Source: Gammaproteobacteria bacterium
GTDB lineage: Bacteria; Pseudomonadota; Gammaproteobacteria; Pseudomonadales; Azotimanducaceae
DNA: 61,859 nucleotides
Assembly: GCA_028821125.1 (NCBI GenBank)
Contig: JAPPHD010000069.1
Location: forward strand, 1-61,859
Direction: 5' to 3'
Shown here: positions 1 to 61,859 of the stretch, piece after piece
Numbering within the stretch: position 1 is the stretch's first letter
How the letters are laid out: every line of letters starts with the position of its first letter
Notes under the pieces: generated by a model
Databases searched by the model: none
The model's input: only the letters and a program-made list of their open reading frames with translations
What the model was told of the DNA's origin: nothing
Made by a program: the position numbers and the translations under genes

Positions 1-52
1 CGAAGCAAGGTCGCAGCATAGCGGAATTGACCTAAAGTGAACAGTATTGGGG

Positions 53-2224
53 CTAACCCTCGGCCGCAGCGACACGGTAGGCCCGCCGAATCACCACCGG
101 CTCCTCCAGAATCTGGCCTTGCAGCATTTCCATGGCTGTCGGGGCATCGCTCGGCAACCGTTGAATCCGTTCCAGCACGCGCATTCCCCGCAGCACGCGG
201 CCGAAGGTGGCATAACCGTGCCCGTCGCGGCCCTCGGCAGTGTAACCGGTATCGAGCACAGGATTGTCCTGCACGTTGAAAAAGAACTCGGAGTTCGCGG
301 TACCGGGGTCGAGGCGCGCGAATGCGATGCTGCCGCGTTCGTTCGGGATGCCCGTCCGGTCAGTCGTCTCGTGCGCCACCGGAGGAAAGGCCGATTCCGC
401 CTCCGAGTATGCCTCGAGCCCTTCGCTGTCCGCACCCATGACATGAGCCAGCAAGCCGCCCTGCACCACCTCGATCGAACTCCCCCGCGACCGCCGGGTC
501 GCCCGGTAGAAGCTCGCGCCGTCGTAATGCCCGGCGTCCACATGGGCGAGAAACTGCGCCGTCGACAGCGGCGCGCGTTCCGGGTAGAGGGCAACTTCGA
601 GCTCGCCCAACGAAGTCTCCAGCACCACCTGCACGGTCCGGTCGACGGGATTGGCCGCCAGCCACCACTCGCGCAGGCCATCGTTGCGATAAGGCCGCAC
701 ATCGCCGGAATACCTGGCGTATTCGCCTGCTGGAAAACCGTTGTCGATACCGCGCAGGTGCCTGTCGAAAAAGCCGCGCACGAAGTCGTTCTGAATCCCG
801 ATGATGGCGCCGGCGTCTATGCTGCCGAAGAGCGGCCTTCGCCAGGGCATGCGCATGAACAGCGAAAAGTCGGATACGCCCAGGTGAGTGACCCCGTCAA
901 CCATCAGGCGATGGACATCCGATCTCAGCCCCGCCGTTTCGTGGCGCTCGTAGGAAAAGTCGTTGAATCCGTGCCCGGTGGCATCCGGGTCTCCGGAAAC
1001 CACGGCGGCGAGCTCATCCAGATCCGAATAAACCATGAGGAACGGAGCCGGGACGTTGCGATTGAAGGGCTGAAAGTCATAGTCGCCGCCGTCGAGATTG
1101 ACGCCGGCCGCGCAGCGGGGATCGACCATGCACACGCCACCGGTGGTGGAGCCGCCGAAGGACATGCCGATTTCCCCCACCGAGCCAAGGTCGCCCGCGG
1201 CGACGATGTCGACAACCTCGCCGGGTACCTCACCCGCTTCGAGCCGGTCGTGGACGAAGATGCGGTCCGCCCGCCATACGGCCGCGCTGACCGATGGGAT
1301 GCGCTGCCCGTCCCGCATCGATCGTTCATAGCTCGCCCTGGTGCCCCGGCGCCGCTCGTCGAATGTCGCGCCGACGAAGCTCAGCCGCTGGTCTTCCGAC
1401 ATCTCCGTTGCCAACTTCTCCATTTCCGCGAACAGTGCCGGGTCCAGGCCCGCCACGTCGCCGTTCGGGAACACCACCGGCGAGGAGTCGTAGGTGTGCT
1501 GCACGGAAAAGACGATGTAGCCGTGACTGGCGAGTTCTTCCAGGAGCGCGGTGTTCTGCCCCGGAAAGGACGTGTACCCGTGGCTGTAGATCACCACGGG
1601 CTGGCTCGCAGCGCCGTCCAGTAGCGGCGCGTTCTCGTAGGAATTGGTGGCACTGTGCTTGAGGTACTGAAAGAAGAACGGCATCCCCATGACGCTGCCC
1701 AGGCCGGAGGCGGTGGTCTCGGCCTCGATCTCGTTGAAATAGGGCCGGGGACTGAGCCCTGCCACGTCGCCGGCCGGGTACCAGACGCGCACCAGCAGGC
1801 GCCTCGGTTCGTCGTCTCCTGCGGCCAGCACGCCCTTGCGGGATTCGTCGGAGAGCTCGAAGTCCCGCACCCCTACCGGGTGTTCGCCCGAGGGCGCCGG
1901 AAGCCCGGTGATCACGAAAACGTAAAGCAGCCCGAACGCGACAACGCCCAGCAGCGCGAACAGGGCGCCGCTCACATAGGGCACGCGCAACGGTTTCCTG
2001 TCTTCGCGGAGTTTGCCCGCCAGTGCCGAAACGAGCAGCAGAACGGCAACTGCCACGCCCCCCGCCGCCTGCCAGCGATGGTCCAAGACCGCCACGACTC
2101 CGGTCACGAGCGCGACGAGTGACGCCAGTGCGACAATGCGGCGGCGCGCCTCCAGGCCCGTCATCCACCAGGCGCCAACGGCGACGGCCAACGCTGCACA
2201 GAGCAGCCAGTCAATGGTCAGCAT
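53..2224 (-). CDS. Membrane-anchored alpha/beta hydrolase fused to a C-terminal cyclophilin domain
   Basis: The 723-residue product has three parts. Residues about 1-110 hold about four hydrophobic segments. Residues about 130-510 form an alpha/beta hydrolase resembling the platelet-activating-factor acetylhydrolase/dienelactone hydrolase group, with nucleophile Ser355 in GMSFGGS and an oxyanion-type region around YSHGYTSFPGQ. Residues about 531-723 are a cyclophilin-type peptidyl-prolyl isomerase: LETSLGELEVALYPERAP opens it, SFYR carries the likely catalytic Arg, and EFFFNVQDNP and YATFGRV follow. The usual Trp near the active site is not evident. ATG start. The catalytic half probably sits outside the membrane on the anchor. 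The substrate cannot be read from sequence, but ester or lipid hydrolysis is plausible. A second hydrolase-cyclophilin fusion lies at 50221-53352. Confidence 0.85.
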   Translation of the reverse strand: MLTIDWLLCAALAVAVGAWWMTGLEARRRIVALASLVALVTGVVAVLDHRWQAAGGVAVAVLLLVSALAGKLREDRKPLRVPYVSGALFALLGVVAFGLLYVFVITGLPAPSGEHPVGVRDFELSDESRKGVLAAGDDEPRRLLVRVWYPAGDVAGLSPRPYFNEIEAETTASGLGSVMGMPFFFQYLKHSATNSYENAPLLDGAASQPVVIYSHGYTSFPGQNTALLEELASHGYIVFSVQHTYDSSPVVFPNGDVAGLDPALFAEMEKLATEMSEDQRLSFVGATFDERRRGTRASYERSMRDGQRIPSVSAAVWRADRIFVHDRLEAGEVPGEVVDIVAAGDLGSVGEIGMSFGGSTTGGVCMVDPRCAAGVNLDGGDYDFQPFNRNVPAPFLMVYSDLDELAAVVSGDPDATGHGFNDFSYERHETAGLRSDVHRLMVDGVTHLGVSDFSLFMRMPWRRPLFGSIDAGAIIGIQNDFVRGFFDRHLRGIDNGFPAGEYARYSGDVRPYRNDGLREWWLAANPVDRTVQVVLETSLGELEVALYPERAPLSTAQFLAHVDAGHYDGASFYRATRRSRGSSIEVVQGGLLAHVMGADSEGLEAYSEAESAFPPVAHETTDRTGIPNERGSIAFARLDPGTANSEFFFNVQDNPVLDTGYTAEGRDGHGYATFGRVLRGMRVLERIQRLPSDAPTAMEMLQGQILEEPVVIRRAYRVAAAEG

Positions 2225-2472
2225 GAGGGTTTTCCTTCAATTCCAAGTCGTTAGCCCGACCCATTCATGAATGAACGTAGCGAGGCCGGCAAGAGTTCAG
2301 ACGCGGCTCGCCTTCGGAAACCTCAGCACGGGATTCATGGCGCATCCAGATCCGAGGCTTTGAAACACCCGTGGCAGAGGGAGACCCCTCAACCGACACT
2401 CGACTGCGGTTCACCCTCGCCTGACGCGTCTGAACCTCCAGTTCGCGATAAACCGGAAACCAGGAAAACGCC

Positions 2473-4419
2473 ATGGCACGCAGCACCCGACCCCTGAATC
2501 AGGACGACATACTCCAGGCGAGATACGTTGTTGGAGGCACTCTCTCGCCGGACGGCGCCAGTGCCGTCTACGTGCTGTCCGAGACCCTGGGCAGCGGTGA
2601 GGAAGAACGCCAGTCCACCTCCCTCTGGCAGGTCTCGACCCGGGGCGGCCGGTCGCGGCGGCTGACCGGCGAGGCAGGCGACGATTCGAACCCCCGGTTC
2701 GCCCCCGACGGACGGTCGGTCTATTTCCTTTCCACCCGCTCGAACGTGCTGCAGGTCTACCGCATTGCGCTGGACGGCGGCGAGGCCGAGCAGCTTACCG
2801 ACCTGCCCCAGGGCGTCGGCGCTTTCGACCTGTCGCCCGACGGCAGGACCCTGGCTTTCAGCGCGCTGGCGGCGCCCCCCGCCCCGCCCGGGCCCAACGA
2901 CCACAAGCGCATCACCCGGGCCTGGTTCCGCATGGACGGCCTGGGCTACCTGCAGGATCTCGGGCAGGCCCTCTACCTGATGCCGAGCCGCGGCGGCAAG
3001 GCGAAAGCGGTCACCGAACACGACGGGATGATCCTCGGCCTCGCCTGGTCGCCGAACGGCGCCCGCATCGCCTGCCTGGTGACCGGCAGGGCGCACCACG
3101 AATTCATGCAGAGCGGCTTCAGGATCGTCGAGGTCACCAGCGGGCAACAGGAGACCCTGGCCGACGGGCAGGTCATCATGAGCTTCTTCTGGTGCGACGA
3201 CGAGCGGCTCGCCTACCTGGCGCCGCCCGAGGGCGACATGTCGCGCCAGTCGCAGCTATTCGCCGTCAGCGTCAAGGGCAAGCGCGCCCGGTCCCGCACC
3301 GCCGGTACCGGCCTGGCGGTCGGCGCACTGTTCCAGGTCAACTCACCCGCTGCCCTGATGCACGTCAGGCCGGTCGTTGCCGGGGACGGGTCGGCGGTGT
3401 GCATGCCCGTTGCCGTCGGCGGCGAGTCACGCATCTATCGGATTTCGCTCGCCGGCCCGCGCCGGCACGACGAGGTGATCGGCGGCGAGCGCATCGTCAC
3501 ACCGCTTGACGGCAACGACCGGCAGCTTCTGATTGCCGTCCAGACTCCGGACGCGCCCCCAAAGCTTGCCCTGTACGACCTCGAAACCGGCGCGGAGCGG
3601 CCGCTTACCAGCCACAACCGCCGCTGGCGGGCGCGCTTGTTGTGGCCGGAGATCGAACGGGTAACGGCCCAGGCCGGCCGGGGCATCGAGATCGAGGGGT
3701 GGGTGCTGAAGCCAGCGGGCGTACAACCGCCCTACAAGACCATCCTCTATATTCACGGCGGCCCCCATGCCGGCTTCGGGCTCAGCTTCAACGCCGATTT
3801 CCAGGAACTCGTCGGCGCCGGCTATGCCCTGGCCTTCTGCAATCCCCGGGGATCGACCGGCTACGGCGATGCGTTCTCCAGCGCCATCGTCGGCCGCTGG
3901 GGCAAGCTGGAGCAGAAGGACTTCGATGCCTTTCTCGATGCCCTGGTCAAGGCGGGCATCGCCGACCCGGACCGGCTCGGCGTCACCGGCGTTTCCGGCG
4001 GCGGCCACCTGTCCGCCTGGCTGATCGGCAACTCCAGGCGCTTCAAGGCCGCCGTGCCGGAACAGGGCGTCTACAACATGTTCAGCATGTGGGGCGTCTC
4101 CGATGCGGGCCGCCACCTGATCACCCTGGAGATGGACGGCGAACCGCACCGGATTCCCGAGCGCTACTGGGAACTCTCACCCCTCGCCCACGCCCACAAG
4201 TGCCGCACGCCCACCCTGCTCATCCAGGGCGAAAACGATCTGCGCTGTCCCATGCAGCAGGCCGAGGAACTGTACACGGCGCTCGAGCACGCGGGCTGCA
4301 AGGTGGAACTGCTGCGCCTGAACAACTGCCCGCACGGCATGGAACTGGTCGGCCCGCCGCCGCTGCGGCGATTCCGGATGAACGCCATCCGCGAGTGGTT
4401 CGACGCCCATATCAAGTGA
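2473..4419 (+). CDS. S9 family prolyl oligopeptidase (acylaminoacyl-peptidase type)
   Basis: The 648-residue protein has an N-terminal beta-propeller region (repeated SPDG/APDG motifs, residues about 20-370) and a C-terminal alpha/beta-hydrolase domain. Nucleophile Ser508 sits in TGVSGGG, the acid Asp in QGENDLRCP and the His in NNCPHGMEL near the end. No signal peptide is seen, so it should act in the cytoplasm, removing residues or acyl-amino acids from short peptides; the exact specificity is unknown. ATG start with AGGAAA just upstream. It is divergent from the hydrolase-cyclophilin gene across 248 bp. Confidence 0.92.
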   Translation: MARSTRPLNQDDILQARYVVGGTLSPDGASAVYVLSETLGSGEEERQSTSLWQVSTRGGRSRRLTGEAGDDSNPRFAPDGRSVYFLSTRSNVLQVYRIALDGGEAEQLTDLPQGVGAFDLSPDGRTLAFSALAAPPAPPGPNDHKRITRAWFRMDGLGYLQDLGQALYLMPSRGGKAKAVTEHDGMILGLAWSPNGARIACLVTGRAHHEFMQSGFRIVEVTSGQQETLADGQVIMSFFWCDDERLAYLAPPEGDMSRQSQLFAVSVKGKRARSRTAGTGLAVGALFQVNSPAALMHVRPVVAGDGSAVCMPVAVGGESRIYRISLAGPRRHDEVIGGERIVTPLDGNDRQLLIAVQTPDAPPKLALYDLETGAERPLTSHNRRWRARLLWPEIERVTAQAGRGIEIEGWVLKPAGVQPPYKTILYIHGGPHAGFGLSFNADFQELVGAGYALAFCNPRGSTGYGDAFSSAIVGRWGKLEQKDFDAFLDALVKAGIADPDRLGVTGVSGGGHLSAWLIGNSRRFKAAVPEQGVYNMFSMWGVSDAGRHLITLEMDGEPHRIPERYWELSPLAHAHKCRTPTLLIQGENDLRCPMQQAEELYTALEHAGCKVELLRLNNCPHGMELVGPPPLRRFRMNAIREWFDAHIK

Positions 4420-4642
4420 ATCGGCCCCTGCCTCGCTGTCGTTCGGGCAGCGAGCTTCGCCGGAGCGGCGCACCGAGGGAGCATGGCCACGTCGGGCGTG
4501 CGTATCGGCGTCCGTAGCAGGAAGCTGATGACGGATGCGGGCGATCTGCATGGTGACGATAGTCAATCGATTCTGCGATCATGGCCGCCGGCCGGTGTGC
4601 CGCTGATCGGCGCGCGGGCGAGGGCAAGTCAAGGACGGCGCA

Positions 4643-5860
4643 ATGGGCATCGAAATCCGACCTGCGACACCCGAGGAGTTCGGCCAGCTCGGGGAACTCA
4701 CCAGCTACGCGTACGCGGGCCAGTTCGGCGACGGCCCCGAAAATACCGTCACGGAGTCGAACCGCCCGGAGTGGTCGCTGTGCGCCTTCGACGGAGCGCG
4801 CCTGGTGTCGACGTACTCGACCATCCCCTTCACCATGCGCGCCAACGGCAACGCCGTGCCCATGGGCGGCGTATCGACCGTGGGTACCCTGCCCGAGTAT
4901 CGACGGCGCGGTCTGATGAGCCGTATCACCCTCCAGGCGTTCGCCGACATGCGCGAGCGCGGCCAGGCCGTCGCCTCGCTGTGGGCTTCCCAGGCCGCCA
5001 TCTACCAGCGCTACGGCTACGGCATGGTGACCGTGATGCGCAACTACCAGGTGGACATCACGGACATCGACTTCCACGACGGGGACGGCGGCGCGAGCGA
5101 GGTGGAACGCCTCGGCATCGCCTCCGGCTACGACCTCGTCAAGCGGGTCTACATCGAGTTTATCGCGCAGCGCATGTGCTACCTGCACCGGGGGCGGCCG
5201 CTGTGGCACAACAACGCTTTCGAGGATATCGACGCCGAGGGCCCGGTCCACATCGCCCTGTCCCGGGATGGCGACGGGGTGCCGGACGGCTACATGGTCT
5301 ACACGTTGCGCCACGACAGGCACGATCACCCCAGCCGTTCCCAGGAGATCAGGATACGCGACCTCGCGTGGCTGACGCCGAGCGCCTACTGTTCCCTGTG
5401 GAGCTTCGTGAAGCGCCACGACCTCGTCGGCAGCGTGCGCTGGAACAACGCCCCCGCGGACGACCCCGCACTCGAGTTCTTCCTCGAGCCGCGGCTCCTG
5501 AACGCCCGGGACGATGAGGGCATGTGGCTGCGCATCGTCGATGTGCCCACGGCGCTCGCGGGACGCGGCTGGGATGCCGACGGCGAGCTCACCCTCAGCA
5601 TTGCGGAAGACCGCATCGCCCCCTGGAACGTGGGCACCTGGCGGCTAGGCGTCTCCGGGGGGACCGCCGAAGCCGGCCCGGCCGGGGGCGACGCCGACAT
5701 CGTGCTGCCGGTCAAGGCCCTCGCCCTGCTCTATGCCGGGCGCCGTTCAGCCCGCGAACTCGCCGCCCTTGGCATGCTCGAAGGCGGGCCCGAAGCCCTT
5801 CGCCGTACCGATGCGCTGTTCGCGACGCGCCACGCACCGCACTGCCCGGACCGGTTCTGA
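4643..5860 (+). CDS. Eis-like GNAT N-acetyltransferase
   Basis: The 405-residue protein has an N-terminal GNAT domain. The acetyl-CoA loop region VGTLPEYRRRGLMSR lies near residue 80-95 and is followed by ASQAAIYQRYGYG, a typical Eis-family segment. The second half fits the tandem GNAT plus SCP2-like tail of Eis (enhanced intracellular survival) proteins, and the length matches this family (about 400). Eis enzymes acetylate amines, including aminoglycosides, in mycobacteria; the substrate here is unknown. ATG start preceded by GGACGG. It is a stand-alone gene with 222 bp of non-coding DNA upstream. Confidence 0.85.
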   Translation: MGIEIRPATPEEFGQLGELTSYAYAGQFGDGPENTVTESNRPEWSLCAFDGARLVSTYSTIPFTMRANGNAVPMGGVSTVGTLPEYRRRGLMSRITLQAFADMRERGQAVASLWASQAAIYQRYGYGMVTVMRNYQVDITDIDFHDGDGGASEVERLGIASGYDLVKRVYIEFIAQRMCYLHRGRPLWHNNAFEDIDAEGPVHIALSRDGDGVPDGYMVYTLRHDRHDHPSRSQEIRIRDLAWLTPSAYCSLWSFVKRHDLVGSVRWNNAPADDPALEFFLEPRLLNARDDEGMWLRIVDVPTALAGRGWDADGELTLSIAEDRIAPWNVGTWRLGVSGGTAEAGPAGGDADIVLPVKALALLYAGRRSARELAALGMLEGGPEALRRTDALFATRHAPHCPDRF

Positions 5861-5968
5861 GCCCGCCGCAAACTCCATAACGGTTTCAATCGCACAGAAG
5901 ATCCGCATTTCCGATATCCCGAAACTCTGTTAATCTGCCAGCCGGAAATTCCAGCGAAGGACACGGAT

Positions 5969-6220
5969 ATGGCGGAAACGCTGATCGTCTCCAACCGCGG
6001 CCAGATCACCCTGCCTGCCGCGACCCGCAAGCGCCTGGGCATCAAGGGCGGCGACGTCCTCATTCTGGAGGACCGGGGCAACGAGTTCGTACTGAAGCCG
6101 GGTGTCGTGCTCGAGGTCGATGTGTACTCCGACGAGCAGATTGCCCAATGGGACGCCGCCGACAGGCTCGATGACGGCGAGCGCCGGCGCATTGTCGATG
6201 CCATCACGCGGCGGCAGTGA
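5969..6220 (+). CDS. AbrB/MazE/SpoVT-type antitoxin
   Basis: This 83-residue protein has the swapped-hairpin DNA-binding signature: ETLIVSNRGQITLPAATRKRLGIKGGD at the N terminus (quoted in parts: VSNRGQITLPAATRKRLG). Such proteins bind their own promoter and neutralise a partner PIN toxin through the C-terminal tail, here acidic (DVYSDEQIAQWDAADRLDD). It is followed by the PIN-domain gene with a GTGA stop/start overlap, the usual antitoxin-first order. Start ATG with GAAGGA a few bases upstream. Confidence 0.9.
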   Translation: MAETLIVSNRGQITLPAATRKRLGIKGGDVLILEDRGNEFVLKPGVVLEVDVYSDEQIAQWDAADRLDDGERRRIVDAITRRQ

Positions 6221-6627
6221 AACTGTTCCTTGACGCCAACGTGCTGTTCACCGCGGCGCACAACCCAAACGGAAAGGCGGCATTGGTCATCGAACTGCAG
6301 GCGGAAGCCCTCTGGACGCTTGCGACCAGCGCATACGCCCGCGAAGAAGCGCAGCGCAACATCCGGATAAAGGCGCCGGACGCACGGAAACGTCTGGCTG
6401 CGATCCTGGAGGAGATTGAGGTCGTCGAGCACCGTCCCAACCTCGACTGTCCCGAGCGGCTCGTGGAAAAGGACCGGCCCATATTCCAGGCCGCCCTGGG
6501 ATGTGGCGCGAGTCACCTGCTGACCGGCGACCTCAAGCACTTCGGCCCATTCATGAATCGGCCGGATGAAACATTCGGGGTTCATGTACAGACGATTGCG
6601 GGCTTTCTGGAGTCGCTGGGCAACTGA
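6217..6627 (+). CDS. PIN-domain ribonuclease toxin
   Basis: This 136-residue protein starts at GTG inside the antitoxin stop codon. It shows the PIN-domain acidic set: Asp5 in LFLDANVLFTAA, Glu residues in the YAREEAQRN helix, and Asp in LLTGDLKHF near the C terminus. PIN toxins are Mg/Mn-dependent RNases held inactive by the cognate antitoxin. The translational coupling and gene order make 5969-6627 a complete toxin-antitoxin module. The target RNA is unknown. Confidence 0.88.
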   Translation: MKLFLDANVLFTAAHNPNGKAALVIELQAEALWTLATSAYAREEAQRNIRIKAPDARKRLAAILEEIEVVEHRPNLDCPERLVEKDRPIFQAALGCGASHLLTGDLKHFGPFMNRPDETFGVHVQTIAGFLESLGN

Positions 6628-6703
6628 GTCACCACCGCGGTCGATCTTCATTGCCGCACGGGCGTTCGCGAGCGCGCGAAATCTCTTTGCCTGCCATGCA
6701 CTA

Positions 6704-8839
6704 TCAAAGCAACGTCCGTATCGGAAGAATGATCCTGGAAGCGGTATCGGAGCCGGTCCACACCGAGATTACCGGCGGCGGGTCGTAAGGGATGGTCAAG
6801 TTCGAATGCGCGTCCGCCCCGGTAATGACGATGCGCAACCTGTGGCCTTGCTGGAACCTTGCCGCGGTGGGATACATGGTGAACTTCAGCACGGACGGTT
6901 CGTTTTCGCTCAGGGGGGGCGTGCTGTCCACCGCGGTCCGTGAACCGTCCAGCCAGGGCAGCCCCATCTTGTCGTACGGGGGTTGTCCCAGCTTGCGATG
7001 GGACGAACGGATGATGCCGTCGGTGAGGTAGAACGGCTCGCCACGCTCGTCAATCTCCTGCATGTACACATTGATTTCGATGTCCCCTTCCGAGGACGTC
7101 AGGAACAGTTCGACAATGGGATGCCCGACGACCACGTAGTCCCGGTCGAACGGGGCGGTTTCGAACACCAGGGACTGTTCGGCGTGTTCGTTCAGGCGTT
7201 CATATCGCATCGGACCCATGCCGATCGAATCGTGGTAGCGGGTGGATTCACCCATCGTCACGTCGTAGTCCACCTGGTATCGGGACTTGCCGCCAGACTC
7301 CGGTTTCGCGGTGGAAAGGCCGTTGGCTGCCGCATCGAAGTAGAACGAGACCGGCAAAGTGTCCTCGGGCGGCCAGTCGGGCGCGGACTGCCAGGTCCAC
7401 TCCAGGGGTTCGTCCATGATCGCGTAATGCACCGGGGCATCGTCCATGACGCCGTTTTCGAACCCTTTCAACCAGTAGTCGAACCAGCGCAGTTCCTCGA
7501 CGTTGAGCAAGGGCCTGTGGGAGTCTTCCCGCGGGTTGTTCTCCTCGTTGGGATCATGGGTCCATGGTCCCATCGTCAGTTTTTTCTGGTTGCGGTTGTT
7601 GACGTGCCACAAGGTCGTATCCTGGGCGGCGAAATCGAACCATCCGCCCCAGTTGTACGTGGCGATCCTGGAACGGTTGATGGCCGGCATCAGGTTGGAA
7701 AGGGTATTGGGTCCCACCGGCTGGGCGGCGGCGAGCATGGGAGAGGCATCGCGATAGAAATGAAAACGCCTCAGCCGGTCCGCCAATCCGGGGTGTCGGC
7801 CGAGCAGGTCGCCGAGCGCTTGTGTCGAGTACAGCAGTTCGATCATTTCGGTGATGCCGATTCCGCCGGCGGCTTCCCGCAGCACATCCAGCATCTGTGC
7901 CGACTCGGGCGACTGCACGGTAAAGTAGCGCAGGGGATCGGTACCGGTTCCGGACTGGCGTTCCCGGCGCGCGGCTTCCCGCATGCTGCCGTCGACATCG
8001 GCGTCCACGCGCGCCACCATCTTCGTTTTCGGCCGCAGGGGGTTGACGCTGGAACCGGCGGTTCCCTCCAGCACGTCGTCGCGCTGGGCTTCGCGGGCAA
8101 GCCAGGAAAGGCCGTACTTGCGCAGGATGCCGGTGCCCGCCCAACTGGAATCGTATTCGTCGAAGGGCGCGACACCGGGGAAGATGGCGATCAGGTGGGG
8201 CGGCGCGGCACTGGCCGTCAGGTGCTGGGCCATGCCCGGATAGGACAGGCCACGCATGCCGACTTTTCCGTCGCACCAGGGCTGCCGGGCGATCCATTCC
8301 ACGATGTCATGTCCGTCCCTGGCCTCCAGACCCGTCATGTCGCTTACCCGCGTGCCGTAGGACGCGCCCGCCCCCCTGGAGGTGGCGCGCACATAGACGT
8401 AGCCGTGGCGCAGCAGGTTCGGCACGTTGCTCCGGGCGCTGGCGTTGGCGGCGTCGATGGGAGCGGAACTGGCGCCCTTCGGCAATACGCCGAGCGCGGT
8501 GGATATCGACCCGTCCGGATTCTCGGTGGCGCGCCAGTAACGGGCGTAGCTGAAGATCACGGGCAGAGGTTCCGCCACCGGCTCCCCGTTTTTCGCGGGC
8601 CGGTAAACATCCACCGCGAGCCTCGTCCCGTCCCGCGTTGCCACATAACGGGATGCTCTATGAAACTCGGCATATACGGGTTCGCTATAGCCCGAATAGC
8701 AGCCGAACCGCGACACCGGCGCCTTGACCTGCTCCCCTGCCGGCATTGGGCAGAACTCAGCCCCGACGGGTTCGGCGTACCCGGACGAGCTGCTCGAAAT
8801 CAGCATCAGCCATACAATCGCGTAGAGAAGATAAGACAT
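6704..8839 (-). CDS. Exported CocE/NonD family hydrolase (X-Pro dipeptidyl-peptidase S15 type)
   Basis: The product is 711 residues from the ATG at 8839. I choose this start because the sequence MSYLLYAIVWLMLISSSSSGYA is a good Sec signal peptide (in two pieces: MSYLLYAIVWLML, ISSSSSGYA) and CAGGTT lies just upstream; an in-frame start at 8878 would add 13 residues. The alpha/beta hydrolase core has GMRGLSYPGMAQ around the nucleophile Ser and a WIARQPWCDGKVG strand before it. A jelly-roll C-terminal domain follows, as in cocaine esterase and glutaryl acylases. It probably hydrolyses esters or amides in the periplasm. It lies downstream of gntR on the same strand, separated by a 360-bp gap that carries a large inverted repeat. 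Confidence 0.88.
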   Translation of the reverse strand: MSYLLYAIVWLMLISSSSSGYAEPVGAEFCPMPAGEQVKAPVSRFGCYSGYSEPVYAEFHRASRYVATRDGTRLAVDVYRPAKNGEPVAEPLPVIFSYARYWRATENPDGSISTALGVLPKGASSAPIDAANASARSNVPNLLRHGYVYVRATSRGAGASYGTRVSDMTGLEARDGHDIVEWIARQPWCDGKVGMRGLSYPGMAQHLTASAAPPHLIAIFPGVAPFDEYDSSWAGTGILRKYGLSWLAREAQRDDVLEGTAGSSVNPLRPKTKMVARVDADVDGSMREAARRERQSGTGTDPLRYFTVQSPESAQMLDVLREAAGGIGITEMIELLYSTQALGDLLGRHPGLADRLRRFHFYRDASPMLAAAQPVGPNTLSNLMPAINRSRIATYNWGGWFDFAAQDTTLWHVNNRNQKKLTMGPWTHDPNEENNPREDSHRPLLNVEELRWFDYWLKGFENGVMDDAPVHYAIMDEPLEWTWQSAPDWPPEDTLPVSFYFDAAANGLSTAKPESGGKSRYQVDYDVTMGESTRYHDSIGMGPMRYERLNEHAEQSLVFETAPFDRDYVVVGHPIVELFLTSSEGDIEINVYMQEIDERGEPFYLTDGIIRSSHRKLGQPPYDKMGLPWLDGSRTAVDSTPPLSENEPSVLKFTMYPTAARFQQGHRLRIVITGADAHSNLTIPYDPPPVISVWTGSDTASRIILPIRTLL

Positions 8840-8942
8840 CGGCAACCTGTTAAATCGTCCAGCGAGGCATTCCCTCATGCAAGTCGGGAACCCGGCGCCC
8901 CGGGACGAGGACGCGCAAGGAACAACGCCGAATCTCGGGAAA

Positions 8943-9051
8943 GAGTTCGCATGCGGGGCTTGCCTTTCGGCGCGTTAAGCTCGTCCAATGACCTTGCGTA
9001 CGGCAGGATGATGTGGCCGTGCGCCGAAAGGGAAGCCCCGTATGCGAACTC
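8943..9051. repeat. 31-bp imperfect inverted repeat around a 47-bp loop
   Basis: The left arm is 8943-8973 and the right arm 9021-9051. The arms are reverse complements except at two positions (outer ends GAGTTCGCAT and ATGCGAACTC). In a minus-strand transcript reading toward the CocE gene this forms a very long hairpin in the 5' untranslated region. It could be a miniature inverted-repeat element, a terminator/attenuator behind gntR, or a regulatory leader. I see no flanking target duplication and no U-run after the right-hand edge, so a simple terminator is not favoured. Confidence 0.8.
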
Positions 9052-9072
9052 GCTAGTGAGACTGACGATATT

Positions 9073-9101
9073 ATGTTAAATCTAAATTTCTTTAAAATCA
9101 A
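9073..9101 (-). promoter_or_regulatory. Candidate sigma70 promoter for the CocE gene
   Basis: Reading the minus strand, TTGATT (9101-9096) and TAACAT (9078-9073) are spaced by 17 bp in the only AT-rich stretch between gntR and the CocE gene. A transcript starting near 9066 would run straight into the inverted repeat at 8943-9051. The call rests on consensus similarity only. Confidence 0.35.
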
Positions 9102-9198
9102 AGACTTGTGATTTGTTCCATGAAAGCGGAAAGGCAGTCGTCGGCCAGACCGTTGATTCATCTGTAATCCCTATTCACGAACTGGAACTCCGCACAAT

Positions 9199-9867
9199 CT
9201 ACTCGTCCAGGTGATTGAGATACCACTCGGCCGAAACGCGAATGTCCTTCTCGCGAATGCGCCTCGCCAGCCCGGCATCGCCTTTCCTGAAGGCTTCTAT
9301 CAACTCGTCATTGATGAACTCGGTGCCGAGTTCCTCATGAAACCGGTCCGCGCTGGCGAACAGCGACTGCAGATACGGGCCGCTTTGCAGCCACAGCGAG
9401 TCGATGACCTGGAGCAGCATGGGAGATGCCGCGATTTCGTACACGGCAAAGTGAAACGCCCTGTTTGCCAGCAGTTTGTCATCCACGTCCCCGTGCTTGA
9501 TGGCCCGCATGAGTTTCCTGTTCAGAACTTCCAGTTCGAGTATGTCGTCCTCGCCGATGCGCCCGGCGGCGAGATATACCGCCTCCGGTTCAATGATCGA
9601 GCGCACCCGGATCAGATCCTCGATTTTCTCCCGGGTCAGCATCGCGATACGCATGGAACGGCTGCCCTGCATTTCGATGGCGCGCTCGGAAATGAGGCGG
9701 TGTATCGCCTCGCGCACCGGCATGACGCTGGTGCCCAGTTCGGTAGCCAGGCGGCGGATGGTGACGACTTCACCCGGCGCGAAATGGCCGCGGATGATCG
9801 CGTTTCTCAATTCCTGGTAGACGCGTGCATGCAGCGTCTGGTTTTCCACCTTGCGCAGTACGTTCAT
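9199..9867 (-). CDS. GntR family transcriptional regulator, FCD subfamily
   Basis: The 222-residue protein has an N-terminal winged helix-turn-helix (about residues 8-76; recognition segment TSVMPVREAIHRL) and a C-terminal all-helical FCD ligand-binding domain (about 85-212; NRAFHFAVYE carries one likely metal/ligand His). FCD regulators are usually repressors released by a small organic acid. It is divergent from the TonB-dependent receptor at 10060. Near-identical palindromic motifs lie 16 bp before its own start and 67-84 bp before the receptor start, which suggests autoregulation and control of uptake. Confidence 0.92.
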   Translation of the reverse strand: MNVLRKVENQTLHARVYQELRNAIIRGHFAPGEVVTIRRLATELGTSVMPVREAIHRLISERAIEMQGSRSMRIAMLTREKIEDLIRVRSIIEPEAVYLAAGRIGEDDILELEVLNRKLMRAIKHGDVDDKLLANRAFHFAVYEIAASPMLLQVIDSLWLQSGPYLQSLFASADRFHEELGTEFINDELIEAFRKGDAGLARRIREKDIRVSAEWYLNHLDE

Positions 9868-9882
9868 GTCCCGGAATTACGC

Positions 9883-9901
9883 GATCGTGTTATCACATAT
9901 C
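9883..9901. promoter_or_regulatory. Imperfect operator-like palindrome upstream of gntR
   Basis: The sequence GATCGTGTTATCACATATC contains the core TGTTATCACA (9888-9897), one half of which matches the perfect palindrome at 9976-9993 (ATCACATATC shared). Its position 16 bp before the regulator start fits autorepression. The link to this regulator is inferred. Confidence 0.5.
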
Positions 9902-9975
9902 AATTATTACAACGTAGCATAAACCGGGCGGGACACGTAAACGCGACCTGTGGACGAGGGGCGGCACGGGCCCCT

Positions 9976-9993
9976 GATATGTGATCACATATC
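9976..9993. promoter_or_regulatory. Perfect 18-bp palindrome, candidate GntR/FCD operator
   Basis: GATATGTGATCACATATC is its own reverse complement, centred between 9984 and 9985. It lies in the 192-bp divergent region between gntR and the TonB-dependent receptor, where FCD regulators typically bind. The same half-site recurs at 9883-9901. Confidence 0.65.
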
Positions 9994-10059
9994 TTGTTCT
10001 TTCCGGAAAACGGTCTATCATTTGCCGGGTGACGGATACAGATTGAGGGGGAGAGAATC

Positions 10060-12306
10060 GTGGCCCGCAAGTTCAGCTCGATCCGGGAAAACACAGGTCA
10101 AATCCTGGCAAAGTCCGCCGCCTGTCTGAGTGCATCGGCGCTCGTCCTTTTCGGCGGGGTCCATGGCGCTGTGGCCCAGGACGAAAACGAATCCGCACTG
10201 GTGGAAGAAATCATCGTCACCGCCACGAAACGGCAGACCGCCATCCAGGACGTTCCCATCAGCATGGCGGCGTTCACGGCGGAAGACATCATCGAGATGG
10301 GCGCCGTGGAGTTCGCCGACTACGCCACCGCCGTGCCCAATCTTTCCTTCGGCTTTTCCGGGGAGGGGCGGCAGACCTCGCGCCAGTTCCAGGTGAGGGG
10401 CATTTTCGGCGCCAGCACGTCGGCCCTGTACATCAACGACACGCCGGTGCCGATCACCATGGACCCCCGGGTGCTGGACGTCGAACGCATCGAGGTGTTG
10501 CGCGGGCCCCAGGGTTCGCTGTTCGGTTCCCGTTCCATGGGCGGGCTGGTGCGCCTGGTGACCAGGAAACCCGACCCGGAGCAGGCGGACGGTTCCCTGC
10601 ATACCCGGGTCGGCACGGTGAAAGGAGGCGGTGAGGACTATCTGGTGGACGGTTCTTTCAATATTCCGCTGGGGGACGGCAAGGCCGCACTGCGCGGGTC
10701 GGCCTATTACGTCGCCGACGCGGGCTTCATCGACCGCCTCGTGGACCCCGACAATTCGATCGTGGGCGGCGGAGACTCCAGCGGGGACGAGTACACCTCC
10801 AAGGAAATCAACGAGGACGAGACGACCGGTTTCCAGCTCTCCCTGGGAATGCAGGCGGCCGACAACATCTACATCAATCCGGGCATCATCTACCAGAAAT
10901 TCAAATCCGACGGCCCCGCCTTTGTCGACAACGAAATAGACAATTTCGTGAAGGTTCGCCAGCACAACCTCGATGAAGAGGGAGAGGACGAATACTACCT
11001 GCTGAGCCTGGACCTCGAGATCGGGCTGGATTCCGGCTCCATCCTGTCGTCCACCACCTTCTTCAACCGGGAAACGGAAGACCTGGAAGACGGTACGCAG
11101 GCGATCGCGTTCCTGGGGCTTTCAACCGTGCCGGTGCGTACCATCGAAGCCGGTGACGAAGACCGGATCACGCAGGAACTCCGCTTCGTTTCGGACTTCA
11201 GCGGGCCCTTTCAACTGGTGGCGGGCGCCTTTTACCAGAACGTCGACCGGGAAGGCGGATTTCCGCCGGAATCGTTCGTGGAACCCGGCACGGCCATGGA
11301 CCTGTTTTTCGGTTTCGGCGGCCGATCCTTCTTTTCGCTGGAATTCCTCAGCGAAAGCGAAGAGATCGGCGTATTCGGAGAAGCCAGCTATGACATCAGC
11401 GACCAGTTGAGGTTCATTGCCGGCGGCCGCTGGTTCGACATAGACATAGAGTCATCGCGCCGGGACGGCGGGGCGCTGTTCGACCTGTACGGCACCGGGG
11501 AAATCGCCGGCGCGGAACTCAGCCTGTCGGAAAACGGGTTCAACCCGCGGGTCGGGCTGCAGTGGTATCCCAACGAAGACCTGAATTTCTATGCCAATGC
11601 CGCCAAGGGTTACCGGCCCGGCGGCATCAATTCCGCAGCCACCGCATGCGAGATACTTGGCGTCACAAACGTGCCGTCTTCCTACAAGTCCGATGACCTC
11701 TGGAGTTTCGAACTCGGCGCCAAGACGAACCTGGCGGACAATCGGGTGGTGCTGAACGTCGCCGCTTTCTACATGGACTGGAACGACTTCCGGTCGCCGA
11801 CAATCAACTGCGGCCTGGGTTTCGGAGCCTCGGAGAACACCGGCGAAGCCGAGAGCAAGGGTTTTGAACTGGATCTCGTCCTCATGCCGGCCGACGGTCT
11901 CTCGATCTCCGCCGGGATCGGCTACACCGATGCCGAGATCACCGATGCCGGAGCGGCCACCAGCATCGCCAAGGGCGACCCGCTGCCGAACGTGCCCGAG
12001 TGGACCGGGGTCGTGGCCATCAACCATGATTTCGAGCTGACCAACGGCCTGGACCTGTTCTGGCGGGCGGACTTCCGCTTTATCGACAGCAGCATCAGCC
12101 GCAGCGGCCTGCACCGGCCCTCCTACGAGCTGCTGAACCTGCGCGGCGGGGTGCGCCTGAACCGGCTGGAAGCCGCCGTATACCTCGACAACGTCACCAA
12201 CGAACACGCCAACCTGGCGGACCCGAACGAACTGTCCGACGGGCTGGACCTGCTGGCGGTCAACCGCCCGTTCACCGCTGGCGTTGACCTGAGGTACCGT
12301 TTTTGA
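10060..12306 (+). CDS. TonB-dependent outer-membrane receptor
   Basis: The 748-residue precursor starts at GTG with GAGGGGGAGAG just upstream. A signal peptide ends near GAVAQ (about residue 39). It is followed by the TonB-box/plug region (VEEIIVTATKRQ, then ALYINDTPVP and RIEVLRGPQGSLFGSRSMGG) and a C-terminal 22-strand beta-barrel that ends in the aromatic YRF expected for an outer-membrane protein. It imports a ligand using TonB energy; the Gammaproteobacteria/sphingomonad-style plug is seen in receptors for many organic substrates, not only siderophores. Divergent from gntR and probably controlled by it. Confidence 0.95.
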   Translation: MARKFSSIRENTGQILAKSAACLSASALVLFGGVHGAVAQDENESALVEEIIVTATKRQTAIQDVPISMAAFTAEDIIEMGAVEFADYATAVPNLSFGFSGEGRQTSRQFQVRGIFGASTSALYINDTPVPITMDPRVLDVERIEVLRGPQGSLFGSRSMGGLVRLVTRKPDPEQADGSLHTRVGTVKGGGEDYLVDGSFNIPLGDGKAALRGSAYYVADAGFIDRLVDPDNSIVGGGDSSGDEYTSKEINEDETTGFQLSLGMQAADNIYINPGIIYQKFKSDGPAFVDNEIDNFVKVRQHNLDEEGEDEYYLLSLDLEIGLDSGSILSSTTFFNRETEDLEDGTQAIAFLGLSTVPVRTIEAGDEDRITQELRFVSDFSGPFQLVAGAFYQNVDREGGFPPESFVEPGTAMDLFFGFGGRSFFSLEFLSESEEIGVFGEASYDISDQLRFIAGGRWFDIDIESSRRDGGALFDLYGTGEIAGAELSLSENGFNPRVGLQWYPNEDLNFYANAAKGYRPGGINSAATACEILGVTNVPSSYKSDDLWSFELGAKTNLADNRVVLNVAAFYMDWNDFRSPTINCGLGFGASENTGEAESKGFELDLVLMPADGLSISAGIGYTDAEITDAGAATSIAKGDPLPNVPEWTGVVAINHDFELTNGLDLFWRADFRFIDSSISRSGLHRPSYELLNLRGGVRLNRLEAAVYLDNVTNEHANLADPNELSDGLDLLAVNRPFTAGVDLRYRF

Positions 12307-12339
12307 GTTGACCGAACGCCCTGGCCAGCTCCGCGGGCC

Positions 12340-12540
12340 CGCCGGCGGGCCCGGGGTGCCGCCTTCCGATTCCTCCACCGCACGCCGCTGCGCAAGCCGG
12401 TAGGCGTGCCGGTTCATCTCGTGGGCGGCAACCCTGGACCGCCAGACCGGGTCGGCGATTCTGCCTCCGTCATGGCCCAGGGCGGACCTCGCCTCGTCCA
12501 CCAGGCGTTCCTCGACTACTTCCCCGGTGAAGCGTCCGTG
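12340..12540 (-). pseudogene. Probable acyl-CoA dehydrogenase fragment in a 337-bp gap
   Basis: Between the receptor stop (12306) and dctM (12644) there is no complete gene. On the minus strand the stretch encoding LVDEARSALGHDGGRIADP, WRSRVAAHEMNRHAYRL and EESEGGTPGP resembles the middle of acyl-CoA dehydrogenases, where a DP-x-R-x-R helix and a G-x-PGP loop occur. Nothing recognisable continues on either side, so this would be a remnant. The family assignment is from memory of the motif pattern and is tentative. Confidence 0.35.
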
Positions 12541-12643
12541 ATCGGCGCGGCAGCATGTTTTTGTCACGATCGGCTGGGAGGCGCACCGCCATGTCCGCGA
12601 TGTCCGCCATGTTGGTCGCTCGGGTTGCGGCCTTGAGCTTTTC

Positions 12644-13924
12644 CTACTCAAACAAGCTCGGCAATGCGAGGGAGAGTTGCGGAAAGGCGGTTACCAGCAG
12701 CAGCACGCAAATCATTGCGATGTAGAAAGGCCAGATGGAGCGCAGGCTCCGCTCGATCGGAATGCCGCCCACGGCACAGCCGACAAACAGCACCGAGCCC
12801 ACCGGCGGCGTCACCAGCCCGATGCCGAGGTTCAGTATCATCACTACCCCGAACTGCACCGGGTCCATGCCGAGTTGGGTGGTGACGGGCAGGAAGATGG
12901 GGGTGGTGATGATGATCAGCGGCGCCATGTCCATGAACGTGCCGAGAATCAGCAGGATGACGTTGACGATCAGCAGGAGCAGCAGCGGGTTCTCGGTGAT
13001 GCCCAGCAGTGCTTCGGACATCCTGAGCGGCACCTCCGCAACCGCCATCAGCCAGCCGAAGGCGGACGCCGTGGAAATGATCAGCATCACGATGGCAGTG
13101 GTCCTTACCGCATTGCGGGTGGCGGCGAGGAACTTCGTCCAATTGAGGCTGCGGTAGACGAAGGTTGCGACCAGGATGGTGTAGACGACGGCGATCGCCG
13201 AGGATTCGGTGGCCGTGAACACGCCGGAAAGGATGCCCCCCACGATGATGACCGCCGACAGCAGGCCGGGCACCGCGCTTATGAATGCGGCAAGGAGCGG
13301 CCGCCAGCCCGGGAAGCTGCCGCCCGGATAGCCGCGCCGCATGGCAAGGGCGTAGGTCGCGGCCATGAGCGCCAGGCCCACCAGGATGCCCGGCACGATG
13401 CCGGCAAGAAACAGGGACAGGATCGAGACGCTGCCGCCCGCGGCAATGGAGTAGATGATCATGTTGTGCGAGGGAGGAATCAGCAGCCCGGTGGTCGCGC
13501 CGGTGGCGGTGACGTTGACGGCGAAATCGTCGTCGTAGCCCGTCTCGCGCATGATCGGGGTCAGCGCCGAGCCCATGGCGGAGGTGGCGGCCACGGCCGA
13601 ACCGGATACCGCCCCGAACATCATGCAGGAAAGCACGCTCACCTGCCCCAGCCCGCCCCGGACCCGGCCGAGCATGGACTCCGCCAGGCGCACCAGTTTC
13701 GCGGCGATGCCGGACTGGTTCATCAGTTCGCCCGCATAGACGAAGAACGGGATGGCGAGCAGGGCGAAGACATCGACCCCGGCGGCCATGCGCTGAAAGG
13801 CGACGATGAGCGGAATGTCCAGGTAGAAAAGCGTGGCGAGCGCGGAAAGGCCCAGGCAGAAGGCTACCGGCACGCCGAGCGCCAGCAGGACCGCGAAGCA
13901 GCCGAACAGGACCACTAGCTCCAT
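12644..13924 (-). CDS. dctM: TRAP transporter large permease DctM
   Basis: A 426-residue, very hydrophobic protein with about 12 membrane segments, the normal length for DctM. Typical segments include GVPVAFCLGLSALATL, the GAVSGSAVAATSAMGS loop, and GIVPGILVG. The ATG at 13924 overlaps the end of dctQ by 10 bp. DctM is the ion-driven (usually Na+) channel subunit of TRAP transporters and works with DctQ and the periplasmic binding protein DctP encoded just upstream. Confidence 0.93.
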   Translation of the reverse strand: MELVVLFGCFAVLLALGVPVAFCLGLSALATLFYLDIPLIVAFQRMAAGVDVFALLAIPFFVYAGELMNQSGIAAKLVRLAESMLGRVRGGLGQVSVLSCMMFGAVSGSAVAATSAMGSALTPIMRETGYDDDFAVNVTATGATTGLLIPPSHNMIIYSIAAGGSVSILSLFLAGIVPGILVGLALMAATYALAMRRGYPGGSFPGWRPLLAAFISAVPGLLSAVIIVGGILSGVFTATESSAIAVVYTILVATFVYRSLNWTKFLAATRNAVRTTAIVMLIISTASAFGWLMAVAEVPLRMSEALLGITENPLLLLLIVNVILLILGTFMDMAPLIIITTPIFLPVTTQLGMDPVQFGVVMILNLGIGLVTPPVGSVLFVGCAVGGIPIERSLRSIWPFYIAMICVLLLVTAFPQLSLALPSLFE

Positions 13925-14418
13925 GGATCGATCTCCCGGTTCCGCACGAGGCTCAGGCAGTGCACCAGCGCGAACAGCATGATGAGCCCGCCGCAGATCA
14001 CGAACGGCCAGTAGGCCGCGGCTCGTGACAGGTTGAGCGTCGGGATGACGTGCGAGGACGTGTAGTCGACCAGGGCCATGCCGTTCCAGGCCATGGCGGC
14101 GCCGAATCCCATGATCAGCACCTGGCCGAACAGGAACAGGTTGCGCCCTGGCTGAAGCGGCAGCCTGGACACCAGCCACCGGAAACCCAGGTGAAACTTC
14201 TCGTAAACGCCGACCGCCGCCGCGAGCAGCACGAAGTGGAACATGACGACCAGCGCGGCCGCCTCCGACCATTGCGGGCTGGCGTTCAGCACGTAGCGGG
14301 CGAACACCTGCCAGGCGATCACCAGCGTCATGATCACGAGCCCCGCTGCGGCGATCATCAGGACAAGACCGGCGAGCCGTTCGGTGGCGCGTTCGACGCC
14401 TGGCCTAGTTGACGGCAC
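13915..14418 (-). CDS. dctQ: TRAP transporter small permease DctQ
   Basis: A 167-residue protein with four membrane segments and the typical WQVFARYVLNASPQWSEAAA segment (about residues 35-54). I place the start at the GTG at 14418, which overlaps the dctP stop by 14 bp and gives the usual length; the reading frame stays open further upstream, but that stretch lies inside dctP. DctQ bridges the binding protein and the large permease. Confidence 0.88.
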   Translation of the reverse strand: MPSTRPGVERATERLAGLVLMIAAAGLVIMTLVIAWQVFARYVLNASPQWSEAAALVVMFHFVLLAAAVGVYEKFHLGFRWLVSRLPLQPGRNLFLFGQVLIMGFGAAMAWNGMALVDYTSSHVIPTLNLSRAAAYWPFVICGGLIMLFALVHCLSLVRNREIDPWS

Positions 14419-15439
14419 GTATTCTCTCCACCAGGCCACGCAGGGCGGGATCCTGCAGATACCGGTCATAGAGCGGCTGCATGGCGGCCATGAACGGTTG
14501 CTTGTCGATGTCGGATACGATGTTCGTTCCCGCCGCCACCATGGCATCGCGGGACACCTTCACCCGCGCATCCCACAGATTGCGCATGAGGGGCACGGAG
14601 TCCCGGGCGGCCTCGCGCAGCAATGCCTGGTCTCCGGCCGACAGCTTCCGCCATCGGTAGCGCGACATCACCACCACCTCGGGCACCATCACATGCTCGG
14701 TAACGCTGTACTGGGACGCGACTTCGAAATGGCGGGATGACTCAAACGTCGGCCAGTTGTTTTCGGCGCCGTCTATGGTGCCCAGGGCGAGCGATTCATA
14801 CACCTGGGCGAACCCCATGGGCGTGGCGTTGCCGCCAAGCGTCGAGATCATGTCGACAAACACGCGCGAGTTCATGACCCGGATTTTCATGCCCTGCATG
14901 TCAGCGGGGCTATGAATCGGGCGCACCCGGTTGTACATGTTGCGCGCCCCGGCATCGTAGTAGGCCAGCCCGATGAGCCCGTGAGGCTCCAGGCCGGCAA
15001 GGATTTCATCGCCGATGGGGCCGTCGAGCACCAGGCGCATGTGCTCGGTGGAGCGGAACAGGAAGGGCAGCGAGAAAACCCCCGTTTCGGGGACAATCGA
15101 GTTGAGCGGGCCCATGCTGGTCCGGCTGATGTCGATGCCGCCGAAGATCGTCATCTCCAGCATGTCCCGTTCGTCGCCCAGTTGGGCGCCCGGGTAGATT
15201 TTCAGGTGAATGCGTCCCTGCGTCGCCAGGTCAAGCCGATCTGCCATGGATTGCAGTCCTCGCACGGTGGGATAGCCGGCGTCATGGACATCGGACGCGC
15301 GCAGGTGGATGCTTTCCCAGGCCAGGGCTGGCAGACCGGCGAGCGAGAGCAATGCGGCCAGCATCGCTGCCGGCACCCCCGGCTTGACGAATGAACCGGG
15401 CTTTACAAGATGCACAGGGACAACGCACGAAGCGGTCAT
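14405..15439 (-). CDS. dctP: TRAP transporter substrate-binding protein DctP
   Basis: The 344-residue precursor has a signal peptide ending near LPALAWES (about residue 42). The mature part follows the DctP fold: GRIHLKIYPGAQLGDERDMLE, the carboxylate-binding Arg in MQGMKIRVMNS and LGTIDGAENNWPTFE. The conserved Arg implies a carboxylated ligand; the overall pattern is that of C4-dicarboxylate/uronate binders. First gene of a dctPQM operon with overlapping frames. The alpha-L-iduronidase-like gene 1.6 kb away makes a uronic acid an attractive but unproven ligand. Confidence 0.92.
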   Translation of the reverse strand: MTASCVVPVHLVKPGSFVKPGVPAAMLAALLSLAGLPALAWESIHLRASDVHDAGYPTVRGLQSMADRLDLATQGRIHLKIYPGAQLGDERDMLEMTIFGGIDISRTSMGPLNSIVPETGVFSLPFLFRSTEHMRLVLDGPIGDEILAGLEPHGLIGLAYYDAGARNMYNRVRPIHSPADMQGMKIRVMNSRVFVDMISTLGGNATPMGFAQVYESLALGTIDGAENNWPTFESSRHFEVASQYSVTEHVMVPEVVVMSRYRWRKLSAGDQALLREAARDSVPLMRNLWDARVKVSRDAMVAAGTNIVSDIDKQPFMAAMQPLYDRYLQDPALRGLVERIRAVN

Positions 15440-15638
15440 CCGGACATTAACGGCTTACGCGGCATGTGATGCAAGCCAGTGCCCGGTTGAGCGAAGTGCA
15501 ATGGGCCGGTTCAGCCGATTGTCCGGGTAACCGGCAGCCAGTAAGATTCCACACGTCTTGATCATCCGGAAGACGGTCGTGGTCGCCAGGTTCATCTTCG
15601 CCTTGTCCAGAGGCAATGCGCGCTAAGGGTCGCGGGCA
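15440..15638. other. Intergenic region with one unassigned small frame
   Basis: The gap between dctP and the PLP-protein gene contains a minus-strand frame of 46 codons (15595 to 15455, starting MNLATTTVFRMIKTCG). I do not recognise it. It may be a short real gene, a remnant, or chance. No promoter or terminator stands out. Confidence 0.3.
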
Positions 15639-16931
15639 TTGCCAGGGCGCCGTGAAGTTCTGAAAGGGGGGCTCGCTTCCATCGCGGCAGCGTCCGGCAT
15701 GTCCCGAAACGCCCTGGCCTCACCGGCAACGCCGCCTGAGCGGGCGGAAAGCTACTTCACCTCGCTTCAGCAGGCGCTGCAGAAGGCCGGGTTCTTCCGG
15801 CCCACCCTGGTAATCGACAGGTCGAGGCTTCTCGCCAATCTCGACGAGGTGCTTGGACACCTGCCGGAAAGCCTGCAATACCGGACAGTCACCAAGTCCC
15901 TGCCGGCCGTGGGACTGGTCGATGCGGTCATGCGGCACTCGTCAAGTAACCGTCTCATGGTCTTTCACCAGCCCTTCATGACGGTCGCGGCAAACCGGTG
16001 GCCGGATTGCCGCATGCTGTTGGGCAAGCCGATGCCGGCCGGCGCCCTGACCGCCTTCTACGGCAGCCTGTCCGGTGAGCGCTTCGATGCCGGGGCACAG
16101 GTGGAATGGCTCATCGATTCCATCCATCGGCTGGTGCAGTACGAGCGGTTCGCGCGTTCGAAGGGTGTGGTCCTGCAGGTCAATCTGGAGATCGACGTGG
16201 GATTTCACCGGGGAGGCTTCGGGTCTCCGGAAGCCGTTTTGCCGGCACTGCAACACATTCGTTCCTCACCCAATCTCCGCATTTCCGGCTTCATGGGTTA
16301 CGACGCCCATATCTCCATGTTTCCAGACCATGTCGGGCCCCCTGAAAGCGCATTGCCGGAAACCACCCGGCGCTACCGGCAATTCCTGGCCATGGCACGA
16401 GAGGTGTACCGCGAGGACTTTTCGCCAGGCAAACTGACCCTGAACACCGGCGGCAGTACCACCTACCGGCACTACGGCAGCGAGACGGTCACTCCGGCCA
16501 ACGAGTTCGCCTTGGGGTCGGGGCTCCTGAAACCCACCTTCTGCGATCGCGCCCTGCCCATGCACATTCCCGCCGCCTTTATCGCCACGCCGGTTCTGAA
16601 GCGCCTCGACGGAGTGTCGGTGCCGGGACTGGAAAGCGACCCCACTGGCGGCGCCCGCGATGCCGTAAGGCGCGACGTCACCTACTTCATCTACGGCGGG
16701 CGCTGGATGGCCGACCCGGTCTGGCCGCCGAAACTCTCTACGCATCCGGTATACGGCCGCTCCAGCAACCAGGACATGTTCACCAGCCCCTCCTCCACCG
16801 TGCTCAATGTTGACGACTATGTCTTCTTCCGCCCGCGGCAGACCGAAGCGGTGCTGCTTCAGTTCGGAGACATCGCCGTATTCGAGGAAGGGCGAATCGT
16901 GGACACTTGGCAGACCTTCCAATCCGTCTGA
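15639..16931 (+). CDS. Tat-exported PLP fold-type III protein (D-threonine aldolase/D-serine dehydratase-like)
   Basis: The 430-residue protein begins at TTG and opens with RREVLKGG, a twin-arginine Tat signal, followed by an Ala-rich stretch. The mature part resembles the alanine-racemase N-terminal barrel of D-threonine aldolase/D-serine dehydratase-like proteins: FFRPTLVIDRSRLLANLDEV, a likely PLP Lys in TVTKSLP, LEIDVGFHRGGFG, and NTGGSTTYR near the phosphate site. Tat export of a folded, cofactor-loaded enzyme is consistent with PLP use in the periplasm. It probably acts on a D-amino acid or beta-hydroxy amino acid; the exact reaction is unknown. Convergent with the next gene. Confidence 0.8.
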   Translation: MPGRREVLKGGLASIAAASGMSRNALASPATPPERAESYFTSLQQALQKAGFFRPTLVIDRSRLLANLDEVLGHLPESLQYRTVTKSLPAVGLVDAVMRHSSSNRLMVFHQPFMTVAANRWPDCRMLLGKPMPAGALTAFYGSLSGERFDAGAQVEWLIDSIHRLVQYERFARSKGVVLQVNLEIDVGFHRGGFGSPEAVLPALQHIRSSPNLRISGFMGYDAHISMFPDHVGPPESALPETTRRYRQFLAMAREVYREDFSPGKLTLNTGGSTTYRHYGSETVTPANEFALGSGLLKPTFCDRALPMHIPAAFIATPVLKRLDGVSVPGLESDPTGGARDAVRRDVTYFIYGGRWMADPVWPPKLSTHPVYGRSSNQDMFTSPSSTVLNVDDYVFFRPRQTEAVLLQFGDIAVFEEGRIVDTWQTFQSV

Positions 16932-16939
16932 CGTGACAC

Positions 16940-16956
16940 GGGCCAATCGGCCCTTT
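16940..16956 (+). terminator. Weak terminator-like hairpin between convergent genes
   Basis: GGGCC-AATC-GGCCC followed by TTT lies nine bases after the stop of the PLP-protein gene. The stem is only 5 bp and the T-run short, so this is a low-confidence call. Confidence 0.3.
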
Positions 16957-16998
16957 CCGTTCAGAGCCGTCTCCACGCTTGATTGGGGCCGATCGCCC

Positions 16999-19002
16999 TT
17001 ATTCCAGGTTCAGTTCCGCCGCCGTTCCTGCATCGCCAAAGAGGTTTTTCACCACAACCCGAAACCGCCCGCCCGGCTGAGTTCCGGCCAGTGAAAAGTT
17101 CCTGTCCAGAATGCCTGCTGCCGACACCCGACGATACGTATCCTCGCCAGGTTTGGAATAGTAGACCTCGTAAAGGACCAGAGGGCCGGGCCGGTCGCCT
17201 TGCCAACTCAGGTAGGTGACAGGAACGCCCTCCAGACCCGAATAGGTAAACTCCGCCAGCCCTGCAACGGCACCCGGCTGCATCCGGGCGTCATCCGCAG
17301 TCAGCACAATCGCCTCGACCGAAGGCGCTTCCATTCTCAAGTGAACCTGAATCCCGTTGTTCCGGATTGCAACTGGCTCCGAGTGAACGATGACCGGATC
17401 CTGGGCCGATTGCAGGGCGTTGAACTGTGCGGCCGTGATATCTTCCGGACTCCCCATCTCGCGCCAGCTTGCCACCGGGTTACCGTGCCTGTCGTCGATG
17501 CGGAACCGCGTCAGCAGGCCTTCCGAAAAACCCGGCCCCCGCACATCGATCGAAAGGTCGGCAACCGATTGCTCGACGATCCTGAGCTGGGACGGCGCCG
17601 GCTCGGCGCCGTCCCCATCCCTGCCGACCGCCAGGTTCATCGCGGGCGCGTTGTAGCAGATGAGCACGATCACCCGGTCCTGCCGGCGCGTCGCAATACA
17701 GCCCAGGTGCGGCGCCTCCGACCGGTAGGTGTCCACCTGTTGCACGAGCGGTGGAAAGCCGCGTACCACGAAACGCTTGTCGCCCAACAGCGCCGCCAGG
17801 CTCATCGCCGTGAAGGCGGGCTTCTTGACGAGGTAGAACCGCTCGGTGACCGGGCGGTCGTCATGCACCCTGTCCCAGGGTTTCCACCCGCCGGGGTCGG
17901 AGCTTCCCCACTGCTCGATGTAATTGTCTCCGGGCAGAAAGCGAGCCACGAGCGTGCGCTTGTCCCATGCCCCCATGAACGCATTGTCGCCGGCCGCGAT
18001 GCTGAGATCCGCCCCGAGCCTGTCGATGACGATCCGGTTGTGGAGGTCGATCGACTGCATCACGAAGGCGGCGTGCCAGGGCCCGGGCCGCCACCAGCGG
18101 GGGATGCCCCAACCGCCGATGGGATCGGCCTCGTTGTTCATCAGGGGCACATCCTTCAGGCGCGGATGGTAGCGCCGGATATAGTCGACGACATGCTCCT
18201 CGTAACGCACCATTTCGAGGGGCCGCGACTTGACGTGAAACGATATGAAATCGAGCCTCACGCCGCGTTCACCGGTCAGGAAATTGGTGCCGGTATCGCA
18301 GTGCTCCAGCAGGGCCTTCAGGGTCGGTGACAGGAATCGGCCGACTCCGGGCCCACCGAACTTCAGCCGCGGGTTGGCGGCGCTGAGCCCTTCGGAACTC
18401 GCATCGTAGTAGTTGAGAAAACCGCTGTGGGTCTGTGGCCAGAAGGGGTGAATGTCGGGCTCGTTGCTCGTCTCGAAATACCACTGCTCGACCGTTTCCC
18501 TGCCATAGCGGTCCATCAGGTGATTGGCCAGCGATTCGATGAAGTCCCGCCAGGCCCAGACCTGCCGCGACTCCCGAAAGTCGTCGAACCGGCCGGAGGG
18601 GTTTCCCATCAGTTCGAAGATCATAAGGATGCCCGCTTCGTGCACCGGGTCCAATGCCCGGTCCAGCAGGCTCCAGTCCGGGACCGGATCGCCCTTGTCC
18701 GTATACTCGAGCTTCACCAGGTCAAGCAGATAGTGGGGCCGCAGGTAGCGGATGGCGGGGCCATGCGAGTCCCCGATCATCTTCAGTGTCATTTGCATGT
18801 CGCGCGTCAACAGCATGTCTGCGGGCGACATGCCGGTGCTTTGCCAGAAGCGCGGCTGTGGGCGTGGTTCTTCGGCAAGATCCACGCTCAGGTCGAACCG
18901 GTCCACGGCATGGGAGACAGCCGGGAACAGCAGGCCGACCGCGACCAGCCATGGCGTCAGGCGTCTGTCGCGTATCGCCGCGGTGAACTCATTCGATTTC
19001 AT
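16999..19002 (-). CDS. GH39 glycoside hydrolase, alpha-L-iduronidase-like
   Basis: The 667-residue precursor has a signal peptide ending at AVSHA (residue 32). A TIM barrel follows, with acid/base Glu181 in WYFETSNEPD and nucleophile Glu291 in LMNNEADPIGGW. Human alpha-L-iduronidase has the same two Glu residues near 182 and 299 and a closely matching YNDEADPLVGW motif, and is of similar length (653). A beta-rich and fibronectin-like tail follows (VPVTYLSWQGD). The enzyme probably removes alpha-L-iduronate or a related uronic/xylosyl residue in the periplasm. The ATG at 19002 overlaps the upstream gene by 14 bp, so it is translated in an operon with the two PHP hydrolases. Confidence 0.85.
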   Translation of the reverse strand: MKSNEFTAAIRDRRLTPWLVAVGLLFPAVSHAVDRFDLSVDLAEEPRPQPRFWQSTGMSPADMLLTRDMQMTLKMIGDSHGPAIRYLRPHYLLDLVKLEYTDKGDPVPDWSLLDRALDPVHEAGILMIFELMGNPSGRFDDFRESRQVWAWRDFIESLANHLMDRYGRETVEQWYFETSNEPDIHPFWPQTHSGFLNYYDASSEGLSAANPRLKFGGPGVGRFLSPTLKALLEHCDTGTNFLTGERGVRLDFISFHVKSRPLEMVRYEEHVVDYIRRYHPRLKDVPLMNNEADPIGGWGIPRWWRPGPWHAAFVMQSIDLHNRIVIDRLGADLSIAAGDNAFMGAWDKRTLVARFLPGDNYIEQWGSSDPGGWKPWDRVHDDRPVTERFYLVKKPAFTAMSLAALLGDKRFVVRGFPPLVQQVDTYRSEAPHLGCIATRRQDRVIVLICYNAPAMNLAVGRDGDGAEPAPSQLRIVEQSVADLSIDVRGPGFSEGLLTRFRIDDRHGNPVASWREMGSPEDITAAQFNALQSAQDPVIVHSEPVAIRNNGIQVHLRMEAPSVEAIVLTADDARMQPGAVAGLAEFTYSGLEGVPVTYLSWQGDRPGPLVLYEVYYSKPGEDTYRRVSAAGILDRNFSLAGTQPGGRFRVVVKNLFGDAGTAAELNLE

Positions 19003-21151
19003 GCGTGACGTTCTCCAGGTTTTCAATTCGAACCAATCGACCAATTGCACACATCGCGCCATCCCCCCCATCCCAATCTGCCGGAATCGCTTCATCCATG
19101 GCAATGCTCCTGGCCAGGCGCGCTTCGAGCCGGTACAAGGCCCCGCGGAATACCGCCTCGACCTGGCTTCTTTCGCGTTCGGTATGGTAATTGGCCTCGC
19201 CTTGCGCCCAGGACAGCGCCCGCCGGGCGCTTCGAATCATGTCGCGCACGGCCCGCGGGCGCGCGAGTTTCCTGTCGGCGACCTCGATGTATACGGGACT
19301 GGTGTGTGCCATCACCGGGATCCCCTCCGGAGTCAGGTCTGTCCACACCTGGTAGGGCAACAGGGTCCGGCCCCAGGCTCTCGCGGCGATCCAGTCGGGT
19401 TTTTCGATCGGTATTTCCGCCTGCAATCGATGTGGCCCGTCGCCGCCTGGAATGTCAAGGCTCGCACGTATCTTTCCGCCCACGACGATTTCCAGCCTTT
19501 CCAGGGGCACACGGGAACGCGCGGTTGCCACCGCGGTGACGGGTTCGGGCGAGTCCATGGAAATGACATCGCCAATCCCGGCGCCATCCACATCGAGCGA
19601 GAGCACCGGGCCGGTGGTGACCTGGGTCCTTCCGGAGCGGATCGCCTCGAGCCAGGCGCCATAGCCTGGCTCTCCTTCCAGCCGGGCATAGCTCCTTACG
19701 GACCCGACCACCTGCGTGTTGAGCATTTTGTCAGTGCCCGCCAGAGCGGGAACCCGGAAACCGGCATTGAGCAACCGGTACCAGAGCTCGGCGGCGCCGG
19801 GCCTGTCGCCGGCCCGGGCAAACGCGTCTCCCCACGTGAGCAGATCCACCGCGGCTATGCAGCCGAGCGCCGTATCGATGGCAAGTTCCCCCACGTGCAA
19901 TGGCAGGTGCGCCCAACTCACCAAAGCCCCCTGATCCAGTGCCCGGCGCGCGACCAGGGACATGGGCGGAAAGTCGAATCCTCCCGGAACGCCCTCGCCA
20001 GGCCCTCCCCAGGCGAACGGGGGTATGGGTTGCTTCAGCCCAAGCAATATCGTGTGCCCCAGGAAACCGTGTCGGGACTCCTGGTTGACATATACCCAAT
20101 GCCCGGATTCCGAAAGCCTGCTGGGGGCGCCGGTGAAGTGTTCGAAGCCGGTGAGCCGATGCCCCCACTTCGTGGCCAGCACGTTGACGATGTTGAGGTC
20201 TTCCCCCTGCGCTTCCAGCAGAGCCGTATGAGGGTCCAGAAAGTGCACATGGGTGTCCGCCGAAAGCCAGCCCTCCGCGCGCATGTGAATCCAGCGCTCC
20301 AGCCTGGCTTCAATCGATCCCTCCTGGCCGGCGACAACCTCGAAATCAACGCGCGTCGGCGCCCATTCCATGCCGCGCTCGGCATACAGGCTGTAACGCC
20401 CCGGGGGCAGCAGGGCGCGAAATCGTCCCGGCACATAGGCATGGGTTCGTCCGCCGACCACGACATCGCCACCGACAGCCTCGCCCCAGCCAAGCGGAAC
20501 CTGCTCGCGATGACCGAGTGGGGGCCAATAGCGTCCATCGCTGTCCTCGATCGAGACCCTGAGCGCGGGAACGCCCTCTCCGCTACCACTCGTTACACGG
20601 AAAGCCACCTCCTGCAGTTGCAGGTACTCTCGCGCATTCTCGCGCCGCAACCGGGCGGCCAGTTCCGGCTCGTAGCTGATTCGGGCGATCAGCCAAGCGC
20701 CCCCTGCGCTGACCAAATGCAGGATTGCCGGAAGTTGAGCGACCTCGCCACTGCCCACCCCGATTACGATGGGCCCGAGCCGCACACCGTTTCCGTCGGC
20801 CACGGTGCGCACACGCTCGAGATGCACCGTCAGATCGGTTTCGGCGCGGGCGACGACTTCATTGAGGAACTGGCCTGCGTTCAGCATTCTGGGGCCCGCC
20901 ATCCCTCCACCCGGAGCGGTGAAATCGGAATGCAGGTGGGGCTTGAGGATGTCGGGGTCCCGATTGAGGAGCGCAAGCGCAAAATCCGCTGCAATCCCTT
21001 CCAGATCGTCGAGGCGATCGGTCCCGGAATGTGCCAGTACCGGGCGCATTCCTGCGCTTGACAGGGCCAGGGCCAGCGCGAAACCGCAGGCGAATAGACC
21101 CGGCAACGGCCCTCGGTGCCGGAACGCGCCGAAACCGGTAAGGCGCCTCAC
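18989..21151 (-). CDS. CehA/McbA-type metallohydrolase with N-terminal NTF2-like region
   Basis: The 720-residue precursor has a signal peptide (ALALALSSAGMRPVLAHS). An approximately 130-residue NTF2/SnoaL-like region follows (DFALALLNRDPDILKPHLH). The second half is the PHP-type metal-dependent hydrolase domain of CehA/McbA proteins, with metal site WLSADTHVHF, further His in SWAHLPLHVGE, and ALAGTDKMLN. CehA/McbA enzymes of soil bacteria cleave carbamates and phosphoesters; the natural substrate here is unknown. It overlaps the upstream paralogue by 4 bp (ATGA) and the GH39 gene by 14 bp. Confidence 0.8.
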   Translation of the reverse strand: MRRLTGFGAFRHRGPLPGLFACGFALALALSSAGMRPVLAHSGTDRLDDLEGIAADFALALLNRDPDILKPHLHSDFTAPGGGMAGPRMLNAGQFLNEVVARAETDLTVHLERVRTVADGNGVRLGPIVIGVGSGEVAQLPAILHLVSAGGAWLIARISYEPELAARLRRENAREYLQLQEVAFRVTSGSGEGVPALRVSIEDSDGRYWPPLGHREQVPLGWGEAVGGDVVVGGRTHAYVPGRFRALLPPGRYSLYAERGMEWAPTRVDFEVVAGQEGSIEARLERWIHMRAEGWLSADTHVHFLDPHTALLEAQGEDLNIVNVLATKWGHRLTGFEHFTGAPSRLSESGHWVYVNQESRHGFLGHTILLGLKQPIPPFAWGGPGEGVPGGFDFPPMSLVARRALDQGALVSWAHLPLHVGELAIDTALGCIAAVDLLTWGDAFARAGDRPGAAELWYRLLNAGFRVPALAGTDKMLNTQVVGSVRSYARLEGEPGYGAWLEAIRSGRTQVTTGPVLSLDVDGAGIGDVISMDSPEPVTAVATARSRVPLERLEIVVGGKIRASLDIPGGDGPHRLQAEIPIEKPDWIAARAWGRTLLPYQVWTDLTPEGIPVMAHTSPVYIEVADRKLARPRAVRDMIRSARRALSWAQGEANYHTERERSQVEAVFRGALYRLEARLARSIAMDEAIPADWDGGDGAMCAIGRLVRIENLENVTHEIE

Positions 21152-23022
21152 CGCCCCTCTTCCACATGGTCGCGGACCTGGCGCCGCAACCTGTCCATGC
21201 CCTGCCGATACACATCGAGCACGGCCTGCCTTGCGGCCTCATCGGCGAATACACCCTTGGCCGAAAGGACGTTCATGCTCTCACTCATCTCCTGAACGAG
21301 TCCGCGGGCCGTGTTGACGTCAAAGCGGCGCTCGCCGTCGACTTCAATATAGATGGGGCTCGTGTGAGCCCGGAGCACCTCTCCCAGCCTGTTGGTGTTG
21401 TTGTGCCAGGGAATGCGAACGGCCATCCAGCCGGGCCCGGTGATCTCCAGGGGAAAATCGATCCCGGCATGGAACGCCGGTCCCTGTTTTCGCGTTGCCG
21501 AAGCGTGGATGACCCTGCCGTTGTAGACGATTTCCAGCCTCTTGAAGTCTGCCCTGCCGACAGCCCGCGCGACCACGCGCACCGCATCGCCAATCCGCCC
21601 TTCGATGGTGTCGCCGATGGCATGGTTGTCCGCATTCATGTCCGCATTCGTGTCCGCATTCAGGTAGAGAAGCGGACCGTTGGTGATGAAGCTGCGCCCG
21701 GCTCTCAGTTCCCGCAGCCAGGATTCGATGGTCAGCTCGCCACCCACCTGCACGTAGACGCGCATCAGATCGGTCATGAACCAGTCGGTACCCGTGGAAA
21801 AGGGTATCTTCAACCCGAGATCGAGGTAGCGGTAGAAACTGGCGTCGTAGTGGGTGTCATCGCCGCCGTCGAAAACATTCTGCGCGTGCACCCGTTGCGC
21901 GACCCAGTTGGGAATGTCTTCCAGACCGAAGTCGTTGTGCGCCCAGATCACGGTAGCGCCCGATTCGTGCGCCCGCTCGATGGCGGCGGCAACGGGCACG
22001 CCGTCGTGGCTTCCCGCCCCTCGCAGGCTGACACCCGTACTCACCGGTTGGATCAGTTCATCGAGGTCCAACAGCAGCACATGGCCGTACCCCTCCCCGT
22101 AGGCGCCGAAATTGTGGCGGGTTTCCTGACCCCAGCCGAATCGCAATGCCGCGGGTCCCCCGTTGAGTTCGATGAGGTCGCCCGGCCGGTATCGATTGGA
22201 AATGTAGTGTTGGTCATCTCCGGCACGTTCGAGGTAGGACACGAACACTACGCGGACTTCATCGGCCAGGGGGACCGTGCGCAGGTATCGGTTGGCATAG
22301 GCCCGATCGGTCTGCTGCAGGTGCAGATGGGTGTTGCCGCTTACCCAGTTTTCCTTCGCGATGTCGTGAATTCTCGACAGCTCCAGGCGAACCCGATGCT
22401 GTCCGCCCGGACTCAGGCCGAGTTCGGTTTCCGCGACGCTCCACTCGATGCCCCGGAAGGCCTCGATGCGCACCTGCCCGGCGGGCAGTTCCAGTTCATC
22501 CGTTGCGTCCAGCGTGTACCATTCGGGTGTCCGATAGAGGCCCGTGGCGGTCCTCGGGTCGTTGGGCCTGAACACCTCGCCGCTGTCCTTGAGGAAGACG
22601 CGAACGTTGGCGGGAGCGAGTTGTCCGGTGGCCGCGTCACGAACCTCGACCCTCAGGGTTGCCGTCCGCGGCGTGCGCGCGGCATCTCCAGGGTCCGTGC
22701 CGGGCCGGGCTGGCTGCATCTTTTCGAAGGCGGCTGCGCGCGAAAACTCGTGAGCTTGGGCCGGCACGGCAAGGCTTGCGAAACAGGCAGCGTAAACCAA
22801 CCCACGGGAAAGCCGCCATGCGCGCGGCCGGCATCCACGCTTTTCACTCCTGCGGTCGGTACTCAAGCTCTTCCCTGAAACCGTCCGGCCGGTCGTCCGA
22901 CCCCGGGTCCGCCCGGCCTGTTGATCGAATCGCCTGACTTCCCCAGCCACAAAGCCGATTGCCCCGGGTTTTCGACAAACCCGGTTCGCAGTTCCCTTGT
23001 TCGTTTCATGCTCCCCTTCCAA
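21148..23022 (-). CDS. CehA/McbA-type metallohydrolase
   Basis: Up to 624 residues; related to its downstream neighbour, with metal site ENWVSGNTHLHL, ATVIWAHNDFG and STGTDWFM. An N-terminal beta-sandwich (VEVRDAATGQLAPANVRV) precedes the PHP domain. The hydrophobic segment GLVYAACFASLAVPAQA near residues 74-90 looks like a signal peptide, so the TTG at 22866 (residue 53) may be the true start; the frame is open from a TTG at 23022. A 12-bp triplicate at 21628-21663 encodes NAD-T/M/N repeats inside the protein. Two such paralogues in one operon suggest a multi-step degradation of a carbamate- or phosphate-like compound. Confidence 0.78.
   Translation of the reverse strand: MEGEHETNKGTANRVCRKPGAIGFVAGEVRRFDQQAGRTRGRTTGRTVSGKSLSTDRRSEKRGCRPRAWRLSRGLVYAACFASLAVPAQAHEFSRAAAFEKMQPARPGTDPGDAARTPRTATLRVEVRDAATGQLAPANVRVFLKDSGEVFRPNDPRTATGLYRTPEWYTLDATDELELPAGQVRIEAFRGIEWSVAETELGLSPGGQHRVRLELSRIHDIAKENWVSGNTHLHLQQTDRAYANRYLRTVPLADEVRVVFVSYLERAGDDQHYISNRYRPGDLIELNGGPAALRFGWGQETRHNFGAYGEGYGHVLLLDLDELIQPVSTGVSLRGAGSHDGVPVAAAIERAHESGATVIWAHNDFGLEDIPNWVAQRVHAQNVFDGGDDTHYDASFYRYLDLGLKIPFSTGTDWFMTDLMRVYVQVGGELTIESWLRELRAGRSFITNGPLLYLNADTNADMNADNHAIGDTIEGRIGDAVRVVARAVGRADFKRLEIVYNGRVIHASATRKQGPAFHAGIDFPLEITGPGWMAVRIPWHNNTNRLGEVLRAHTSPIYIEVDGERRFDVNTARGLVQEMSESMNVLSAKGVFADEAARQAVLDVYRQGMDRLRRQVRDHVEEGR
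21628..21663. repeat. Three tandem 12-bp units inside a coding region
   Basis: GTCCGCATTCAT, GTCCGCATTCGT and GTCCGCATTCAG follow each other without gaps. On the minus strand they encode a NAD-containing tetrapeptide repeat (NADT NADM NADN) in the metallohydrolase. The frame is kept because the unit is a multiple of three. Confidence 0.9.
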
Positions 23023-23028
23023 TCTGTA

Positions 23029-24435
23029 CTACTCCGGCTCGTCCGGGGTCGTGGCGGCGAGTTCCTTCAATTGCGAAAAGAGCGCCTGCCGCTCCAGCCA
23101 GCGTCCGTTCACCATGACGCCTTCGAGTTTCCAGAGGTTTTCGATGTCATCGAGCGGATTCGCGCCGAGCAATACGAGATCGGCCGCCATCCCGGGCAGA
23201 ACCCTGCCGCGACGGTCCTCCTCGCCCAGGTAGCGCGCCGGCCCCGTCGTGGCCGCCTGCAAGGCCTCGTACGGCGACAGCCCGGCTTCCACGAAGGCGC
23301 CGAGTTCATCGATCAGCGTGAATCCCGGCACAAGCGACGGAAACGTATCCGTACCACTCATCACCCCGGCTCCGGCATCGTGCAGTTTCCGCAGGAACTT
23401 CAGCATCTGCGGCCGGGCCTGCCTCAACATGTCCCGGGATTCCGAAGAGAACAGTTCTTCCAGGCCCGACTCGCGAAACCGGGCGATGTAATCGGCGGGC
23501 AGGTAGGCGGCCATCGGGTGGTCCGCATAGGCTTCGAGCCGGTCGGCATCGATCAGCATTGAATTGACGACGAAGGTCGGGCAATTCCAGGTGCCCGCCG
23601 ACACCGTCGCCCGGACCAGTTCGTCCATTCGCGCCTCCGACATCTTGAGCCAGGAGGCGAAGCGTTCGGCGCTGCGCCCGCCGTCTTTCTCGAGAGCCTC
23701 CAGCGACAGGCCGTCGATGTCGTAACCGCGAAAGTGCTCGATCGAGGCCTGGCCGTCGGCAAGAACCTCCTCCACGCCCACTTCGAACGGCACGTGCCCG
23801 AAATACGGAATGCCAAGGTCTCCGGCCTCGTCCACCACTGCCTTGTAGGATTCCCGGGAAAGGGTGTGATAGATCTTGATCGACCCGTAGCCGTCCGCCG
23901 CAAACTGGCGCACGGCGGCCCGGGCTTCCTCCGCCGTCAGCACCTTGGTCGCAAAACCCCAGACGGCGTTCTCCCCTTCAAGCAGCGGACTGGCGTTTTC
24001 CATGCGCGGGCCAGCCAGGTCCCCGTTCCCGATCGCCCGCGCGAGGGCGAGCGTCGCCGGCGAACCGACGGCATTGCGAAGCGTGGTGACACCGGTCGCC
24101 AGGTAAAGCAACAGGTCGGCACGTTCTCCCGCCTGGTCCGGCTGATAGTCGAATCCCACATGCGCATGCATGTCCGCAAGCCCGGGCAGAAGGAACATTC
24201 CCGATCCGTCGATGCGTACGGTCCCGGCCGGAACGGTCACCTCGTCCTCCGGGTCGACCGACAGAATACGGTCGCCCCGGACCAGGACCGTTCGATGCGG
24301 CGCCGGAACGGGGCTGTCCATGGAGAGGAGGGTGACATCGACAAACGCGTAATCCGCATGTTCCATCGGCGAATCGGGCTCCGAGGCGGCAGTGGCGGTG
24401 AGCAGGGTCAGTGCAACGAACATTGCAATGTGCAT
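23029..24435 (-). CDS. Exported amidohydrolase (COG1228/prolidase-like)
   Basis: The 468-residue precursor has a Sec signal (MFVALTLLTATAASEPDS). The amidohydrolase core shows all expected metal ligands: HAH in GLADMHAHVGF, Lys (carbamylated) in GSIKIYHTL, His in YFGHVPFEVG, His in ASIEHFRGYD and Asp in VMSGTDTFPS. Proteins of this group include Xaa-Pro, Xaa-Arg and Xaa-Lys dipeptidases and cyclic-amide hydrolases, so specificity cannot be assigned. Its stop lies just before the start region of the CehA/McbA gene at 23022, suggesting one minus-strand operon from 24435 to 16999. Confidence 0.9.
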   Translation of the reverse strand: MHIAMFVALTLLTATAASEPDSPMEHADYAFVDVTLLSMDSPVPAPHRTVLVRGDRILSVDPEDEVTVPAGTVRIDGSGMFLLPGLADMHAHVGFDYQPDQAGERADLLLYLATGVTTLRNAVGSPATLALARAIGNGDLAGPRMENASPLLEGENAVWGFATKVLTAEEARAAVRQFAADGYGSIKIYHTLSRESYKAVVDEAGDLGIPYFGHVPFEVGVEEVLADGQASIEHFRGYDIDGLSLEALEKDGGRSAERFASWLKMSEARMDELVRATVSAGTWNCPTFVVNSMLIDADRLEAYADHPMAAYLPADYIARFRESGLEELFSSESRDMLRQARPQMLKFLRKLHDAGAGVMSGTDTFPSLVPGFTLIDELGAFVEAGLSPYEALQAATTGPARYLGEEDRRGRVLPGMAADLVLLGANPLDDIENLWKLEGVMVNGRWLERQALFSQLKELAATTPDEPE

Positions 24436-24443
24436 GGCATCAT

Positions 24444-24479
24444 TCTCCGATCCGGTCTCCGATCAGGTCTCCATTCCGG
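24444..24479. repeat. Three tandem 12-bp units between divergent genes
   Basis: TCTCCGATCCGG, TCTCCGATCAGG and TCTCCATTCCGG lie directly upstream of the amidohydrolase start (24435), in the 320-bp divergent region before the TonB receptor. The rest of this region (24480-24755) shows an AT-richer stretch around 24600-24660 that probably holds the promoters, but no confident -35/-10 pair. Confidence 0.75.
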
Positions 24480-24755
24480 TCCGCTTCACCCACAGTCCCT
24501 CCGAACCATGCCACGAAACCGATGCCCAGGCACAGGCTCGATTCGCCCAAAAAAGCGTCCGCCAGACTTCGAGCCAAGCAAAAAAATGCCAGTTCGTTCG
24601 ATAATGGCTCTTTTCATAACTATTTCACCTTTTCGCAATAGATAGACCGCCACGTCTACCCTAAGATCGAATCGGGCAAAGCGCCCCGGAGGACGAATAC
24701 TCACCGGCAAGTCGGCGTCCGGAACCAGCGCCGCGACCCATTGTTGGAGGCTCTC

Positions 24756-26933
24756 ATGAAAACCGTTCAAGCCGCCGGCAGCAGACTGCACTTCAGCGCA
24801 GTGCTGCTCCTGTCGATCGCATGCGTTTGCGCGCCCCTGAAGGCGCAGGACAATGCGCAACCGGTTCTCGAGGAAATCCTGGTCACCGCCTCGAAACGCA
24901 CCGAAAACGTGCAGGACCTGCCATTCAGTGTCGTCGCCATCGGCGAACAGACGATCAACGACAGTCAACTGGCTACCGCCCAGGATCTGGCCCAGATGAC
25001 GCCGGGGCTGAATTTCATCGAGACCATCGGCCGCGCAACCGGCACGCCCGTAATCCGCGGCATCTCCCCCACCGCCTTCCAGGACCCTACGGTGCTTGTC
25101 TATACCGATGGCTTCACGCTCGGGCTGACCGGCGAGTCGAACAACGCCTACCTGTTCGACCTCGAGCGCATCGAGGTGCTCAAGGGCCCCTACCCCACCC
25201 TGTACGGGCGCAACGCCCTGGGCGGCGTGATCAACTACATCGTCAAGAAACCGGGAGACGAGTTCGAGGGCTACGCCCGGGCCGAGTGGGGCAGCATCAA
25301 GGGTGGGGCCGGCGTCCTGGACACCGCGTTCAGCGCCGGAGGGCCATTGGTGGAAAACCGGCTCTACGCCAAGGTCGCCGTCGGCTACCGGGATGACGGC
25401 GGCTACCTCGACAACCTGTTCGACGGCGGCTCCAATGTCAACGATCAGGAAGACCTGAACGTGGGCGGCATCCTGCGCGCCACGCCGTCGGACAACCTGG
25501 AACTGACGCTTACCTCCACCTATGCGGAGGCCGACGATGCCTGCGGCGACTGCTCCAACGTTCCGCAACCCTGGGGCCTCGGCACCTTTTTCGACTACGT
25601 GATGCTGGGCCAGGGCACGCCGGACATCAACGATGCGGACCGTTCCGTGAACCAGGACCTGCTCGGGTTCTTCGACAAGGAGGAGCAGCGGCACGTGCTC
25701 AACGTCAGCTACGACTTCGGCGCCGTGAACCTGACCAACATCTTCGGTTACGGCGAACTCGACATCCACACCAAGGCCGACATCGACCGGCTGCCGGGCT
25801 TTACGCTGACGGGTTCGATCGCCTTCGACAACTTCGTCGACATGCAGGGGTGGAGCAACGAACTGCGCCTGTCATCGACCGGCGACGGTGCCTTTCGCTG
25901 GCTGCTCGGCTTCTACTATTTCGACCTCGAAAGAGACCAGGTGATCACGCTCGATACCCTGTTCGGCACCTTCCCGGTCGAGGACAGCGCCCGGGATATC
26001 GAAAACTACGCGTTCTACGTCAACGCCGACTACGACATCACCGAGCGTTTCACCATCGGCTTCGGGCTGCGCTACGACGATGAACAGACCGGCATCGAAG
26101 ACCTGCTGACCGGCATCTCCCGTGAAGGCGATGCCGACGAGATCCTGCCCAAGTTCACCGCCAGCTACCGCCCCTCCGACGACCTCACGCTCTACGCCAC
26201 GGTTTCGAAGGGCTATCACGCCGGCGGCCTGAACTCGCCAACCGCCCCGTCGCCCACCTACGACCCCGAATTCCTCTGGAACTATGAGGTCGGCGCCAAG
26301 GGGACCTCCCCCGGAGGAAGGATGCGCTACGACGTTGCCGCGTTCTACATGGACTGGACCGACCAGCAGTTGGAGACCACGTTCTTCAACGGCTTCTTCA
26401 ATGAGGCTTATGTGATCAATGCCGGCAAATCGCGGGTGTACGGCATCGACGGCTCGATGCAGTTGGAACTTGGCGACGGGCTTTCCATCTCGGCCGCTCT
26501 CGCCTGGCTGAACGCCGAGTACAAGGAGGCTACCGACAGCCTCACCGCCCCGGGGCTGGGTCTCGACCCCGATATTTCGGGCAACGACATGATCAACACG
26601 CCGGACATCACGGCGACGGTGAGCGCCCAGTACCTCAGGCCCGTCGGCAGCGGCCGCTGGAACATGCGACTGCGCTTCGACGGCACCTACAACGGCGAGT
26701 TCGCCGTCGACTCCTCGAACGTGGGAGTCGTGGACGCCTACTTCATGGCCAATGCCTATGCGGGCATACAGAACGAGCACATCGAAATCGGCCTCTTCGC
26801 GCGCAACCTGTTCGACGAGGAATACCTGACCGGCGGTTTCGTTCCCGGATTCAATCCGTTCCTCGCCTTCCCGCCGCTGGCATCCATCGGCAGGCCGCGA
26901 ACCGTTGGAGTGCGCCTGCGCTTGGCCTATTGA
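24756..26933 (+). CDS. TonB-dependent outer-membrane receptor
   Basis: The 725-residue precursor starts at the ATG preceded by GGAGG at 24746-24750. The signal peptide ends near CAPLKAQ. The TonB box and plug follow (VLEEILVTASKRTENVQDLP; TDGFTLGLTG; RIEVLKGPYPTLYGRNALGG), then a long beta-barrel ending in RLRLAY. It takes up an organic ligand across the outer membrane. The stop codon overlaps the amidohydrolase start (TGATG), so receptor and hydrolase are translationally coupled. This strongly suggests that the hydrolase acts on what the receptor imports. Confidence 0.95.
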   Translation: MKTVQAAGSRLHFSAVLLLSIACVCAPLKAQDNAQPVLEEILVTASKRTENVQDLPFSVVAIGEQTINDSQLATAQDLAQMTPGLNFIETIGRATGTPVIRGISPTAFQDPTVLVYTDGFTLGLTGESNNAYLFDLERIEVLKGPYPTLYGRNALGGVINYIVKKPGDEFEGYARAEWGSIKGGAGVLDTAFSAGGPLVENRLYAKVAVGYRDDGGYLDNLFDGGSNVNDQEDLNVGGILRATPSDNLELTLTSTYAEADDACGDCSNVPQPWGLGTFFDYVMLGQGTPDINDADRSVNQDLLGFFDKEEQRHVLNVSYDFGAVNLTNIFGYGELDIHTKADIDRLPGFTLTGSIAFDNFVDMQGWSNELRLSSTGDGAFRWLLGFYYFDLERDQVITLDTLFGTFPVEDSARDIENYAFYVNADYDITERFTIGFGLRYDDEQTGIEDLLTGISREGDADEILPKFTASYRPSDDLTLYATVSKGYHAGGLNSPTAPSPTYDPEFLWNYEVGAKGTSPGGRMRYDVAAFYMDWTDQQLETTFFNGFFNEAYVINAGKSRVYGIDGSMQLELGDGLSISAALAWLNAEYKEATDSLTAPGLGLDPDISGNDMINTPDITATVSAQYLRPVGSGRWNMRLRFDGTYNGEFAVDSSNVGVVDAYFMANAYAGIQNEHIEIGLFARNLFDEEYLTGGFVPGFNPFLAFPPLASIGRPRTVGVRLRLAY

Positions 26934-28483
26934 TGAGGTGGCCGGGCGTTCAGGGCTCGCCGACCGTGGGCCGGCAGGCGGCAGCAGTCTGCGCCGCGCC
27001 TCTCGATGCGGCGGCGAAGCGTTCCGGGCCGTGCGGCTGGGTGCTGCTCGCGGCGGCCGCGGCCGGTTGCGAGGCCCCTCCACCCGCAGTGGACGGCGAT
27101 ATCGCCTTCGTGAACGTCAACGTCGTCTCGATGCTCTCGGACCAGGTGACCCCAACGCAGACGGTCATCGTCGAGGACGGGATCGTGACCCGCATCGTAC
27201 CCGAGGGCAGCGTCACGCTCGCCGACGGCGTCCTTGCCATCGACGGCGCCGGCCGCTACCTCATGCCGGCCCTGGCCGACATGCACACCCACGTATCCGA
27301 TACCGAGTCGCTGCAACTGAACGTCGCCTACGGCGTGACGGCGCTGCGCAACCTGTGGGGCAACGAAGAGGTCCTGGCCTGGCGCGATGCGGTCGCGGCG
27401 GGCGACCTGTTCGGCCCCGAGATCCTCACCGCCTCGCCCATCATCGACCACGACCCGCCGTCCATTCCCGGCTCGGCCCTGCTGACCCGGCCGGAGGATG
27501 CGGATGCCATGGTGAAATCCTTCAAGGAACAGGGTTACGACTTCCTGAAGCCCTACCGACTGCTGAAAGAAGACGTCTATGTCGCGATGATGGAAGCTTC
27601 CGAGAAGTACGGGATTCCGGTGGAAGGCCACATGCCCGAGGCCATAGATGTGGCCCAGGCGATCGAACTCGGCCATGACGTCATCGAGCACGCCACCGGC
27701 TTCAGCGCCGCCATCGTCGCCGAAGGCATCCCCTGGAATCCGGCTTTCCGTTCCCGCGAAATGGTCGAGACCGTCGGCAGGATCAATGCAGGGGAACTCG
27801 AATACGAGCAGGTCTTCCGCCGCGACCGGCTGCGCGAACTCTCGCGCTTCGCCGCCCGGAGCGGCACCGCCGTCAGCGTCACCTTTCAGGCGGTAGGGCT
27901 GCGGGCGCTGTCCGGGGCGGACCGGCAGGCGCTGCGGGAGCATCCGCTGATCGGATACGTGGCGCCGGAACTCCGCGACTTCTGGTTTGCCGACGATTTC
28001 GACAGCGTTCTGCCCGGCGACGACGCGTTCACCGATGGCGAGATCGACTCCCTGGAAGGATTCGTCACCGGGGAATTCGGGGCCTGGATCGGCATCATGC
28101 ACGAAGAGGGCGTGCTGTTGCTCGGTGGCACCGATGCCGCCAATCCGGGCCTCTTTCACGGCTGGTCGCTGCACGACGAGCTTGCGAACCTGGTGCGCTG
28201 GGCGGACCTCTCGCCCCATCAGGCCATCGAGACGGTGACGGTCAACGCCGCAAAGTATTGGCAAAAGGAGGGTGAGCGCGGCATTGTGGCGGCCGGAGCC
28301 GAGGCGGACCTGCTGTTGCTTGGCGCCAATCCGCTTGCAGACATCACGAATACACGGACCATCGAAGGACTGGCGATCGACGGCACGTGGCTGGACCGGG
28401 CGCAATTGGACGACCTGCTCGACTCGGTAGCCGATTCCTATGCGGCGAGACTCGGCGCCGCCAGCTCGACAGGTTCGCGTTGA
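26933..28483 (+). CDS. Lipoprotein amidohydrolase (COG1228/prolidase-like)
   Basis: The 516-residue protein starts at an ATG that shares one base with the receptor stop. A hydrophobic stretch ends in the lipobox AAAAAGC (Cys near residue 46), so it should be membrane-anchored outside the cytoplasm. Metal ligands: HTH in ALADMHTHVSD, Lys in YDFLKPYRLL, His in VEGHMPEAID, His in DVIEHATGF and Asp in LLGGTDAANPGLF. It belongs to the same subgroup as the genes at 32725 and 36699 (LWGNEE/LWGEP motif after HxH). It probably hydrolyses the imported compound. Confidence 0.9.
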   Translation: MRWPGVQGSPTVGRQAAAVCAAPLDAAAKRSGPCGWVLLAAAAAGCEAPPPAVDGDIAFVNVNVVSMLSDQVTPTQTVIVEDGIVTRIVPEGSVTLADGVLAIDGAGRYLMPALADMHTHVSDTESLQLNVAYGVTALRNLWGNEEVLAWRDAVAAGDLFGPEILTASPIIDHDPPSIPGSALLTRPEDADAMVKSFKEQGYDFLKPYRLLKEDVYVAMMEASEKYGIPVEGHMPEAIDVAQAIELGHDVIEHATGFSAAIVAEGIPWNPAFRSREMVETVGRINAGELEYEQVFRRDRLRELSRFAARSGTAVSVTFQAVGLRALSGADRQALREHPLIGYVAPELRDFWFADDFDSVLPGDDAFTDGEIDSLEGFVTGEFGAWIGIMHEEGVLLLGGTDAANPGLFHGWSLHDELANLVRWADLSPHQAIETVTVNAAKYWQKEGERGIVAAGAEADLLLLGANPLADITNTRTIEGLAIDGTWLDRAQLDDLLDSVADSYAARLGAASSTGSR

Positions 28484-28520
28484 TGGGCGGCGCACCCCAG
28501 TCGGCCGCCAGGCGGGTTCC

Positions 28521-29669
28521 ATGAACCGGAAGCTGACCCTCGAGGAACCGCGATCCGATATCACCGTGGCGCAGGCGCCCATCGACTTGAACAGCACCTC
28601 ATTGCAGATCGATGCCGTCGCACGCGCTGCCTCTCCCGCCATCGGGCACCAGTCCGAAGGCGCCGGCCCCACACCCGGGCCCTCGAGCCGCAAGGCACTC
28701 ACACGCAATTTCGACGAACTCCGGTACAGCGTCAGAAGCTACATTCCCCAGGACGAGGGCGAAGGCTACTGGGACCTGTATCGGGTCAGCCAGGACATCT
28801 TCGTGACGATCGCCAACTGCCTGTACCACGAAGTCAAGCGGGTCGACGTACCGGGAGAGCGTTGCCTGAAGATACGCTTCCTGCGATCCGGCGTGCTCGT
28901 CGGGCAGAACGGCCAGCACTACCTCGCCGGTGCGAACGCGATGCTCTCGCTCTATCCCGGCGAATCCGGGGATGGCTATTTCATTCCCGCGAGGACGCGC
29001 TGCAGCCTGGTCATCGTGCAATGCTCCAGCCGGGCACTGTGGAACGAACTCGATATCGACCCCCGGCAGGCGCCCATGCCCCTGAAGATACTCGCCGGCG
29101 ACGAAGATCAGCCGCCCCATGCCCAGACATTCGAACCGGCGGCAACAGTCACCCGTGCCTTTGCGGACATACTCGACTCCAGGGATCTCTTCGAGGCGAA
29201 CCTGCGCGGCTGGTTCGTCGAGGCCAAGGCCAGGGAGATCATCGCCTCCCTCGTTCAGGTCCTGCTGCAGAAGCCGGACCTGAAGGTCGGCGGCAACCGT
29301 CTCAGCCGGCGCGACCGGCACCGGATCCTGGAGGCGAAGGAGATCATCCTCGCCAACATCGAAGACGTACCGGCAATTCCGGAACTTGCCCACATGGTCG
29401 GCATGAACCAGACCAAACTGAAAGCGGGTTTCAAGGAAATCGTCGGCTCGACCGTCGGGCGATTCATATCCAGGAGCCAGATGAACCTGGCGGCAAGGAT
29501 GCTGACGTCGACCGATCTCGACATCTGCCGCATCAGCCAGTCTTTCGGGTTTCGCCACCCGGGCAATTTCACACAGGCGTTCAAACGTCACTTCGGGCGT
29601 ACGCCGCGGGCCTATCGGCGCCACGCCACCGTGCTGTCGGAAAACGCGCCCGTGCAGAGGAGTCATTGA
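28521..29669 (+). CDS. AraC family transcriptional regulator (PchR-like)
   Basis: The 382-residue protein starts at ATG 28521; an earlier in-frame start would overlap the previous gene. The C-terminal AraC domain (about residues 270-370) has two helix-turn-helix units, the second with the family signature FGFRHPGNFTQAFKRHFGRTP. The N-terminal half (CLKIRFLRSGVLVGQNGQHY) resembles the ligand-sensing part of PchR-type regulators. It lies inside the plus-strand operon and is followed after 2 bp by the MDR reductase, so it may activate its own operon. Confidence 0.9.
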   Translation: MNRKLTLEEPRSDITVAQAPIDLNSTSLQIDAVARAASPAIGHQSEGAGPTPGPSSRKALTRNFDELRYSVRSYIPQDEGEGYWDLYRVSQDIFVTIANCLYHEVKRVDVPGERCLKIRFLRSGVLVGQNGQHYLAGANAMLSLYPGESGDGYFIPARTRCSLVIVQCSSRALWNELDIDPRQAPMPLKILAGDEDQPPHAQTFEPAATVTRAFADILDSRDLFEANLRGWFVEAKAREIIASLVQVLLQKPDLKVGGNRLSRRDRHRILEAKEIILANIEDVPAIPELAHMVGMNQTKLKAGFKEIVGSTVGRFISRSQMNLAARMLTSTDLDICRISQSFGFRHPGNFTQAFKRHFGRTPRAYRRHATVLSENAPVQRSH

Positions 29670-29671
29670 GA

Positions 29672-30709
29672 GTGCGAGCAGCCGTTGTATACGAACATGG
29701 CGACCGGGACGTCATCCGGCTCGTCGACGACTATCCCCGGCCCGGGGCAGCACCGGGCTGGGTCGTCCTGCGGGTCGGCGCGACGTCCGTGAACTACCAC
29801 GACATCTTCACGCGCCGGGGCATGCCCGGCATCCGCATACCGCTGCCGATCGTCATCGGTTCCGACGTGGCCGGCGAAATTGCTGAGATCGGGAAAGGTG
29901 TCGAGGGATGGTCGGTCGGTGAGCGCGTGCTGGTCGATCCCCTGCCCTGCGAAGCCACGAACGGGCTCTTTCTCGGCGAGAAGCTCGATGGCGGCCGCGC
30001 CGAGTTCTGCGCCGTCCACTCGGAGCAACTGGTGCGGATAGCCGACTCCGTCAGTTACGAACAGGCCGCCTCGCTGCCGATCGCCTATGGCACCTCCTAC
30101 CGGATGCTGTTCACCAGGGGCGGCCTCCGGGCCGGTGAAACAGTGCTGATCCTCGGTGCCAGCGGCGGCGTCGGCACAAGCTGCGTGCTGCTCGCGAAGA
30201 TGGCCGGCGCCGAGGTGATCGCCTGCGCATCCTCGGACGGGAAACTCGCGCAGCTCGGCGAGATCGGCGCCGACCACCTGGTCAACTACCGGCGCGACGA
30301 CATGCGCGAGGCGGTCTACGACATCGTCGGCAAGCCACGGGTCGCCGGAACCGGCGGTGTCGATGTGGCGGTCAACTACACCGGCGGCAAGACCTGGAAG
30401 GAGACCCTGCGCTGCGTCCGGCTCGGCGGCCGCATGCTCACCTGCGGGGCAACGGCGGGCTTCGATGAAGAGGTGGACTGCCGATACGTGTGGACCTTCG
30501 AGCATACGATCATCGGTTCCGACGGCTGGCGTCGGCAGGAGATCGTCGACATGCTCTCGCAGGTGGAGGCCGGCAAGCTCGAGCCGGTGATCCACAAGGT
30601 GCTTCCACTCGATGAAATCCGGGAGGCCGACCGGCTGCTCGAAGACCGCGAAGCCTTCGGCAAGGTCATCGTTACGCCCCGAACGGTCGACGCCACAGGC
30701 CCGGCGTGA
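29672..30709 (+). CDS. MDR superfamily reductase (quinone oxidoreductase-like)
   Basis: The 345-residue protein starts at GTG two bases after the AraC stop. The N-terminal GroES-like fold contains VGATSVNYHDIFTRRG; the nucleotide-binding domain contains LILGASGGVGTSCVLLA (GxGGVG type). The Cys-rich structural zinc lobe of classical alcohol dehydrogenases is shortened (VDPLPCEATNGLFLGE). NAD(P)H-dependent reduction of an enone, quinone or acyl double bond is likely. It lies directly before a thioesterase and an acyl-CoA ligase, which fits a small catabolic pathway. Confidence 0.88.
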   Translation: MRAAVVYEHGDRDVIRLVDDYPRPGAAPGWVVLRVGATSVNYHDIFTRRGMPGIRIPLPIVIGSDVAGEIAEIGKGVEGWSVGERVLVDPLPCEATNGLFLGEKLDGGRAEFCAVHSEQLVRIADSVSYEQAASLPIAYGTSYRMLFTRGGLRAGETVLILGASGGVGTSCVLLAKMAGAEVIACASSDGKLAQLGEIGADHLVNYRRDDMREAVYDIVGKPRVAGTGGVDVAVNYTGGKTWKETLRCVRLGGRMLTCGATAGFDEEVDCRYVWTFEHTIIGSDGWRRQEIVDMLSQVEAGKLEPVIHKVLPLDEIREADRLLEDREAFGKVIVTPRTVDATGPA

Positions 30710-30780
30710 ACAAGTCCGGCCGGTACAAACTTGACGGGTTTCGCACTTTCCATACGAGAACAAAGAGGCAGCGCAGAAGC

Positions 30781-31200
30781 ATGGCGGATTTCGACACCAC
30801 CGAGCAGATCCAGGAAAGCCTGGATTCATCGCCGTTCAGCGCCTTCTGCGGGTTCCGCATCGAGGAAGTGCACAAGGACGACGGCCGGATCGTCATGCGC
30901 ATGCCGATGCGCCCGGAAATGGAACGCCTGGCCGGTTCCGGGCAGATGCACGGGGGACCCATCGCCTGCCTTGTGGACACCGCAGCCTGCTATGCCTGCA
31001 TGCTCGTCCTCGATCATGGCGTGCCCACGATCAACTTCCGCATCGACTATCTGCGGCCGGTCATCGATTCGGACCTGAAAGCCGTCGCCCGGGTACGTCG
31101 CGCCGGGCGAACCGTCGCGGTGGCGGATGTGGACATCTTCAACGACGGCGGCAAGCTGGTCGCAACGGGCCGCGGAACCTTCAGCGCGAGTGCCGGATGA
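30781..31200 (+). CDS. Hotdog-fold thioesterase (PaaI-like)
   Basis: The 139-residue protein begins at ATG 30781. It has the PaaI-type hotdog signature: GQMHGGPIACLVDTAACYACM (conserved HGG and catalytic-type Asp) and TINFRIDYLRPV. These enzymes hydrolyse acyl-CoA thioesters, often aryl or short-chain. It lies 19 bp before the acyl-CoA ligase start. Pairing a ligase with a thioesterase is common where dead-end CoA esters must be recycled. Confidence 0.9.
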   Translation: MADFDTTEQIQESLDSSPFSAFCGFRIEEVHKDDGRIVMRMPMRPEMERLAGSGQMHGGPIACLVDTAACYACMLVLDHGVPTINFRIDYLRPVIDSDLKAVARVRRAGRTVAVADVDIFNDGGKLVATGRGTFSASAG

Positions 31201-31219
31201 CCGGTCAGGGCAAACCGGA

Positions 31220-32728
31220 ATGACGGACAGCCCCCGGAATCTGGGTGATGTCATGGGCGACCGACGGTTGTCCGACGAGGTCGCTATCGTCAGCGTCGAC
31301 GCCGACGAGGGCGTCCGCGAATGGCGGTGCCACGAAATCGAGGCGGGAACGCTCGCATACGCCGACCTGCTGCAGCGCCGCGGCATCGAACCCGGTTCCA
31401 CGGTCGGCCTGTTTTCGAAGAACTCGGTACACAACCTGATGGCCTACCAGGGCATCATGCGCGCCGGCTGCGTCTGCGTACCCGTCAACATCCGCCAGCC
31501 TGCCGGCATTATCCGCTACATTTGCGACGATGCGCAGATCCGCTTCGCCTTCACGGACGGGACGGCTCGTTCGCCCATCCGCGAAGGCATCGAGCAGGTT
31601 CGGCTCGGATCCTTGGAAGCCGAAGCGGACGCGCCCCCGCTGCCCCGGGTGGACGAGCAATCCACCGCTCTCATTCTCTACACCTCCGGCTCCACCGGCC
31701 GCCCCAAGGGCGTGGTCCTCTCCCACTTCAGCCAGCTATCCATGATCGACGCCGTTACCGGCGGTACCGAGAGCCGTTTGTTCGCCGGCCAGCGCGGCAT
31801 CGTGGTGGCGCCGATGTTCCACATGAACGCGCTGGTGTTCATCGCTTCGTTTCTCAAGGGCGGCGGCTCCCTCGTGCTGATGCCGAAGTTCGATGCGGCG
31901 CGATTCGCCGACGCCATCGGCACCTACGGCGTCAACGTCATCACCGGCGTACCGACCATGATCGCGATGCTGCACGCGGCCTGGCGCGACATCGGCAAAC
32001 CGGTCTTCGCTGAGGTCAATACCGTCTACATCGGCTCGGCGCCGGTGACCCGGGCCATCGTCGAACAGTCTCTGGAGATGATGCCAAACGCACAGGTGCT
32101 AAACTCCTACGGCACCACCGAAACCGGCGGCGGCCTGTTCGGGCCCCACCCGGACGGGCTTGAGCGCCCGCCGACCTCGGTGGGTTATCCGGGAGTACAT
32201 GTGGAGTTGCTCCTGGACGGCGACGGAGCTCTGGTCGTCAGGGCCCCCAGCATGATGTCCCGCTATCTGAACCTGCCGGACCTCACGGCCAGCCGGCTCA
32301 GGGACGGCTGGTTCAACACCGGCGACCTGTTCGAGCGCGACGAAAACGGTTTTTTCTTCTTCAAGGGCCGGGCCGACGACATGTTCGTGTGCTCCGGCGA
32401 GAACATCTATCCCGGCGAGGTCGAACAGGCCATCGAGTCTTCAACCAAGGTCGTGCAGGCCGCCGTGGTGCCCGTGCCGGATGCCATCCGGGGCCAGATG
32501 CCCGTGGCGTTCGTGGTGGCGGCCGACGGCAAGGTGAGCGAACGCGACGTACAGGATCACGTCAGGTCGAACGCGGCGCCCTACCTGTATCCGAGACGGG
32601 TCTGGTTCGTGGATGCCCTGCCCTTGGCGAGCACCACCAAGATCGACCGCAGGGAACTGATGCACCGGGCCGAGGCACTGGTCGCAGCGGACGGCAACCC
32701 CTCAAAAAAACGCGGAGACACCCGATGA
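31220..32728 (+). CDS. AMP-dependent acyl-CoA synthetase/ligase
   Basis: The 502-residue protein starts at ATG 31220. The ATP motif is LYTSGSTGRPKGVVLSH. Further family motifs are GTTETGGG (A5), WFNTGDLFERDENGF (A7), KGRADDMFVCSGENIYPGEVE (A8, in parts) and a C-terminal catalytic Lys in STTKIDRREL. It adenylates a carboxylic acid and transfers it to CoA. The stop codon overlaps the next start (ATGA). In this operon the acid is probably the hydrolysis product of an amidohydrolase. Confidence 0.93.
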   Translation: MTDSPRNLGDVMGDRRLSDEVAIVSVDADEGVREWRCHEIEAGTLAYADLLQRRGIEPGSTVGLFSKNSVHNLMAYQGIMRAGCVCVPVNIRQPAGIIRYICDDAQIRFAFTDGTARSPIREGIEQVRLGSLEAEADAPPLPRVDEQSTALILYTSGSTGRPKGVVLSHFSQLSMIDAVTGGTESRLFAGQRGIVVAPMFHMNALVFIASFLKGGGSLVLMPKFDAARFADAIGTYGVNVITGVPTMIAMLHAAWRDIGKPVFAEVNTVYIGSAPVTRAIVEQSLEMMPNAQVLNSYGTTETGGGLFGPHPDGLERPPTSVGYPGVHVELLLDGDGALVVRAPSMMSRYLNLPDLTASRLRDGWFNTGDLFERDENGFFFFKGRADDMFVCSGENIYPGEVEQAIESSTKVVQAAVVPVPDAIRGQMPVAFVVAADGKVSERDVQDHVRSNAAPYLYPRRVWFVDALPLASTTKIDRRELMHRAEALVAADGNPSKKRGDTR

Positions 32729-34833
32729 CAGACTACCCTTCAACGACATCGCGTATGGCAGCGATTGCGCGATGCGCACTCGCCCTGGCATTCGGTAGCG
32801 TCCTGCCGGCCTGCGATCAAGCCGTTGAGCAGCCCATCGCGCCCGTGGACGAGCCGGTTCCCGTCTATGCGTTCACGAAGGTCAACGTCGTGCCGATGAC
32901 CGCAGACCGGATCGACAGTGACCAGACCGTCATCGTAACCGAAGGCCGGATCACCGCGGCCGGCGATTCCCGGGGCGTTGAAATCCCGCCGGGCGCCCAA
33001 ATCGTCGACGGCAGTGGCAAGTACCTGGCGCCCGGCCTCACCGACATGCATGCCCACCCCATGACAACAGCAGACCTCGATGCCTACCTGGCCAACGGCG
33101 TCACCCTGATCCGCGCCCTGTGGGGTGAGCCCGCCGTACTGGACCTGCGCGAGGGAGTCGCCTCGGGCACCATCGCGGGACCTCGAATCGTCACCGGAGG
33201 ACGCATCGTCGACGGCGAACCCGTCATTCACTACGGCACCGAGTCCGTGCTGAACGCAGCCGATGCCGAGGAAGTGGTCGCGCGGCACAAGGCCGCGGGC
33301 TACGACTTCATCAAGGTCTATTCGAACCTGAGCATCGAGGCATTCGATGCCATTGCCGAAGCCGCCGCGGCGCACGACATCCCCTTTGCCGGCCATATAC
33401 CCGATGCGGTACCGGCGGCGCATGCCTTCCGGTCCGGCATGCAGACCGCGGAACACCTGATCGGCATCGGCCCCGCGTCGCTCCGGGAGGGCGCCGAGTA
33501 CTACACGCGCTTTCATCCTGAGTTCCCGGGCTACGCTGCCAGAATCGGGACAGGCGAGATCGCGCTGGACGAGGTCTACGACGATGCGAAACTGAAGGAA
33601 CTGGCGGAACTCGCGAGGGAAACCGGCATATGGACCGTTCCCACGCTGACCACCATCCGCGGCACCGCGGCCTCGCCGGAGGAAATGGCGGCGTTCTCCG
33701 AGCGCGAAGCGACAGGGTACGTCGACTACACCGTCCAGTCGTTCTGGCAGATGTCGGCGGCTTTCCGGGCCGCCTGGACGCCGGACACCTATCGCGGCGC
33801 GCGGCTTCAGCTCGAACAGGACCTCAGACAGCTCAAGGCGTTTCACGATGCCGGCGCCCGCATACTGGCGGGCACGGACGCACCCAATCCCTGGGCCTAC
33901 GTCGGCTTCGGCGTGGTCGATGAACTGGAACTCTACGTCGAAGCCGGCCTCCCGCCCTTCGCCGCTCTGCAGACCGCAACCACCGCACCGGCGGAATTCA
34001 TGAACGAGGCCGGTCGCGGCGGCATCGTTGCCGAAGGCGCCCGGGCCGACCTGGTGCTGCTGGGTGGCAATCCGCTCGAGAACGTCGCCGCCTACCGTGA
34101 TATCGCCGGTGTCATGGCCGCGGGCCAATGGTTCGACCGCCATGAACTGGACTCGCGGCTGGCGGCAATCAAGACCGCCAGCGACCGCAAGGCGGCGGTG
34201 TTCCGCGATGCGCCCGCCTGGCCCACGCAAGGGGCCGAGCTGGTGCCCATCAGCGCCGAGTTCGTGCTGGAGCGGGGCGAGGCAAGCCCGGGCGCGGAGC
34301 GTATCGCAACCGTGGCGACAGAGAACGGCGCGACCGCCTTCCTGGGCCAGTTTCTGGCGCCGGACGGGTCCGTACGCAACTCACGGGTCGAAACCGGGGA
34401 CGGGGGTTTCGCTCGGAAAATCAGCGTCGAACAGGTGTCCGGTGACGGTACATTGCAAAAGCGGGTCTACGAACTGCAGGACATCGGCGCACACATTCTC
34501 ACCGGCACCGCACTCGACTGGATCGTGCTCGGCCCGTCCTTCGCGGCCATGCAGGACGGCGAATCGCGCGACTTTGCGGTACGGCGCCTGAAAGACGGCG
34601 GCCCCGCCGATGCCGGAACCATGACCGTGACTCGGCAGCCCAGCGAGGTCATCGTGGGGCATTTCTATTTTACCGGCGCCAACCGGCACGACATCTCGAT
34701 CGCCGATGCGGGGGGAACCCGGGAACTGAGTGTCTGGATGGGCGGCGGGTTCTACTCGGGCTGGCCCGTCAGGATCGTTGAGCGATCTGCCGGTACGGAC
34801 AGTCCGGCCCTTGAATACAGGAGAATTCTGTAA
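32725..34833 (+). CDS. Lipoprotein amidohydrolase with extra C-terminal domain
   Basis: The 702-residue protein starts at ATG 32725 in a 4-bp overlap with the ligase. The lipobox is SVLPAC (Cys about residue 31). The amidohydrolase core has HAH in LTDMHAHPM, Lys in YDFIKVYSNLS, His in FAGHIPDAVP, His in QTAEHLIG and Asp in LAGTDAPNPW. The last 200 residues or so form a separate beta-rich domain; LTGTALDWIVL and LSVWMGGGFYSG align with LTGTAADILIL and IRYWMAPPGLFSG in the protein at 36699. I do not recognise that domain. The stop shares one base with the next start (TAATG). Confidence 0.9.
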   Translation: MTDYPSTTSRMAAIARCALALAFGSVLPACDQAVEQPIAPVDEPVPVYAFTKVNVVPMTADRIDSDQTVIVTEGRITAAGDSRGVEIPPGAQIVDGSGKYLAPGLTDMHAHPMTTADLDAYLANGVTLIRALWGEPAVLDLREGVASGTIAGPRIVTGGRIVDGEPVIHYGTESVLNAADAEEVVARHKAAGYDFIKVYSNLSIEAFDAIAEAAAAHDIPFAGHIPDAVPAAHAFRSGMQTAEHLIGIGPASLREGAEYYTRFHPEFPGYAARIGTGEIALDEVYDDAKLKELAELARETGIWTVPTLTTIRGTAASPEEMAAFSEREATGYVDYTVQSFWQMSAAFRAAWTPDTYRGARLQLEQDLRQLKAFHDAGARILAGTDAPNPWAYVGFGVVDELELYVEAGLPPFAALQTATTAPAEFMNEAGRGGIVAEGARADLVLLGGNPLENVAAYRDIAGVMAAGQWFDRHELDSRLAAIKTASDRKAAVFRDAPAWPTQGAELVPISAEFVLERGEASPGAERIATVATENGATAFLGQFLAPDGSVRNSRVETGDGGFARKISVEQVSGDGTLQKRVYELQDIGAHILTGTALDWIVLGPSFAAMQDGESRDFAVRRLKDGGPADAGTMTVTRQPSEVIVGHFYFTGANRHDISIADAGGTRELSVWMGGGFYSGWPVRIVERSAGTDSPALEYRRIL

Positions 34834-34928
34834 TGGCTTGCGAAACGCCCGATCCGTCGGCAATCGGAACACCGGATTCGTCGGCAACCGGAACACCCGA
34901 TCCGTCGGCAACCGGAACGCTGAAATAG
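34833..34928 (+). CDS. 31-residue octapeptide-repeat leader-like ORF
   Basis: This short frame starts at an ATG inside the TAA stop of the amidohydrolase and ends in a TAG whose last base begins the GTG start of the Nramp-like gene (TAGTG). AGGAG lies 9 bases before the ATG. It encodes MACE followed by three copies of the octapeptide TPD-P/S-SA-I/T-G. The DNA is a 24-bp unit repeated three times. It could be a translational coupler, a leader peptide, or an accidental frame created by repeat expansion in the transporter's 5' end. Confidence 0.5.
   Translation: MACETPDPSAIGTPDSSATGTPDPSATGTLK
34845..34922. repeat. 24-bp tandem repeat, about three units
   Basis: The core TCGGCAACCGGAACACCCGA recurs with a few changes starting near 34857, 34881 and 34905. 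The repeat lies wholly within the 31-codon frame and just before the Nramp-like start. All units keep both overlapping frames open. Confidence 0.88.
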
Positions 34929-36298
34929 TGGCAACCGACACGCCCAAGCGGCCGCCGGCCTATCCCCTCGGGGACGCCATACCGCCGGCCGTCCTCAAGC
35001 GGCAGGCCGAAGGCCTCGCCCGCGCCCGCCAACGCGGCCTGATCGGGGGACTCCCCACCTACGTGAGACTCGGCGGCCCCGGTTTCATCGGCGCCGCCTT
35101 GACGCTCGGCGCCGGCACCATGACCTCCTCCATGCTGGCCGGCGCCGAATTCGGCTACCGGACGCTGTGGATCTTCTGGGTGGCCGCCGGTTCGGGCATG
35201 TTCATGATGGCGGCCATGGCCCGGTTCACCTGCCAGGGCGGCTTCAACCTGATCGAGAAGCAGGCGGAACTGCACGGCTGGTTCCTGGCCCGGGTGCTGA
35301 CCGCCGCCGTCGGCATGGTGACCGTCGCCGTCGCCTTCAATTTCGGACAGGTGGCGCTCGGCACGCACTTGATCGACAGCCTCGCGCAGATCGACGGCCC
35401 GGGCTTCGCCCAGGAGGTCAACTGGCCCCTGTACATCCTCCTCACAAGCTGGATCGCGCTGAGCTACGGCCGCGGCAGTTCGGGCGGCACGAAGCTCCTG
35501 GAAGCCTTCATGAAGTGGAGCCTGGCAGCGATGATCCTCTGCTTCGCTGCCTGCCTGGCCATCGTCGGCATCGACTGGCCGGCGGCCCTGCGCGGCACCT
35601 TCGTTCCCTGGCTGCCGAGCGGTGTGGCGGGCATCGACCTGTTCATCGCCTCCACCGCAGCGGCCATCGGCGTCGCCGACTGGGTGCTCTACCACTTCAC
35701 GGCACACGTGAAGGGCTGGAAGCGCGAACACGAGGGGCTCGCCCGGGTCGACCTGATCGCCGGTTTCTTCGTTCCTTTCTTCGTGGTGAACTTCCTGATC
35801 GTCTCGGTATTCGCCGGCACCCTGTACGCCAGCGGCGACGTTCCGCGCAGCGCCGCCGAACTGGCCCGGGCCCTGGTGCCGCTGCTCGGCGAGACCGGCG
35901 CGAGCTACGCCTTCATGATCGGCTTCCTCGCCGTCCCGGTGACCTCCACCATCGGCCTCTGCCTGCTGTCGGCCATGGGCATCCACGAGGTCATGGGCTG
36001 GAAACCCGACGTGCGTTCCTGGCGCTGGAAGGTCTGCCTGCTGCTGCCGCAGATCGGCTTTCTCGCGGCCTGGTACCCGAGCCCCGTCATGCTGATCATC
36101 ATCATCGCCGCGGCGCTGTCGCTGACCAACAACATCGTCGGCTGGTCGTTCTACATGATGCTCAACGACCGGAAACTGATGGGCGCCGCCCGCCCGAAGT
36201 CGCGCATCTGGAACCTGGGCATCATGATCCAGATCACGCTGTTGAACTGCGTCGCGATCACCTACGTGTTCAACCGTCTCGGCTGGTGGCAGTCGTGA
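34928..36298 (+). CDS. Nramp-family-like membrane transporter with non-canonical metal site
   Basis: A 456-residue protein with about 11-12 membrane segments, starting at GTG 34928. The fold is Nramp-like: GPGFIGAALTLGAG in segment 1, then FGYRTLWIFWVAAG. The metal-binding DPGN motif of segment 1 is replaced by residues around LTLGAGT, and I see no MPH motif in segment 6 (IASTAAAIGVADWVLYH). Canonical members import Mn2+/Fe2+; this one may carry a different substrate. It is embedded in the amidohydrolase operon; amidohydrolases need divalent metal, so a metal role remains possible. Confidence 0.8.
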   Translation: MATDTPKRPPAYPLGDAIPPAVLKRQAEGLARARQRGLIGGLPTYVRLGGPGFIGAALTLGAGTMTSSMLAGAEFGYRTLWIFWVAAGSGMFMMAAMARFTCQGGFNLIEKQAELHGWFLARVLTAAVGMVTVAVAFNFGQVALGTHLIDSLAQIDGPGFAQEVNWPLYILLTSWIALSYGRGSSGGTKLLEAFMKWSLAAMILCFAACLAIVGIDWPAALRGTFVPWLPSGVAGIDLFIASTAAAIGVADWVLYHFTAHVKGWKREHEGLARVDLIAGFFVPFFVVNFLIVSVFAGTLYASGDVPRSAAELARALVPLLGETGASYAFMIGFLAVPVTSTIGLCLLSAMGIHEVMGWKPDVRSWRWKVCLLLPQIGFLAAWYPSPVMLIIIIAAALSLTNNIVGWSFYMMLNDRKLMGAARPKSRIWNLGIMIQITLLNCVAITYVFNRLGWWQS

Positions 36299-36507
36299 GC
36301 CGCTTCGATATCGACCGGCGGGTTGGGCCGATGCGCCTGCGGGCCTGGTTCCTGATCGCCAATTTCCTCTTCAACGCCATGGCCCTGTACGGCCTCTCCC
36401 GCCTCATGGTTGCCGGCGAGGGAGTCGGCTTACTGGTCCTCGGCATCCTGGGTACGCTGGGTTGCCTGGCAGTGTTGTCGCAACCCAATCGGCCGGACGT
36501 GAAATGA
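36295..36507 (+). CDS. Small two-helix membrane protein
   Basis: A 70-residue protein with a GTG start overlapping the transporter stop (GTGA). Two hydrophobic segments, RAWFLIANFLFNAMALYGL and GVGLLVLGILGTLGCLAVL, suggest an inner-membrane protein. I do not recognise the family. Coupled translation with the transporter suggests an accessory role. Confidence 0.65.
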   Translation: MSRFDIDRRVGPMRLRAWFLIANFLFNAMALYGLSRLMVAGEGVGLLVLGILGTLGCLAVLSQPNRPDVK

Positions 36508-36698
36508 CCTGGACAAAATGAGTAGCTGGCAAGCCCTCAGAGTTCGGCTTCGTGCCGCGCCGTCTGAACCCCGAAGGCCTGGCGCGCGTGTTGCCTCAGA
36601 ACTGCCGTCGGGTTGCAGCGCGAGTGTCGTCAGGAAGCATTCGTTCCCGGTGGGATAAGATGGCGCCGCCCAAAAGCTAATACACGACGTGACACACT

Positions 36699-38729
36699 AT
36701 GTTCCGTAGCGTTTCCCTGGCTGCCGCTATCCTTTTCGGAGCCGCCTGCACGCCCGAGCCATCGCCCGTACAGGGAGAGGTTGCCTTCGTCGGCGCCCAC
36801 GTCATCGATGTCGCGGCGGGCGAGGTCAGGAACGACTGGACGGTCGTCGTGGACAACGGATGGATTGTCCGGATCGGCCCGAGCGCCGAACTCGCGCTGT
36901 CCGAGGACGTCCCGGTCATCGACGGCACCGGGCGGTTCCTCGCGCCCGGCCTGGCCGACATGCACGCGCATGTTTTCAACGAGCACACCCTGATCCTGTA
37001 CCTCGCCAACGGCATCACCACGATTCGTAACATGTGGGGAGATCCCGAAGCACTGGCGCTGCGGCAGGCCGTCGAGGACGGCCGCGTTCCGGGCCCCCGG
37101 CTGGTGACCGCCGGCCAACTGCTCGACGGCGCACCGAAAATCTGGGCGGGGTCGACGGAAGTCTCCGACACCGGGGCGGCCGCTGCACTGGTCGCACAGC
37201 AGGCCGCCGACGGATACGACTTCGTCAAGGTCTACTCGCGCCTGACGCCCGAGGTGTTCGACGCCATGCTGGCCGCGGCGGCGGAACACGGCATCGAGGC
37301 ATCGGGCCACGTGCCGCAGGCGGTGCCCTTCATGCACGCCGTGCGCTCGGGAATGCGCACCGCGGAGCACATGATCGGCATGCTGTCTTCGGTGTTCGCC
37401 GACGAAAGCTGGCCGAATCCGGACCTCGCGGCCTACGACGAGCGTGCCGCGGCGTTCGTGGGGAAGATCGGGCGCGGTGAGATCGACCCGGACGATCTCG
37501 TCGACCCGGAAAAAGTGGCGCGCGTGGCGGCGGAACTCAGGGAACGCGACTTCTGGTTCGTGCCGACCATCGATGTCATGAAGAACTTCACCAGCCTGTC
37601 CCGGCGCAGGCACCCGGATGCCGTCCGCTACCTGACGCCGGTCGACCGGCAACTTGTCGCGCTGCTTGAAAGCACGGATTTCGCCGCCGCGCCGCCGGAC
37701 GTGAAGGCCGGCGAGGACATCCTCTACGCGGTGCGCGCCCGCGTGCTGCGCGACCTGCGCCGGCAGGGCGCGAAGGTGCTGGTCGGTACCGACGATTCCA
37801 TGCTCTCGGGTTTCGTCGTCGTCGACGAGATGCAATCCCTGGTCGATGCCGGCTTGACGCGCGCGGACGTGCTGCGCTCGGCGACGCTGGAGGCGGCGAA
37901 CTATCTGGGTGAACCCGGCCGGTTCGGAGAAATCAGGGAGGGTGCGGCAGCGGACCTGATTCTCGTTGACGGCAATCCGCTGGAAGACCTGGAGGCGCTG
38001 CGGTTTCCCCGGGGCGTGATGCGGGCGGGCCTGTGGTACACGCGGGCGGAACTCGACGGCGTGCTCGAGGAACTCGCCGCGAAGACCGAGGCGGTAGAGG
38101 CCGAATTCGCCGCGGCGCCGCCGATGCCTCCGGGAGCGGGCGCACGCTCCGACTTCCTCAGCGACGCCGGCGGCGCGGCGAGCATCGCGTCAAGCCGGTC
38201 CGGCGACGGGACGGTGGTGACCGCCGCTATTCGGGACGACGCCGACTGGCGAACGTTCCGGATATCGTCCACAGTCGGGGTTTTCACGGTGGAAGAGGAC
38301 GGATCGAGCGTGCTTCGGGCCGAGTCGGGCGACCGGGGCTGGCGCCTGACCGTCGGCTCCGAGGCGGCCGGCGAAGCGCTTCCCGGCGACGCCGCAGCCG
38401 TACTGACCGGGACGGCCGCCGACATCCTGATCCTCGATGCCGCTGTCGGCCTGCTGCCCGAAGGCAAGTCCCGAAACCTCGTCGCCTGGCGGTGCGGTCC
38501 CCGGTTCGATTGCAGCGAAAGCGCGCCGGAACGCCTGACCGTCACCGGACTCGGTACTCACCTCATCCGCGGCCACCGGATCTGGGAGTCGACGAACGTC
38601 TACGACCTCGTCCCGCCGGGCGGCGGCCCGGGCTCGATCCGTTACTGGATGGCGCCGCCCGGCCTCTTCAGCGGCGGCCCGGCCCGCCTCGAAACGGACG
38701 GCGTTCAGCACTGGCGACGAATACGGTGA
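36699..38729 (+). CDS. Lipoprotein amidohydrolase with extra C-terminal domain
   Basis: The 676-residue protein has lipobox LFGAAC (Cys17). Metal ligands: HAH in LADMHAHVFN, Lys in YDFVKVYSRLT, His in ASGHVPQAVP, His in RTAEHMIG and Asp in VLVGTDDSML. The C-terminal 200 residues are related to those of the protein at 32725 (shared LTGTA, RYWM/SVWM patterns), so these two genes are close paralogues. It starts 191 bp after the small membrane gene and may have its own promoter. Likely periplasmic hydrolysis of an amide or cyclic compound. Confidence 0.88.
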   Translation: MFRSVSLAAAILFGAACTPEPSPVQGEVAFVGAHVIDVAAGEVRNDWTVVVDNGWIVRIGPSAELALSEDVPVIDGTGRFLAPGLADMHAHVFNEHTLILYLANGITTIRNMWGDPEALALRQAVEDGRVPGPRLVTAGQLLDGAPKIWAGSTEVSDTGAAAALVAQQAADGYDFVKVYSRLTPEVFDAMLAAAAEHGIEASGHVPQAVPFMHAVRSGMRTAEHMIGMLSSVFADESWPNPDLAAYDERAAAFVGKIGRGEIDPDDLVDPEKVARVAAELRERDFWFVPTIDVMKNFTSLSRRRHPDAVRYLTPVDRQLVALLESTDFAAAPPDVKAGEDILYAVRARVLRDLRRQGAKVLVGTDDSMLSGFVVVDEMQSLVDAGLTRADVLRSATLEAANYLGEPGRFGEIREGAAADLILVDGNPLEDLEALRFPRGVMRAGLWYTRAELDGVLEELAAKTEAVEAEFAAAPPMPPGAGARSDFLSDAGGAASIASSRSGDGTVVTAAIRDDADWRTFRISSTVGVFTVEEDGSSVLRAESGDRGWRLTVGSEAAGEALPGDAAAVLTGTAADILILDAAVGLLPEGKSRNLVAWRCGPRFDCSESAPERLTVTGLGTHLIRGHRIWESTNVYDLVPPGGGPGSIRYWMAPPGLFSGGPARLETDGVQHWRRIR

Positions 38730-38891
38730 CGGAGGCGGCGATGCCGGCATGTCCCCGGACGTGTAAAATCACGCCGCTCGCGTCTCTCCCCCAGTCGCAT
38801 TGTTGATCGCAGCGATGCTTTGGACCGCTTCGTCAAAGGGCAGCGAGACGCTCCGCTGTTCGCCCCACAATCTGTACAGTGAATTGGCCGG

Positions 38892-39075
38892 TGCAATGAA
38901 AACACGGCAAAGGCCTTCCCGACTATCAACGGTGCCAGATACTCCATAGCCGGTGACTGGTGTCGAGTCGAGAGGGACGGCAGCATTACCCTGTTGGGCC
39001 GGGTCAACAACTGCATTAACTCCGGTGCTGAGAAAACCTATCCAGAGGAAGTCGAGGAAGCGCTGTTCGGGCTCA
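38892..39075 (+). pseudogene. Acyl-CoA synthetase C-terminal fragment
   Basis: One plus-strand frame reads TAKAFPTINGARYSIAGDW, then RVERDGSITLLGRVNNCIN, then SGAEKTYPEEVEEAL. This is the A7-A8 region of FadD-like acyl-CoA synthetases (GDW, LLGR, GGEK-YPEEVE). An in-frame TGA stands just upstream and the similarity ends after EEALFGL. It is therefore a 60-residue remnant. The 578-bp gap between 38729 and 39308 holds no other recognisable gene; a minus-strand frame of 146 codons crosses the fragment and is probably chance. Confidence 0.8.
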
Positions 39076-39307
39076 TCCGCATCGCCTGCATGGCTCTGGG
39101 GGACGACCGGCATCTTCGTCGATGGCGTGGCGATGGCCGCTTCCGACAAACACCAGCAGACGAAGACCGCCCGCACCGGCCCGGGCAGGCGCCTGCCCAT
39201 CGAGACCAACCGTAGGGGAAAGAAGGTGAACGAAACCGCTTTCGCTCCATGTTACAGCGCTCGCTACAATGCTTGGCAGTGAGTATCGCCATCGGAAATG
39301 AGCCTTT

Positions 39308-40369
39308 ATGAAAATACTGAGAACCCCCGAGTCACGTTTCGCGAATCTGGCGGACTACCCATTCGAACCCAACTACACGGCGGTTCGCACTGACGACGGC
39401 AGCGACTTGCGCATTCACCACGTGGACGACGGCCCCAAGGATGGCCCGCTGGTGCTGTGCATGCATGGGCAGCCGGTCTGGAGCTACCTTTACCGAAAGA
39501 TGATCCCGTTGCTGGTCCGGGAGGGAATGCGGGTGATCGCGCCGGACCTGCCCGGCTACGGCAAGTCCGACAAGCCGGCCGCCCGGGAGGACTACAGCTA
39601 CCAGCGGCAGGTCGAGTGGATGGGGCGTTGGCTCGAGCAGAACGACTTCTCCGGCATCACTTTCTTTGGCCAGGACTGGGGCGGGCTCATCGGGCTGCGC
39701 CTCGTGGTGGACCACGCGGACCGATTCGATCGCGTCGTGATCTCCAATACCGGTTTGCCCTACAACCCGCACCTGCCTGACGACGTGGTCAAGGAGGTGG
39801 AGAAGTTCCGCGCCGATGCGCCCACGCCGACCTTGGTTCAGATGCAGAAGGCGTTGAGTGAGATGCCCGGAAACCCGGCGACCCAATTCGCCTACTGGCA
39901 GAAGTTCTGTTGGGAGACGGAGGACATGCCCATCGGCTTCATGATGTCGATGATGATGGAAAGGCGGTCCAATCTTTCACGGGCGGCGCGGTTCCTGCTG
40001 CACAACTTGGGGCTGCGGTCGCCCTTCCCATCGGATCTGGCGAGGGCCTACGACGCGCCTTTCCCGGATCCCAGCTACAAGATGGGGCCGCGGGCCATGC
40101 CGAGCCAGGTGCCTACCCTCCCAACGGACCCCTCGTTGGAGGCCCAGCGCAAGGCCTGGGCGTTCTTCTCCGGTTTCGACAAGCCCTTCCTGTGCGCGTT
40201 TGCGGACAATGACCCGGTCACGAGGGGTGGGGAGGCCCAGTTCAAGGAACGGGTGCCGGGGGCGCAGGGGCTGCCCCACACCACCATTGAGGGCGGTGGG
40301 CACTTCGTGCAGGAGAGCTGTCCGGATCAGGTGTCGAAAGCCATCGTCGATCTCGTTCGCAGCACCTGA
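39308..40369 (+). CDS. Haloalkane dehalogenase-like alpha/beta hydrolase
   Basis: The 353-residue protein matches subfamily-I haloalkane dehalogenases. The oxyanion/halide loop is MHGQPVWSYLYRKM, where most members have HGEP or HGNP. Nucleophile Asp123 is in FFGQDWGG with the adjacent halide-binding Trp, and the His is in EGGGHFVQE. The acid is probably in FADNDPVTRGG. The expected reaction is hydrolysis of a carbon-halogen bond to an alcohol. It is somewhat longer than typical (about 310). No signal peptide, so cytoplasmic. It may instead be a related epoxide or ester hydrolase. Confidence 0.85.
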   Translation: MKILRTPESRFANLADYPFEPNYTAVRTDDGSDLRIHHVDDGPKDGPLVLCMHGQPVWSYLYRKMIPLLVREGMRVIAPDLPGYGKSDKPAAREDYSYQRQVEWMGRWLEQNDFSGITFFGQDWGGLIGLRLVVDHADRFDRVVISNTGLPYNPHLPDDVVKEVEKFRADAPTPTLVQMQKALSEMPGNPATQFAYWQKFCWETEDMPIGFMMSMMMERRSNLSRAARFLLHNLGLRSPFPSDLARAYDAPFPDPSYKMGPRAMPSQVPTLPTDPSLEAQRKAWAFFSGFDKPFLCAFADNDPVTRGGEAQFKERVPGAQGLPHTTIEGGGHFVQESCPDQVSKAIVDLVRST

Positions 40370-40397
40370 CCGACGGTACGCGCCGGCCGACGACGAG

Positions 40398-40565
40398 CAT
40401 CGGGCCCACTTCCCTTTCGAACCGCCTTTTGTCTGCGGGCTGCCGCATGCTGCGAATCTCGTAGGGAATCCCGCGCACCCGGAAGTAGTTCTCCATTTTC
40501 CCGGTAAAGCAGGACATGCTGGAGCCGTGCAGGATCACGTTTTCCGGGGGGCTGGGCCCAGTCAT
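40398..40565 (-). pseudogene. Glutathione S-transferase N-terminal fragment
   Basis: From an ATG at 40565 the minus strand reads NVILHGSSMSCFTGKMENYF and RVRGIPYEIRSM. This is the thioredoxin-like N-terminal part of a GST with its SxxxFTGK-type glutathione site. After about 55 residues the similarity stops. The whole 279-bp gap between the dehalogenase and the monooxygenase is occupied by this debris. Confidence 0.75.
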
Positions 40566-40648
40566 CGATCATTTGGTGCGGTAGCGACGAAACCGACACG
40601 GGTCCGGAACGAATCGAACTTCCTGCCGTCGTAGAACTCGGCTGAGCC

Positions 40649-41872
40649 TCACGACCACGGTCGCAGCGCGCGCCATTCGTCGTCCGTGCCCAGGGCCGCC
40701 GCGTCCGCATCGTAGCTGTACAACCAGTGCTGTTGCGGCGAGAAACCGCCGTCCAGTTTCTCGTTGTTGCGCCGGAACCGCTCGTTGCGGGCGGCCATTT
40801 CGCCCGGATCGTCGAGGTGGTACCAGCCCTCCGCATTGCGCGACTGCTGCACGATCAGGTTCGCCCGGCCCATGCGCAACGACTGGTAGCGCAAGAGGTC
40901 CGCCGCCACGTCACCGTCCGACGCACCGAGCAGGCGCGCGAGCACCCAGGCGTCTTCCAGGGACTGCACCGCTCCCTGGGCGTGATAGGGCAGCATGGCA
41001 TGGGCCGCATCGCCCATCAGCGCGATGCGGCCCCGCACCCATGCGCGCAGCGGATTGCGATCGTAAAGCGCGGTGACGAACGTCTCGTCCGTCGCTTCGA
41101 TCACGCGCCTCGGCCGGTCGTACCAACCATCGAAAGCGGCGATGACCTCGTCGAAGCGCGCCGTCTGCGACCAGGACTCCCGCTTCGGGTCGTCGGTCTG
41201 GCCGAGCGCCAGCCAGTTCAGGCGGCTGCCGCCGGAGACGTAGTAGTAGACGAAGGAGAGGCGCGGGCCCATGTCGACGTGCGCCGACACCTCGATGCCG
41301 AGATCGCCGATCTTCCGCCTGCTCACCACACCCCGCCAGGTCACGTAGCCGGAGGCGCGGGGCGGGTCCGGCGAAAAGACCTGTTCGCGCACCACGGAAT
41401 GAATGCCGTCGGCGCCGATCAGCAGGTCGCCGGCTATCCGCTCGCCGGACTCGGACTCCGCCCAGGCCCCCGAGCCGTCCTGCCCGACCGCAACTATCCT
41501 GGCATTCAACCGCAGTCGCAGCGGATCCAGGGCCCGGGTGAGCGCCGCGATCAGGTCGGCGCGGTGGGCGTGGTAGTAGGCAAATCCGTACTCCCGCCGA
41601 ACGCGCGGCTTGAGGGGCGTGCGCAGTATGGTCTCACCCGTGTCCCACAGGCTGTACTTGTGAAAGTCCGGTTCCGTGCAGAACCCGACAAGCTCATCGC
41701 CAAGGCCCAGGCACTCCAGCACGCGCACTCCGTTCGGGCTGAGCTGGATCCCGGCGCCAACTTCGGTGAAAGCCGGCGCCTGCTCGAGGAGCACGTAGTC
41801 GACGCCGAGCCTGGCCAGCGCAAGCGCCAGCGCGCTGCCACCGATGCCCGCTCCGACGACGACGACCTTCAT
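40649..41872 (-). CDS. FAD-dependent aromatic hydroxylase (salicylate/3-hydroxybenzoate type)
   Basis: The 407-residue protein is taken from the ATG at 41872, which places the dinucleotide motif VVVGAGIGGSALAL at residue 4. Other flavoprotein monooxygenase motifs: LLIGADGIHS (DG motif) and GRIALMGDAAHAMLP (GD motif). Single-component enzymes of this group hydroxylate small aromatic acids using NAD(P)H. An in-frame ATG at 41917 would add 15 residues. It lies just behind the amidohydrolase gene at 41928-43244, in the same direction. Confidence 0.88.
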   Translation of the reverse strand: MKVVVVGAGIGGSALALALARLGVDYVLLEQAPAFTEVGAGIQLSPNGVRVLECLGLGDELVGFCTEPDFHKYSLWDTGETILRTPLKPRVRREYGFAYYHAHRADLIAALTRALDPLRLRLNARIVAVGQDGSGAWAESESGERIAGDLLIGADGIHSVVREQVFSPDPPRASGYVTWRGVVSRRKIGDLGIEVSAHVDMGPRLSFVYYYVSGGSRLNWLALGQTDDPKRESWSQTARFDEVIAAFDGWYDRPRRVIEATDETFVTALYDRNPLRAWVRGRIALMGDAAHAMLPYHAQGAVQSLEDAWVLARLLGASDGDVAADLLRYQSLRMGRANLIVQQSRNAEGWYHLDDPGEMAARNERFRRNNEKLDGGFSPQQHWLYSYDADAAALGTDDEWRALRPWS

Positions 41873-41927
41873 CGGTTTACGCCAGCCCGCTTTTTGGAAT
41901 TCCGCCGCCGGGCTCACCCATGCAAAT

Positions 41928-43244
41928 CTACCGTTGAACCCGCCCTGCCTTCATGACGAACGTAACCTCTCGAAGTGCGCCGATGTCCGCAAGCGGATCG
42001 CCCCGCACCGCGATCACGTCCGCCAGCCGGCCGGGCTCGAGAGAACCGGCGTCGTCTGCAAGGCCCAGCAACTCCGCGGCTTCCGTAGTGGCCGCGCGAA
42101 TTGCGTCGGCGTTGGTCATGCCCACCTTCACCAGCCATTCGAGTTCACGTGCGTTCTGCCCGTGGGGTACCACGCCGGCATCCGTTCCCAGGGCGATCCT
42201 GACACCGGCCCGGTAAGCGCTGCCGACGTTTTCCGGGTGGTGCCGGAGAAAGTCCCGCATCCGCGACCGCATCGGGCCTTCGGCGCCTCCGACCTCCTTC
42301 GCGATGACATCCTGCACCGAAAGGGTGGGCACAAGGAATGCGCCCCGGTCCAGGAACAGCGCTATCGACGCCTCGTCCAGAAAGGAGCCGTGTTCGATCG
42401 AGTCGGCGCCCGCCTCCAGGGCGGCATTGATTCCCGCCGTGCCGTGGGCGTGCGCGGCTACCTTCAGCCGTAGGCTCCGTGCGGTTTCGACCAGCGCCAA
42501 GAGTTCGTCGCTCAGGAAGGCGGGCGGATCGTCCTTGCCGCCGTTGCGCTCGCCGCCGCCCCCGGTGGCGTTGATCTTGACCAGGTCCGCCCCTTGCCGG
42601 AACTGTCCGCGCACGGCTTTTCGACAGGCTGCGACACCGTCGCAGACGCCCGGGGTATCGAGCCTGGAAGCGATCTTTTCCGGACGGCCAAGGATGTCGG
42701 CATGGCCGCCGGTCGCGGAAATCGAGCCGCCGGCGACAAGCATGCGGGGCCCGTCGATGCGGCCCTCGGCAATGGCATCCCTGAGCACGATGATCGGCCA
42801 GGAGTACGGCCGGGCGCCGAGGTCGCGGACCGTGGTGAATCCCGCCCGCAAGGTACGGCCTGCGTTGACGATTCCCTCGATCAGCATCTCCTCGCCGGTC
42901 GTCTCGAATCGGTTCGCCTCCCGTTCGGGACTGAGCGTGAGATGCACGTGCGCATCGATCAGCCCCGGCATGACGAAGCGGTCGAGCAGCTCGATCGTCT
43001 CGGTGTTTTCCGGGGCGAGGCCCAGTTCCTCCGGCGCTAGAATCCCATCGCTGACGGATTTGATTCGGGTCCCTTCGATACGGAGCGTCTGCCGTGTCCT
43101 TGGCGGAGCGGCGGCGTTAATGAGGAGGGTGCCGGCGTGTATGAGCGTGACCTGTTCCGGCAAAGGCGGGCTTTGTGAATCGGATTCGTGGGCAAACGCG
43201 CTCACGGCCATCAATGCGCAACCGCAAGTCGCAAGAAACCTCAA
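41928..43244 (-). CDS. Exported amidohydrolase (Xaa-Pro dipeptidase-like)
   Basis: The 438-residue precursor has a signal peptide ending AVSAFAHES. Metal ligands: HVH in LIDAHVHLTL, Lys in ADLVKINATGGGG, His in AAHAHGTAG, His in DSIEHGSFLD and Asp in IALGTDAGVVPHG. This pattern (KINATGG, AHAHG, IEHG) is that of the characterised COG1228 prolidases. Likely periplasmic dipeptidase. Its stop precedes the FAD monooxygenase start by about 55 bp. Confidence 0.9.
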   Translation of the reverse strand: MRFLATCGCALMAVSAFAHESDSQSPPLPEQVTLIHAGTLLINAAAPPRTRQTLRIEGTRIKSVSDGILAPEELGLAPENTETIELLDRFVMPGLIDAHVHLTLSPEREANRFETTGEEMLIEGIVNAGRTLRAGFTTVRDLGARPYSWPIIVLRDAIAEGRIDGPRMLVAGGSISATGGHADILGRPEKIASRLDTPGVCDGVAACRKAVRGQFRQGADLVKINATGGGGERNGGKDDPPAFLSDELLALVETARSLRLKVAAHAHGTAGINAALEAGADSIEHGSFLDEASIALFLDRGAFLVPTLSVQDVIAKEVGGAEGPMRSRMRDFLRHHPENVGSAYRAGVRIALGTDAGVVPHGQNARELEWLVKVGMTNADAIRAATTEAAELLGLADDAGSLEPGRLADVIAVRGDPLADIGALREVTFVMKAGRVQR

Positions 43245-43257
43245 GGCGCCACTACCA

Positions 43258-43383
43258 TCACGACAGGGAAGAGGTGGCCTGGGCCTCCTCCTTCTCCGCC
43301 CAGAACTCGTCAGGAAAGTCCGCGCAGACCTTGCGCACGCTGTCGCGAATCAGGCGATGCTCGTCGGTGTCGGAAAAACCCAT
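43258..43383 (-). pseudogene. Acyl-CoA dehydrogenase N-terminal fragment
   Basis: On the minus strand a 41-codon frame reads MGFSDTDEHRLIRDSVRKVC then ADFPDEFWAEKEEA and soon stops at TGA. The pattern (D-x-RxMIRD-, CADFPDEYW) is the start of an acyl-CoA dehydrogenase. The other 340 or so residues are missing. The rest of the 248-bp gap shows nothing else. Confidence 0.75.
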
Positions 43384-43492
43384 CGTCGGCTGCACTCCGG
43401 CAAACGGGGAATTCTAACGCCAATGGCGGGCGGGGGCCGCAGCCTGCGCATCGAGGTCGGATGGGCGCGCGACGCGTCTGCACCGGCTGCAA

Positions 43493-44725
43493 TCAGGTGA
43501 GGTCGTTACGGATAAAGGCGCCGCCCTTCATGACCATGGGCATCTCCTGGCGGTAGCGCTCGAAGATGCTGACGTCGTCCAGCGGATTCCGGTTCAGGAC
43601 CAGCAGATCGGCGAAATACCCGGGCGCCACACGACCGAGGTCATCGCCGCGCTGGGCGATCTCGGCGTTCACCGAGGTGGCCGAGCGCAGGATGTCGATA
43701 GGCTTGTCGACGGCGGAGCGGAAGCGCATCTCGCTGGCCTGCATGTCGTGGAACTCGGTGCCGAACAGGTCCGTGCCCATGCCGATCTTCACGCCGGCGC
43801 GGCGGCAGGCCTCGATGGATTCGAGGACCGTATCGAGCATGCCGCCCACCTTGTCGATGCTCTCCTGGGGCATGCCGGCCTGCGCCCCGCTTTCCAGGAT
43901 CTCGTGCACCACCGCAAGAGTCGGCACCGTGTAGGCGCCGGCCTCCGCGATCAGGCGGGCGGTCTCGTCGGTGACGTGGCTCGCGTGGTCGATGGACCGG
44001 ATACCCGTCTCCACGCAGCGTCGGGCGCCGTCGTCGGTGTGGCAGTGGGCGATCACGTACTTGCGCCGGGTGGCGGCCTCCTCGACGGCGGCGCGCAGTT
44101 CGCCGTTGGTGAACTGGGGCATCCAGATGGGGTCGCTCGGCGAGGCCACGCCGCCGGAGATGAACACCTTGACGTGGTCGGCGCCCTTGCGCAGTTCGTC
44201 GCGCGCCACCTTGCGCACCTCGTCCACCCCGTCCACCACCTGGCAGATCACGCCGGAATAGGCGCAGTTGCAGGGTTCCTCCTGCACGCCCGGGCGCATG
44301 TCGCCGTGCCCGCCGGTCTGGGAAAGCGCCTTGCCGCCGTAGAGAAACCTGGGACCGCGCACCAGGCCCTGCTCCACGGCCAGCGACAGCCCCACATCGC
44401 CGCCTCCCGGGTCGCGCACCGTGGTGAAGCCACGTTGCACAGCGTCTTCGAGATGCTTGATGGCATAACTGACGAGCAGCGGCTTGGGCATGCGGTCGAG
44501 CGCCTGCATGTCGAAGGTGGGCGAGTAGGCGTGGAAGTGCAGGTCGAGCAGCCCCGGCATCAGGAACCGGCCGCCGCAGTCGATGACCCTTGCTGCATCC
44601 AGCGCAATGGGCCTGTCGGAGACTTCGCGAATGCGGTCGCCCTCCACGGCGACGTGCATGCCGCCCTGCACGGCCTCGCTCACGCCGTCGAACAGTTCAC
44701 AGTTGGCCAGTACGTACAGAGTCAT
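43493..44725 (-). CDS. Cytoplasmic amidohydrolase (imidazolonepropionase/prolidase-like)
   Basis: The 410-residue protein is taken from the ATG at 44725 because GGAGGAATTC stands directly before it; the alternative ATG 12 bases upstream is part of that ribosome site. Metal ligands: HFH in LLDLHFHAYS, Lys in ADHVKVFISGGVAS, His in IAHCHTDDG, His in RSIDHASHV and Asp in IGMGTDLFGTEF. It has no signal peptide, unlike the other six relatives in the window, and so would process substrate already inside the cell. Divergent from the next amidohydrolase. Confidence 0.9.
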   Translation of the reverse strand: MTLYVLANCELFDGVSEAVQGGMHVAVEGDRIREVSDRPIALDAARVIDCGGRFLMPGLLDLHFHAYSPTFDMQALDRMPKPLLVSYAIKHLEDAVQRGFTTVRDPGGGDVGLSLAVEQGLVRGPRFLYGGKALSQTGGHGDMRPGVQEEPCNCAYSGVICQVVDGVDEVRKVARDELRKGADHVKVFISGGVASPSDPIWMPQFTNGELRAAVEEAATRRKYVIAHCHTDDGARRCVETGIRSIDHASHVTDETARLIAEAGAYTVPTLAVVHEILESGAQAGMPQESIDKVGGMLDTVLESIEACRRAGVKIGMGTDLFGTEFHDMQASEMRFRSAVDKPIDILRSATSVNAEIAQRGDDLGRVAPGYFADLLVLNRNPLDDVSIFERYRQEMPMVMKGGAFIRNDLT

Positions 44726-44887
44726 GAATTCCTCCATCTTGTTACCGGGGGCGCATTTCAGATTCGACGCAATATGCCACGGCAGACCGCAGTCTTGGGG
44801 AAAGGAGGAGGGCCGCGCGTCTCATGCGCTACGTGAACGCAGGAGTCCGGGATCGATTTCGCCCGTTGCCCGGGGAGCCGCAGGGAC

Positions 44888-46399
44888 ATGCCAGAAACGG
44901 AGAAATTCAATCCGGTTCCATTCCTGTCAGCATTGTGTCTGGCGTTGACCGGCTGCGAACCCGCAGGCAACCCGGCCGATCCGCCCTCCGAAACCCCGGC
45001 AGGCGCGTCCTCCGGTTACGCTGTGGAAAGCCCCACGACCGCCGCCGCAAGCAATGCGGCCGGCGACGCGCCTGTCACCGCCCTGGTCGGCGGGATCCTG
45101 ATCGACGGCACCGGCGCCGCGCCCCTCGCCGATGCCGTGGTGCTCATCGACGGATCGGAAATCGCTTCCGTCGGCGCCCGCGGGGAAGTGGCGTTGCCGG
45201 AGGGTACCCGCGTTGTCGAAATCGGCGGAAAGTGGCTTGTCCCCGGGCTGATCGATGCCCATGTCCACTTCATGGAGTCCGGGCGCATCTATACCAAGCC
45301 GGGGCAGATCGACCTGACCCACCTGGTGCCCTACGACGAGGAAGTGGCCTGGATGCAGCAGCGGGTGCCGGTCACGCTCAAGTCGTACCTGTGTGCCGGG
45401 GTGACCGGCGCGGTGTCCGTCGGCGGCCCGCGGTTCGAGTACGAGGTGCGCGAGCAGGCGAGGGCGCGCCACGACGCGCCCGATGTCTATGTCGCCCACG
45501 GCCCGGTTACCCTGGTGCCCGCGGCGACTCTCTTTCCGCCGTTCGACGGCGATGTGTCGGTGCGCTCGGTCACCGACCCGGGCAGTGCCGCGGAGACGAT
45601 CCGGCAGGGCGCCCAATGGGAAGCCGACCTGGTCAAGACCGGCTATCTCGGTGGACCTTTCGCAGACCAAGAAAAGGACTATGCCGCCATGCACGAGGCA
45701 ATCGTCGCCGAGTCCGCGGTACACGGATTCAAGGTCACCACCCACGTCACGGAACTGGAGCCGGCGCGAACCCTGGTCGAACTGGGCGTCGACAGCCTGC
45801 AGCACCTGCCGCTGGACGCTTCGCTCGATGCAGCTTTTCTGGAGCTCGCGAAATCGAGCGGAGTCGTGGTGGTGCCGACGCTCGCGGTATGGCGCCGGAA
45901 TTTCGTCGATGTCTACGACCGGAGCTTCGACCTCCTGCCAATCGAAGAGCAGTGCGGCGACCCCCAGGTGATCGCTTCCTGGCACGAAGTCGGCGAACTG
46001 CCGGCGCCGCCTCCTGAAGTCATGGAGATGTACGGAGGCGTCATGGCCGTTGCGGCCGGGAACACGAAACGGCTCCTCGATGCCGGAGTACCGCTCGCGG
46101 CGGGCTCCGATACCGGCAACCTGGGTCTGCTGCACGGCCCTTCCCTGCACTACGAATTGAAGCTCCTGGGCGAAGCGGGAGTGCCGCCGGCCGAACTCAT
46201 CGTCGCCGCCACGCTGCATGCCGCCATGGTCGCCGGACAGGCGGACCGCGTCGGCTCCATCGAACCCGGCAAGCAGGCGGATCTGTTGGTGATCGAAGCC
46301 GACCCGCTTGCCGACATCGGCAATCTGCAGGCGATCGGCCAGGTCATCAAAAGCGGTGTCGTATTCGATCCGGCAACGTTTTTGCCGCCCGCCGAATAG
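44888..46399 (+). CDS. Lipoprotein amidohydrolase
   Basis: The 503-residue protein has lipobox CLALTGC (Cys23) followed by a Pro/Ala/Ser-rich linker of about 40 residues. Metal ligands: HVH in LIDAHVHFME, Lys in ADLVKTGYLGG, His in VTTHVTELEP, His in DSLQHLPLD and Asp in LAAGSDTGNLGLLHG. It differs enough from the other six to form its own branch. Probably anchored in the periplasm and hydrolysing an amide or lactam. The start is 162 bp from the divergent relative at 44725. Confidence 0.88.
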   Translation: MPETEKFNPVPFLSALCLALTGCEPAGNPADPPSETPAGASSGYAVESPTTAAASNAAGDAPVTALVGGILIDGTGAAPLADAVVLIDGSEIASVGARGEVALPEGTRVVEIGGKWLVPGLIDAHVHFMESGRIYTKPGQIDLTHLVPYDEEVAWMQQRVPVTLKSYLCAGVTGAVSVGGPRFEYEVREQARARHDAPDVYVAHGPVTLVPAATLFPPFDGDVSVRSVTDPGSAAETIRQGAQWEADLVKTGYLGGPFADQEKDYAAMHEAIVAESAVHGFKVTTHVTELEPARTLVELGVDSLQHLPLDASLDAAFLELAKSSGVVVVPTLAVWRRNFVDVYDRSFDLLPIEEQCGDPQVIASWHEVGELPAPPPEVMEMYGGVMAVAAGNTKRLLDAGVPLAAGSDTGNLGLLHGPSLHYELKLLGEAGVPPAELIVAATLHAAMVAGQADRVGSIEPGKQADLLVIEADPLADIGNLQAIGQVIKSGVVFDPATFLPPAE

Positions 46400-46626
46400 C
46401 GCGGCGGAATGTGCGGCCAGGCTGGCCGGGCCGCCCCAAGGCCGCCTGGGATGCGGGACTCCTGGCGAGGCAGTCCCAGGGCGCGCCAGGAAAGACGGCA
46501 AGGCCAGGTTTGAATCGGGCGTGAGTGAACGATGGCTCACATCCGGAGGAGTCAATTTCTTTGCGCGCCAACTGTCCGATTGCGCGATAATGCCGCTCAC
46601 GATTCCCATGCAGTCAAGGAGCCGGC

Positions 46627-46785
46627 ATGATTGAGAGCAGTTGGATCGAGGTTGCAATTGTGGTGGCGACGATTCTGGGGTCACACTGGGTTCTGCACCG
46701 AGATATCGCGTCGCTACGGGAGCGCATGGCGCGTATCGAGGGTATGTTCGAAGGATTCACCGGCAGGCGCCAGGAGGGTCAGTGA
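46627..46785 (+). CDS. 52-residue single-span membrane protein
   Basis: The frame starts at ATG with AAGGAG five bases upstream, a strong ribosome site. The protein is MIESSWIEVAIVVATILG plus a charged helical tail (HRDIASLRERMARIEGMFEG) with heptad-like spacing. One membrane helix plus a short coiled coil suggests an inner-membrane scaffold or accessory subunit. I do not know the family. The 227-bp gap upstream shows GC-rich short repeats but no gene. Confidence 0.7.
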   Translation: MIESSWIEVAIVVATILGSHWVLHRDIASLRERMARIEGMFEGFTGRRQEGQ

Positions 46786-46970
46786 AGCGGCCGAACGGTT
46801 GCGGCCGTTGGCGCTTAAGCCGTATCAAGACCAAGCGTGCCCTGATCAATCGAGTGTTGCCCGAGTTCGTAGCGCACCGCCAGCGGCTCGATCCGGGGGA
46901 ACTCGAAGGCGCCAGTCTGCCGGGCCCGGATTACGATCACAAGGCGCCACGGGCAGCGGGCGGCTGCTGA
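46782..46970 (+). CDS. Possible 62-residue basic ORF coupled to the membrane peptide
   Basis: A GTG overlaps the preceding stop (GTGA) and opens a frame beginning VKRPNGCGRWRLSRIKTKRA. The protein is basic and matches nothing I recognise. It could be a coupled small gene or a chance frame. Confidence 0.25.
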   Translation: MKRPNGCGRWRLSRIKTKRALINRVLPEFVAHRQRLDPGELEGASLPGPDYDHKAPRAAGGC

Positions 46971-47081
46971 ACTGATCGCGTCAACCCCTCGATTCCCTAG
47001 CCGCGCAAGGGCCACGATTCATCTCGCCGCGGGCCATCCGGCAATGTACCTTTAGCGGTGCCGCAGCCTGGAGTGGCGCCA

Positions 47082-47927
47082 ATGCAGGAATGGCTGGCCG
47101 TCCATGAACCGGAAATCCGGTTCGGGGCTTTCCTGTCGGTTCTCATTGCCATGATGCTCTGGGAAGTCGCGTTCCCGCGGCGTCGACGTTCCCTGGCCCG
47201 GCGCGGCCGTTGGGCCACCAACCTGTCGATGGTCGCCATCAATACCGGTCTCTCGAGATTCGTCATCCCGATGCTGGCGGTGGGTACGGCGGAAATTACA
47301 TCAACCCATGGCTGGGGATTGCTCAATGCATGGTCAATCCCCGCATGGCTGGCCGTCCCCATCGCGGTGCTGGCGCTCGATTGCCTGATCTACGGCCAGC
47401 ACGTGCTGTTTCACGCCTTCCCGCCACTCTGGCGTTGCCACATGGTGCACCACAGCGACCCCGACTTCGACACGACGACGGGCGTTCGCTTTCATCCCAT
47501 CGAAATCCTCATCTCGCTGGGCGTCAAGATGACGGCGGTGCTGGCGCTTGGGGCGTCGCCCGAGGCTGTCATCCTGTTCGAAGTGCTGTTGAACGGCACG
47601 TCGCTGTTCAACCATGGGAACGTGCGGCTGCCCGGCACCGCCGACCGGGTACTGCGCCTGTTCCTGGTAACACCGGACATGCACCGCGTCCATCACTCCA
47701 TCCACAGGGCGGAGACGAACAGAAATTTCGGATTCAACTTTCCCTGGTGGGACCGGCTGTTCGGCACCTATCGCGCCCGGCCCGCCGCAGGGCACACGGA
47801 AATGACCATCGGGCTGGAGCAATTTCGGGAACCCGCACGGCTGGGTGTGCGCCGCCTGCTGCTGATGCCGTTCATCGACCGGGCCGGAGACTACGCGATG
47901 GCGCAATCGAAAGCGGGGCACCAGTAG
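47082..47927 (+). CDS. Sterol desaturase/fatty-acid hydroxylase family membrane enzyme
   Basis: The 281-residue protein (from ATG 47082; an in-frame GTG at 47058 would add 8 residues) has several membrane segments and the di-iron His clusters HVLFH, HMVHHS and HRVHHS, in the usual order of the FA-hydroxylase superfamily. Such enzymes insert hydroxyl groups or double bonds into lipids at the membrane. The end of the protein (PWWDRLFGTY) is typical. The substrate lipid is unknown. Confidence 0.9.
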   Translation: MQEWLAVHEPEIRFGAFLSVLIAMMLWEVAFPRRRRSLARRGRWATNLSMVAINTGLSRFVIPMLAVGTAEITSTHGWGLLNAWSIPAWLAVPIAVLALDCLIYGQHVLFHAFPPLWRCHMVHHSDPDFDTTTGVRFHPIEILISLGVKMTAVLALGASPEAVILFEVLLNGTSLFNHGNVRLPGTADRVLRLFLVTPDMHRVHHSIHRAETNRNFGFNFPWWDRLFGTYRARPAAGHTEMTIGLEQFREPARLGVRRLLLMPFIDRAGDYAMAQSKAGHQ

Positions 47928-47962
47928 CGCGCCGGTGCAGCACCCGGTTCCGCTCAACCGGG

Positions 47963-48388
47963 TCAGGCCACCGGGTTGTGCCAGGCGAGGCCCGAAAAGC
48001 GGGCGAAGTCGCTGTCGTTCGAGTGCAATCGGGCCTGGTGCTCGATGGCCAGCGCCGCCAGGTGCGCATCCGTGACCAGGTTGGAACTGACGTGCGAAAC
48101 GAGCAGGCCGGCCAGCAGTTCCATGTGCGCAGGGCCCGGCTGGACGACACGGGTGTGTGGCTGCTCAAGCCATGAGCGACAATGGCCGATGGCCTCCGGC
48201 GCGCTCATGGGCTGCACCAGAACCCTGCGGTTCGACATCAGCCTGACGAAGCCCAGTACCACGGCCCAGGCCAGCGCCACGGGCTCCGTACCGGACAGGC
48301 AGTCCTCCCACCAGTCTTTCGCCCTGGCGTGGTGCGGCGCGTCCTCGTTGTAGGCGTAGACGAGGAGATTGATGTCCGGGAGTATCAA
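47963..48388 (-). CDS. PIN-domain ribonuclease toxin
   Basis: The 141-residue protein opens with ILPDINLLVYAYNEDAPHH and has TDAHLAALAIEH and HSNDSDF, the acidic residues of a PIN domain. The start is a TTG at 48388, one base after the antitoxin stop; no ATG or GTG is available nearby in frame. It forms a toxin-antitoxin pair with the next entry. Confidence 0.85.
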   Translation of the reverse strand: MILPDINLLVYAYNEDAPHHARAKDWWEDCLSGTEPVALAWAVVLGFVRLMSNRRVLVQPMSAPEAIGHCRSWLEQPHTRVVQPGPAHMELLAGLLVSHVSSNLVTDAHLAALAIEHQARLHSNDSDFARFSGLAWHNPVA

Positions 48389-48389
48389 C

Positions 48390-48662
48390 TCACTCCGCCG
48401 GTTGGTGGCGACTCTCCAGAAACGCCTCGGTTTGCAGTTCGTCGACCAGCTGGTTGAGCTTCAAGGGGTCCAGCCCCGGCATGAATCCGCGGGGCGCCGA
48501 GGCGACGCGGTAGCGGGGCCTGGGTTCGAGCGGCTTCGCACCGGTGGCGAGGCCATTGCGCAACGCTGCGTTGACGACGTACTTGAAGGGCTTGCCGCTG
48601 TCGTGGGCAATTTTTTTCAGCGCTGCCAGAAGGTCGTCGTCGATGGTGAGTGTCGTGCGCAT
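48390..48662 (-). CDS. Ribbon-helix-helix antitoxin
   Basis: The 90-residue protein begins MRTTLTIDDDLLAALKKIA, a ribbon-helix-helix DNA-binding unit, followed by KYVVNAALRNGL and a disordered, proline-rich tail that would wrap the PIN toxin. It precedes the toxin by 1 bp. ATG start. Confidence 0.85.
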   Translation of the reverse strand: MRTTLTIDDDLLAALKKIAHDSGKPFKYVVNAALRNGLATGAKPLEPRPRYRVASAPRGFMPGLDPLKLNQLVDELQTEAFLESRHQPAE

Positions 48663-48713
48663 TGAAGCATCATAGTGCGACTTATCTAAGGCATCAAGAT
48701 GTCAACCCGTCGT

Positions 48714-48833
48714 TCACAGGATGTAGTCGAGAAAACAGATTTCCATGCCGCTCGACATCAGTCCCATCTCGCGGCGCATGCAGCTAACGCCGATCACCGG
48801 TTTGCCCTTCGCTGAGCTAATATCTTCGGACAT
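48714..48833 (-). pseudogene. Class-I glutamine amidotransferase (peptidase C26) N-terminal fragment
   Basis: On the minus strand a 39-codon frame from ATG 48833 reads SSAKGKPVIGVSCMRREMG and stops after FLDYIL. KPVIGVT/SC-x-RRE is the start of gamma-glutamyl-gamma-aminobutyrate hydrolase-type proteins, which are about 240 residues long. The rest is missing. Confidence 0.6.
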
Positions 48834-48856
48834 ACGGGCAGGGAATGTGCGGTGAG

Positions 48857-50109
48857 ATGAACGACATTGCAAGACTGACGCTTGCGGGATTGATATGCGC
48901 GGCGTTGCTCGCCGCCTGTGCGCGTCCCGGCGAGGCGCCTGGCAAAAGCCGCCAGACCGCACAGGAGCCGGCCGCCGCAGAGACAACATCGAGCCGGCTC
49001 GAGGAGAACAGTTCCGCCGAATGAAAGCCTCCTACAACACGGTGGCGGGCGAGGACGACCCCATGACCATCCCTGGATTGGACATGGGCGATTTCATGTC
49101 AACCGAGATTCGCCCGTCGGGCCGCGCCACCCTGGTGCCCGGCTTCATGAAAGGCGTGGAGGCGGGGCATGCGCGCTTCGGCAAGGTGCCCTTCGCAGAC
49201 CTGTTCGACGCTTCCATCCGTATCGCGGAGGAAGGCATGCCGTTCAATGCGGGCTTGGTGCAGAACGTGGCCTTCCGGTCCAACGTCCTCTCCCGCCGCC
49301 CCGAGACCCGGGCGATCTTCTTCCGGGAAGACGGCGCCCCTCACGAACTCGGCGACAATTTCCGGCAGCCGGCGCTGGCGGCGACGCTGCGCCGGGTGGC
49401 CGCTGACGGCAACGTGGATTACCTGTACAGCGGCGAGTGGGCGGAAAAACTGGTCGCCGCGGTGCAGGAGGAAGGCGGCCGGATGACCATGGAAGACCTT
49501 GCCGCCTACGATGTCATCTGGAGCGACCCGGTCGTGGCGGACTATGCCGGACACCAGGTATTCTCCCACGGGCTTCCGGCCACCGGAGGCGTCAACACCA
49601 CCGAGGCCCTGAATATCCTGGAGGCCGCCGACATCAAGTCGATGGGGCACTACACGGAATCGCCCGAAGCCCTGTTCTGGCTGACGCAGCTCACACGATT
49701 GTCCATGGCCGGCTACCTGTTCCCGCATCTCGCCGACGAAGTACAGGGCGTGGACATGTCGCTGCAAGGGCGGCTCGGCAAGGGCCTGCACCAGAAGACC
49801 ATCCAGATGCTGCACTCCATCCTGGATTTCGGCTACAGCCCCGACGAAGCCGCGGGCGCCCCGGCCTTCGGCTCCCCGGAATTCACGTCGACCGGCCTAA
49901 CCGAGCGGACCAGCATCGTCGAGGGCGAATTCGATCCCGAGGTGGTGGCCGCCGCCAACGCCCTGGGTGCCAACCTCTACGAAGACGACCTGCTGCAGGG
50001 CGGCTGGTCCGGGGCCATGATCGATCCCGAAACCGGCAAGCGCACCGGCGGCGTATCCATGGTATGGGCACTGACGCCCGAGAACGACAGCCGGCCTGTC
50101 GGATACTAA
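48857..50109 (+). pseudogene. ggt: Gamma-glutamyltransferase with two internal deletions
   Basis: A first frame (48857-49024) encodes a lipoprotein signal (LTLAGLICAALLAAC) and stops. A second frame starting at ATG 49021 encodes 362 residues of GGT: RATLVPGFMKGVEAGHARFG, YLYSGEWAEKLV, GLPATGGVN and QKTIQMLHSILDFGYSP. Compared with normal GGT (about 560 residues), the first 90-100 mature residues (GGSAVDAA region) are gone. The stretch between the late large subunit (LADEVQGVDMSLQGRL) and the late small subunit (GLHQKTIQ) is also gone. The latter contains the Thr that performs self-cleavage and catalysis, so the product cannot be active. Confidence 0.85.
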
Positions 50110-50220
50110 CCCGACCCATTGAAAGAGGCCCTGTTGGCAATACCCCGGACCTCCGTTTTCGTTTTGAGGGTATCGAGCGGGGGCGCGTCATAGATTCGGT
50201 CTGACCAGGGAAGCTGAAAG

Positions 50221-53200
50221 ATGCCAGTGTTCGCGAAAACCGCGTTGGCGTCCGTTCTGTTGAACGCGACCCGCGCACACGCCTTGCCTCGATTCGAACC
50301 GGCTGCTCCCGGCCGCTGGCCCAATCCGTACCGCCGCCGCTTAACGAAGCCGTCATTACGCTCCCGCGTGTTCGGCGCCATGCTTCTGCTCGGGGCCACG
50401 GGCATCTGCCTTGCACAGGACGAAGCGGCCAAACTTCATCCACTGTCACCGGAGTACGAACGGGCGGCGGCGGTCCAGGCACACACCGAAGACAGGTGGA
50501 TTCTCAACCAGACCGTCCATCCCCGATGGATCGACGAATCGAGATTCTGGTACGAGCGCCAGACACCCGAGGGCGGGGAATACACCCTGGTGGACGCAAA
50601 CCATCGCAACAAACGACCTGCTTTCGACCACAGCGCCCTCGCGGCATCCCTTACGGACGCAACCGGCCAGGAGGCGGATCCCTTTGCGCTACCGATCGTC
50701 GGCGTCGAAATCGACGCTACCGCCGTAACCTTCTCGGCCTTCGGCCGATTCTGGAAACTCGAAGAGGGCGAGCTTGAAGAACTGAAGGCAAATCCAAACG
50801 ATCCGACTCTGCTGGTTTCCCCCGACGGCTCCCAGGCGGTCTATTCGAAGGATCACAATCTCTGGCTGAAGATCCTCGCATCGGGTGCGGAGAAACCGCT
50901 CACCACCGATGGCGAACGCTACTACGCCTATGCGGCCAGTCCCGACGCCACGGGCCGGCCGGCGATCAAGCCCGAAGCTGTCTGGTCACCGGACTCGCGC
51001 TACCTGTTCACCGCGCAGACCGACGACCGGCAGGTGAAATCGCTGCCGGTGATCGACTTCGCCCCCGCCGACGGCAGCATTCGGCCCAAGGTCATCGACT
51101 ACCGCCAGGCGCTGCCGGGCGATGAGCACGTCACCCGCTTCCGCATGACCGTCATCGACACTGAAACCGGAAAGCAGACACCCATCCATTACCCCGGCCT
51201 GGCCGCCGTGCGCATGAACGACACCCCCTTTGGCGGCAACCGGGCCTGGTGGTCCGCGGACTCGCGGGCGGTTTTCTTCGTGGACATTCTGCGCGGCGAG
51301 CGGGAGGCCCGGGTGGTGACCGCGGCACGCGTATCCGGGCATGCCCGGGTGGTGTTCCGGGAGACCACGGACACCTACCTGGAACTCGGCTCCAACGTCT
51401 ACATGCCGACGTTCATCGTGCCCTTGCCGGAAAGCAATGAGTTCGCCTGGTATTCGGAAAAGTCCGGCTGGGGGCACCTGTACCTGCACGACGCCGGAAC
51501 AGGCGAAGAGAAACGGGCGCTCACAACCGGCAACTGGCTCGTGCGCGACGTGCTCGGCATCGACCGGGACGGCCGTGAGCTCTTTCTCGGCATCGGCGGA
51601 CGCAGGCCCGATGCCAATCCCTACTTTCGCGAAGTCGCCCGCGTCAACCTGGACACGGCCCGGCTCACCCTGCTGAGTTCCGGCGACGACGACCGCCTGG
51701 TGTTCTCGCCGGGCGATTTCACGGTGCTGATCCTGAGCGCCCAGGGCATGGACCCCGGCCGGGTTTCCGGGCTGTCGCCCGGCGCCTCCTTTTACGTCGA
51801 GACCCGCCAGCGCCCGGACCGGCCGAACGTTACCGTGCTCGTCTCCGCAGACGGGGAAGAACGCATGCTCCTGGAAGAGGGTACGCCGCATGCCCTGCCC
51901 GATGGGCAGCGCTGGCCGGAACCCTTCACCGTCACCGCCGCCGACGGCGAAACGGAGATTCGCGGCCTGATGCTGAAACCCCGCGATTTCGATGACCGGC
52001 GGAACTACCCGGTGATCGATTACATCTACGGCGGGCCCCAGGTCAGCAACGTTCCCAAGTCGGGTTTCGGCACCACGTCCTCCCTGAGCCTCGCCGAGGC
52101 CGCTTCCCTGGCGGAACTGGGTTTCGTCGTGGTCATCATGGACGGCCGCGGCACCACGGAACGCTCGCGCGCCTTTCACGAGGCGTCCTACGGCCGGCTG
52201 CAGACCGCGAGCAACCTGGAAGACCACATCGCCGGCATCAGGCAGCTTGCCGAGCGGCACCCGTACCTGGACCCGGAACGCGTCGGCATCACCGGCGTCT
52301 CCGGCGGCGGCTACATGGCGGCGCGGGCGATGCTGAAGTTTCCCGATTTCTTCAAGGTGGGCGTATCCATCGCCGGCAACCACGACCAGCGGCTGTTCTG
52401 GCACAGTTGGGGCGAGCGCTACCAGGGCCTGCCCGCGGGCGGCAACTACCTCGAGCAGGCGAACCTCACCCATGCCGCGAACCTGGAGGGCAAGCTGCTG
52501 TTCATCCACGGCATGCTGGACTACGGCGTACACCCGGGCGGCCTGTTCCAGCTCACCCAGGCGCTGATGGACGCCAACAAGGTTTTCGACCTGGTGCTGC
52601 TGCCCCAGGCGGGGCATTCCCTGCCGGGCTACGGGATGGTGCGCATGTGGGACCATTTCGTGCGCCATCTCGCCGGCATGGAACCGCCGCCCGGGTTCAG
52701 CGCCAGATCGTCCGGCGACTATCTGCTGGAAAGGGCCAAGGCGGTACAGATGGCCGCCGTGGCTCAACCCGAGACGCCGCTGGCCGCGGAGCCGGCGGAC
52801 GGCGATTGGGGCCCTGCGGTGGCGGTCACGCTGGAAACGGATGCGGGCAACATCGAACTGGCCGTCTATCCCGAGGCCGCACCCGCCTCGGCCGGCAGTT
52901 TCCTCGACCACCTAGAGCAGGGCCTGTTCGACGGCGGCGCCTTCTACCGCGTGGTGCGCAGGAACAACGACAACGGCTCACCGGTCATCGAGGTGATTCA
53001 GGGCGGCCTGACCGATCCCGCGAAGGCCTTGCCTCCAGTTTCCCACGAGACCACCGAAGACACCGGCATCCGCCACCTCGACGGCACCCTCTCCCTCGCC
53101 AGGACGGACCCCGGCAGCGCTGGCGGCGGTACCTTCTTCATCACCATCGGCGACCAGCCGAGCCTGGACTTCGGCGGCACGCGTAACGAAGACGGCCAGG

Positions 53201-53352
53201 GATTCGCCGCCTTCGGCCGGGTAACGTCGGGCATGGATGTCGTGCATGGGATTCACCAGATGGAATCCACCGCGACCACGGACAACGCCTATCTGCGGGG
53301 GCAATTGCTGAACGAACCGGTGATCATTCACAACGCGTACCGCCAGCACTGA
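50221..53352 (+). CDS. DPP-IV-like S9 peptidase fused to a C-terminal cyclophilin domain
   Basis: The 1043-residue protein starts at ATG with AGGGAAG nearby. A hydrophobic signal (FGAMLLLGATGICLAQ) lies at residues about 51-66, so a start inside the first 50 codons is also possible. Residues about 80-600 form the beta-propeller of S9B peptidases. The hydrolase domain has nucleophile Ser694 in GVSGGGYMAAR, Asp in HGMLDYGVHPGG and His in QAGHSLPGYG. Residues about 867-1043 are a cyclophilin: LETDAGNIELAVYPEAAP, AFYRVVRRN, TFFITIGDQP, AAFGRV. Likely a periplasmic exo-dipeptidase with a proline isomerase attached, a combination that fits Pro-specific cleavage. Confidence 0.9.
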   Translation: MPVFAKTALASVLLNATRAHALPRFEPAAPGRWPNPYRRRLTKPSLRSRVFGAMLLLGATGICLAQDEAAKLHPLSPEYERAAAVQAHTEDRWILNQTVHPRWIDESRFWYERQTPEGGEYTLVDANHRNKRPAFDHSALAASLTDATGQEADPFALPIVGVEIDATAVTFSAFGRFWKLEEGELEELKANPNDPTLLVSPDGSQAVYSKDHNLWLKILASGAEKPLTTDGERYYAYAASPDATGRPAIKPEAVWSPDSRYLFTAQTDDRQVKSLPVIDFAPADGSIRPKVIDYRQALPGDEHVTRFRMTVIDTETGKQTPIHYPGLAAVRMNDTPFGGNRAWWSADSRAVFFVDILRGEREARVVTAARVSGHARVVFRETTDTYLELGSNVYMPTFIVPLPESNEFAWYSEKSGWGHLYLHDAGTGEEKRALTTGNWLVRDVLGIDRDGRELFLGIGGRRPDANPYFREVARVNLDTARLTLLSSGDDDRLVFSPGDFTVLILSAQGMDPGRVSGLSPGASFYVETRQRPDRPNVTVLVSADGEERMLLEEGTPHALPDGQRWPEPFTVTAADGETEIRGLMLKPRDFDDRRNYPVIDYIYGGPQVSNVPKSGFGTTSSLSLAEAASLAELGFVVVIMDGRGTTERSRAFHEASYGRLQTASNLEDHIAGIRQLAERHPYLDPERVGITGVSGGGYMAARAMLKFPDFFKVGVSIAGNHDQRLFWHSWGERYQGLPAGGNYLEQANLTHAANLEGKLLFIHGMLDYGVHPGGLFQLTQALMDANKVFDLVLLPQAGHSLPGYGMVRMWDHFVRHLAGMEPPPGFSARSSGDYLLERAKAVQMAAVAQPETPLAAEPADGDWGPAVAVTLETDAGNIELAVYPEAAPASAGSFLDHLEQGLFDGGAFYRVVRRNNDNGSPVIEVIQGGLTDPAKALPPVSHETTEDTGIRHLDGTLSLARTDPGSAGGGTFFITIGDQPSLDFGGTRNEDGQGFAAFGRVTSGMDVVHGIHQMESTATTDNAYLRGQLLNEPVIIHNAYRQH

Positions 53353-53367
53353 GGCGACGGCAGCAAA

Positions 53368-54738
53368 TCAACCCGCCACGCGCAACAACTGAATCGGCAA
53401 CGGCAACACCCGCACGCCGTTGATATCACCGGTTCTGCGGCTCTTGCTCCAGATTTCGCCATTGTCGTAGCGGGCAATCTGTTTCAGCGCCTTGGGCCGC
53501 AGTTGGCTGGTCCATTTGATTTCGACGGGCCAGAATCGACTGTCGCGCACGTACGCCACGTCTACCTCCCCTTGAGCCTTGATGTAGTAGGTCGGATAGA
53601 ACCGATGCAAGTGGCTCGCAACGCAGGCCTCCACGATCTTCGACTCCCAAACCGGGTCTTTGATCACGGCCTGAATCTGCCGCTCGAACGGGTCGGCCTC
53701 CGGCGTCAGCCAGGCGCGAACGGCGTGCAGGATAAAGGGATCGCTGAACAGGAGCTTTCTGGCTTTCTTGGGGGCCGGCGCCAGCTTGTCCTCGATCAGG
53801 GCCGGCAATACGTGAACCGCGTCCATGCGCTCCAGCAGCGCCACGTAATCCGCCACGGTTCTCGGGTGGTCGATGGAGAGATCCTGCGCCAGCGCGTTCC
53901 AGGTAACCTGGGTGGCGTAACGCTTGACGATGGCGGCCAGCACTTCCCGGAGGTACGGCTCCCGGCGGCCGCGCTTGAGCACGTCGCCACGTATCCAGTC
54001 TGAATAGGTGGCCAGCGTACTCCTGCGTATCGCGCCGCAGGCCGCAATGTCGTTGATGGCCGTGAGGTAGCCCCCGTGGGCGAGATACCGGGAAAACGCC
54101 GCGAACACGGACTCGAGCAGGTCGTCCGACAAGGATGAGGGATCGTCGAGATGGCCGTGCAAGCCGCTCATCCCGCCTTCAAGGGTGAGAAATTCCCGGA
54201 AAGACAGCGGATAGAGATGAAAATCGGCCAGGTCCGCCCGGCCCCGCCTTCCGGGAAACCGCATTCGGGCGTCCTGAATGAAGCCGAGATCCGAGCCGGT
54301 GATCATCAGCACCGTTCGCTCGAGCAATCCGGCGTCGGCGGCATACTTGACCGCCTTGTCCCAATCGCGAATGTAGGTGACTTCGTCGACGATCAGATAG
54401 TTCAGCCCGGTGTCGGGCGCCGCGGCAAGCTGTTCTTCGAGGTGCAGCAGAAGACTGTGGTGATCGTCGATCAATTCACCGGAAAAGTAGGCGATGGATT
54501 CAGGCGGCGCGCCGCTGCGGAGAAGCTCCGCCATCCACTGCTTCAGAAGCGTGGACTTGCCCGTCTGCCGACCGCCACCGAGGCTGTAGATGCCGGGAGC
54601 AGAGGTAGGCAGGCTGTCCAGCAGGGATGAGCGATGTTGACAAGGGCATTCCGCCAGATGCCTCAGTTGCGGATCGGTTTCGACAAATCGTCGCGGATCG
54701 TTCAGGTGGCTGTTGTGCGGGAGAAACCTCGGATCCAT
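53368..54738 (-). CDS. AAA ATPase with DUF4143 domain
   Basis: The 456-residue protein has an N-terminal P-loop, GGGRQTGKSTLLKQW (Walker A), and the Walker B strand YLIVDEVTYI. The end (RPKALKQIARYD, FWPVEIKW) matches the DUF4143 nuclease-like domain, where the EIKW segment resembles a restriction-endonuclease fold. Such ATPases are widespread stand-alone genes of unclear function, often in mobile or defence-rich regions. It is divergent from the MFS gene over 294 bp. Confidence 0.88.
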   Translation of the reverse strand: MDPRFLPHNSHLNDPRRFVETDPQLRHLAECPCQHRSSLLDSLPTSAPGIYSLGGGRQTGKSTLLKQWMAELLRSGAPPESIAYFSGELIDDHHSLLLHLEEQLAAAPDTGLNYLIVDEVTYIRDWDKAVKYAADAGLLERTVLMITGSDLGFIQDARMRFPGRRGRADLADFHLYPLSFREFLTLEGGMSGLHGHLDDPSSLSDDLLESVFAAFSRYLAHGGYLTAINDIAACGAIRRSTLATYSDWIRGDVLKRGRREPYLREVLAAIVKRYATQVTWNALAQDLSIDHPRTVADYVALLERMDAVHVLPALIEDKLAPAPKKARKLLFSDPFILHAVRAWLTPEADPFERQIQAVIKDPVWESKIVEACVASHLHRFYPTYYIKAQGEVDVAYVRDSRFWPVEIKWTSQLRPKALKQIARYDNGEIWSKSRRTGDINGVRVLPLPIQLLRVAG

Positions 54739-54779
54739 GGCGGCAGGCAGATTTCGGCGAAAGTATGCAATGGACGATA

Positions 54780-54815
54780 TATAAATTTAGATAATTGTCA
54801 ATGCTTAAATTTATA
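54780..54815. promoter_or_regulatory. 10-bp AT-rich inverted repeat between divergent genes
   Basis: TATAAATTTA (54780-54789) and TAAATTTATA (54806-54815) are exact reverse complements around 16 bp. The spot is the most AT-rich of the window, 42 bp before the ATPase start. It could be an operator or overlapping divergent promoters. The remainder of the gap to 55033 shows no other gene. Confidence 0.5.
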
Positions 54816-55032
54816 CAGGACACCGGCTTCCGAAATCCGAAACCAGGAGGACGTGGGACTATTTCGTTGAACATCTCAAGAGCGGCCCGTCGGCGCAAGA
54901 ACGCTATCGGTGTCGTGAAGCAACTCATTGGTACACACGATGCGGCCGGCCCGTATCGGGTCTCGCTATCTTTGTTGTCTGGGCGTCATGAGAAGATACC
55001 GATCGTTGCGCACCTACCCTGGATGCACACAA

Positions 55033-56343
55033 GTGCCTGACAAATCGAAATCCGTACACCGTTTCTGGTTCATGCTCGGACTGATCGTTGCCGGTGAAGC
55101 CGTTTTCCTTCTGCCCTATTACCCGACTCGTTTTTTCCGGCCGACGGTTCTTGAAATATTCGAGCTGACGAATACGGAGTTGGGCGCCGCCCAGGGAATC
55201 TACGGAATCATGGCGTTGTTCGGCTATTTTCTCGGGGGGCCGCTGGCGGATCGATTTCCCGCTCGAAATCTGCTCGCGACGTCACTGTGGACCACTGCGG
55301 CCGGCGGTTTGTACATGGCAACGTTTCCGGATTTTCGCGGCGCTCTCGCGCTGTGGGGATTTTTCGGCCTGACCACCATTCTCCTGTTCTGGGCTGCGCT
55401 CATTCGTGCCACGCGGGAATGGGGCGGCCGCACCACCCAGGGCCGCGCCTATGGCCTGCTCGATGGCGGGCGAGGCTTGCTTGGCGCAATTTCGACATCG
55501 ATCGCGGTCTGGACATTCGGGCTGGCATTTCCGGATGGCTATGCCGCGGCCAGCTTCACGGAAAAGCAGGAAGCGCTTCGCGTCGTCATATACGGTTACA
55601 CGGCCGTGACGGCAGCGACCGGTGCGTTTGTCTGGTTCGTGGTCAAAGATGGTCGCCCGCCCGTCGAACCCGGCCTCACTGCATGGAAACCACAAACCGA
55701 AGGCGTGGTGACGCACATTTTTCGCGTCATGCGCATCCGGGCAGTCTGGTTGCAGGCGATCGTCATTCTATGCGCGTACGTCGGCTACAAAGGATTCGAG
55801 AACTATTCGCTGTTCGCGGTTCAGGGTTACGGTGTCGATGCGGTCAGGGCGGCAGAACTCGTTACGCTCGCTGCGTGGACGCGTGTTCTTGCTCCATTTG
55901 CGTTTGGTATGCTCGGAGACCGGTACTTTGCATCTCGAATGTCTGCAATAGCATTCGTCCTGCTGCTGGCGTCACATCTCTTCTTTGCGTTGACCACACC
56001 GGTTCCGTCTTTTTTGTGGATCCTGTTCGGCAATATCCTGGTCGGCGCGGCGGCAATCTACGGATTGCGCGGTCTTTACTTCGCTTTGCTCGAGGAAGCC
56101 AAAGTGCCGGCCGCCGTTACCGGCACCACAATCGGCATTGTATCGGTCGTGGGGTTCACACCTGACATATTCGTTGCTTATCTGGGTGGAATGCTTCTCG
56201 ACCGCTCGCCGGGGCTTCTCGGACACCAGCATTACTTCATGTTCCTTGCGAGTTTCGCCGCGGGCGGCGTAGTGGCCAGCACTGCATTGATGCGTCTGTT
56301 ACACCCGTCCAATCGGCAAAACAGGGCGCCAGGGCCTGGTTGA
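55033..56343 (+). CDS. MFS transporter
   Basis: A 436-residue protein with about 12 membrane segments, taken from GTG 55033 (an ATG at 54988 would add 15 residues). The motif-A loop is GGPLADRFPARN. Other segments include GRAYGLLDGGRGLLG and LGDRYFASRM, the repeat of motif A in the second half. Base composition is less GC-rich than its neighbours, hinting at a different origin. The substrate is unknown; sugar-phosphate/organic-acid symporters and multidrug exporters share this layout. Confidence 0.88.
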   Translation: MPDKSKSVHRFWFMLGLIVAGEAVFLLPYYPTRFFRPTVLEIFELTNTELGAAQGIYGIMALFGYFLGGPLADRFPARNLLATSLWTTAAGGLYMATFPDFRGALALWGFFGLTTILLFWAALIRATREWGGRTTQGRAYGLLDGGRGLLGAISTSIAVWTFGLAFPDGYAAASFTEKQEALRVVIYGYTAVTAATGAFVWFVVKDGRPPVEPGLTAWKPQTEGVVTHIFRVMRIRAVWLQAIVILCAYVGYKGFENYSLFAVQGYGVDAVRAAELVTLAAWTRVLAPFAFGMLGDRYFASRMSAIAFVLLLASHLFFALTTPVPSFLWILFGNILVGAAAIYGLRGLYFALLEEAKVPAAVTGTTIGIVSVVGFTPDIFVAYLGGMLLDRSPGLLGHQHYFMFLASFAAGGVVASTALMRLLHPSNRQNRAPGPG

Positions 56344-56365
56344 TCATCGTCTTCCCCGTCTACGT

Positions 56366-56475
56366 GAGTCGGGATTCTTCATCTTCGTCCTCCGGGGCGC
56401 CAGCGAGTTCACGGGCAATGCGTATCTGCGGGGAAAGTTGCTGAATGAACCGGTGGCCATTCACAAGGCGCATCA
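56366..56475 (+). pseudogene. Cyclophilin C-terminal remnant
   Basis: One plus-strand frame reads SGFFIFVLRGASEFTGNAYL then RGKLLNEPVAIHKAHH. The second half matches the very end of the peptidase-cyclophilin at 53352 (NAYLRGQLLNEPVIIHNAY) almost residue for residue; the first part resembles the FFI strand with the region between deleted. No upstream frame continues. It is a broken copy 3 kb downstream of its likely source. Confidence 0.75.
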
Positions 56476-56603
56476 CGAGCCATTATGTTCCAATGCGAGG
56501 TTGACTCGCACCAGGCGCAGGCATATACGAACAAGCGGCAACGGCGGCGGGGCGAACGCCGCCTCGTCCCGCAGATCTTCGGGCCGACGGGAGGGCAAGC
56601 AAC

Positions 56604-57383
56604 ATGGATCTGGGCATCGGCGGAAAATCCGCGATCGTATGCGCCGCCGGCACCGACCTGGGCCGGGCGGCGGCCCTGGCCCTGGCCGGGGAACACGTCG
56701 AGGTCGCCATAACCGAGGCGGACGAGGCCAGGGCAGGCGAGGTCAGCGCGCAGATTCAGGCCGCGACAGGCGCTTCGGTGACGACGGTGGTTTGCGACAT
56801 CACGACGCCCGGCGGCCGGGCTGCCGCGCTTGCCGCCTGTCCTGCGCCCGACATCCTGATCAACCATGCGCCCGGCCCGCCGATGGGCGATTTTCGCAAC
56901 TGGTCCCACCAGCAGTGGTTGGGCGCCGTGGAAGCGAACATGCTCACGGCCATCGAATTGATCAAGGCTACCCTCGACGCGATGATCGAGCGCGGTTTCG
57001 GCCGCATCGTCAACATCACGAGTCAGTCGGTGCGGGCGCCAATGGCCAATCTCGACCTGTCGAATGCCGCGAGGAGCGGGCTCACCGGTTTCGTTGCCGG
57101 CGTCGCCCGCTATCCACGCGGTGCGGACGTGACGATCAACAACCTGTTGCCCGGCACCTTCGAGACCGGGCCGCTGAGGGCCTACATCGAGACCAACGCC
57201 CGGAATGAAGGCATCGATGCGCAGACCTTCACGGCTCGCCTGCTGGGCGACAATCCACTTCAGCGGCTTGGCAAACCCGAGGAATTCGGCGCGCTGTGCG
57301 CTTTTATCTGCAGCCGGCAGGCGGGGTACATCAACGGCCAGAACATCCTGATCGACGGCGGCAATTTCCCGGGTGCCCTGTGA
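56604..57383 (+). CDS. SDR-family protein lacking the YxxxK catalytic pair
   Basis: The 259-residue protein has a Rossmann fold of the short-chain dehydrogenase/reductase type: SAIVCAAGTDLGRAAALALA in place of the usual TGxxxGIG, NHAPG, RIVNITSQSVRAP (catalytic-type Ser) and a C-terminal GYINGQNILIDGG. The usual Tyr-x-x-x-Lys is replaced by SNAAR in LDLSNAARSGLTGF. A subset of FabG-like SDRs shows the same change and may use a different proton donor or have lost activity. ATG start; no operon partner. Confidence 0.82.
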   Translation: MDLGIGGKSAIVCAAGTDLGRAAALALAGEHVEVAITEADEARAGEVSAQIQAATGASVTTVVCDITTPGGRAAALAACPAPDILINHAPGPPMGDFRNWSHQQWLGAVEANMLTAIELIKATLDAMIERGFGRIVNITSQSVRAPMANLDLSNAARSGLTGFVAGVARYPRGADVTINNLLPGTFETGPLRAYIETNARNEGIDAQTFTARLLGDNPLQRLGKPEEFGALCAFICSRQAGYINGQNILIDGGNFPGAL

Positions 57384-57510
57384 CGACAGGGTCCGTGCGC
57401 CGCGGAGCGGCCGGGCCAGCCCATGCGACGCGGTTCGCGGCTGGGCAGGCAACGTTTGTTGGCGACATGGCGCCGTAGTATAGTGCAGCACAATTTCTGT
57501 GCAGCACAGC

Positions 57511-57759
57511 ATGGTGAACACGAACATCACGATTCGAGTGGACCAGGAACTCGCCCACGAAGCCAAGGTGCTGGCTGCCCGGCGGGGCACCTCGTTGAGC
57601 CGCCTGGTCGCGGAGCAGCTACGACTGCTGCTGAAGGCGGACCTGCGCTTCGATGCCGCCCGCCGGCGTGCCTTGAAACGCCTGAAGCGCGGTTACGACC
57701 TGAGTTGGACGCCCCTTGAGGATCGCGGCGAACTCTATGGCCGCCAAGACGTTCGTTGA
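57511..57759 (+). CDS. CopG/RHH-type antitoxin
   Basis: An 82-residue protein from the ATG at 57511 (TNITIRVDQELAHEAKVLAA, a ribbon-helix-helix start, then RGTSLSRLVAEQLRLLL). The basic C-terminal part overlaps the toxin start by 23 bp. It should repress the pair and block the PIN toxin encoded next. Confidence 0.82.
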   Translation: MVNTNITIRVDQELAHEAKVLAARRGTSLSRLVAEQLRLLLKADLRFDAARRRALKRLKRGYDLSWTPLEDRGELYGRQDVR

Positions 57760-58156
57760 CACCAACATCCTGGTCTACGCCCACGACCGCTCCGCAGGGA
57801 CGAAGCACGAAGTTGCTCAGCAACGCTTGGAAGAGCTATGGGCCGCCGGTTGCGGTGTGGTCAGTACACAGGTGCTGCAGGAGCTTTACACCATCGTAAC
57901 GCGCAAGGTCGCCTCCCCTCTTCCCATCGCAGAAGCGCGCCAACTCGTCAACGACTACCTGGTCTGGGAGTGCATCGTCAACGGCCCGGAAGCCATAGTC
58001 GGTGCTTTCGACTACGAGAGCAGATACCTTATTTCCTTCTGGGATTCCCTCATCGTTCATGCCGCCAACGTCTCCGAGGCCGGGGTTCTTCTGTCTGAAG
58101 ACCTGAATTCCGGCCAACGCTACGGCAACGTGCTGGTCGAGAATCCGTTCGACTGA
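57737..58156 (+). CDS. PIN-domain ribonuclease toxin
   Basis: A 139-residue protein (ATG 57737) with AKTFVDTNILVYAHDRSAG, QVLQELYTIVTRK, SFWDSLIVHAA and LLSEDLNSGQ, the full acidic set of PIN toxins. It overlaps the antitoxin gene in another frame. It is an independent module from those at 6 kb, 48 kb and 60 kb. Confidence 0.88.
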   Translation: MAAKTFVDTNILVYAHDRSAGTKHEVAQQRLEELWAAGCGVVSTQVLQELYTIVTRKVASPLPIAEARQLVNDYLVWECIVNGPEAIVGAFDYESRYLISFWDSLIVHAANVSEAGVLLSEDLNSGQRYGNVLVENPFD

Positions 58157-58198
58157 ATAACCATTGGCCGTGAGCCAAAGCGCCGCGCGCCCAGGAAT

Positions 58199-59737
58199 TC
58201 AGGCCTTCAAAAGCGCCCTGAAGCGCGTATGCGCATAGCGACGGGCGGGGTTGCCGCCCACCTGGTGAAACGACAGGAGCGCCATGCGCCCCCACACACC
58301 CGAGAAGTAGTCTTCGGGTAATCCCGAAGGAGCGAACAGGTTGTCGTGAATCGCCGCATAGGTGAGTGTGGGCGCCGCCTTGCTCGCCGGACCGGCGTAG
58401 AGCTTGAGCACCCGTTCCTGTTCCTCGCTGGACGGCAGGAAATGCGAGGTCACCTCAAGTTCGTCGGCGCCTTTGCCGGCGCGCACCTCAAGCCGTGACT
58501 CGAAGGCCTCGTAGTCGCCCGCGTAGTGGTTCATGGGCAGGGTGGTCGCGGTTCTGGAGAAAGGCGGCCGCACGGTCAGCCCGAGGTGCTCCCGCAACAC
58601 GGTGTTGACCAGCTTGTCGTGCATTGGGCTCGAACCCGGCCCCGTGCCGAAACTCGCGATCGCCAGGTCGTACTCCGGAAATACGGTCAGCCCGGCCGTG
58701 CCTCCCGGCGACCCGCCGCCGTGCCACCAGGCGGTGGTTCCGCCGATGGGCGGCAGGAACCAGCCGAGGCCCACGGGCGGCGCATTGGGTGTCTTCAGAT
58801 CGAAGGTGGGGGTGCGCATCGCGCGGCAGAGTTCGGCGGAGAGCAGGCGCTTGCCGTTGGGCGCCACGCCATCGGCCAGGTGCGTGCGCCCAAACGCAAT
58901 CAGGTCGCCGACGGTGACGATCGGCGTCGCCCCGGCCGGAGCCGCCGATACCGGCAGCATGAACAGGCTCGCGGCCTGCATCCCGCCCCCGGCCCCGGGA
59001 TAGGCGCCGAGCGCCGTGCGGTGCAGGATCGCCTGGGTGGCCGACGTGACGGAACGGTCCATGCCGATGGGCGCGAAGATCTCCTCCTCGAGCGTGCGGT
59101 TGAAACTCTTTCCGGAAAGGGTCTCGATGATGCGCCCGGCAATGGTGAAGCCCGGATTCGTGTAGTGCAGCAACTCGTCGGGGGCAAAGAGCGTACCGGC
59201 CCGGGCAAGCGCATCGATGTAGGATTGCACCGCGTTCGGGCCGAATTCACGGGCCGGCATGAGCGTGTCCGCATCGATGCCGTTGGTGTGGTTGACGAGC
59301 TGCTTCACCCGGATGCGCTCCGCGGCCCCCGGCTCGGCAAGCTTGAGGTCGGGCAGATAGCGGGCAACCGGCGCCTCGAGATCGATCCGTCCGGCTTCCA
59401 CGTATTTCAGCAGCAGGGTCGTGGTCAGCACCTTGGTGATGGAACCGGGCAGCCAGGCCGTATCCGTGGTCATGGGATCGCCAGTGTTGAGATTGCGCAC
59501 GCCGTGCGCGTACATCCACTCCGACCCATCCTGGTAGATCCCGGCCACATAGCCCGGCGAGCCGAGTTGCCCGGCAAGCTCGGGAATCAGGCCGGAAAGC
59601 CGTTCACCGATGCCCGAGAGAGACGAACTCCCCGCTTGCCGGGCACCCGCAACAGCGGGCCGGCCTGGCAGCGCAATGACAGGTGCGGCGGCCAGCGTGG
59701 CCGCACCGGCAACGAACTGTCGACGTCGCATGCACAT
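58199..59737 (-). CDS. Tat-exported serine hydrolase (class C beta-lactamase/esterase fold)
   Basis: The 512-residue precursor opens MCMRRRQFVAGAATLAAAP, a Tat-type signal; a second ATG stands at 59731. The beta-lactamase-fold motifs are SITK (Ser99, Lys102), HYTNPGF (Tyr-x-Asn) and WWHGGGSPGG in place of KTG. This pattern is usual for esterases and D-aminopeptidases of the AmpC-like family rather than true beta-lactamases. The C-terminal 130 residues form a separate beta-rich domain. Substrate unknown. Confidence 0.88.
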   Translation of the reverse strand: MCMRRRQFVAGAATLAAAPVIALPGRPAVAGARQAGSSSLSGIGERLSGLIPELAGQLGSPGYVAGIYQDGSEWMYAHGVRNLNTGDPMTTDTAWLPGSITKVLTTTLLLKYVEAGRIDLEAPVARYLPDLKLAEPGAAERIRVKQLVNHTNGIDADTLMPAREFGPNAVQSYIDALARAGTLFAPDELLHYTNPGFTIAGRIIETLSGKSFNRTLEEEIFAPIGMDRSVTSATQAILHRTALGAYPGAGGGMQAASLFMLPVSAAPAGATPIVTVGDLIAFGRTHLADGVAPNGKRLLSAELCRAMRTPTFDLKTPNAPPVGLGWFLPPIGGTTAWWHGGGSPGGTAGLTVFPEYDLAIASFGTGPGSSPMHDKLVNTVLREHLGLTVRPPFSRTATTLPMNHYAGDYEAFESRLEVRAGKGADELEVTSHFLPSSEEQERVLKLYAGPASKAAPTLTYAAIHDNLFAPSGLPEDYFSGVWGRMALLSFHQVGGNPARRYAHTRFRALLKA

Positions 59738-59843
59738 TTCCCTGCAAGATACCGTCTCAGGAGACGCAGACAGCCGGCATCGACCTTAATCCGCGTGTTC
59801 AACCGGCTTGACGCCGGCAGAGGAAGGTCGTGGTCAGATCACT

Positions 59844-60236
59844 TCAGATCCCTACGGGCCAGTGCTCCACCAACACTTCCCGCATCGGAAAATCATCGAC
59901 ATTCGCGGTAGCAAGCGTGGCTCCGACGCCTTCCGCCGCGGCAGCAATCAAGCAATCAGCCTGGTGCAGCGTGACCCCCTGCCCGGCATAGGTCCTGCGC
60001 CAGATTCCCGCTTGCATGCCCTGCGCGACACCTAGCGGAGCCAGCCGCAATCCGTTGAACAGGCGACGGGCAGCGCCCTCTTCACCGGGCCGCAGACCTC
60101 GCCAGATCTCCTCCACCGAAATTGCACAGACCCATGGTTCCACCCCGCGTCGACGCAACCCGGTCAGGCGCGACGCGGCAGGACGGCCCCGCAGCGCGTC
60201 GATCAACACCGTCGAATCGAGCAGCAACCGGGCCAT
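59844..60236 (-). CDS. PIN-domain ribonuclease toxin (VapC-like)
   Basis: A 130-residue protein with RLLLDSTVLIDALRG, SVEEIWRGL, QADCLIAAAAEG and ATANVDDF, a complete PIN active site. ATG start 3 bp after the antitoxin stop. With the gene at 60240-60479 it forms a toxin-antitoxin module on the minus strand. Confidence 0.9.
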   Translation of the reverse strand: MARLLLDSTVLIDALRGRPAASRLTGLRRRGVEPWVCAISVEEIWRGLRPGEEGAARRLFNGLRLAPLGVAQGMQAGIWRRTYAGQGVTLHQADCLIAAAAEGVGATLATANVDDFPMREVLVEHWPVGI

Positions 60237-60239
60237 CGG

Positions 60240-60479
60240 TCAACCGGACCGGCGGTCGTCGCGATGCCGCTGACGCCTCACCCACTCCGCCGGGTCTTCA
60301 TCCCATTCGTGACCGGTGTCCGGGATACCGCCCACCGCCGCTGCGATGTCGTCCCAACGCCGTTCATCGTCAAGGCCTCGCCGTATGAGTTCACAGATGA
60401 AGGCGCTGCGCCTGCGGTTGCCTGCGCGTTGATCGAGTTCCACCACCAGGGCATCCGGCAATGCTATGTGTATTCTCAT
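60240..60479 (-). CDS. RHH antitoxin (VapB-like)
   Basis: A 79-residue protein starting MRIHIALPDALVVELDQRAG with a ribbon-helix-helix N terminus (RRSAFICELIRRGL) and an acidic tail that would bind the toxin (DEDPAEWV). First gene of the pair. Confidence 0.88.
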   Translation of the reverse strand: MRIHIALPDALVVELDQRAGNRRRSAFICELIRRGLDDERRWDDIAAAVGGIPDTGHEWDEDPAEWVRRQRHRDDRRSG

Positions 60480-60672
60480 GGGCCAAGGTTAACACACACC
60501 CGCCACAGTCTGAACGCACAGGCAAAGCGATGAACCGCGAACACCAGCGCTATCCGGTCCGCAGAGACGAATCGACCTTTTCTCGATGATGGACTCCGGA
60601 GTGGCGGCGGACGTTTACCGCGTGACATCATTCCGCAATTCCGTCCGCACCGGACGTAATCGAGGACAGGCA

Positions 60673-61060
60673 ATGGGGATGCTGGTGGACGGCGAATGGG
60701 TGCAGGACTCTTTCGACACCCGTACACGCAAGGGGGCTTTCGTGCGCACCGACTCCCGGTTCCGCAACTGGGTTACGCCGGACGGTGCGCCGGGGCCGAC
60801 CGCCGCCGGCGGGTCGCCGGGCGTTCGCCGCAAGCTCATGGCGCGCGCCTGACTCGGTCGGGCTACGCCATCGTTCGTTCGGCGATGGGTCAATGCGGAA
60901 AATGAACCTGGGCTTCTACTGAACTAATGCGGGAAACAACACCCGCCGGCTCCATTCGATGCCCGGCGTTGCGGATACCGTGTTTCTCGACCACATCAAG
61001 CGGCACTACTACGGCAGTCACGCCATCATCAATCCCACCCGGGTCGTGCCGGCGGGGCCG
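60673..61060 (+). pseudogene. Glutathionyl-hydroquinone reductase: N- and C-terminal ends only
   Basis: From ATG 60673 the frame reads MLVDGEWVQDSFDTRTRKG, FVRTDSRFRNWVTPDGAPGP, which is the start of a glutathionyl-hydroquinone reductase (about 310-330 residues). It diverges after GGSPGV near 60820. At about 60958 another stretch reads PGVADTVFLDHIKRHYYGSH and INPTRVVPAGP, which is the end of the same family. The catalytic middle is gone, so this is an internally deleted gene. The bases upstream (60480-60672) contain no recognisable gene. Confidence 0.8.
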
Positions 61061-61194
61061 ACCCGGAACTCGATGGTGCCGTCGAGCACGACGAAGGTTT
61101 CAAAGGTGTTGTCGTGGGCGTGCCGGCAGGGCCCCTGCCCAGGCGGCATGATCGAGACGTTCATGGTGGTGCCCGCGGCGCCGTAGATCGCTGC
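61060..61194 (-). pseudogene. Cupin-domain fragment
   Basis: The minus strand reads GAAGTTMNVSIMPPGQGPCR, HAHDNTFETFVVLDGTIEFR. This is one cupin barrel half with metal-binding His residues (HxH-type) and the GTIEFR strand. It begins next to a transposase piece and ends exactly where the reductase remnant ends. Both neighbours are broken, so I call it a remnant. Confidence 0.65.
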
Positions 61195-61204
61195 GGTCTG
61201 ACGA

Positions 61205-61563
61205 CCGGGGCGGTCACCCTCATCGGGCGCTTCGGTTCCGCGCTGAACCTCAACATCCACTTCCACATGCTCTTTCTCGACGGGGCCTCCTCGTGCGCGA
61301 CCCCGCCCGCGACTACCTCGACGTCGAGCCCGGCGAGCCGTTCGATCAGCTCATCGGTGCGTCCATCCACTACCGCATTGCCATCGGCCCCAATGCCGGC
61401 CGCCAGGCACTGACCTTGCGCACCGTCCCGGCGCTGCCGGAAACCGTCGCTTCAACCCTGCTCGCCAAACAGCCGGGGTTCTCCCTGCACGCGGCCACTT
61501 GCTGCGAGGCCAACCAACGGGACAAGCTCGAAAAACTCTGTCGTTACATCCATTGCTACGGTT
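61205..61563 (+). mobile_element. IS91-type (HUH/Y2) transposase remnant
   Basis: One frame reads GRFGSALNLNIHFHMLFLDG, with the HFH metal-binding strand of IS91/IS801 transposases. A second frame (from about 61300) continues with HYRIAIGPNAGRQALTLRT, QPGFSLHAATCCEANQRDKL and EKLCRYI. The frame change, the loss of both ends and the absence of the catalytic Tyr region show a decayed element. IS91 elements move by rolling-circle and often capture neighbours, which may explain the debris to the left. Confidence 0.7.
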
Positions 61564-61569
61564 GGAGTA

Positions 61570-61590
61570 TGTACGCATTTAATGCGTACA
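61570..61590. promoter_or_regulatory. 21-bp near-perfect palindrome upstream of the TacA-type gene
   Basis: Arms TGTACGCAT (61570-61578) and ATGCGTACA (61582-61590) flank 3 bases. With the TGTACA motifs at 61613-61618 and 61628-61633 it forms a cluster of TGTAC-type sites in front of the antitoxin, as expected for an autoregulated toxin-antitoxin promoter. Confidence 0.65.
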
Positions 61591-61611
61591 CATTAATTCT
61601 GCCGGGTATCA

Positions 61612-61634
61612 ATGTACAATTTGAAAGTGTACAT
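61612..61634. promoter_or_regulatory. Paired TGTACA operator half-sites
   Basis: ATGTACA (61612-61618) and TGTACAT (61628-61634) face each other around 9 bases. TACAAT at 61615-61620 could serve as a -10 box, so a bound antitoxin would cover the promoter. Confidence 0.5.
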
Positions 61635-61654
61635 GGTGAAGGAAGGAGCCCCTG

Positions 61655-61859
61655 ATGCCTCGATTACCCGTAGAAAACAACGAACGCATGTCGCTTCGCA
61701 TCGCCGCGGAGGAGAAATCCTTGTTGGTTCGTGGGGCAGCGCTGCAGCACATTAGTCTGACGAAGTTCGTCATCCGCAGTGCTGTGGCCAATGCCAAGGA
61801 AGTGATCGAACTCAGCGAGCGCTTGGAACTATCGGAGCGAGATAGCCTGCAGGTGATGG
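61655..61859 (+). CDS. TacA-type (DUF1778) antitoxin, cut by the window end
   Basis: From ATG 61655 (GAAGGAAGGAG upstream) the frame reads RMSLRIAAEEKSLLVRGAAL and SLTKFVIRSAVANAKEVIE, typical of DUF1778 antitoxins of GNAT-toxin pairs (TacAT). The first 68 residues of about 90 are present; the gene leaves the window. A GNAT acetyltransferase toxin should follow. Confidence 0.82.
   Translation, partial: MPRLPVENNERMSLRIAAEEKSLLVRGAALQHISLTKFVIRSAVANAKEVIELSERLELSERDSLQVM

Follow-up and report, generated by a model that had tools for sequence, protein, structure and literature searches.

A candidate accessory operon for an amide-linked organic acid, combining exported amidohydrolases, an acyl-CoA enzyme trio and an Nramp-fold carrier

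The bottromycin amidohydrolase matures a peptide. A secreted amidohydrolase, the metalloBSH of Bilophila, has an additional C-terminal domain and deconjugates bile salts (PMC13081902). The binuclear metal site of M38 amidohydrolases comprises the ligands HxH, Lys, His, His and Asp (compare PMC10781821). Among carriers, the Nramp-family gene pxpT is required for growth on 5-oxoproline, and its authors do not exclude metal transport (PMC13274462). SLC11 proteins have a universally conserved and needed Asp residue, as stated in PMC8806188. Here, I analysed a stretch of 61,859 nucleotides (the window; contig JAPPHD010000069.1) from a Gammaproteobacteria bacterium, in which an Nramp-fold carrier lies among amidohydrolases and acyl-CoA enzymes. 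With a probability of about one half, these genes form an accessory operon for the catabolism of an organic acid in amide linkage, for example an N-acyl amino acid or a small peptide conjugate.

Gene run and junctions

A sequence-only reading had described a run of tightly coupled genes on one strand. The run, of about ten genes, exists, and its junctions match that description. The features are as follows.

23029-24435, minus strand: g11, amidohydrolase with a signal-peptide-like start (Amidohydro_1), divergent to A
24436-24755, no strand: g11/A divergent intergenic region, presumed control region
24756-26933, plus strand: A, TonB-dependent outer-membrane receptor (Plug, TonB_dep_Rec barrel)
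26933-28483, plus strand: B, amidohydrolase, possible lipoprotein (Amidohydro_1)
28521-29669, plus strand: C, AraC-type regulator (HTH_18, HTH_AraC; ATG at 28521)
29672-30709, plus strand: D, MDR-family reductase (ADH_N, ADH_zinc_N; GTG start)
30781-31200, plus strand: E, hotdog-fold (PaaI-like) thioesterase (4HBT; TIGR00369 above cut-off)
31220-32728, plus strand: F, AMP-forming acyl-CoA ligase (AMP-binding, AMP-binding_C)
32725-34833, plus strand: G, lipoprotein amidohydrolase with a predicted beta-rich extension at its C-terminus (Amidohydro_1)
34833-34928, plus strand: leader ORF of 31 codons, with TAGTG coupling to H
34928-36298, plus strand: H, non-canonical Nramp-fold carrier (PF01566)
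36295-36507, plus strand: I, 70-aa membrane protein paired with H (hydrophobic stretch, conservation)
36699-38729, plus strand: J, amidohydrolase, paralogue of G (36%), probably accessory (Amidohydro family)

Each assignment from A to J is backed by a Pfam match except that of I, for which neither Pfam nor NCBIfam gives a match. Since g11 belongs to the set, the limits given earlier, which began at A, were too narrow. The tight couplings claimed for the run were confirmed at six junctions, namely the overlaps TGATG (A to B), ATGA (F to G) and GTGA (H to I), the junctions TAATG (G to the leader ORF) and TAGTG (leader ORF to H), and the 2-bp gap between C and D; the spacers of 37 bp (B to C), 71 bp (D to E) and 19 bp (E to F), absent from the earlier list, are not tight. 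By eye, the lipoprotein assignment convinces for G (LPAC) but is weaker for B.

No sigma-70-like promoter was found in 24300-40500, the g11/A intergenic region included. Terminator-like sites in the same range number 8, below the mean of 10.1 in shuffled sequence, and those on the plus strand between 26933 and 36507 all lie inside F and H. The intergenic region can be aligned over its whole length with the related loci L005 and L006; its 12-bp repeat (3.2 copies at 24444-24481) is not evidently conserved in relatives. The leader ORF consists mostly of a 24-bp tandem repeat (3.1 copies), and its site has a different 89-bp insert in L005 and L006 and no insert in L004.

Distribution, modules and selection

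Is the set confined to one genome? This was ruled out by the loci L004 to L008, because close relatives of the set occur in five other metagenome-assembled genomes. C to I are conserved in L004, L005 and L006 (I is truncated by the contig end in L005), and C-D-E-F-H-I are found in L008. Thus, the objection from non-conservation, which a gene-neighbourhood check was proposed to settle, falls. The gene set is accessory. Among the matches listed, eight congeners yield nothing for F, H and G at strict thresholds, an absence that is less certain for common families such as the ligase. G has no match at 1e-60 in 37 other genomes, in which neither F nor H was found either.

Across the five relatives, identities are 75-86% for D, 70-90% for E and 66-86% for F; C is 72-78% identical in L004 to L007 and 46% in L008, and H is 79-90% identical in L004, L006 and L008. 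The ORFs of these loci were called by a simple GC-frame script, and some of their starts are wrong. L004 to L007 bear Alpha- and Gammaproteobacteria labels taken from the record titles, and over their main blocks the four loci share 97-99.5% identity with one another. This identity makes mis-binning or one shared lineage likely, and transfer between classes is not claimed.

The operon is mosaic, built of two modules: module 1 comprises A, G and the divergent g11, and module 2 comprises C-D-E-F-H-I, that is, the AraC protein, reductase, thioesterase, CoA ligase, Nramp-fold carrier and 70-aa membrane protein. In the window they are interleaved as g11 / A-[B-C-D-E-F]-G-H-I, the slash marking the divergent region. 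The genome COS2_bin_9 also has both modules, but unlinked, with g11 / A-G on one contig and C-VOC-D-E-F-H-I on another, which rules out one indivisible unit. Between the window and COS2_bin_9, the dS of module 1 is 0.46-0.63, whereas D, E, F and H, with a dS of 1.3-1.7, are far more diverged. The separate contigs and the differing dS suggest that the modules came together in more than one history. The single operon proposed earlier therefore stands as a set of genes conserved elsewhere, but it divides into two functional halves that lie interleaved in the window and apart in COS2_bin_9 and that differ in divergence time. Of the five relatives with module 2, the four searched for G and g11 (G837, G838, G839 and G841; G840 is the fifth) carry both. 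The g11 protein is 85% identical and keeps its divergent position in L005 and L006, and is 81% identical and divergent to A in COS2_bin_9.

The orthologue of A in COS2_bin_9 is 82-84% identical and adjoins G, and other genomes of the genus and family have 32-35% matches at most, among the matches listed. It was revealed that A has been reduced by deletion to remnants in L005, L006 and L089. Since the breakpoints are identical in L006 and L089, an assembly error is unlikely there; the fusion in L005 could be one. B lacks about 55 aa in L006, the GTD metal-ligand motif among them, and in L089 it has lost about 0.8 kb internally. C to I remain open in these sister genomes. Thus, the receptor and the first hydrolase, named earlier as operon parts, are present in the window but are not indispensable to the rest, and entry through the outer membrane is not obligatory. 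A polysaccharide utilisation locus of the SusCD type was ruled out, as the set has no SusD domain and A scores 35.8 against the SusC model TIGR04056, far below the cut-off of 368.

A to I and g11 are under purifying selection, and the ORFs are more than chance. When the window is compared with its relatives, dN/dS lies at 0.10-0.28 for g11 and the genes B to I, with the broken B of L006 counted over aligned columns only; it is 0.18-0.22 for g11, 0.10-0.14 for H and 0.24-0.28 for the 70-aa ORF I (59-79% identity). For A it is 0.23 against the COS2_bin_9 orthologue. Between the near-identical sisters L004 and L006, which show very few changes, the ratio is higher for F (0.68), H (0.45) and E (0.35).

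Amidohydrolases, trio and carrier

In G, the residues H109, H111, K197, H224, H244 and D385, which I take to be M38 metal ligands, are all present, as they are in the L004 and L006 orthologues. By this sequence test, G is of the cog1228/M38 type with a binuclear ligand set. The best matches of the G model are L-Lys/Arg carboxypeptidase, prolidases, and the bottromycin and ochratoxin A amidohydrolases, all enzymes that cleave amide bonds, and as modelled G resembles amidases. The same match lists also hold molinate and phenylurea hydrolases, atrazine chlorohydrolase and imidazolonepropionase, and in the fold search G and B are weakly alike (16-24%) to enzymes of tested function. The best solved match of B, and the top PDB sequence match of both B and G, is the bottromycin amidohydrolase 6i5s, with an alignment spanning most of the barrel. 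About 210 extra C-terminal residues of G are predicted, at low confidence, to form beta strands. The balance tips slightly towards an amide-type substrate. A J-like remnant (82 of 676 residues, 44%) directly follows I in L004 and L006, and L008 has a J-like gene (47%) downstream of I. The window holds 7 of the 43 Amidohydro_1 matches of the whole genome.

The closest solved chains to D are 2eih and 5k1s, and judging from its sequence D is likely of the enoyl-CoA reductase type. A zinc alcohol dehydrogenase, in which a catalytic Cys ligand is expected near residue 40, was ruled out because D has no Cys in residues 31-60. E has the motif HGGPIACLVD. F has the hallmarks of AMP-forming ligases, namely the A-motifs and the C-terminal catalytic Lys (YTSGSTG at 154, YGTTE at 297, TGD at 367 and KID at 474). 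Where F is found at at least 39% identity, D is present in 20 of 20 loci and E in 19 of 20, and in an independent sample both accompany F in 6 of 7 cases among the matches listed. In G026, a ligase 44% identical to F has neither D nor E in the 10.2 kb examined, a stretch ending at the contig end. The trio is not unique to this operon: it is widespread in Alphaproteobacteria and occurs in other Pseudomonadota, where its neighbours often include a Glyoxalase_3 protein and an ABC transporter of the peptide type. The Glyoxalase_3 gene, found in 11 of the 20 loci, is absent from the window operon; the genome has five Glyoxalase_3 matches, of which the nearest to the L008 copy is only 27% alike. The Nramp-fold carrier occupies the place of the ABC transporter, and H and the window amidohydrolases have no match in the loci L009 to L023 at 1e-8. 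My literature search found neither a published function for the D-E-F cluster nor a published pathway with the whole gene set. That the locus serves some catabolic acyl-CoA pathway is probable.

H matches PF01566 (E = 1.9e-32, 113 bits, cut-off 29.8). In a locally ungapped alignment with 10ky, it has GAGT at the place of DPGN (helix 1) and VAD at that of MPH (helix 6), both identical in all four rows of the H orthologue alignment. The Asp of EleNRMT 7qia, a Mg2+ carrier and a weak sequence match, aligns with Gly in H, which thus lacks the helix-1 Asp of NRMT as well. A canonical metal Nramp was ruled out by the missing motifs. The Nramp-like label is accordingly right as to family and fold, but the residues of the metal-binding motifs are not kept. 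A structure model of H (four alignment rows) had a pLDDT of 37 and was discarded. I, with a hydrophobic stretch (mean 2.4 over 19 residues), lies directly 3' of H in all four loci with an H gene, truncated by the contig end in L005, and H and I stay with D-E-F in these four loci, including where G is elsewhere. Three haloarchaeal relatives of H (25-27%) are on plasmids; no consistent neighbourhood was found for them or for a weak relative in G795. For H, carriage of an organic acid rather than a metal has roughly even odds. More tentatively, H and I might be a secondary transporter of a new, two-component type, in which H has given up the metal site and takes up a carboxylic acid, I being an obligate subunit, to feed a dedicated D-E-F pathway.

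Proposed pathway, rival readings and known systems

The order of uptake, hydrolysis, CoA activation and reduction put forward earlier is still the most economical. A would bring the conjugate across the outer membrane, and the exported metal-dependent amidohydrolases G, g11 and B would cut the amide in the periplasm and release the acid. H, with its small partner I, may then move the freed acid across the inner membrane, replacing the ABC transporter of many alphaproteobacterial versions. F would make the acyl-CoA, D would reduce its conjugated double bond, and E would free CoA from dead-end thioesters. The AraC protein C presumably switches the operon on.

Could the exported amidohydrolases instead destroy an amide toxin of a host or competitor, with D-E-F handling a reactive acid? 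The matches of G to ochratoxin A amidohydrolases and to phenylurea and molinate hydrolases, the number of amidohydrolases in the window, as in a xenobiotic-type hydrolase cluster, and the accessory nature of the set are consistent with such detoxification. It is nevertheless unlikely, since the presence of a TonB receptor, an inner-membrane carrier and a CoA ligase implies a need for the product inside the cell, and no efflux pump was recognised among A to J. Still less probable is the biosynthesis or tailoring of a small molecule, in which the ligase, reductase and thioesterase would build an acyl group and the amidohydrolases would mature a peptide. The 6i5s matches and a BioF/Kbl-like protein, below curated cut-offs, after the J-like gene of L008 point that way; against it, A to J include no recognised carrier protein or condensing enzyme, and in many alphaproteobacteria D-E-F adjoins peptide-uptake ABC genes, which suits import.

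Two further readings, both doubtful, concern parts of the locus. H may still be a divalent-cation carrier, supplying metal to the amidohydrolases, for instance, and only happen to sit in the operon. Its Pfam match, the weak match to EleNRMT and the caution of the PxpT authors, who described the nearest precedent, favour this, whereas the Gly at the position of the conserved SLC11 Asp and the constant company of D-E-F argue against it. Module 2 alone may be the system, with A, B, G, g11 and J forming a local amidohydrolase cluster interleaved with it. The decay of A and B, the separate contigs in COS2_bin_9 and the many amidohydrolases nearby fit this, as does the unequal divergence of the modules, which may also reflect independent histories with no function in common. 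Yet the presence of both G and g11 in four of the five module-2 relatives, and the lack of a match to G at 1e-60 in the 37 other genomes, speak against it.

As compared with known systems, G would, like metalloBSH, be a secreted amidohydrolase that depends on metal and carries a further C-terminal domain, predicted in G at low confidence. The bottromycin amidohydrolase is the shared best match of B and G, but its system matures a peptide, and no precursor peptide was noticed at the window locus. The clusters of Reyranella, Enhydrobacter and other Alphaproteobacteria share the reductase, thioesterase and ligase with the window at 39-55% identity, with an Opp/Dpp-type (SBP_bac_5) ABC transporter and often Glyoxalase_3 where the window has an Nramp-fold carrier; the locus draws attention to this widespread trio. 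With the SLC11/Nramp metal transporters and NRMT, H shares the Pfam family and presumably the fold, but its helices 1 and 6 do not keep the residues of the metal site. The pxp operon uses a 5-oxoprolinase, whereas the window operon uses acyl-CoA chemistry; no pxpABC genes are among the ten proteins A to J, which rules out a 5-oxoproline operon. Nevertheless, YcsG/PxpT is, by its description, also an Nramp-family protein in a catabolic operon for the use of an organic acid. Nramp proteins are often named metal transporters by default, and this locus and PxpT together make a case, from gene context and motifs, for organic-acid carriage by part of the family.

The gene run and its surroundings

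The sequence-only reading had proposed an uptake-and-catabolism operon at 24756-36507. The run of genes was found there, and each junction named in that reading was verified. On the plus strand the order is, from left to right: A (TonB receptor), B (amidohydrolase), C (AraC regulator), D (MDR reductase), E (hotdog thioesterase), F (AMP-forming CoA ligase), G (lipoprotein amidohydrolase), a 31-codon leader ORF, H (Nramp-fold carrier), and I (70-aa membrane protein). Gene I has no match in Pfam or NCBIfam, but its dN/dS against relatives is 0.24-0.28; thus, it is a real gene. The corresponding values are 0.10-0.25 for g11 and B to H, and 0.23 for A.

Features accompanying the gene run
23029-24435, divergent to A: g11, amidohydrolase
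36699-38729, starting 191 bp after I: J, amidohydrolase, paralogue of G
24444-24481, divergent g11/A region: tandem repeat, 12 bp x 3.2
34844-34918, directly upstream of H: tandem repeat, 24 bp x 3.1, the bulk of the leader ORF
18989-21151, minus strand: CehA/McbA family metallohydrolase
21148-23022, minus strand: CehA/McbA family metallohydrolase, beside g11, overlapping the former by 4 bp
41916-42977, minus strand: Amidohydro_1 match with an in-frame TAG
53-2224, minus strand: PAF-acetylhydrolase-like hydrolase
50221-53352, plus strand: DPPIV/S9-like peptidase

Both CehA/McbA genes exceed the NCBIfam cut-off. Of the 43 Amidohydro_1 matches in the genome, seven fall within 23098-46357; the sister genomes G838 and G839 likewise contain matches that carry one TAG. 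The last two hydrolases each have a C-terminal part matching a cyclophilin-type prolyl isomerase domain. At the site of the leader ORF, the sister loci L005 and L006 have a different insert, of 89 bp, and L004 has nothing inserted.

Distribution and decay in related genomes

Is the gene set common among relatives? Across 97 genomes, one being the window's own and 96 those of relatives (8 of them congeners), F at 1e-60 gave one further match (G026, 45%) and H at 1e-30 gave none, among the matches listed. At 1e-20, no further match to H was listed for a set of 369 class members with the window genome among them, and an alignment query of H at 1e-12 had a single weak one (G795, 53 bits) among those listed for 398 genomes of the phylum. 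In 38 genomes, own included, the matches listed for G at 1e-60 did not extend beyond the window genome, and those for A beyond it were of 32-35% identity only. The gene set is thus accessory.

A pattern scan of a species-genome collection with F yielded 33 loci, five of which encode a protein 66-86% identical to F: the sister loci L004-L007, which are 97-99.5% identical to each other across the main blocks, and L008 of the isolate COS2_bin_9. L004-L006 carry C-D-E-F-G-H-I in this order (in L005 a contig end cuts I). L007, a short locus cut at both ends, has C to F, and L008 carries C-VOC-D-E-F-H-I without G. In the sister genomes, A and B are decayed. In L006 and a further sister locus, L089, the first codons and about the last 40 of A are left, with identical breakpoints. 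B has lost about 55 residues in L006, the GTD motif among them, and a longer internal segment in L089. In L004, B is preceded by an apparent IS630-type transposase (family read by eye from the frames); the IS630-like insertion sequence, likewise named by eye, lies at 1-1227 of that locus, in the expected place of the 5′ part of B. In L005, a single deletion has left the beginning of A fused with the last part of B, which could be an assembly error. No orthologue of A was found elsewhere in G837-G840, where the best matches are of 29-33% identity and G840 has none at 1e-40. C to I are open in L004 and L006, as are the four genes checked in L005 (C, F, G, and H). Since A and B decayed while C to I stay open, the receptor and B are the dispensable part.

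Two modules and a core trio

The COS2_bin_9 genome (record title: Gammaproteobacteria bacterium isolate COS2_bin_9) has, apart from L008, a site with A (83-84% identical), where g11 (81%) is divergent from A and G (75%) follows directly after it. Thus, there are two units in this genome: A-G with g11 (module 1), and C to I without G (module 2). In the window, B-C-D-E-F lies between A and G, and H-I comes after G. The dS values between the window and COS2_bin_9 are 0.46, 0.63, and 0.50 for A, G, and g11 of module 1, and 1.7, 1.3, 1.5, and 1.5 for D, E, F, and H of module 2. The two units thus differ in age, and module 1 was moved or replaced separately. That the modules are joined in one genome, in varied arrangements and with unequal ages, is read here as a sign that they function together; since genes of these kinds abound in such genomes, their meeting could also be due to chance. 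The age gap itself fits separable modules as well as modules that were associated repeatedly.

D-E-F forms the core of module 2; Reyranella soli is one cultured bacterium with this trio. Among the loci with F of at least 39% identity (L004-L023), D is present in 20/20 and E in 19/20, missing in L018. Of the remaining 13 loci, L024 has D next to F and L036 has a weak D-like match close to F; E is found in none. A Glyoxalase_3 protein stands beside the trio in at least 11 of the 20 loci (L008 via Pfam, ten via likeness to the one in L020). At least 10 of the 20 encode a family-5 solute-binding protein belonging to an Opp/Dpp-type ABC transporter; both counts are lower bounds because contig ends cut some loci. 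An independently drawn set of 398 genomes from the phylum gave eight listed matches to F at 1e-80, the window's own among them. Six of the seven others have D and E within the 11-17 kb stretch of F (the exception, L063, stops at a contig end), and six have Glyoxalase_3 there. The F-like ligase of G026 has no D, E, or Glyoxalase_3 in its 10.2 kb, cut by a contig end. In all four H-bearing loci, H and I occupy the place of an ABC transporter; L007 stops short of that point. Upstream of the AraC gene, L008 has a bile-acid:sodium-symporter-family carrier (5170-6033) and a sodium:solute symporter (937-2547), possible hints of an acid substrate.

Proposed functions and precedents

F has the adenylation motifs and the catalytic lysine, G has its metal ligands, and E has the HGG...D motif typical of PaaI-like thioesterases. 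The solved structures closest to D are 2eih and 5k1s, followed by crotonyl-CoA reductases and quinone oxidoreductases, and also alcohol dehydrogenases. The zinc ligand of a zinc alcohol dehydrogenase would presumably fall within residues 31-60. Since this segment has no cysteine, D probably reduces activated double bonds rather than being a zinc alcohol dehydrogenase, judging from its sequence. The AlphaFold model of G has a mean confidence of 72.5; it is good for the barrel, where the blocks of residues 41-490 reach at least 74 except 331-350, and low for the C-terminal 210 residues. Its nearest folds are prolidases, the L-Lys/Arg carboxypeptidase Cc2672, bottromycin amidohydrolase, and ochratoxin A amidohydrolases, with molinate, phenylurea, and atrazine hydrolases ranked lower. 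Bottromycin amidohydrolase is also the best PDB sequence match of both G and B. In an alignment of H with 10ky, ungapped at the metal-site segments, DPGN is replaced by GAGT and MPH by VAD, both unchanged in all four rows of the orthologue alignment.

Co-occurrence, gene order, intact motifs, and selection form the observed basis of the following scheme, for which I infer each substrate and each direction. A would admit a conjugate, whose amide G, g11, and B would cleave; H-I may import the freed acid, F would activate it, and D would reduce the product. E may be a safety valve that recycles CoA, and C the putative regulator.

Among 5.39 million open papers, judged by title and abstract start, nothing related to the whole gene set or to the D-E-F cluster turned up. 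Published work offers precedents for parts of the scheme. The Nramp-family gene pxpT is needed for growth on 5-oxoproline, metal transport not being excluded by its authors (PMC13274462), and PF01566 holds SLC11 outgroups divergent at the metal-binding site (PMC10606218). One amidohydrolase that is secreted and carries an additional domain at its C-terminus hydrolyses bile-salt amides (PMC13081902), and one M38 amidohydrolase with a metal site of the same kind as that of G is an aminoacylase (PMC10781821). The catabolic logic of the operon belongs to a known kind. Two features are unusual: an acyl-CoA operon includes an Nramp-fold carrier that lacks the metal motifs and is paired with a small protein, and the whole is built as a mosaic.
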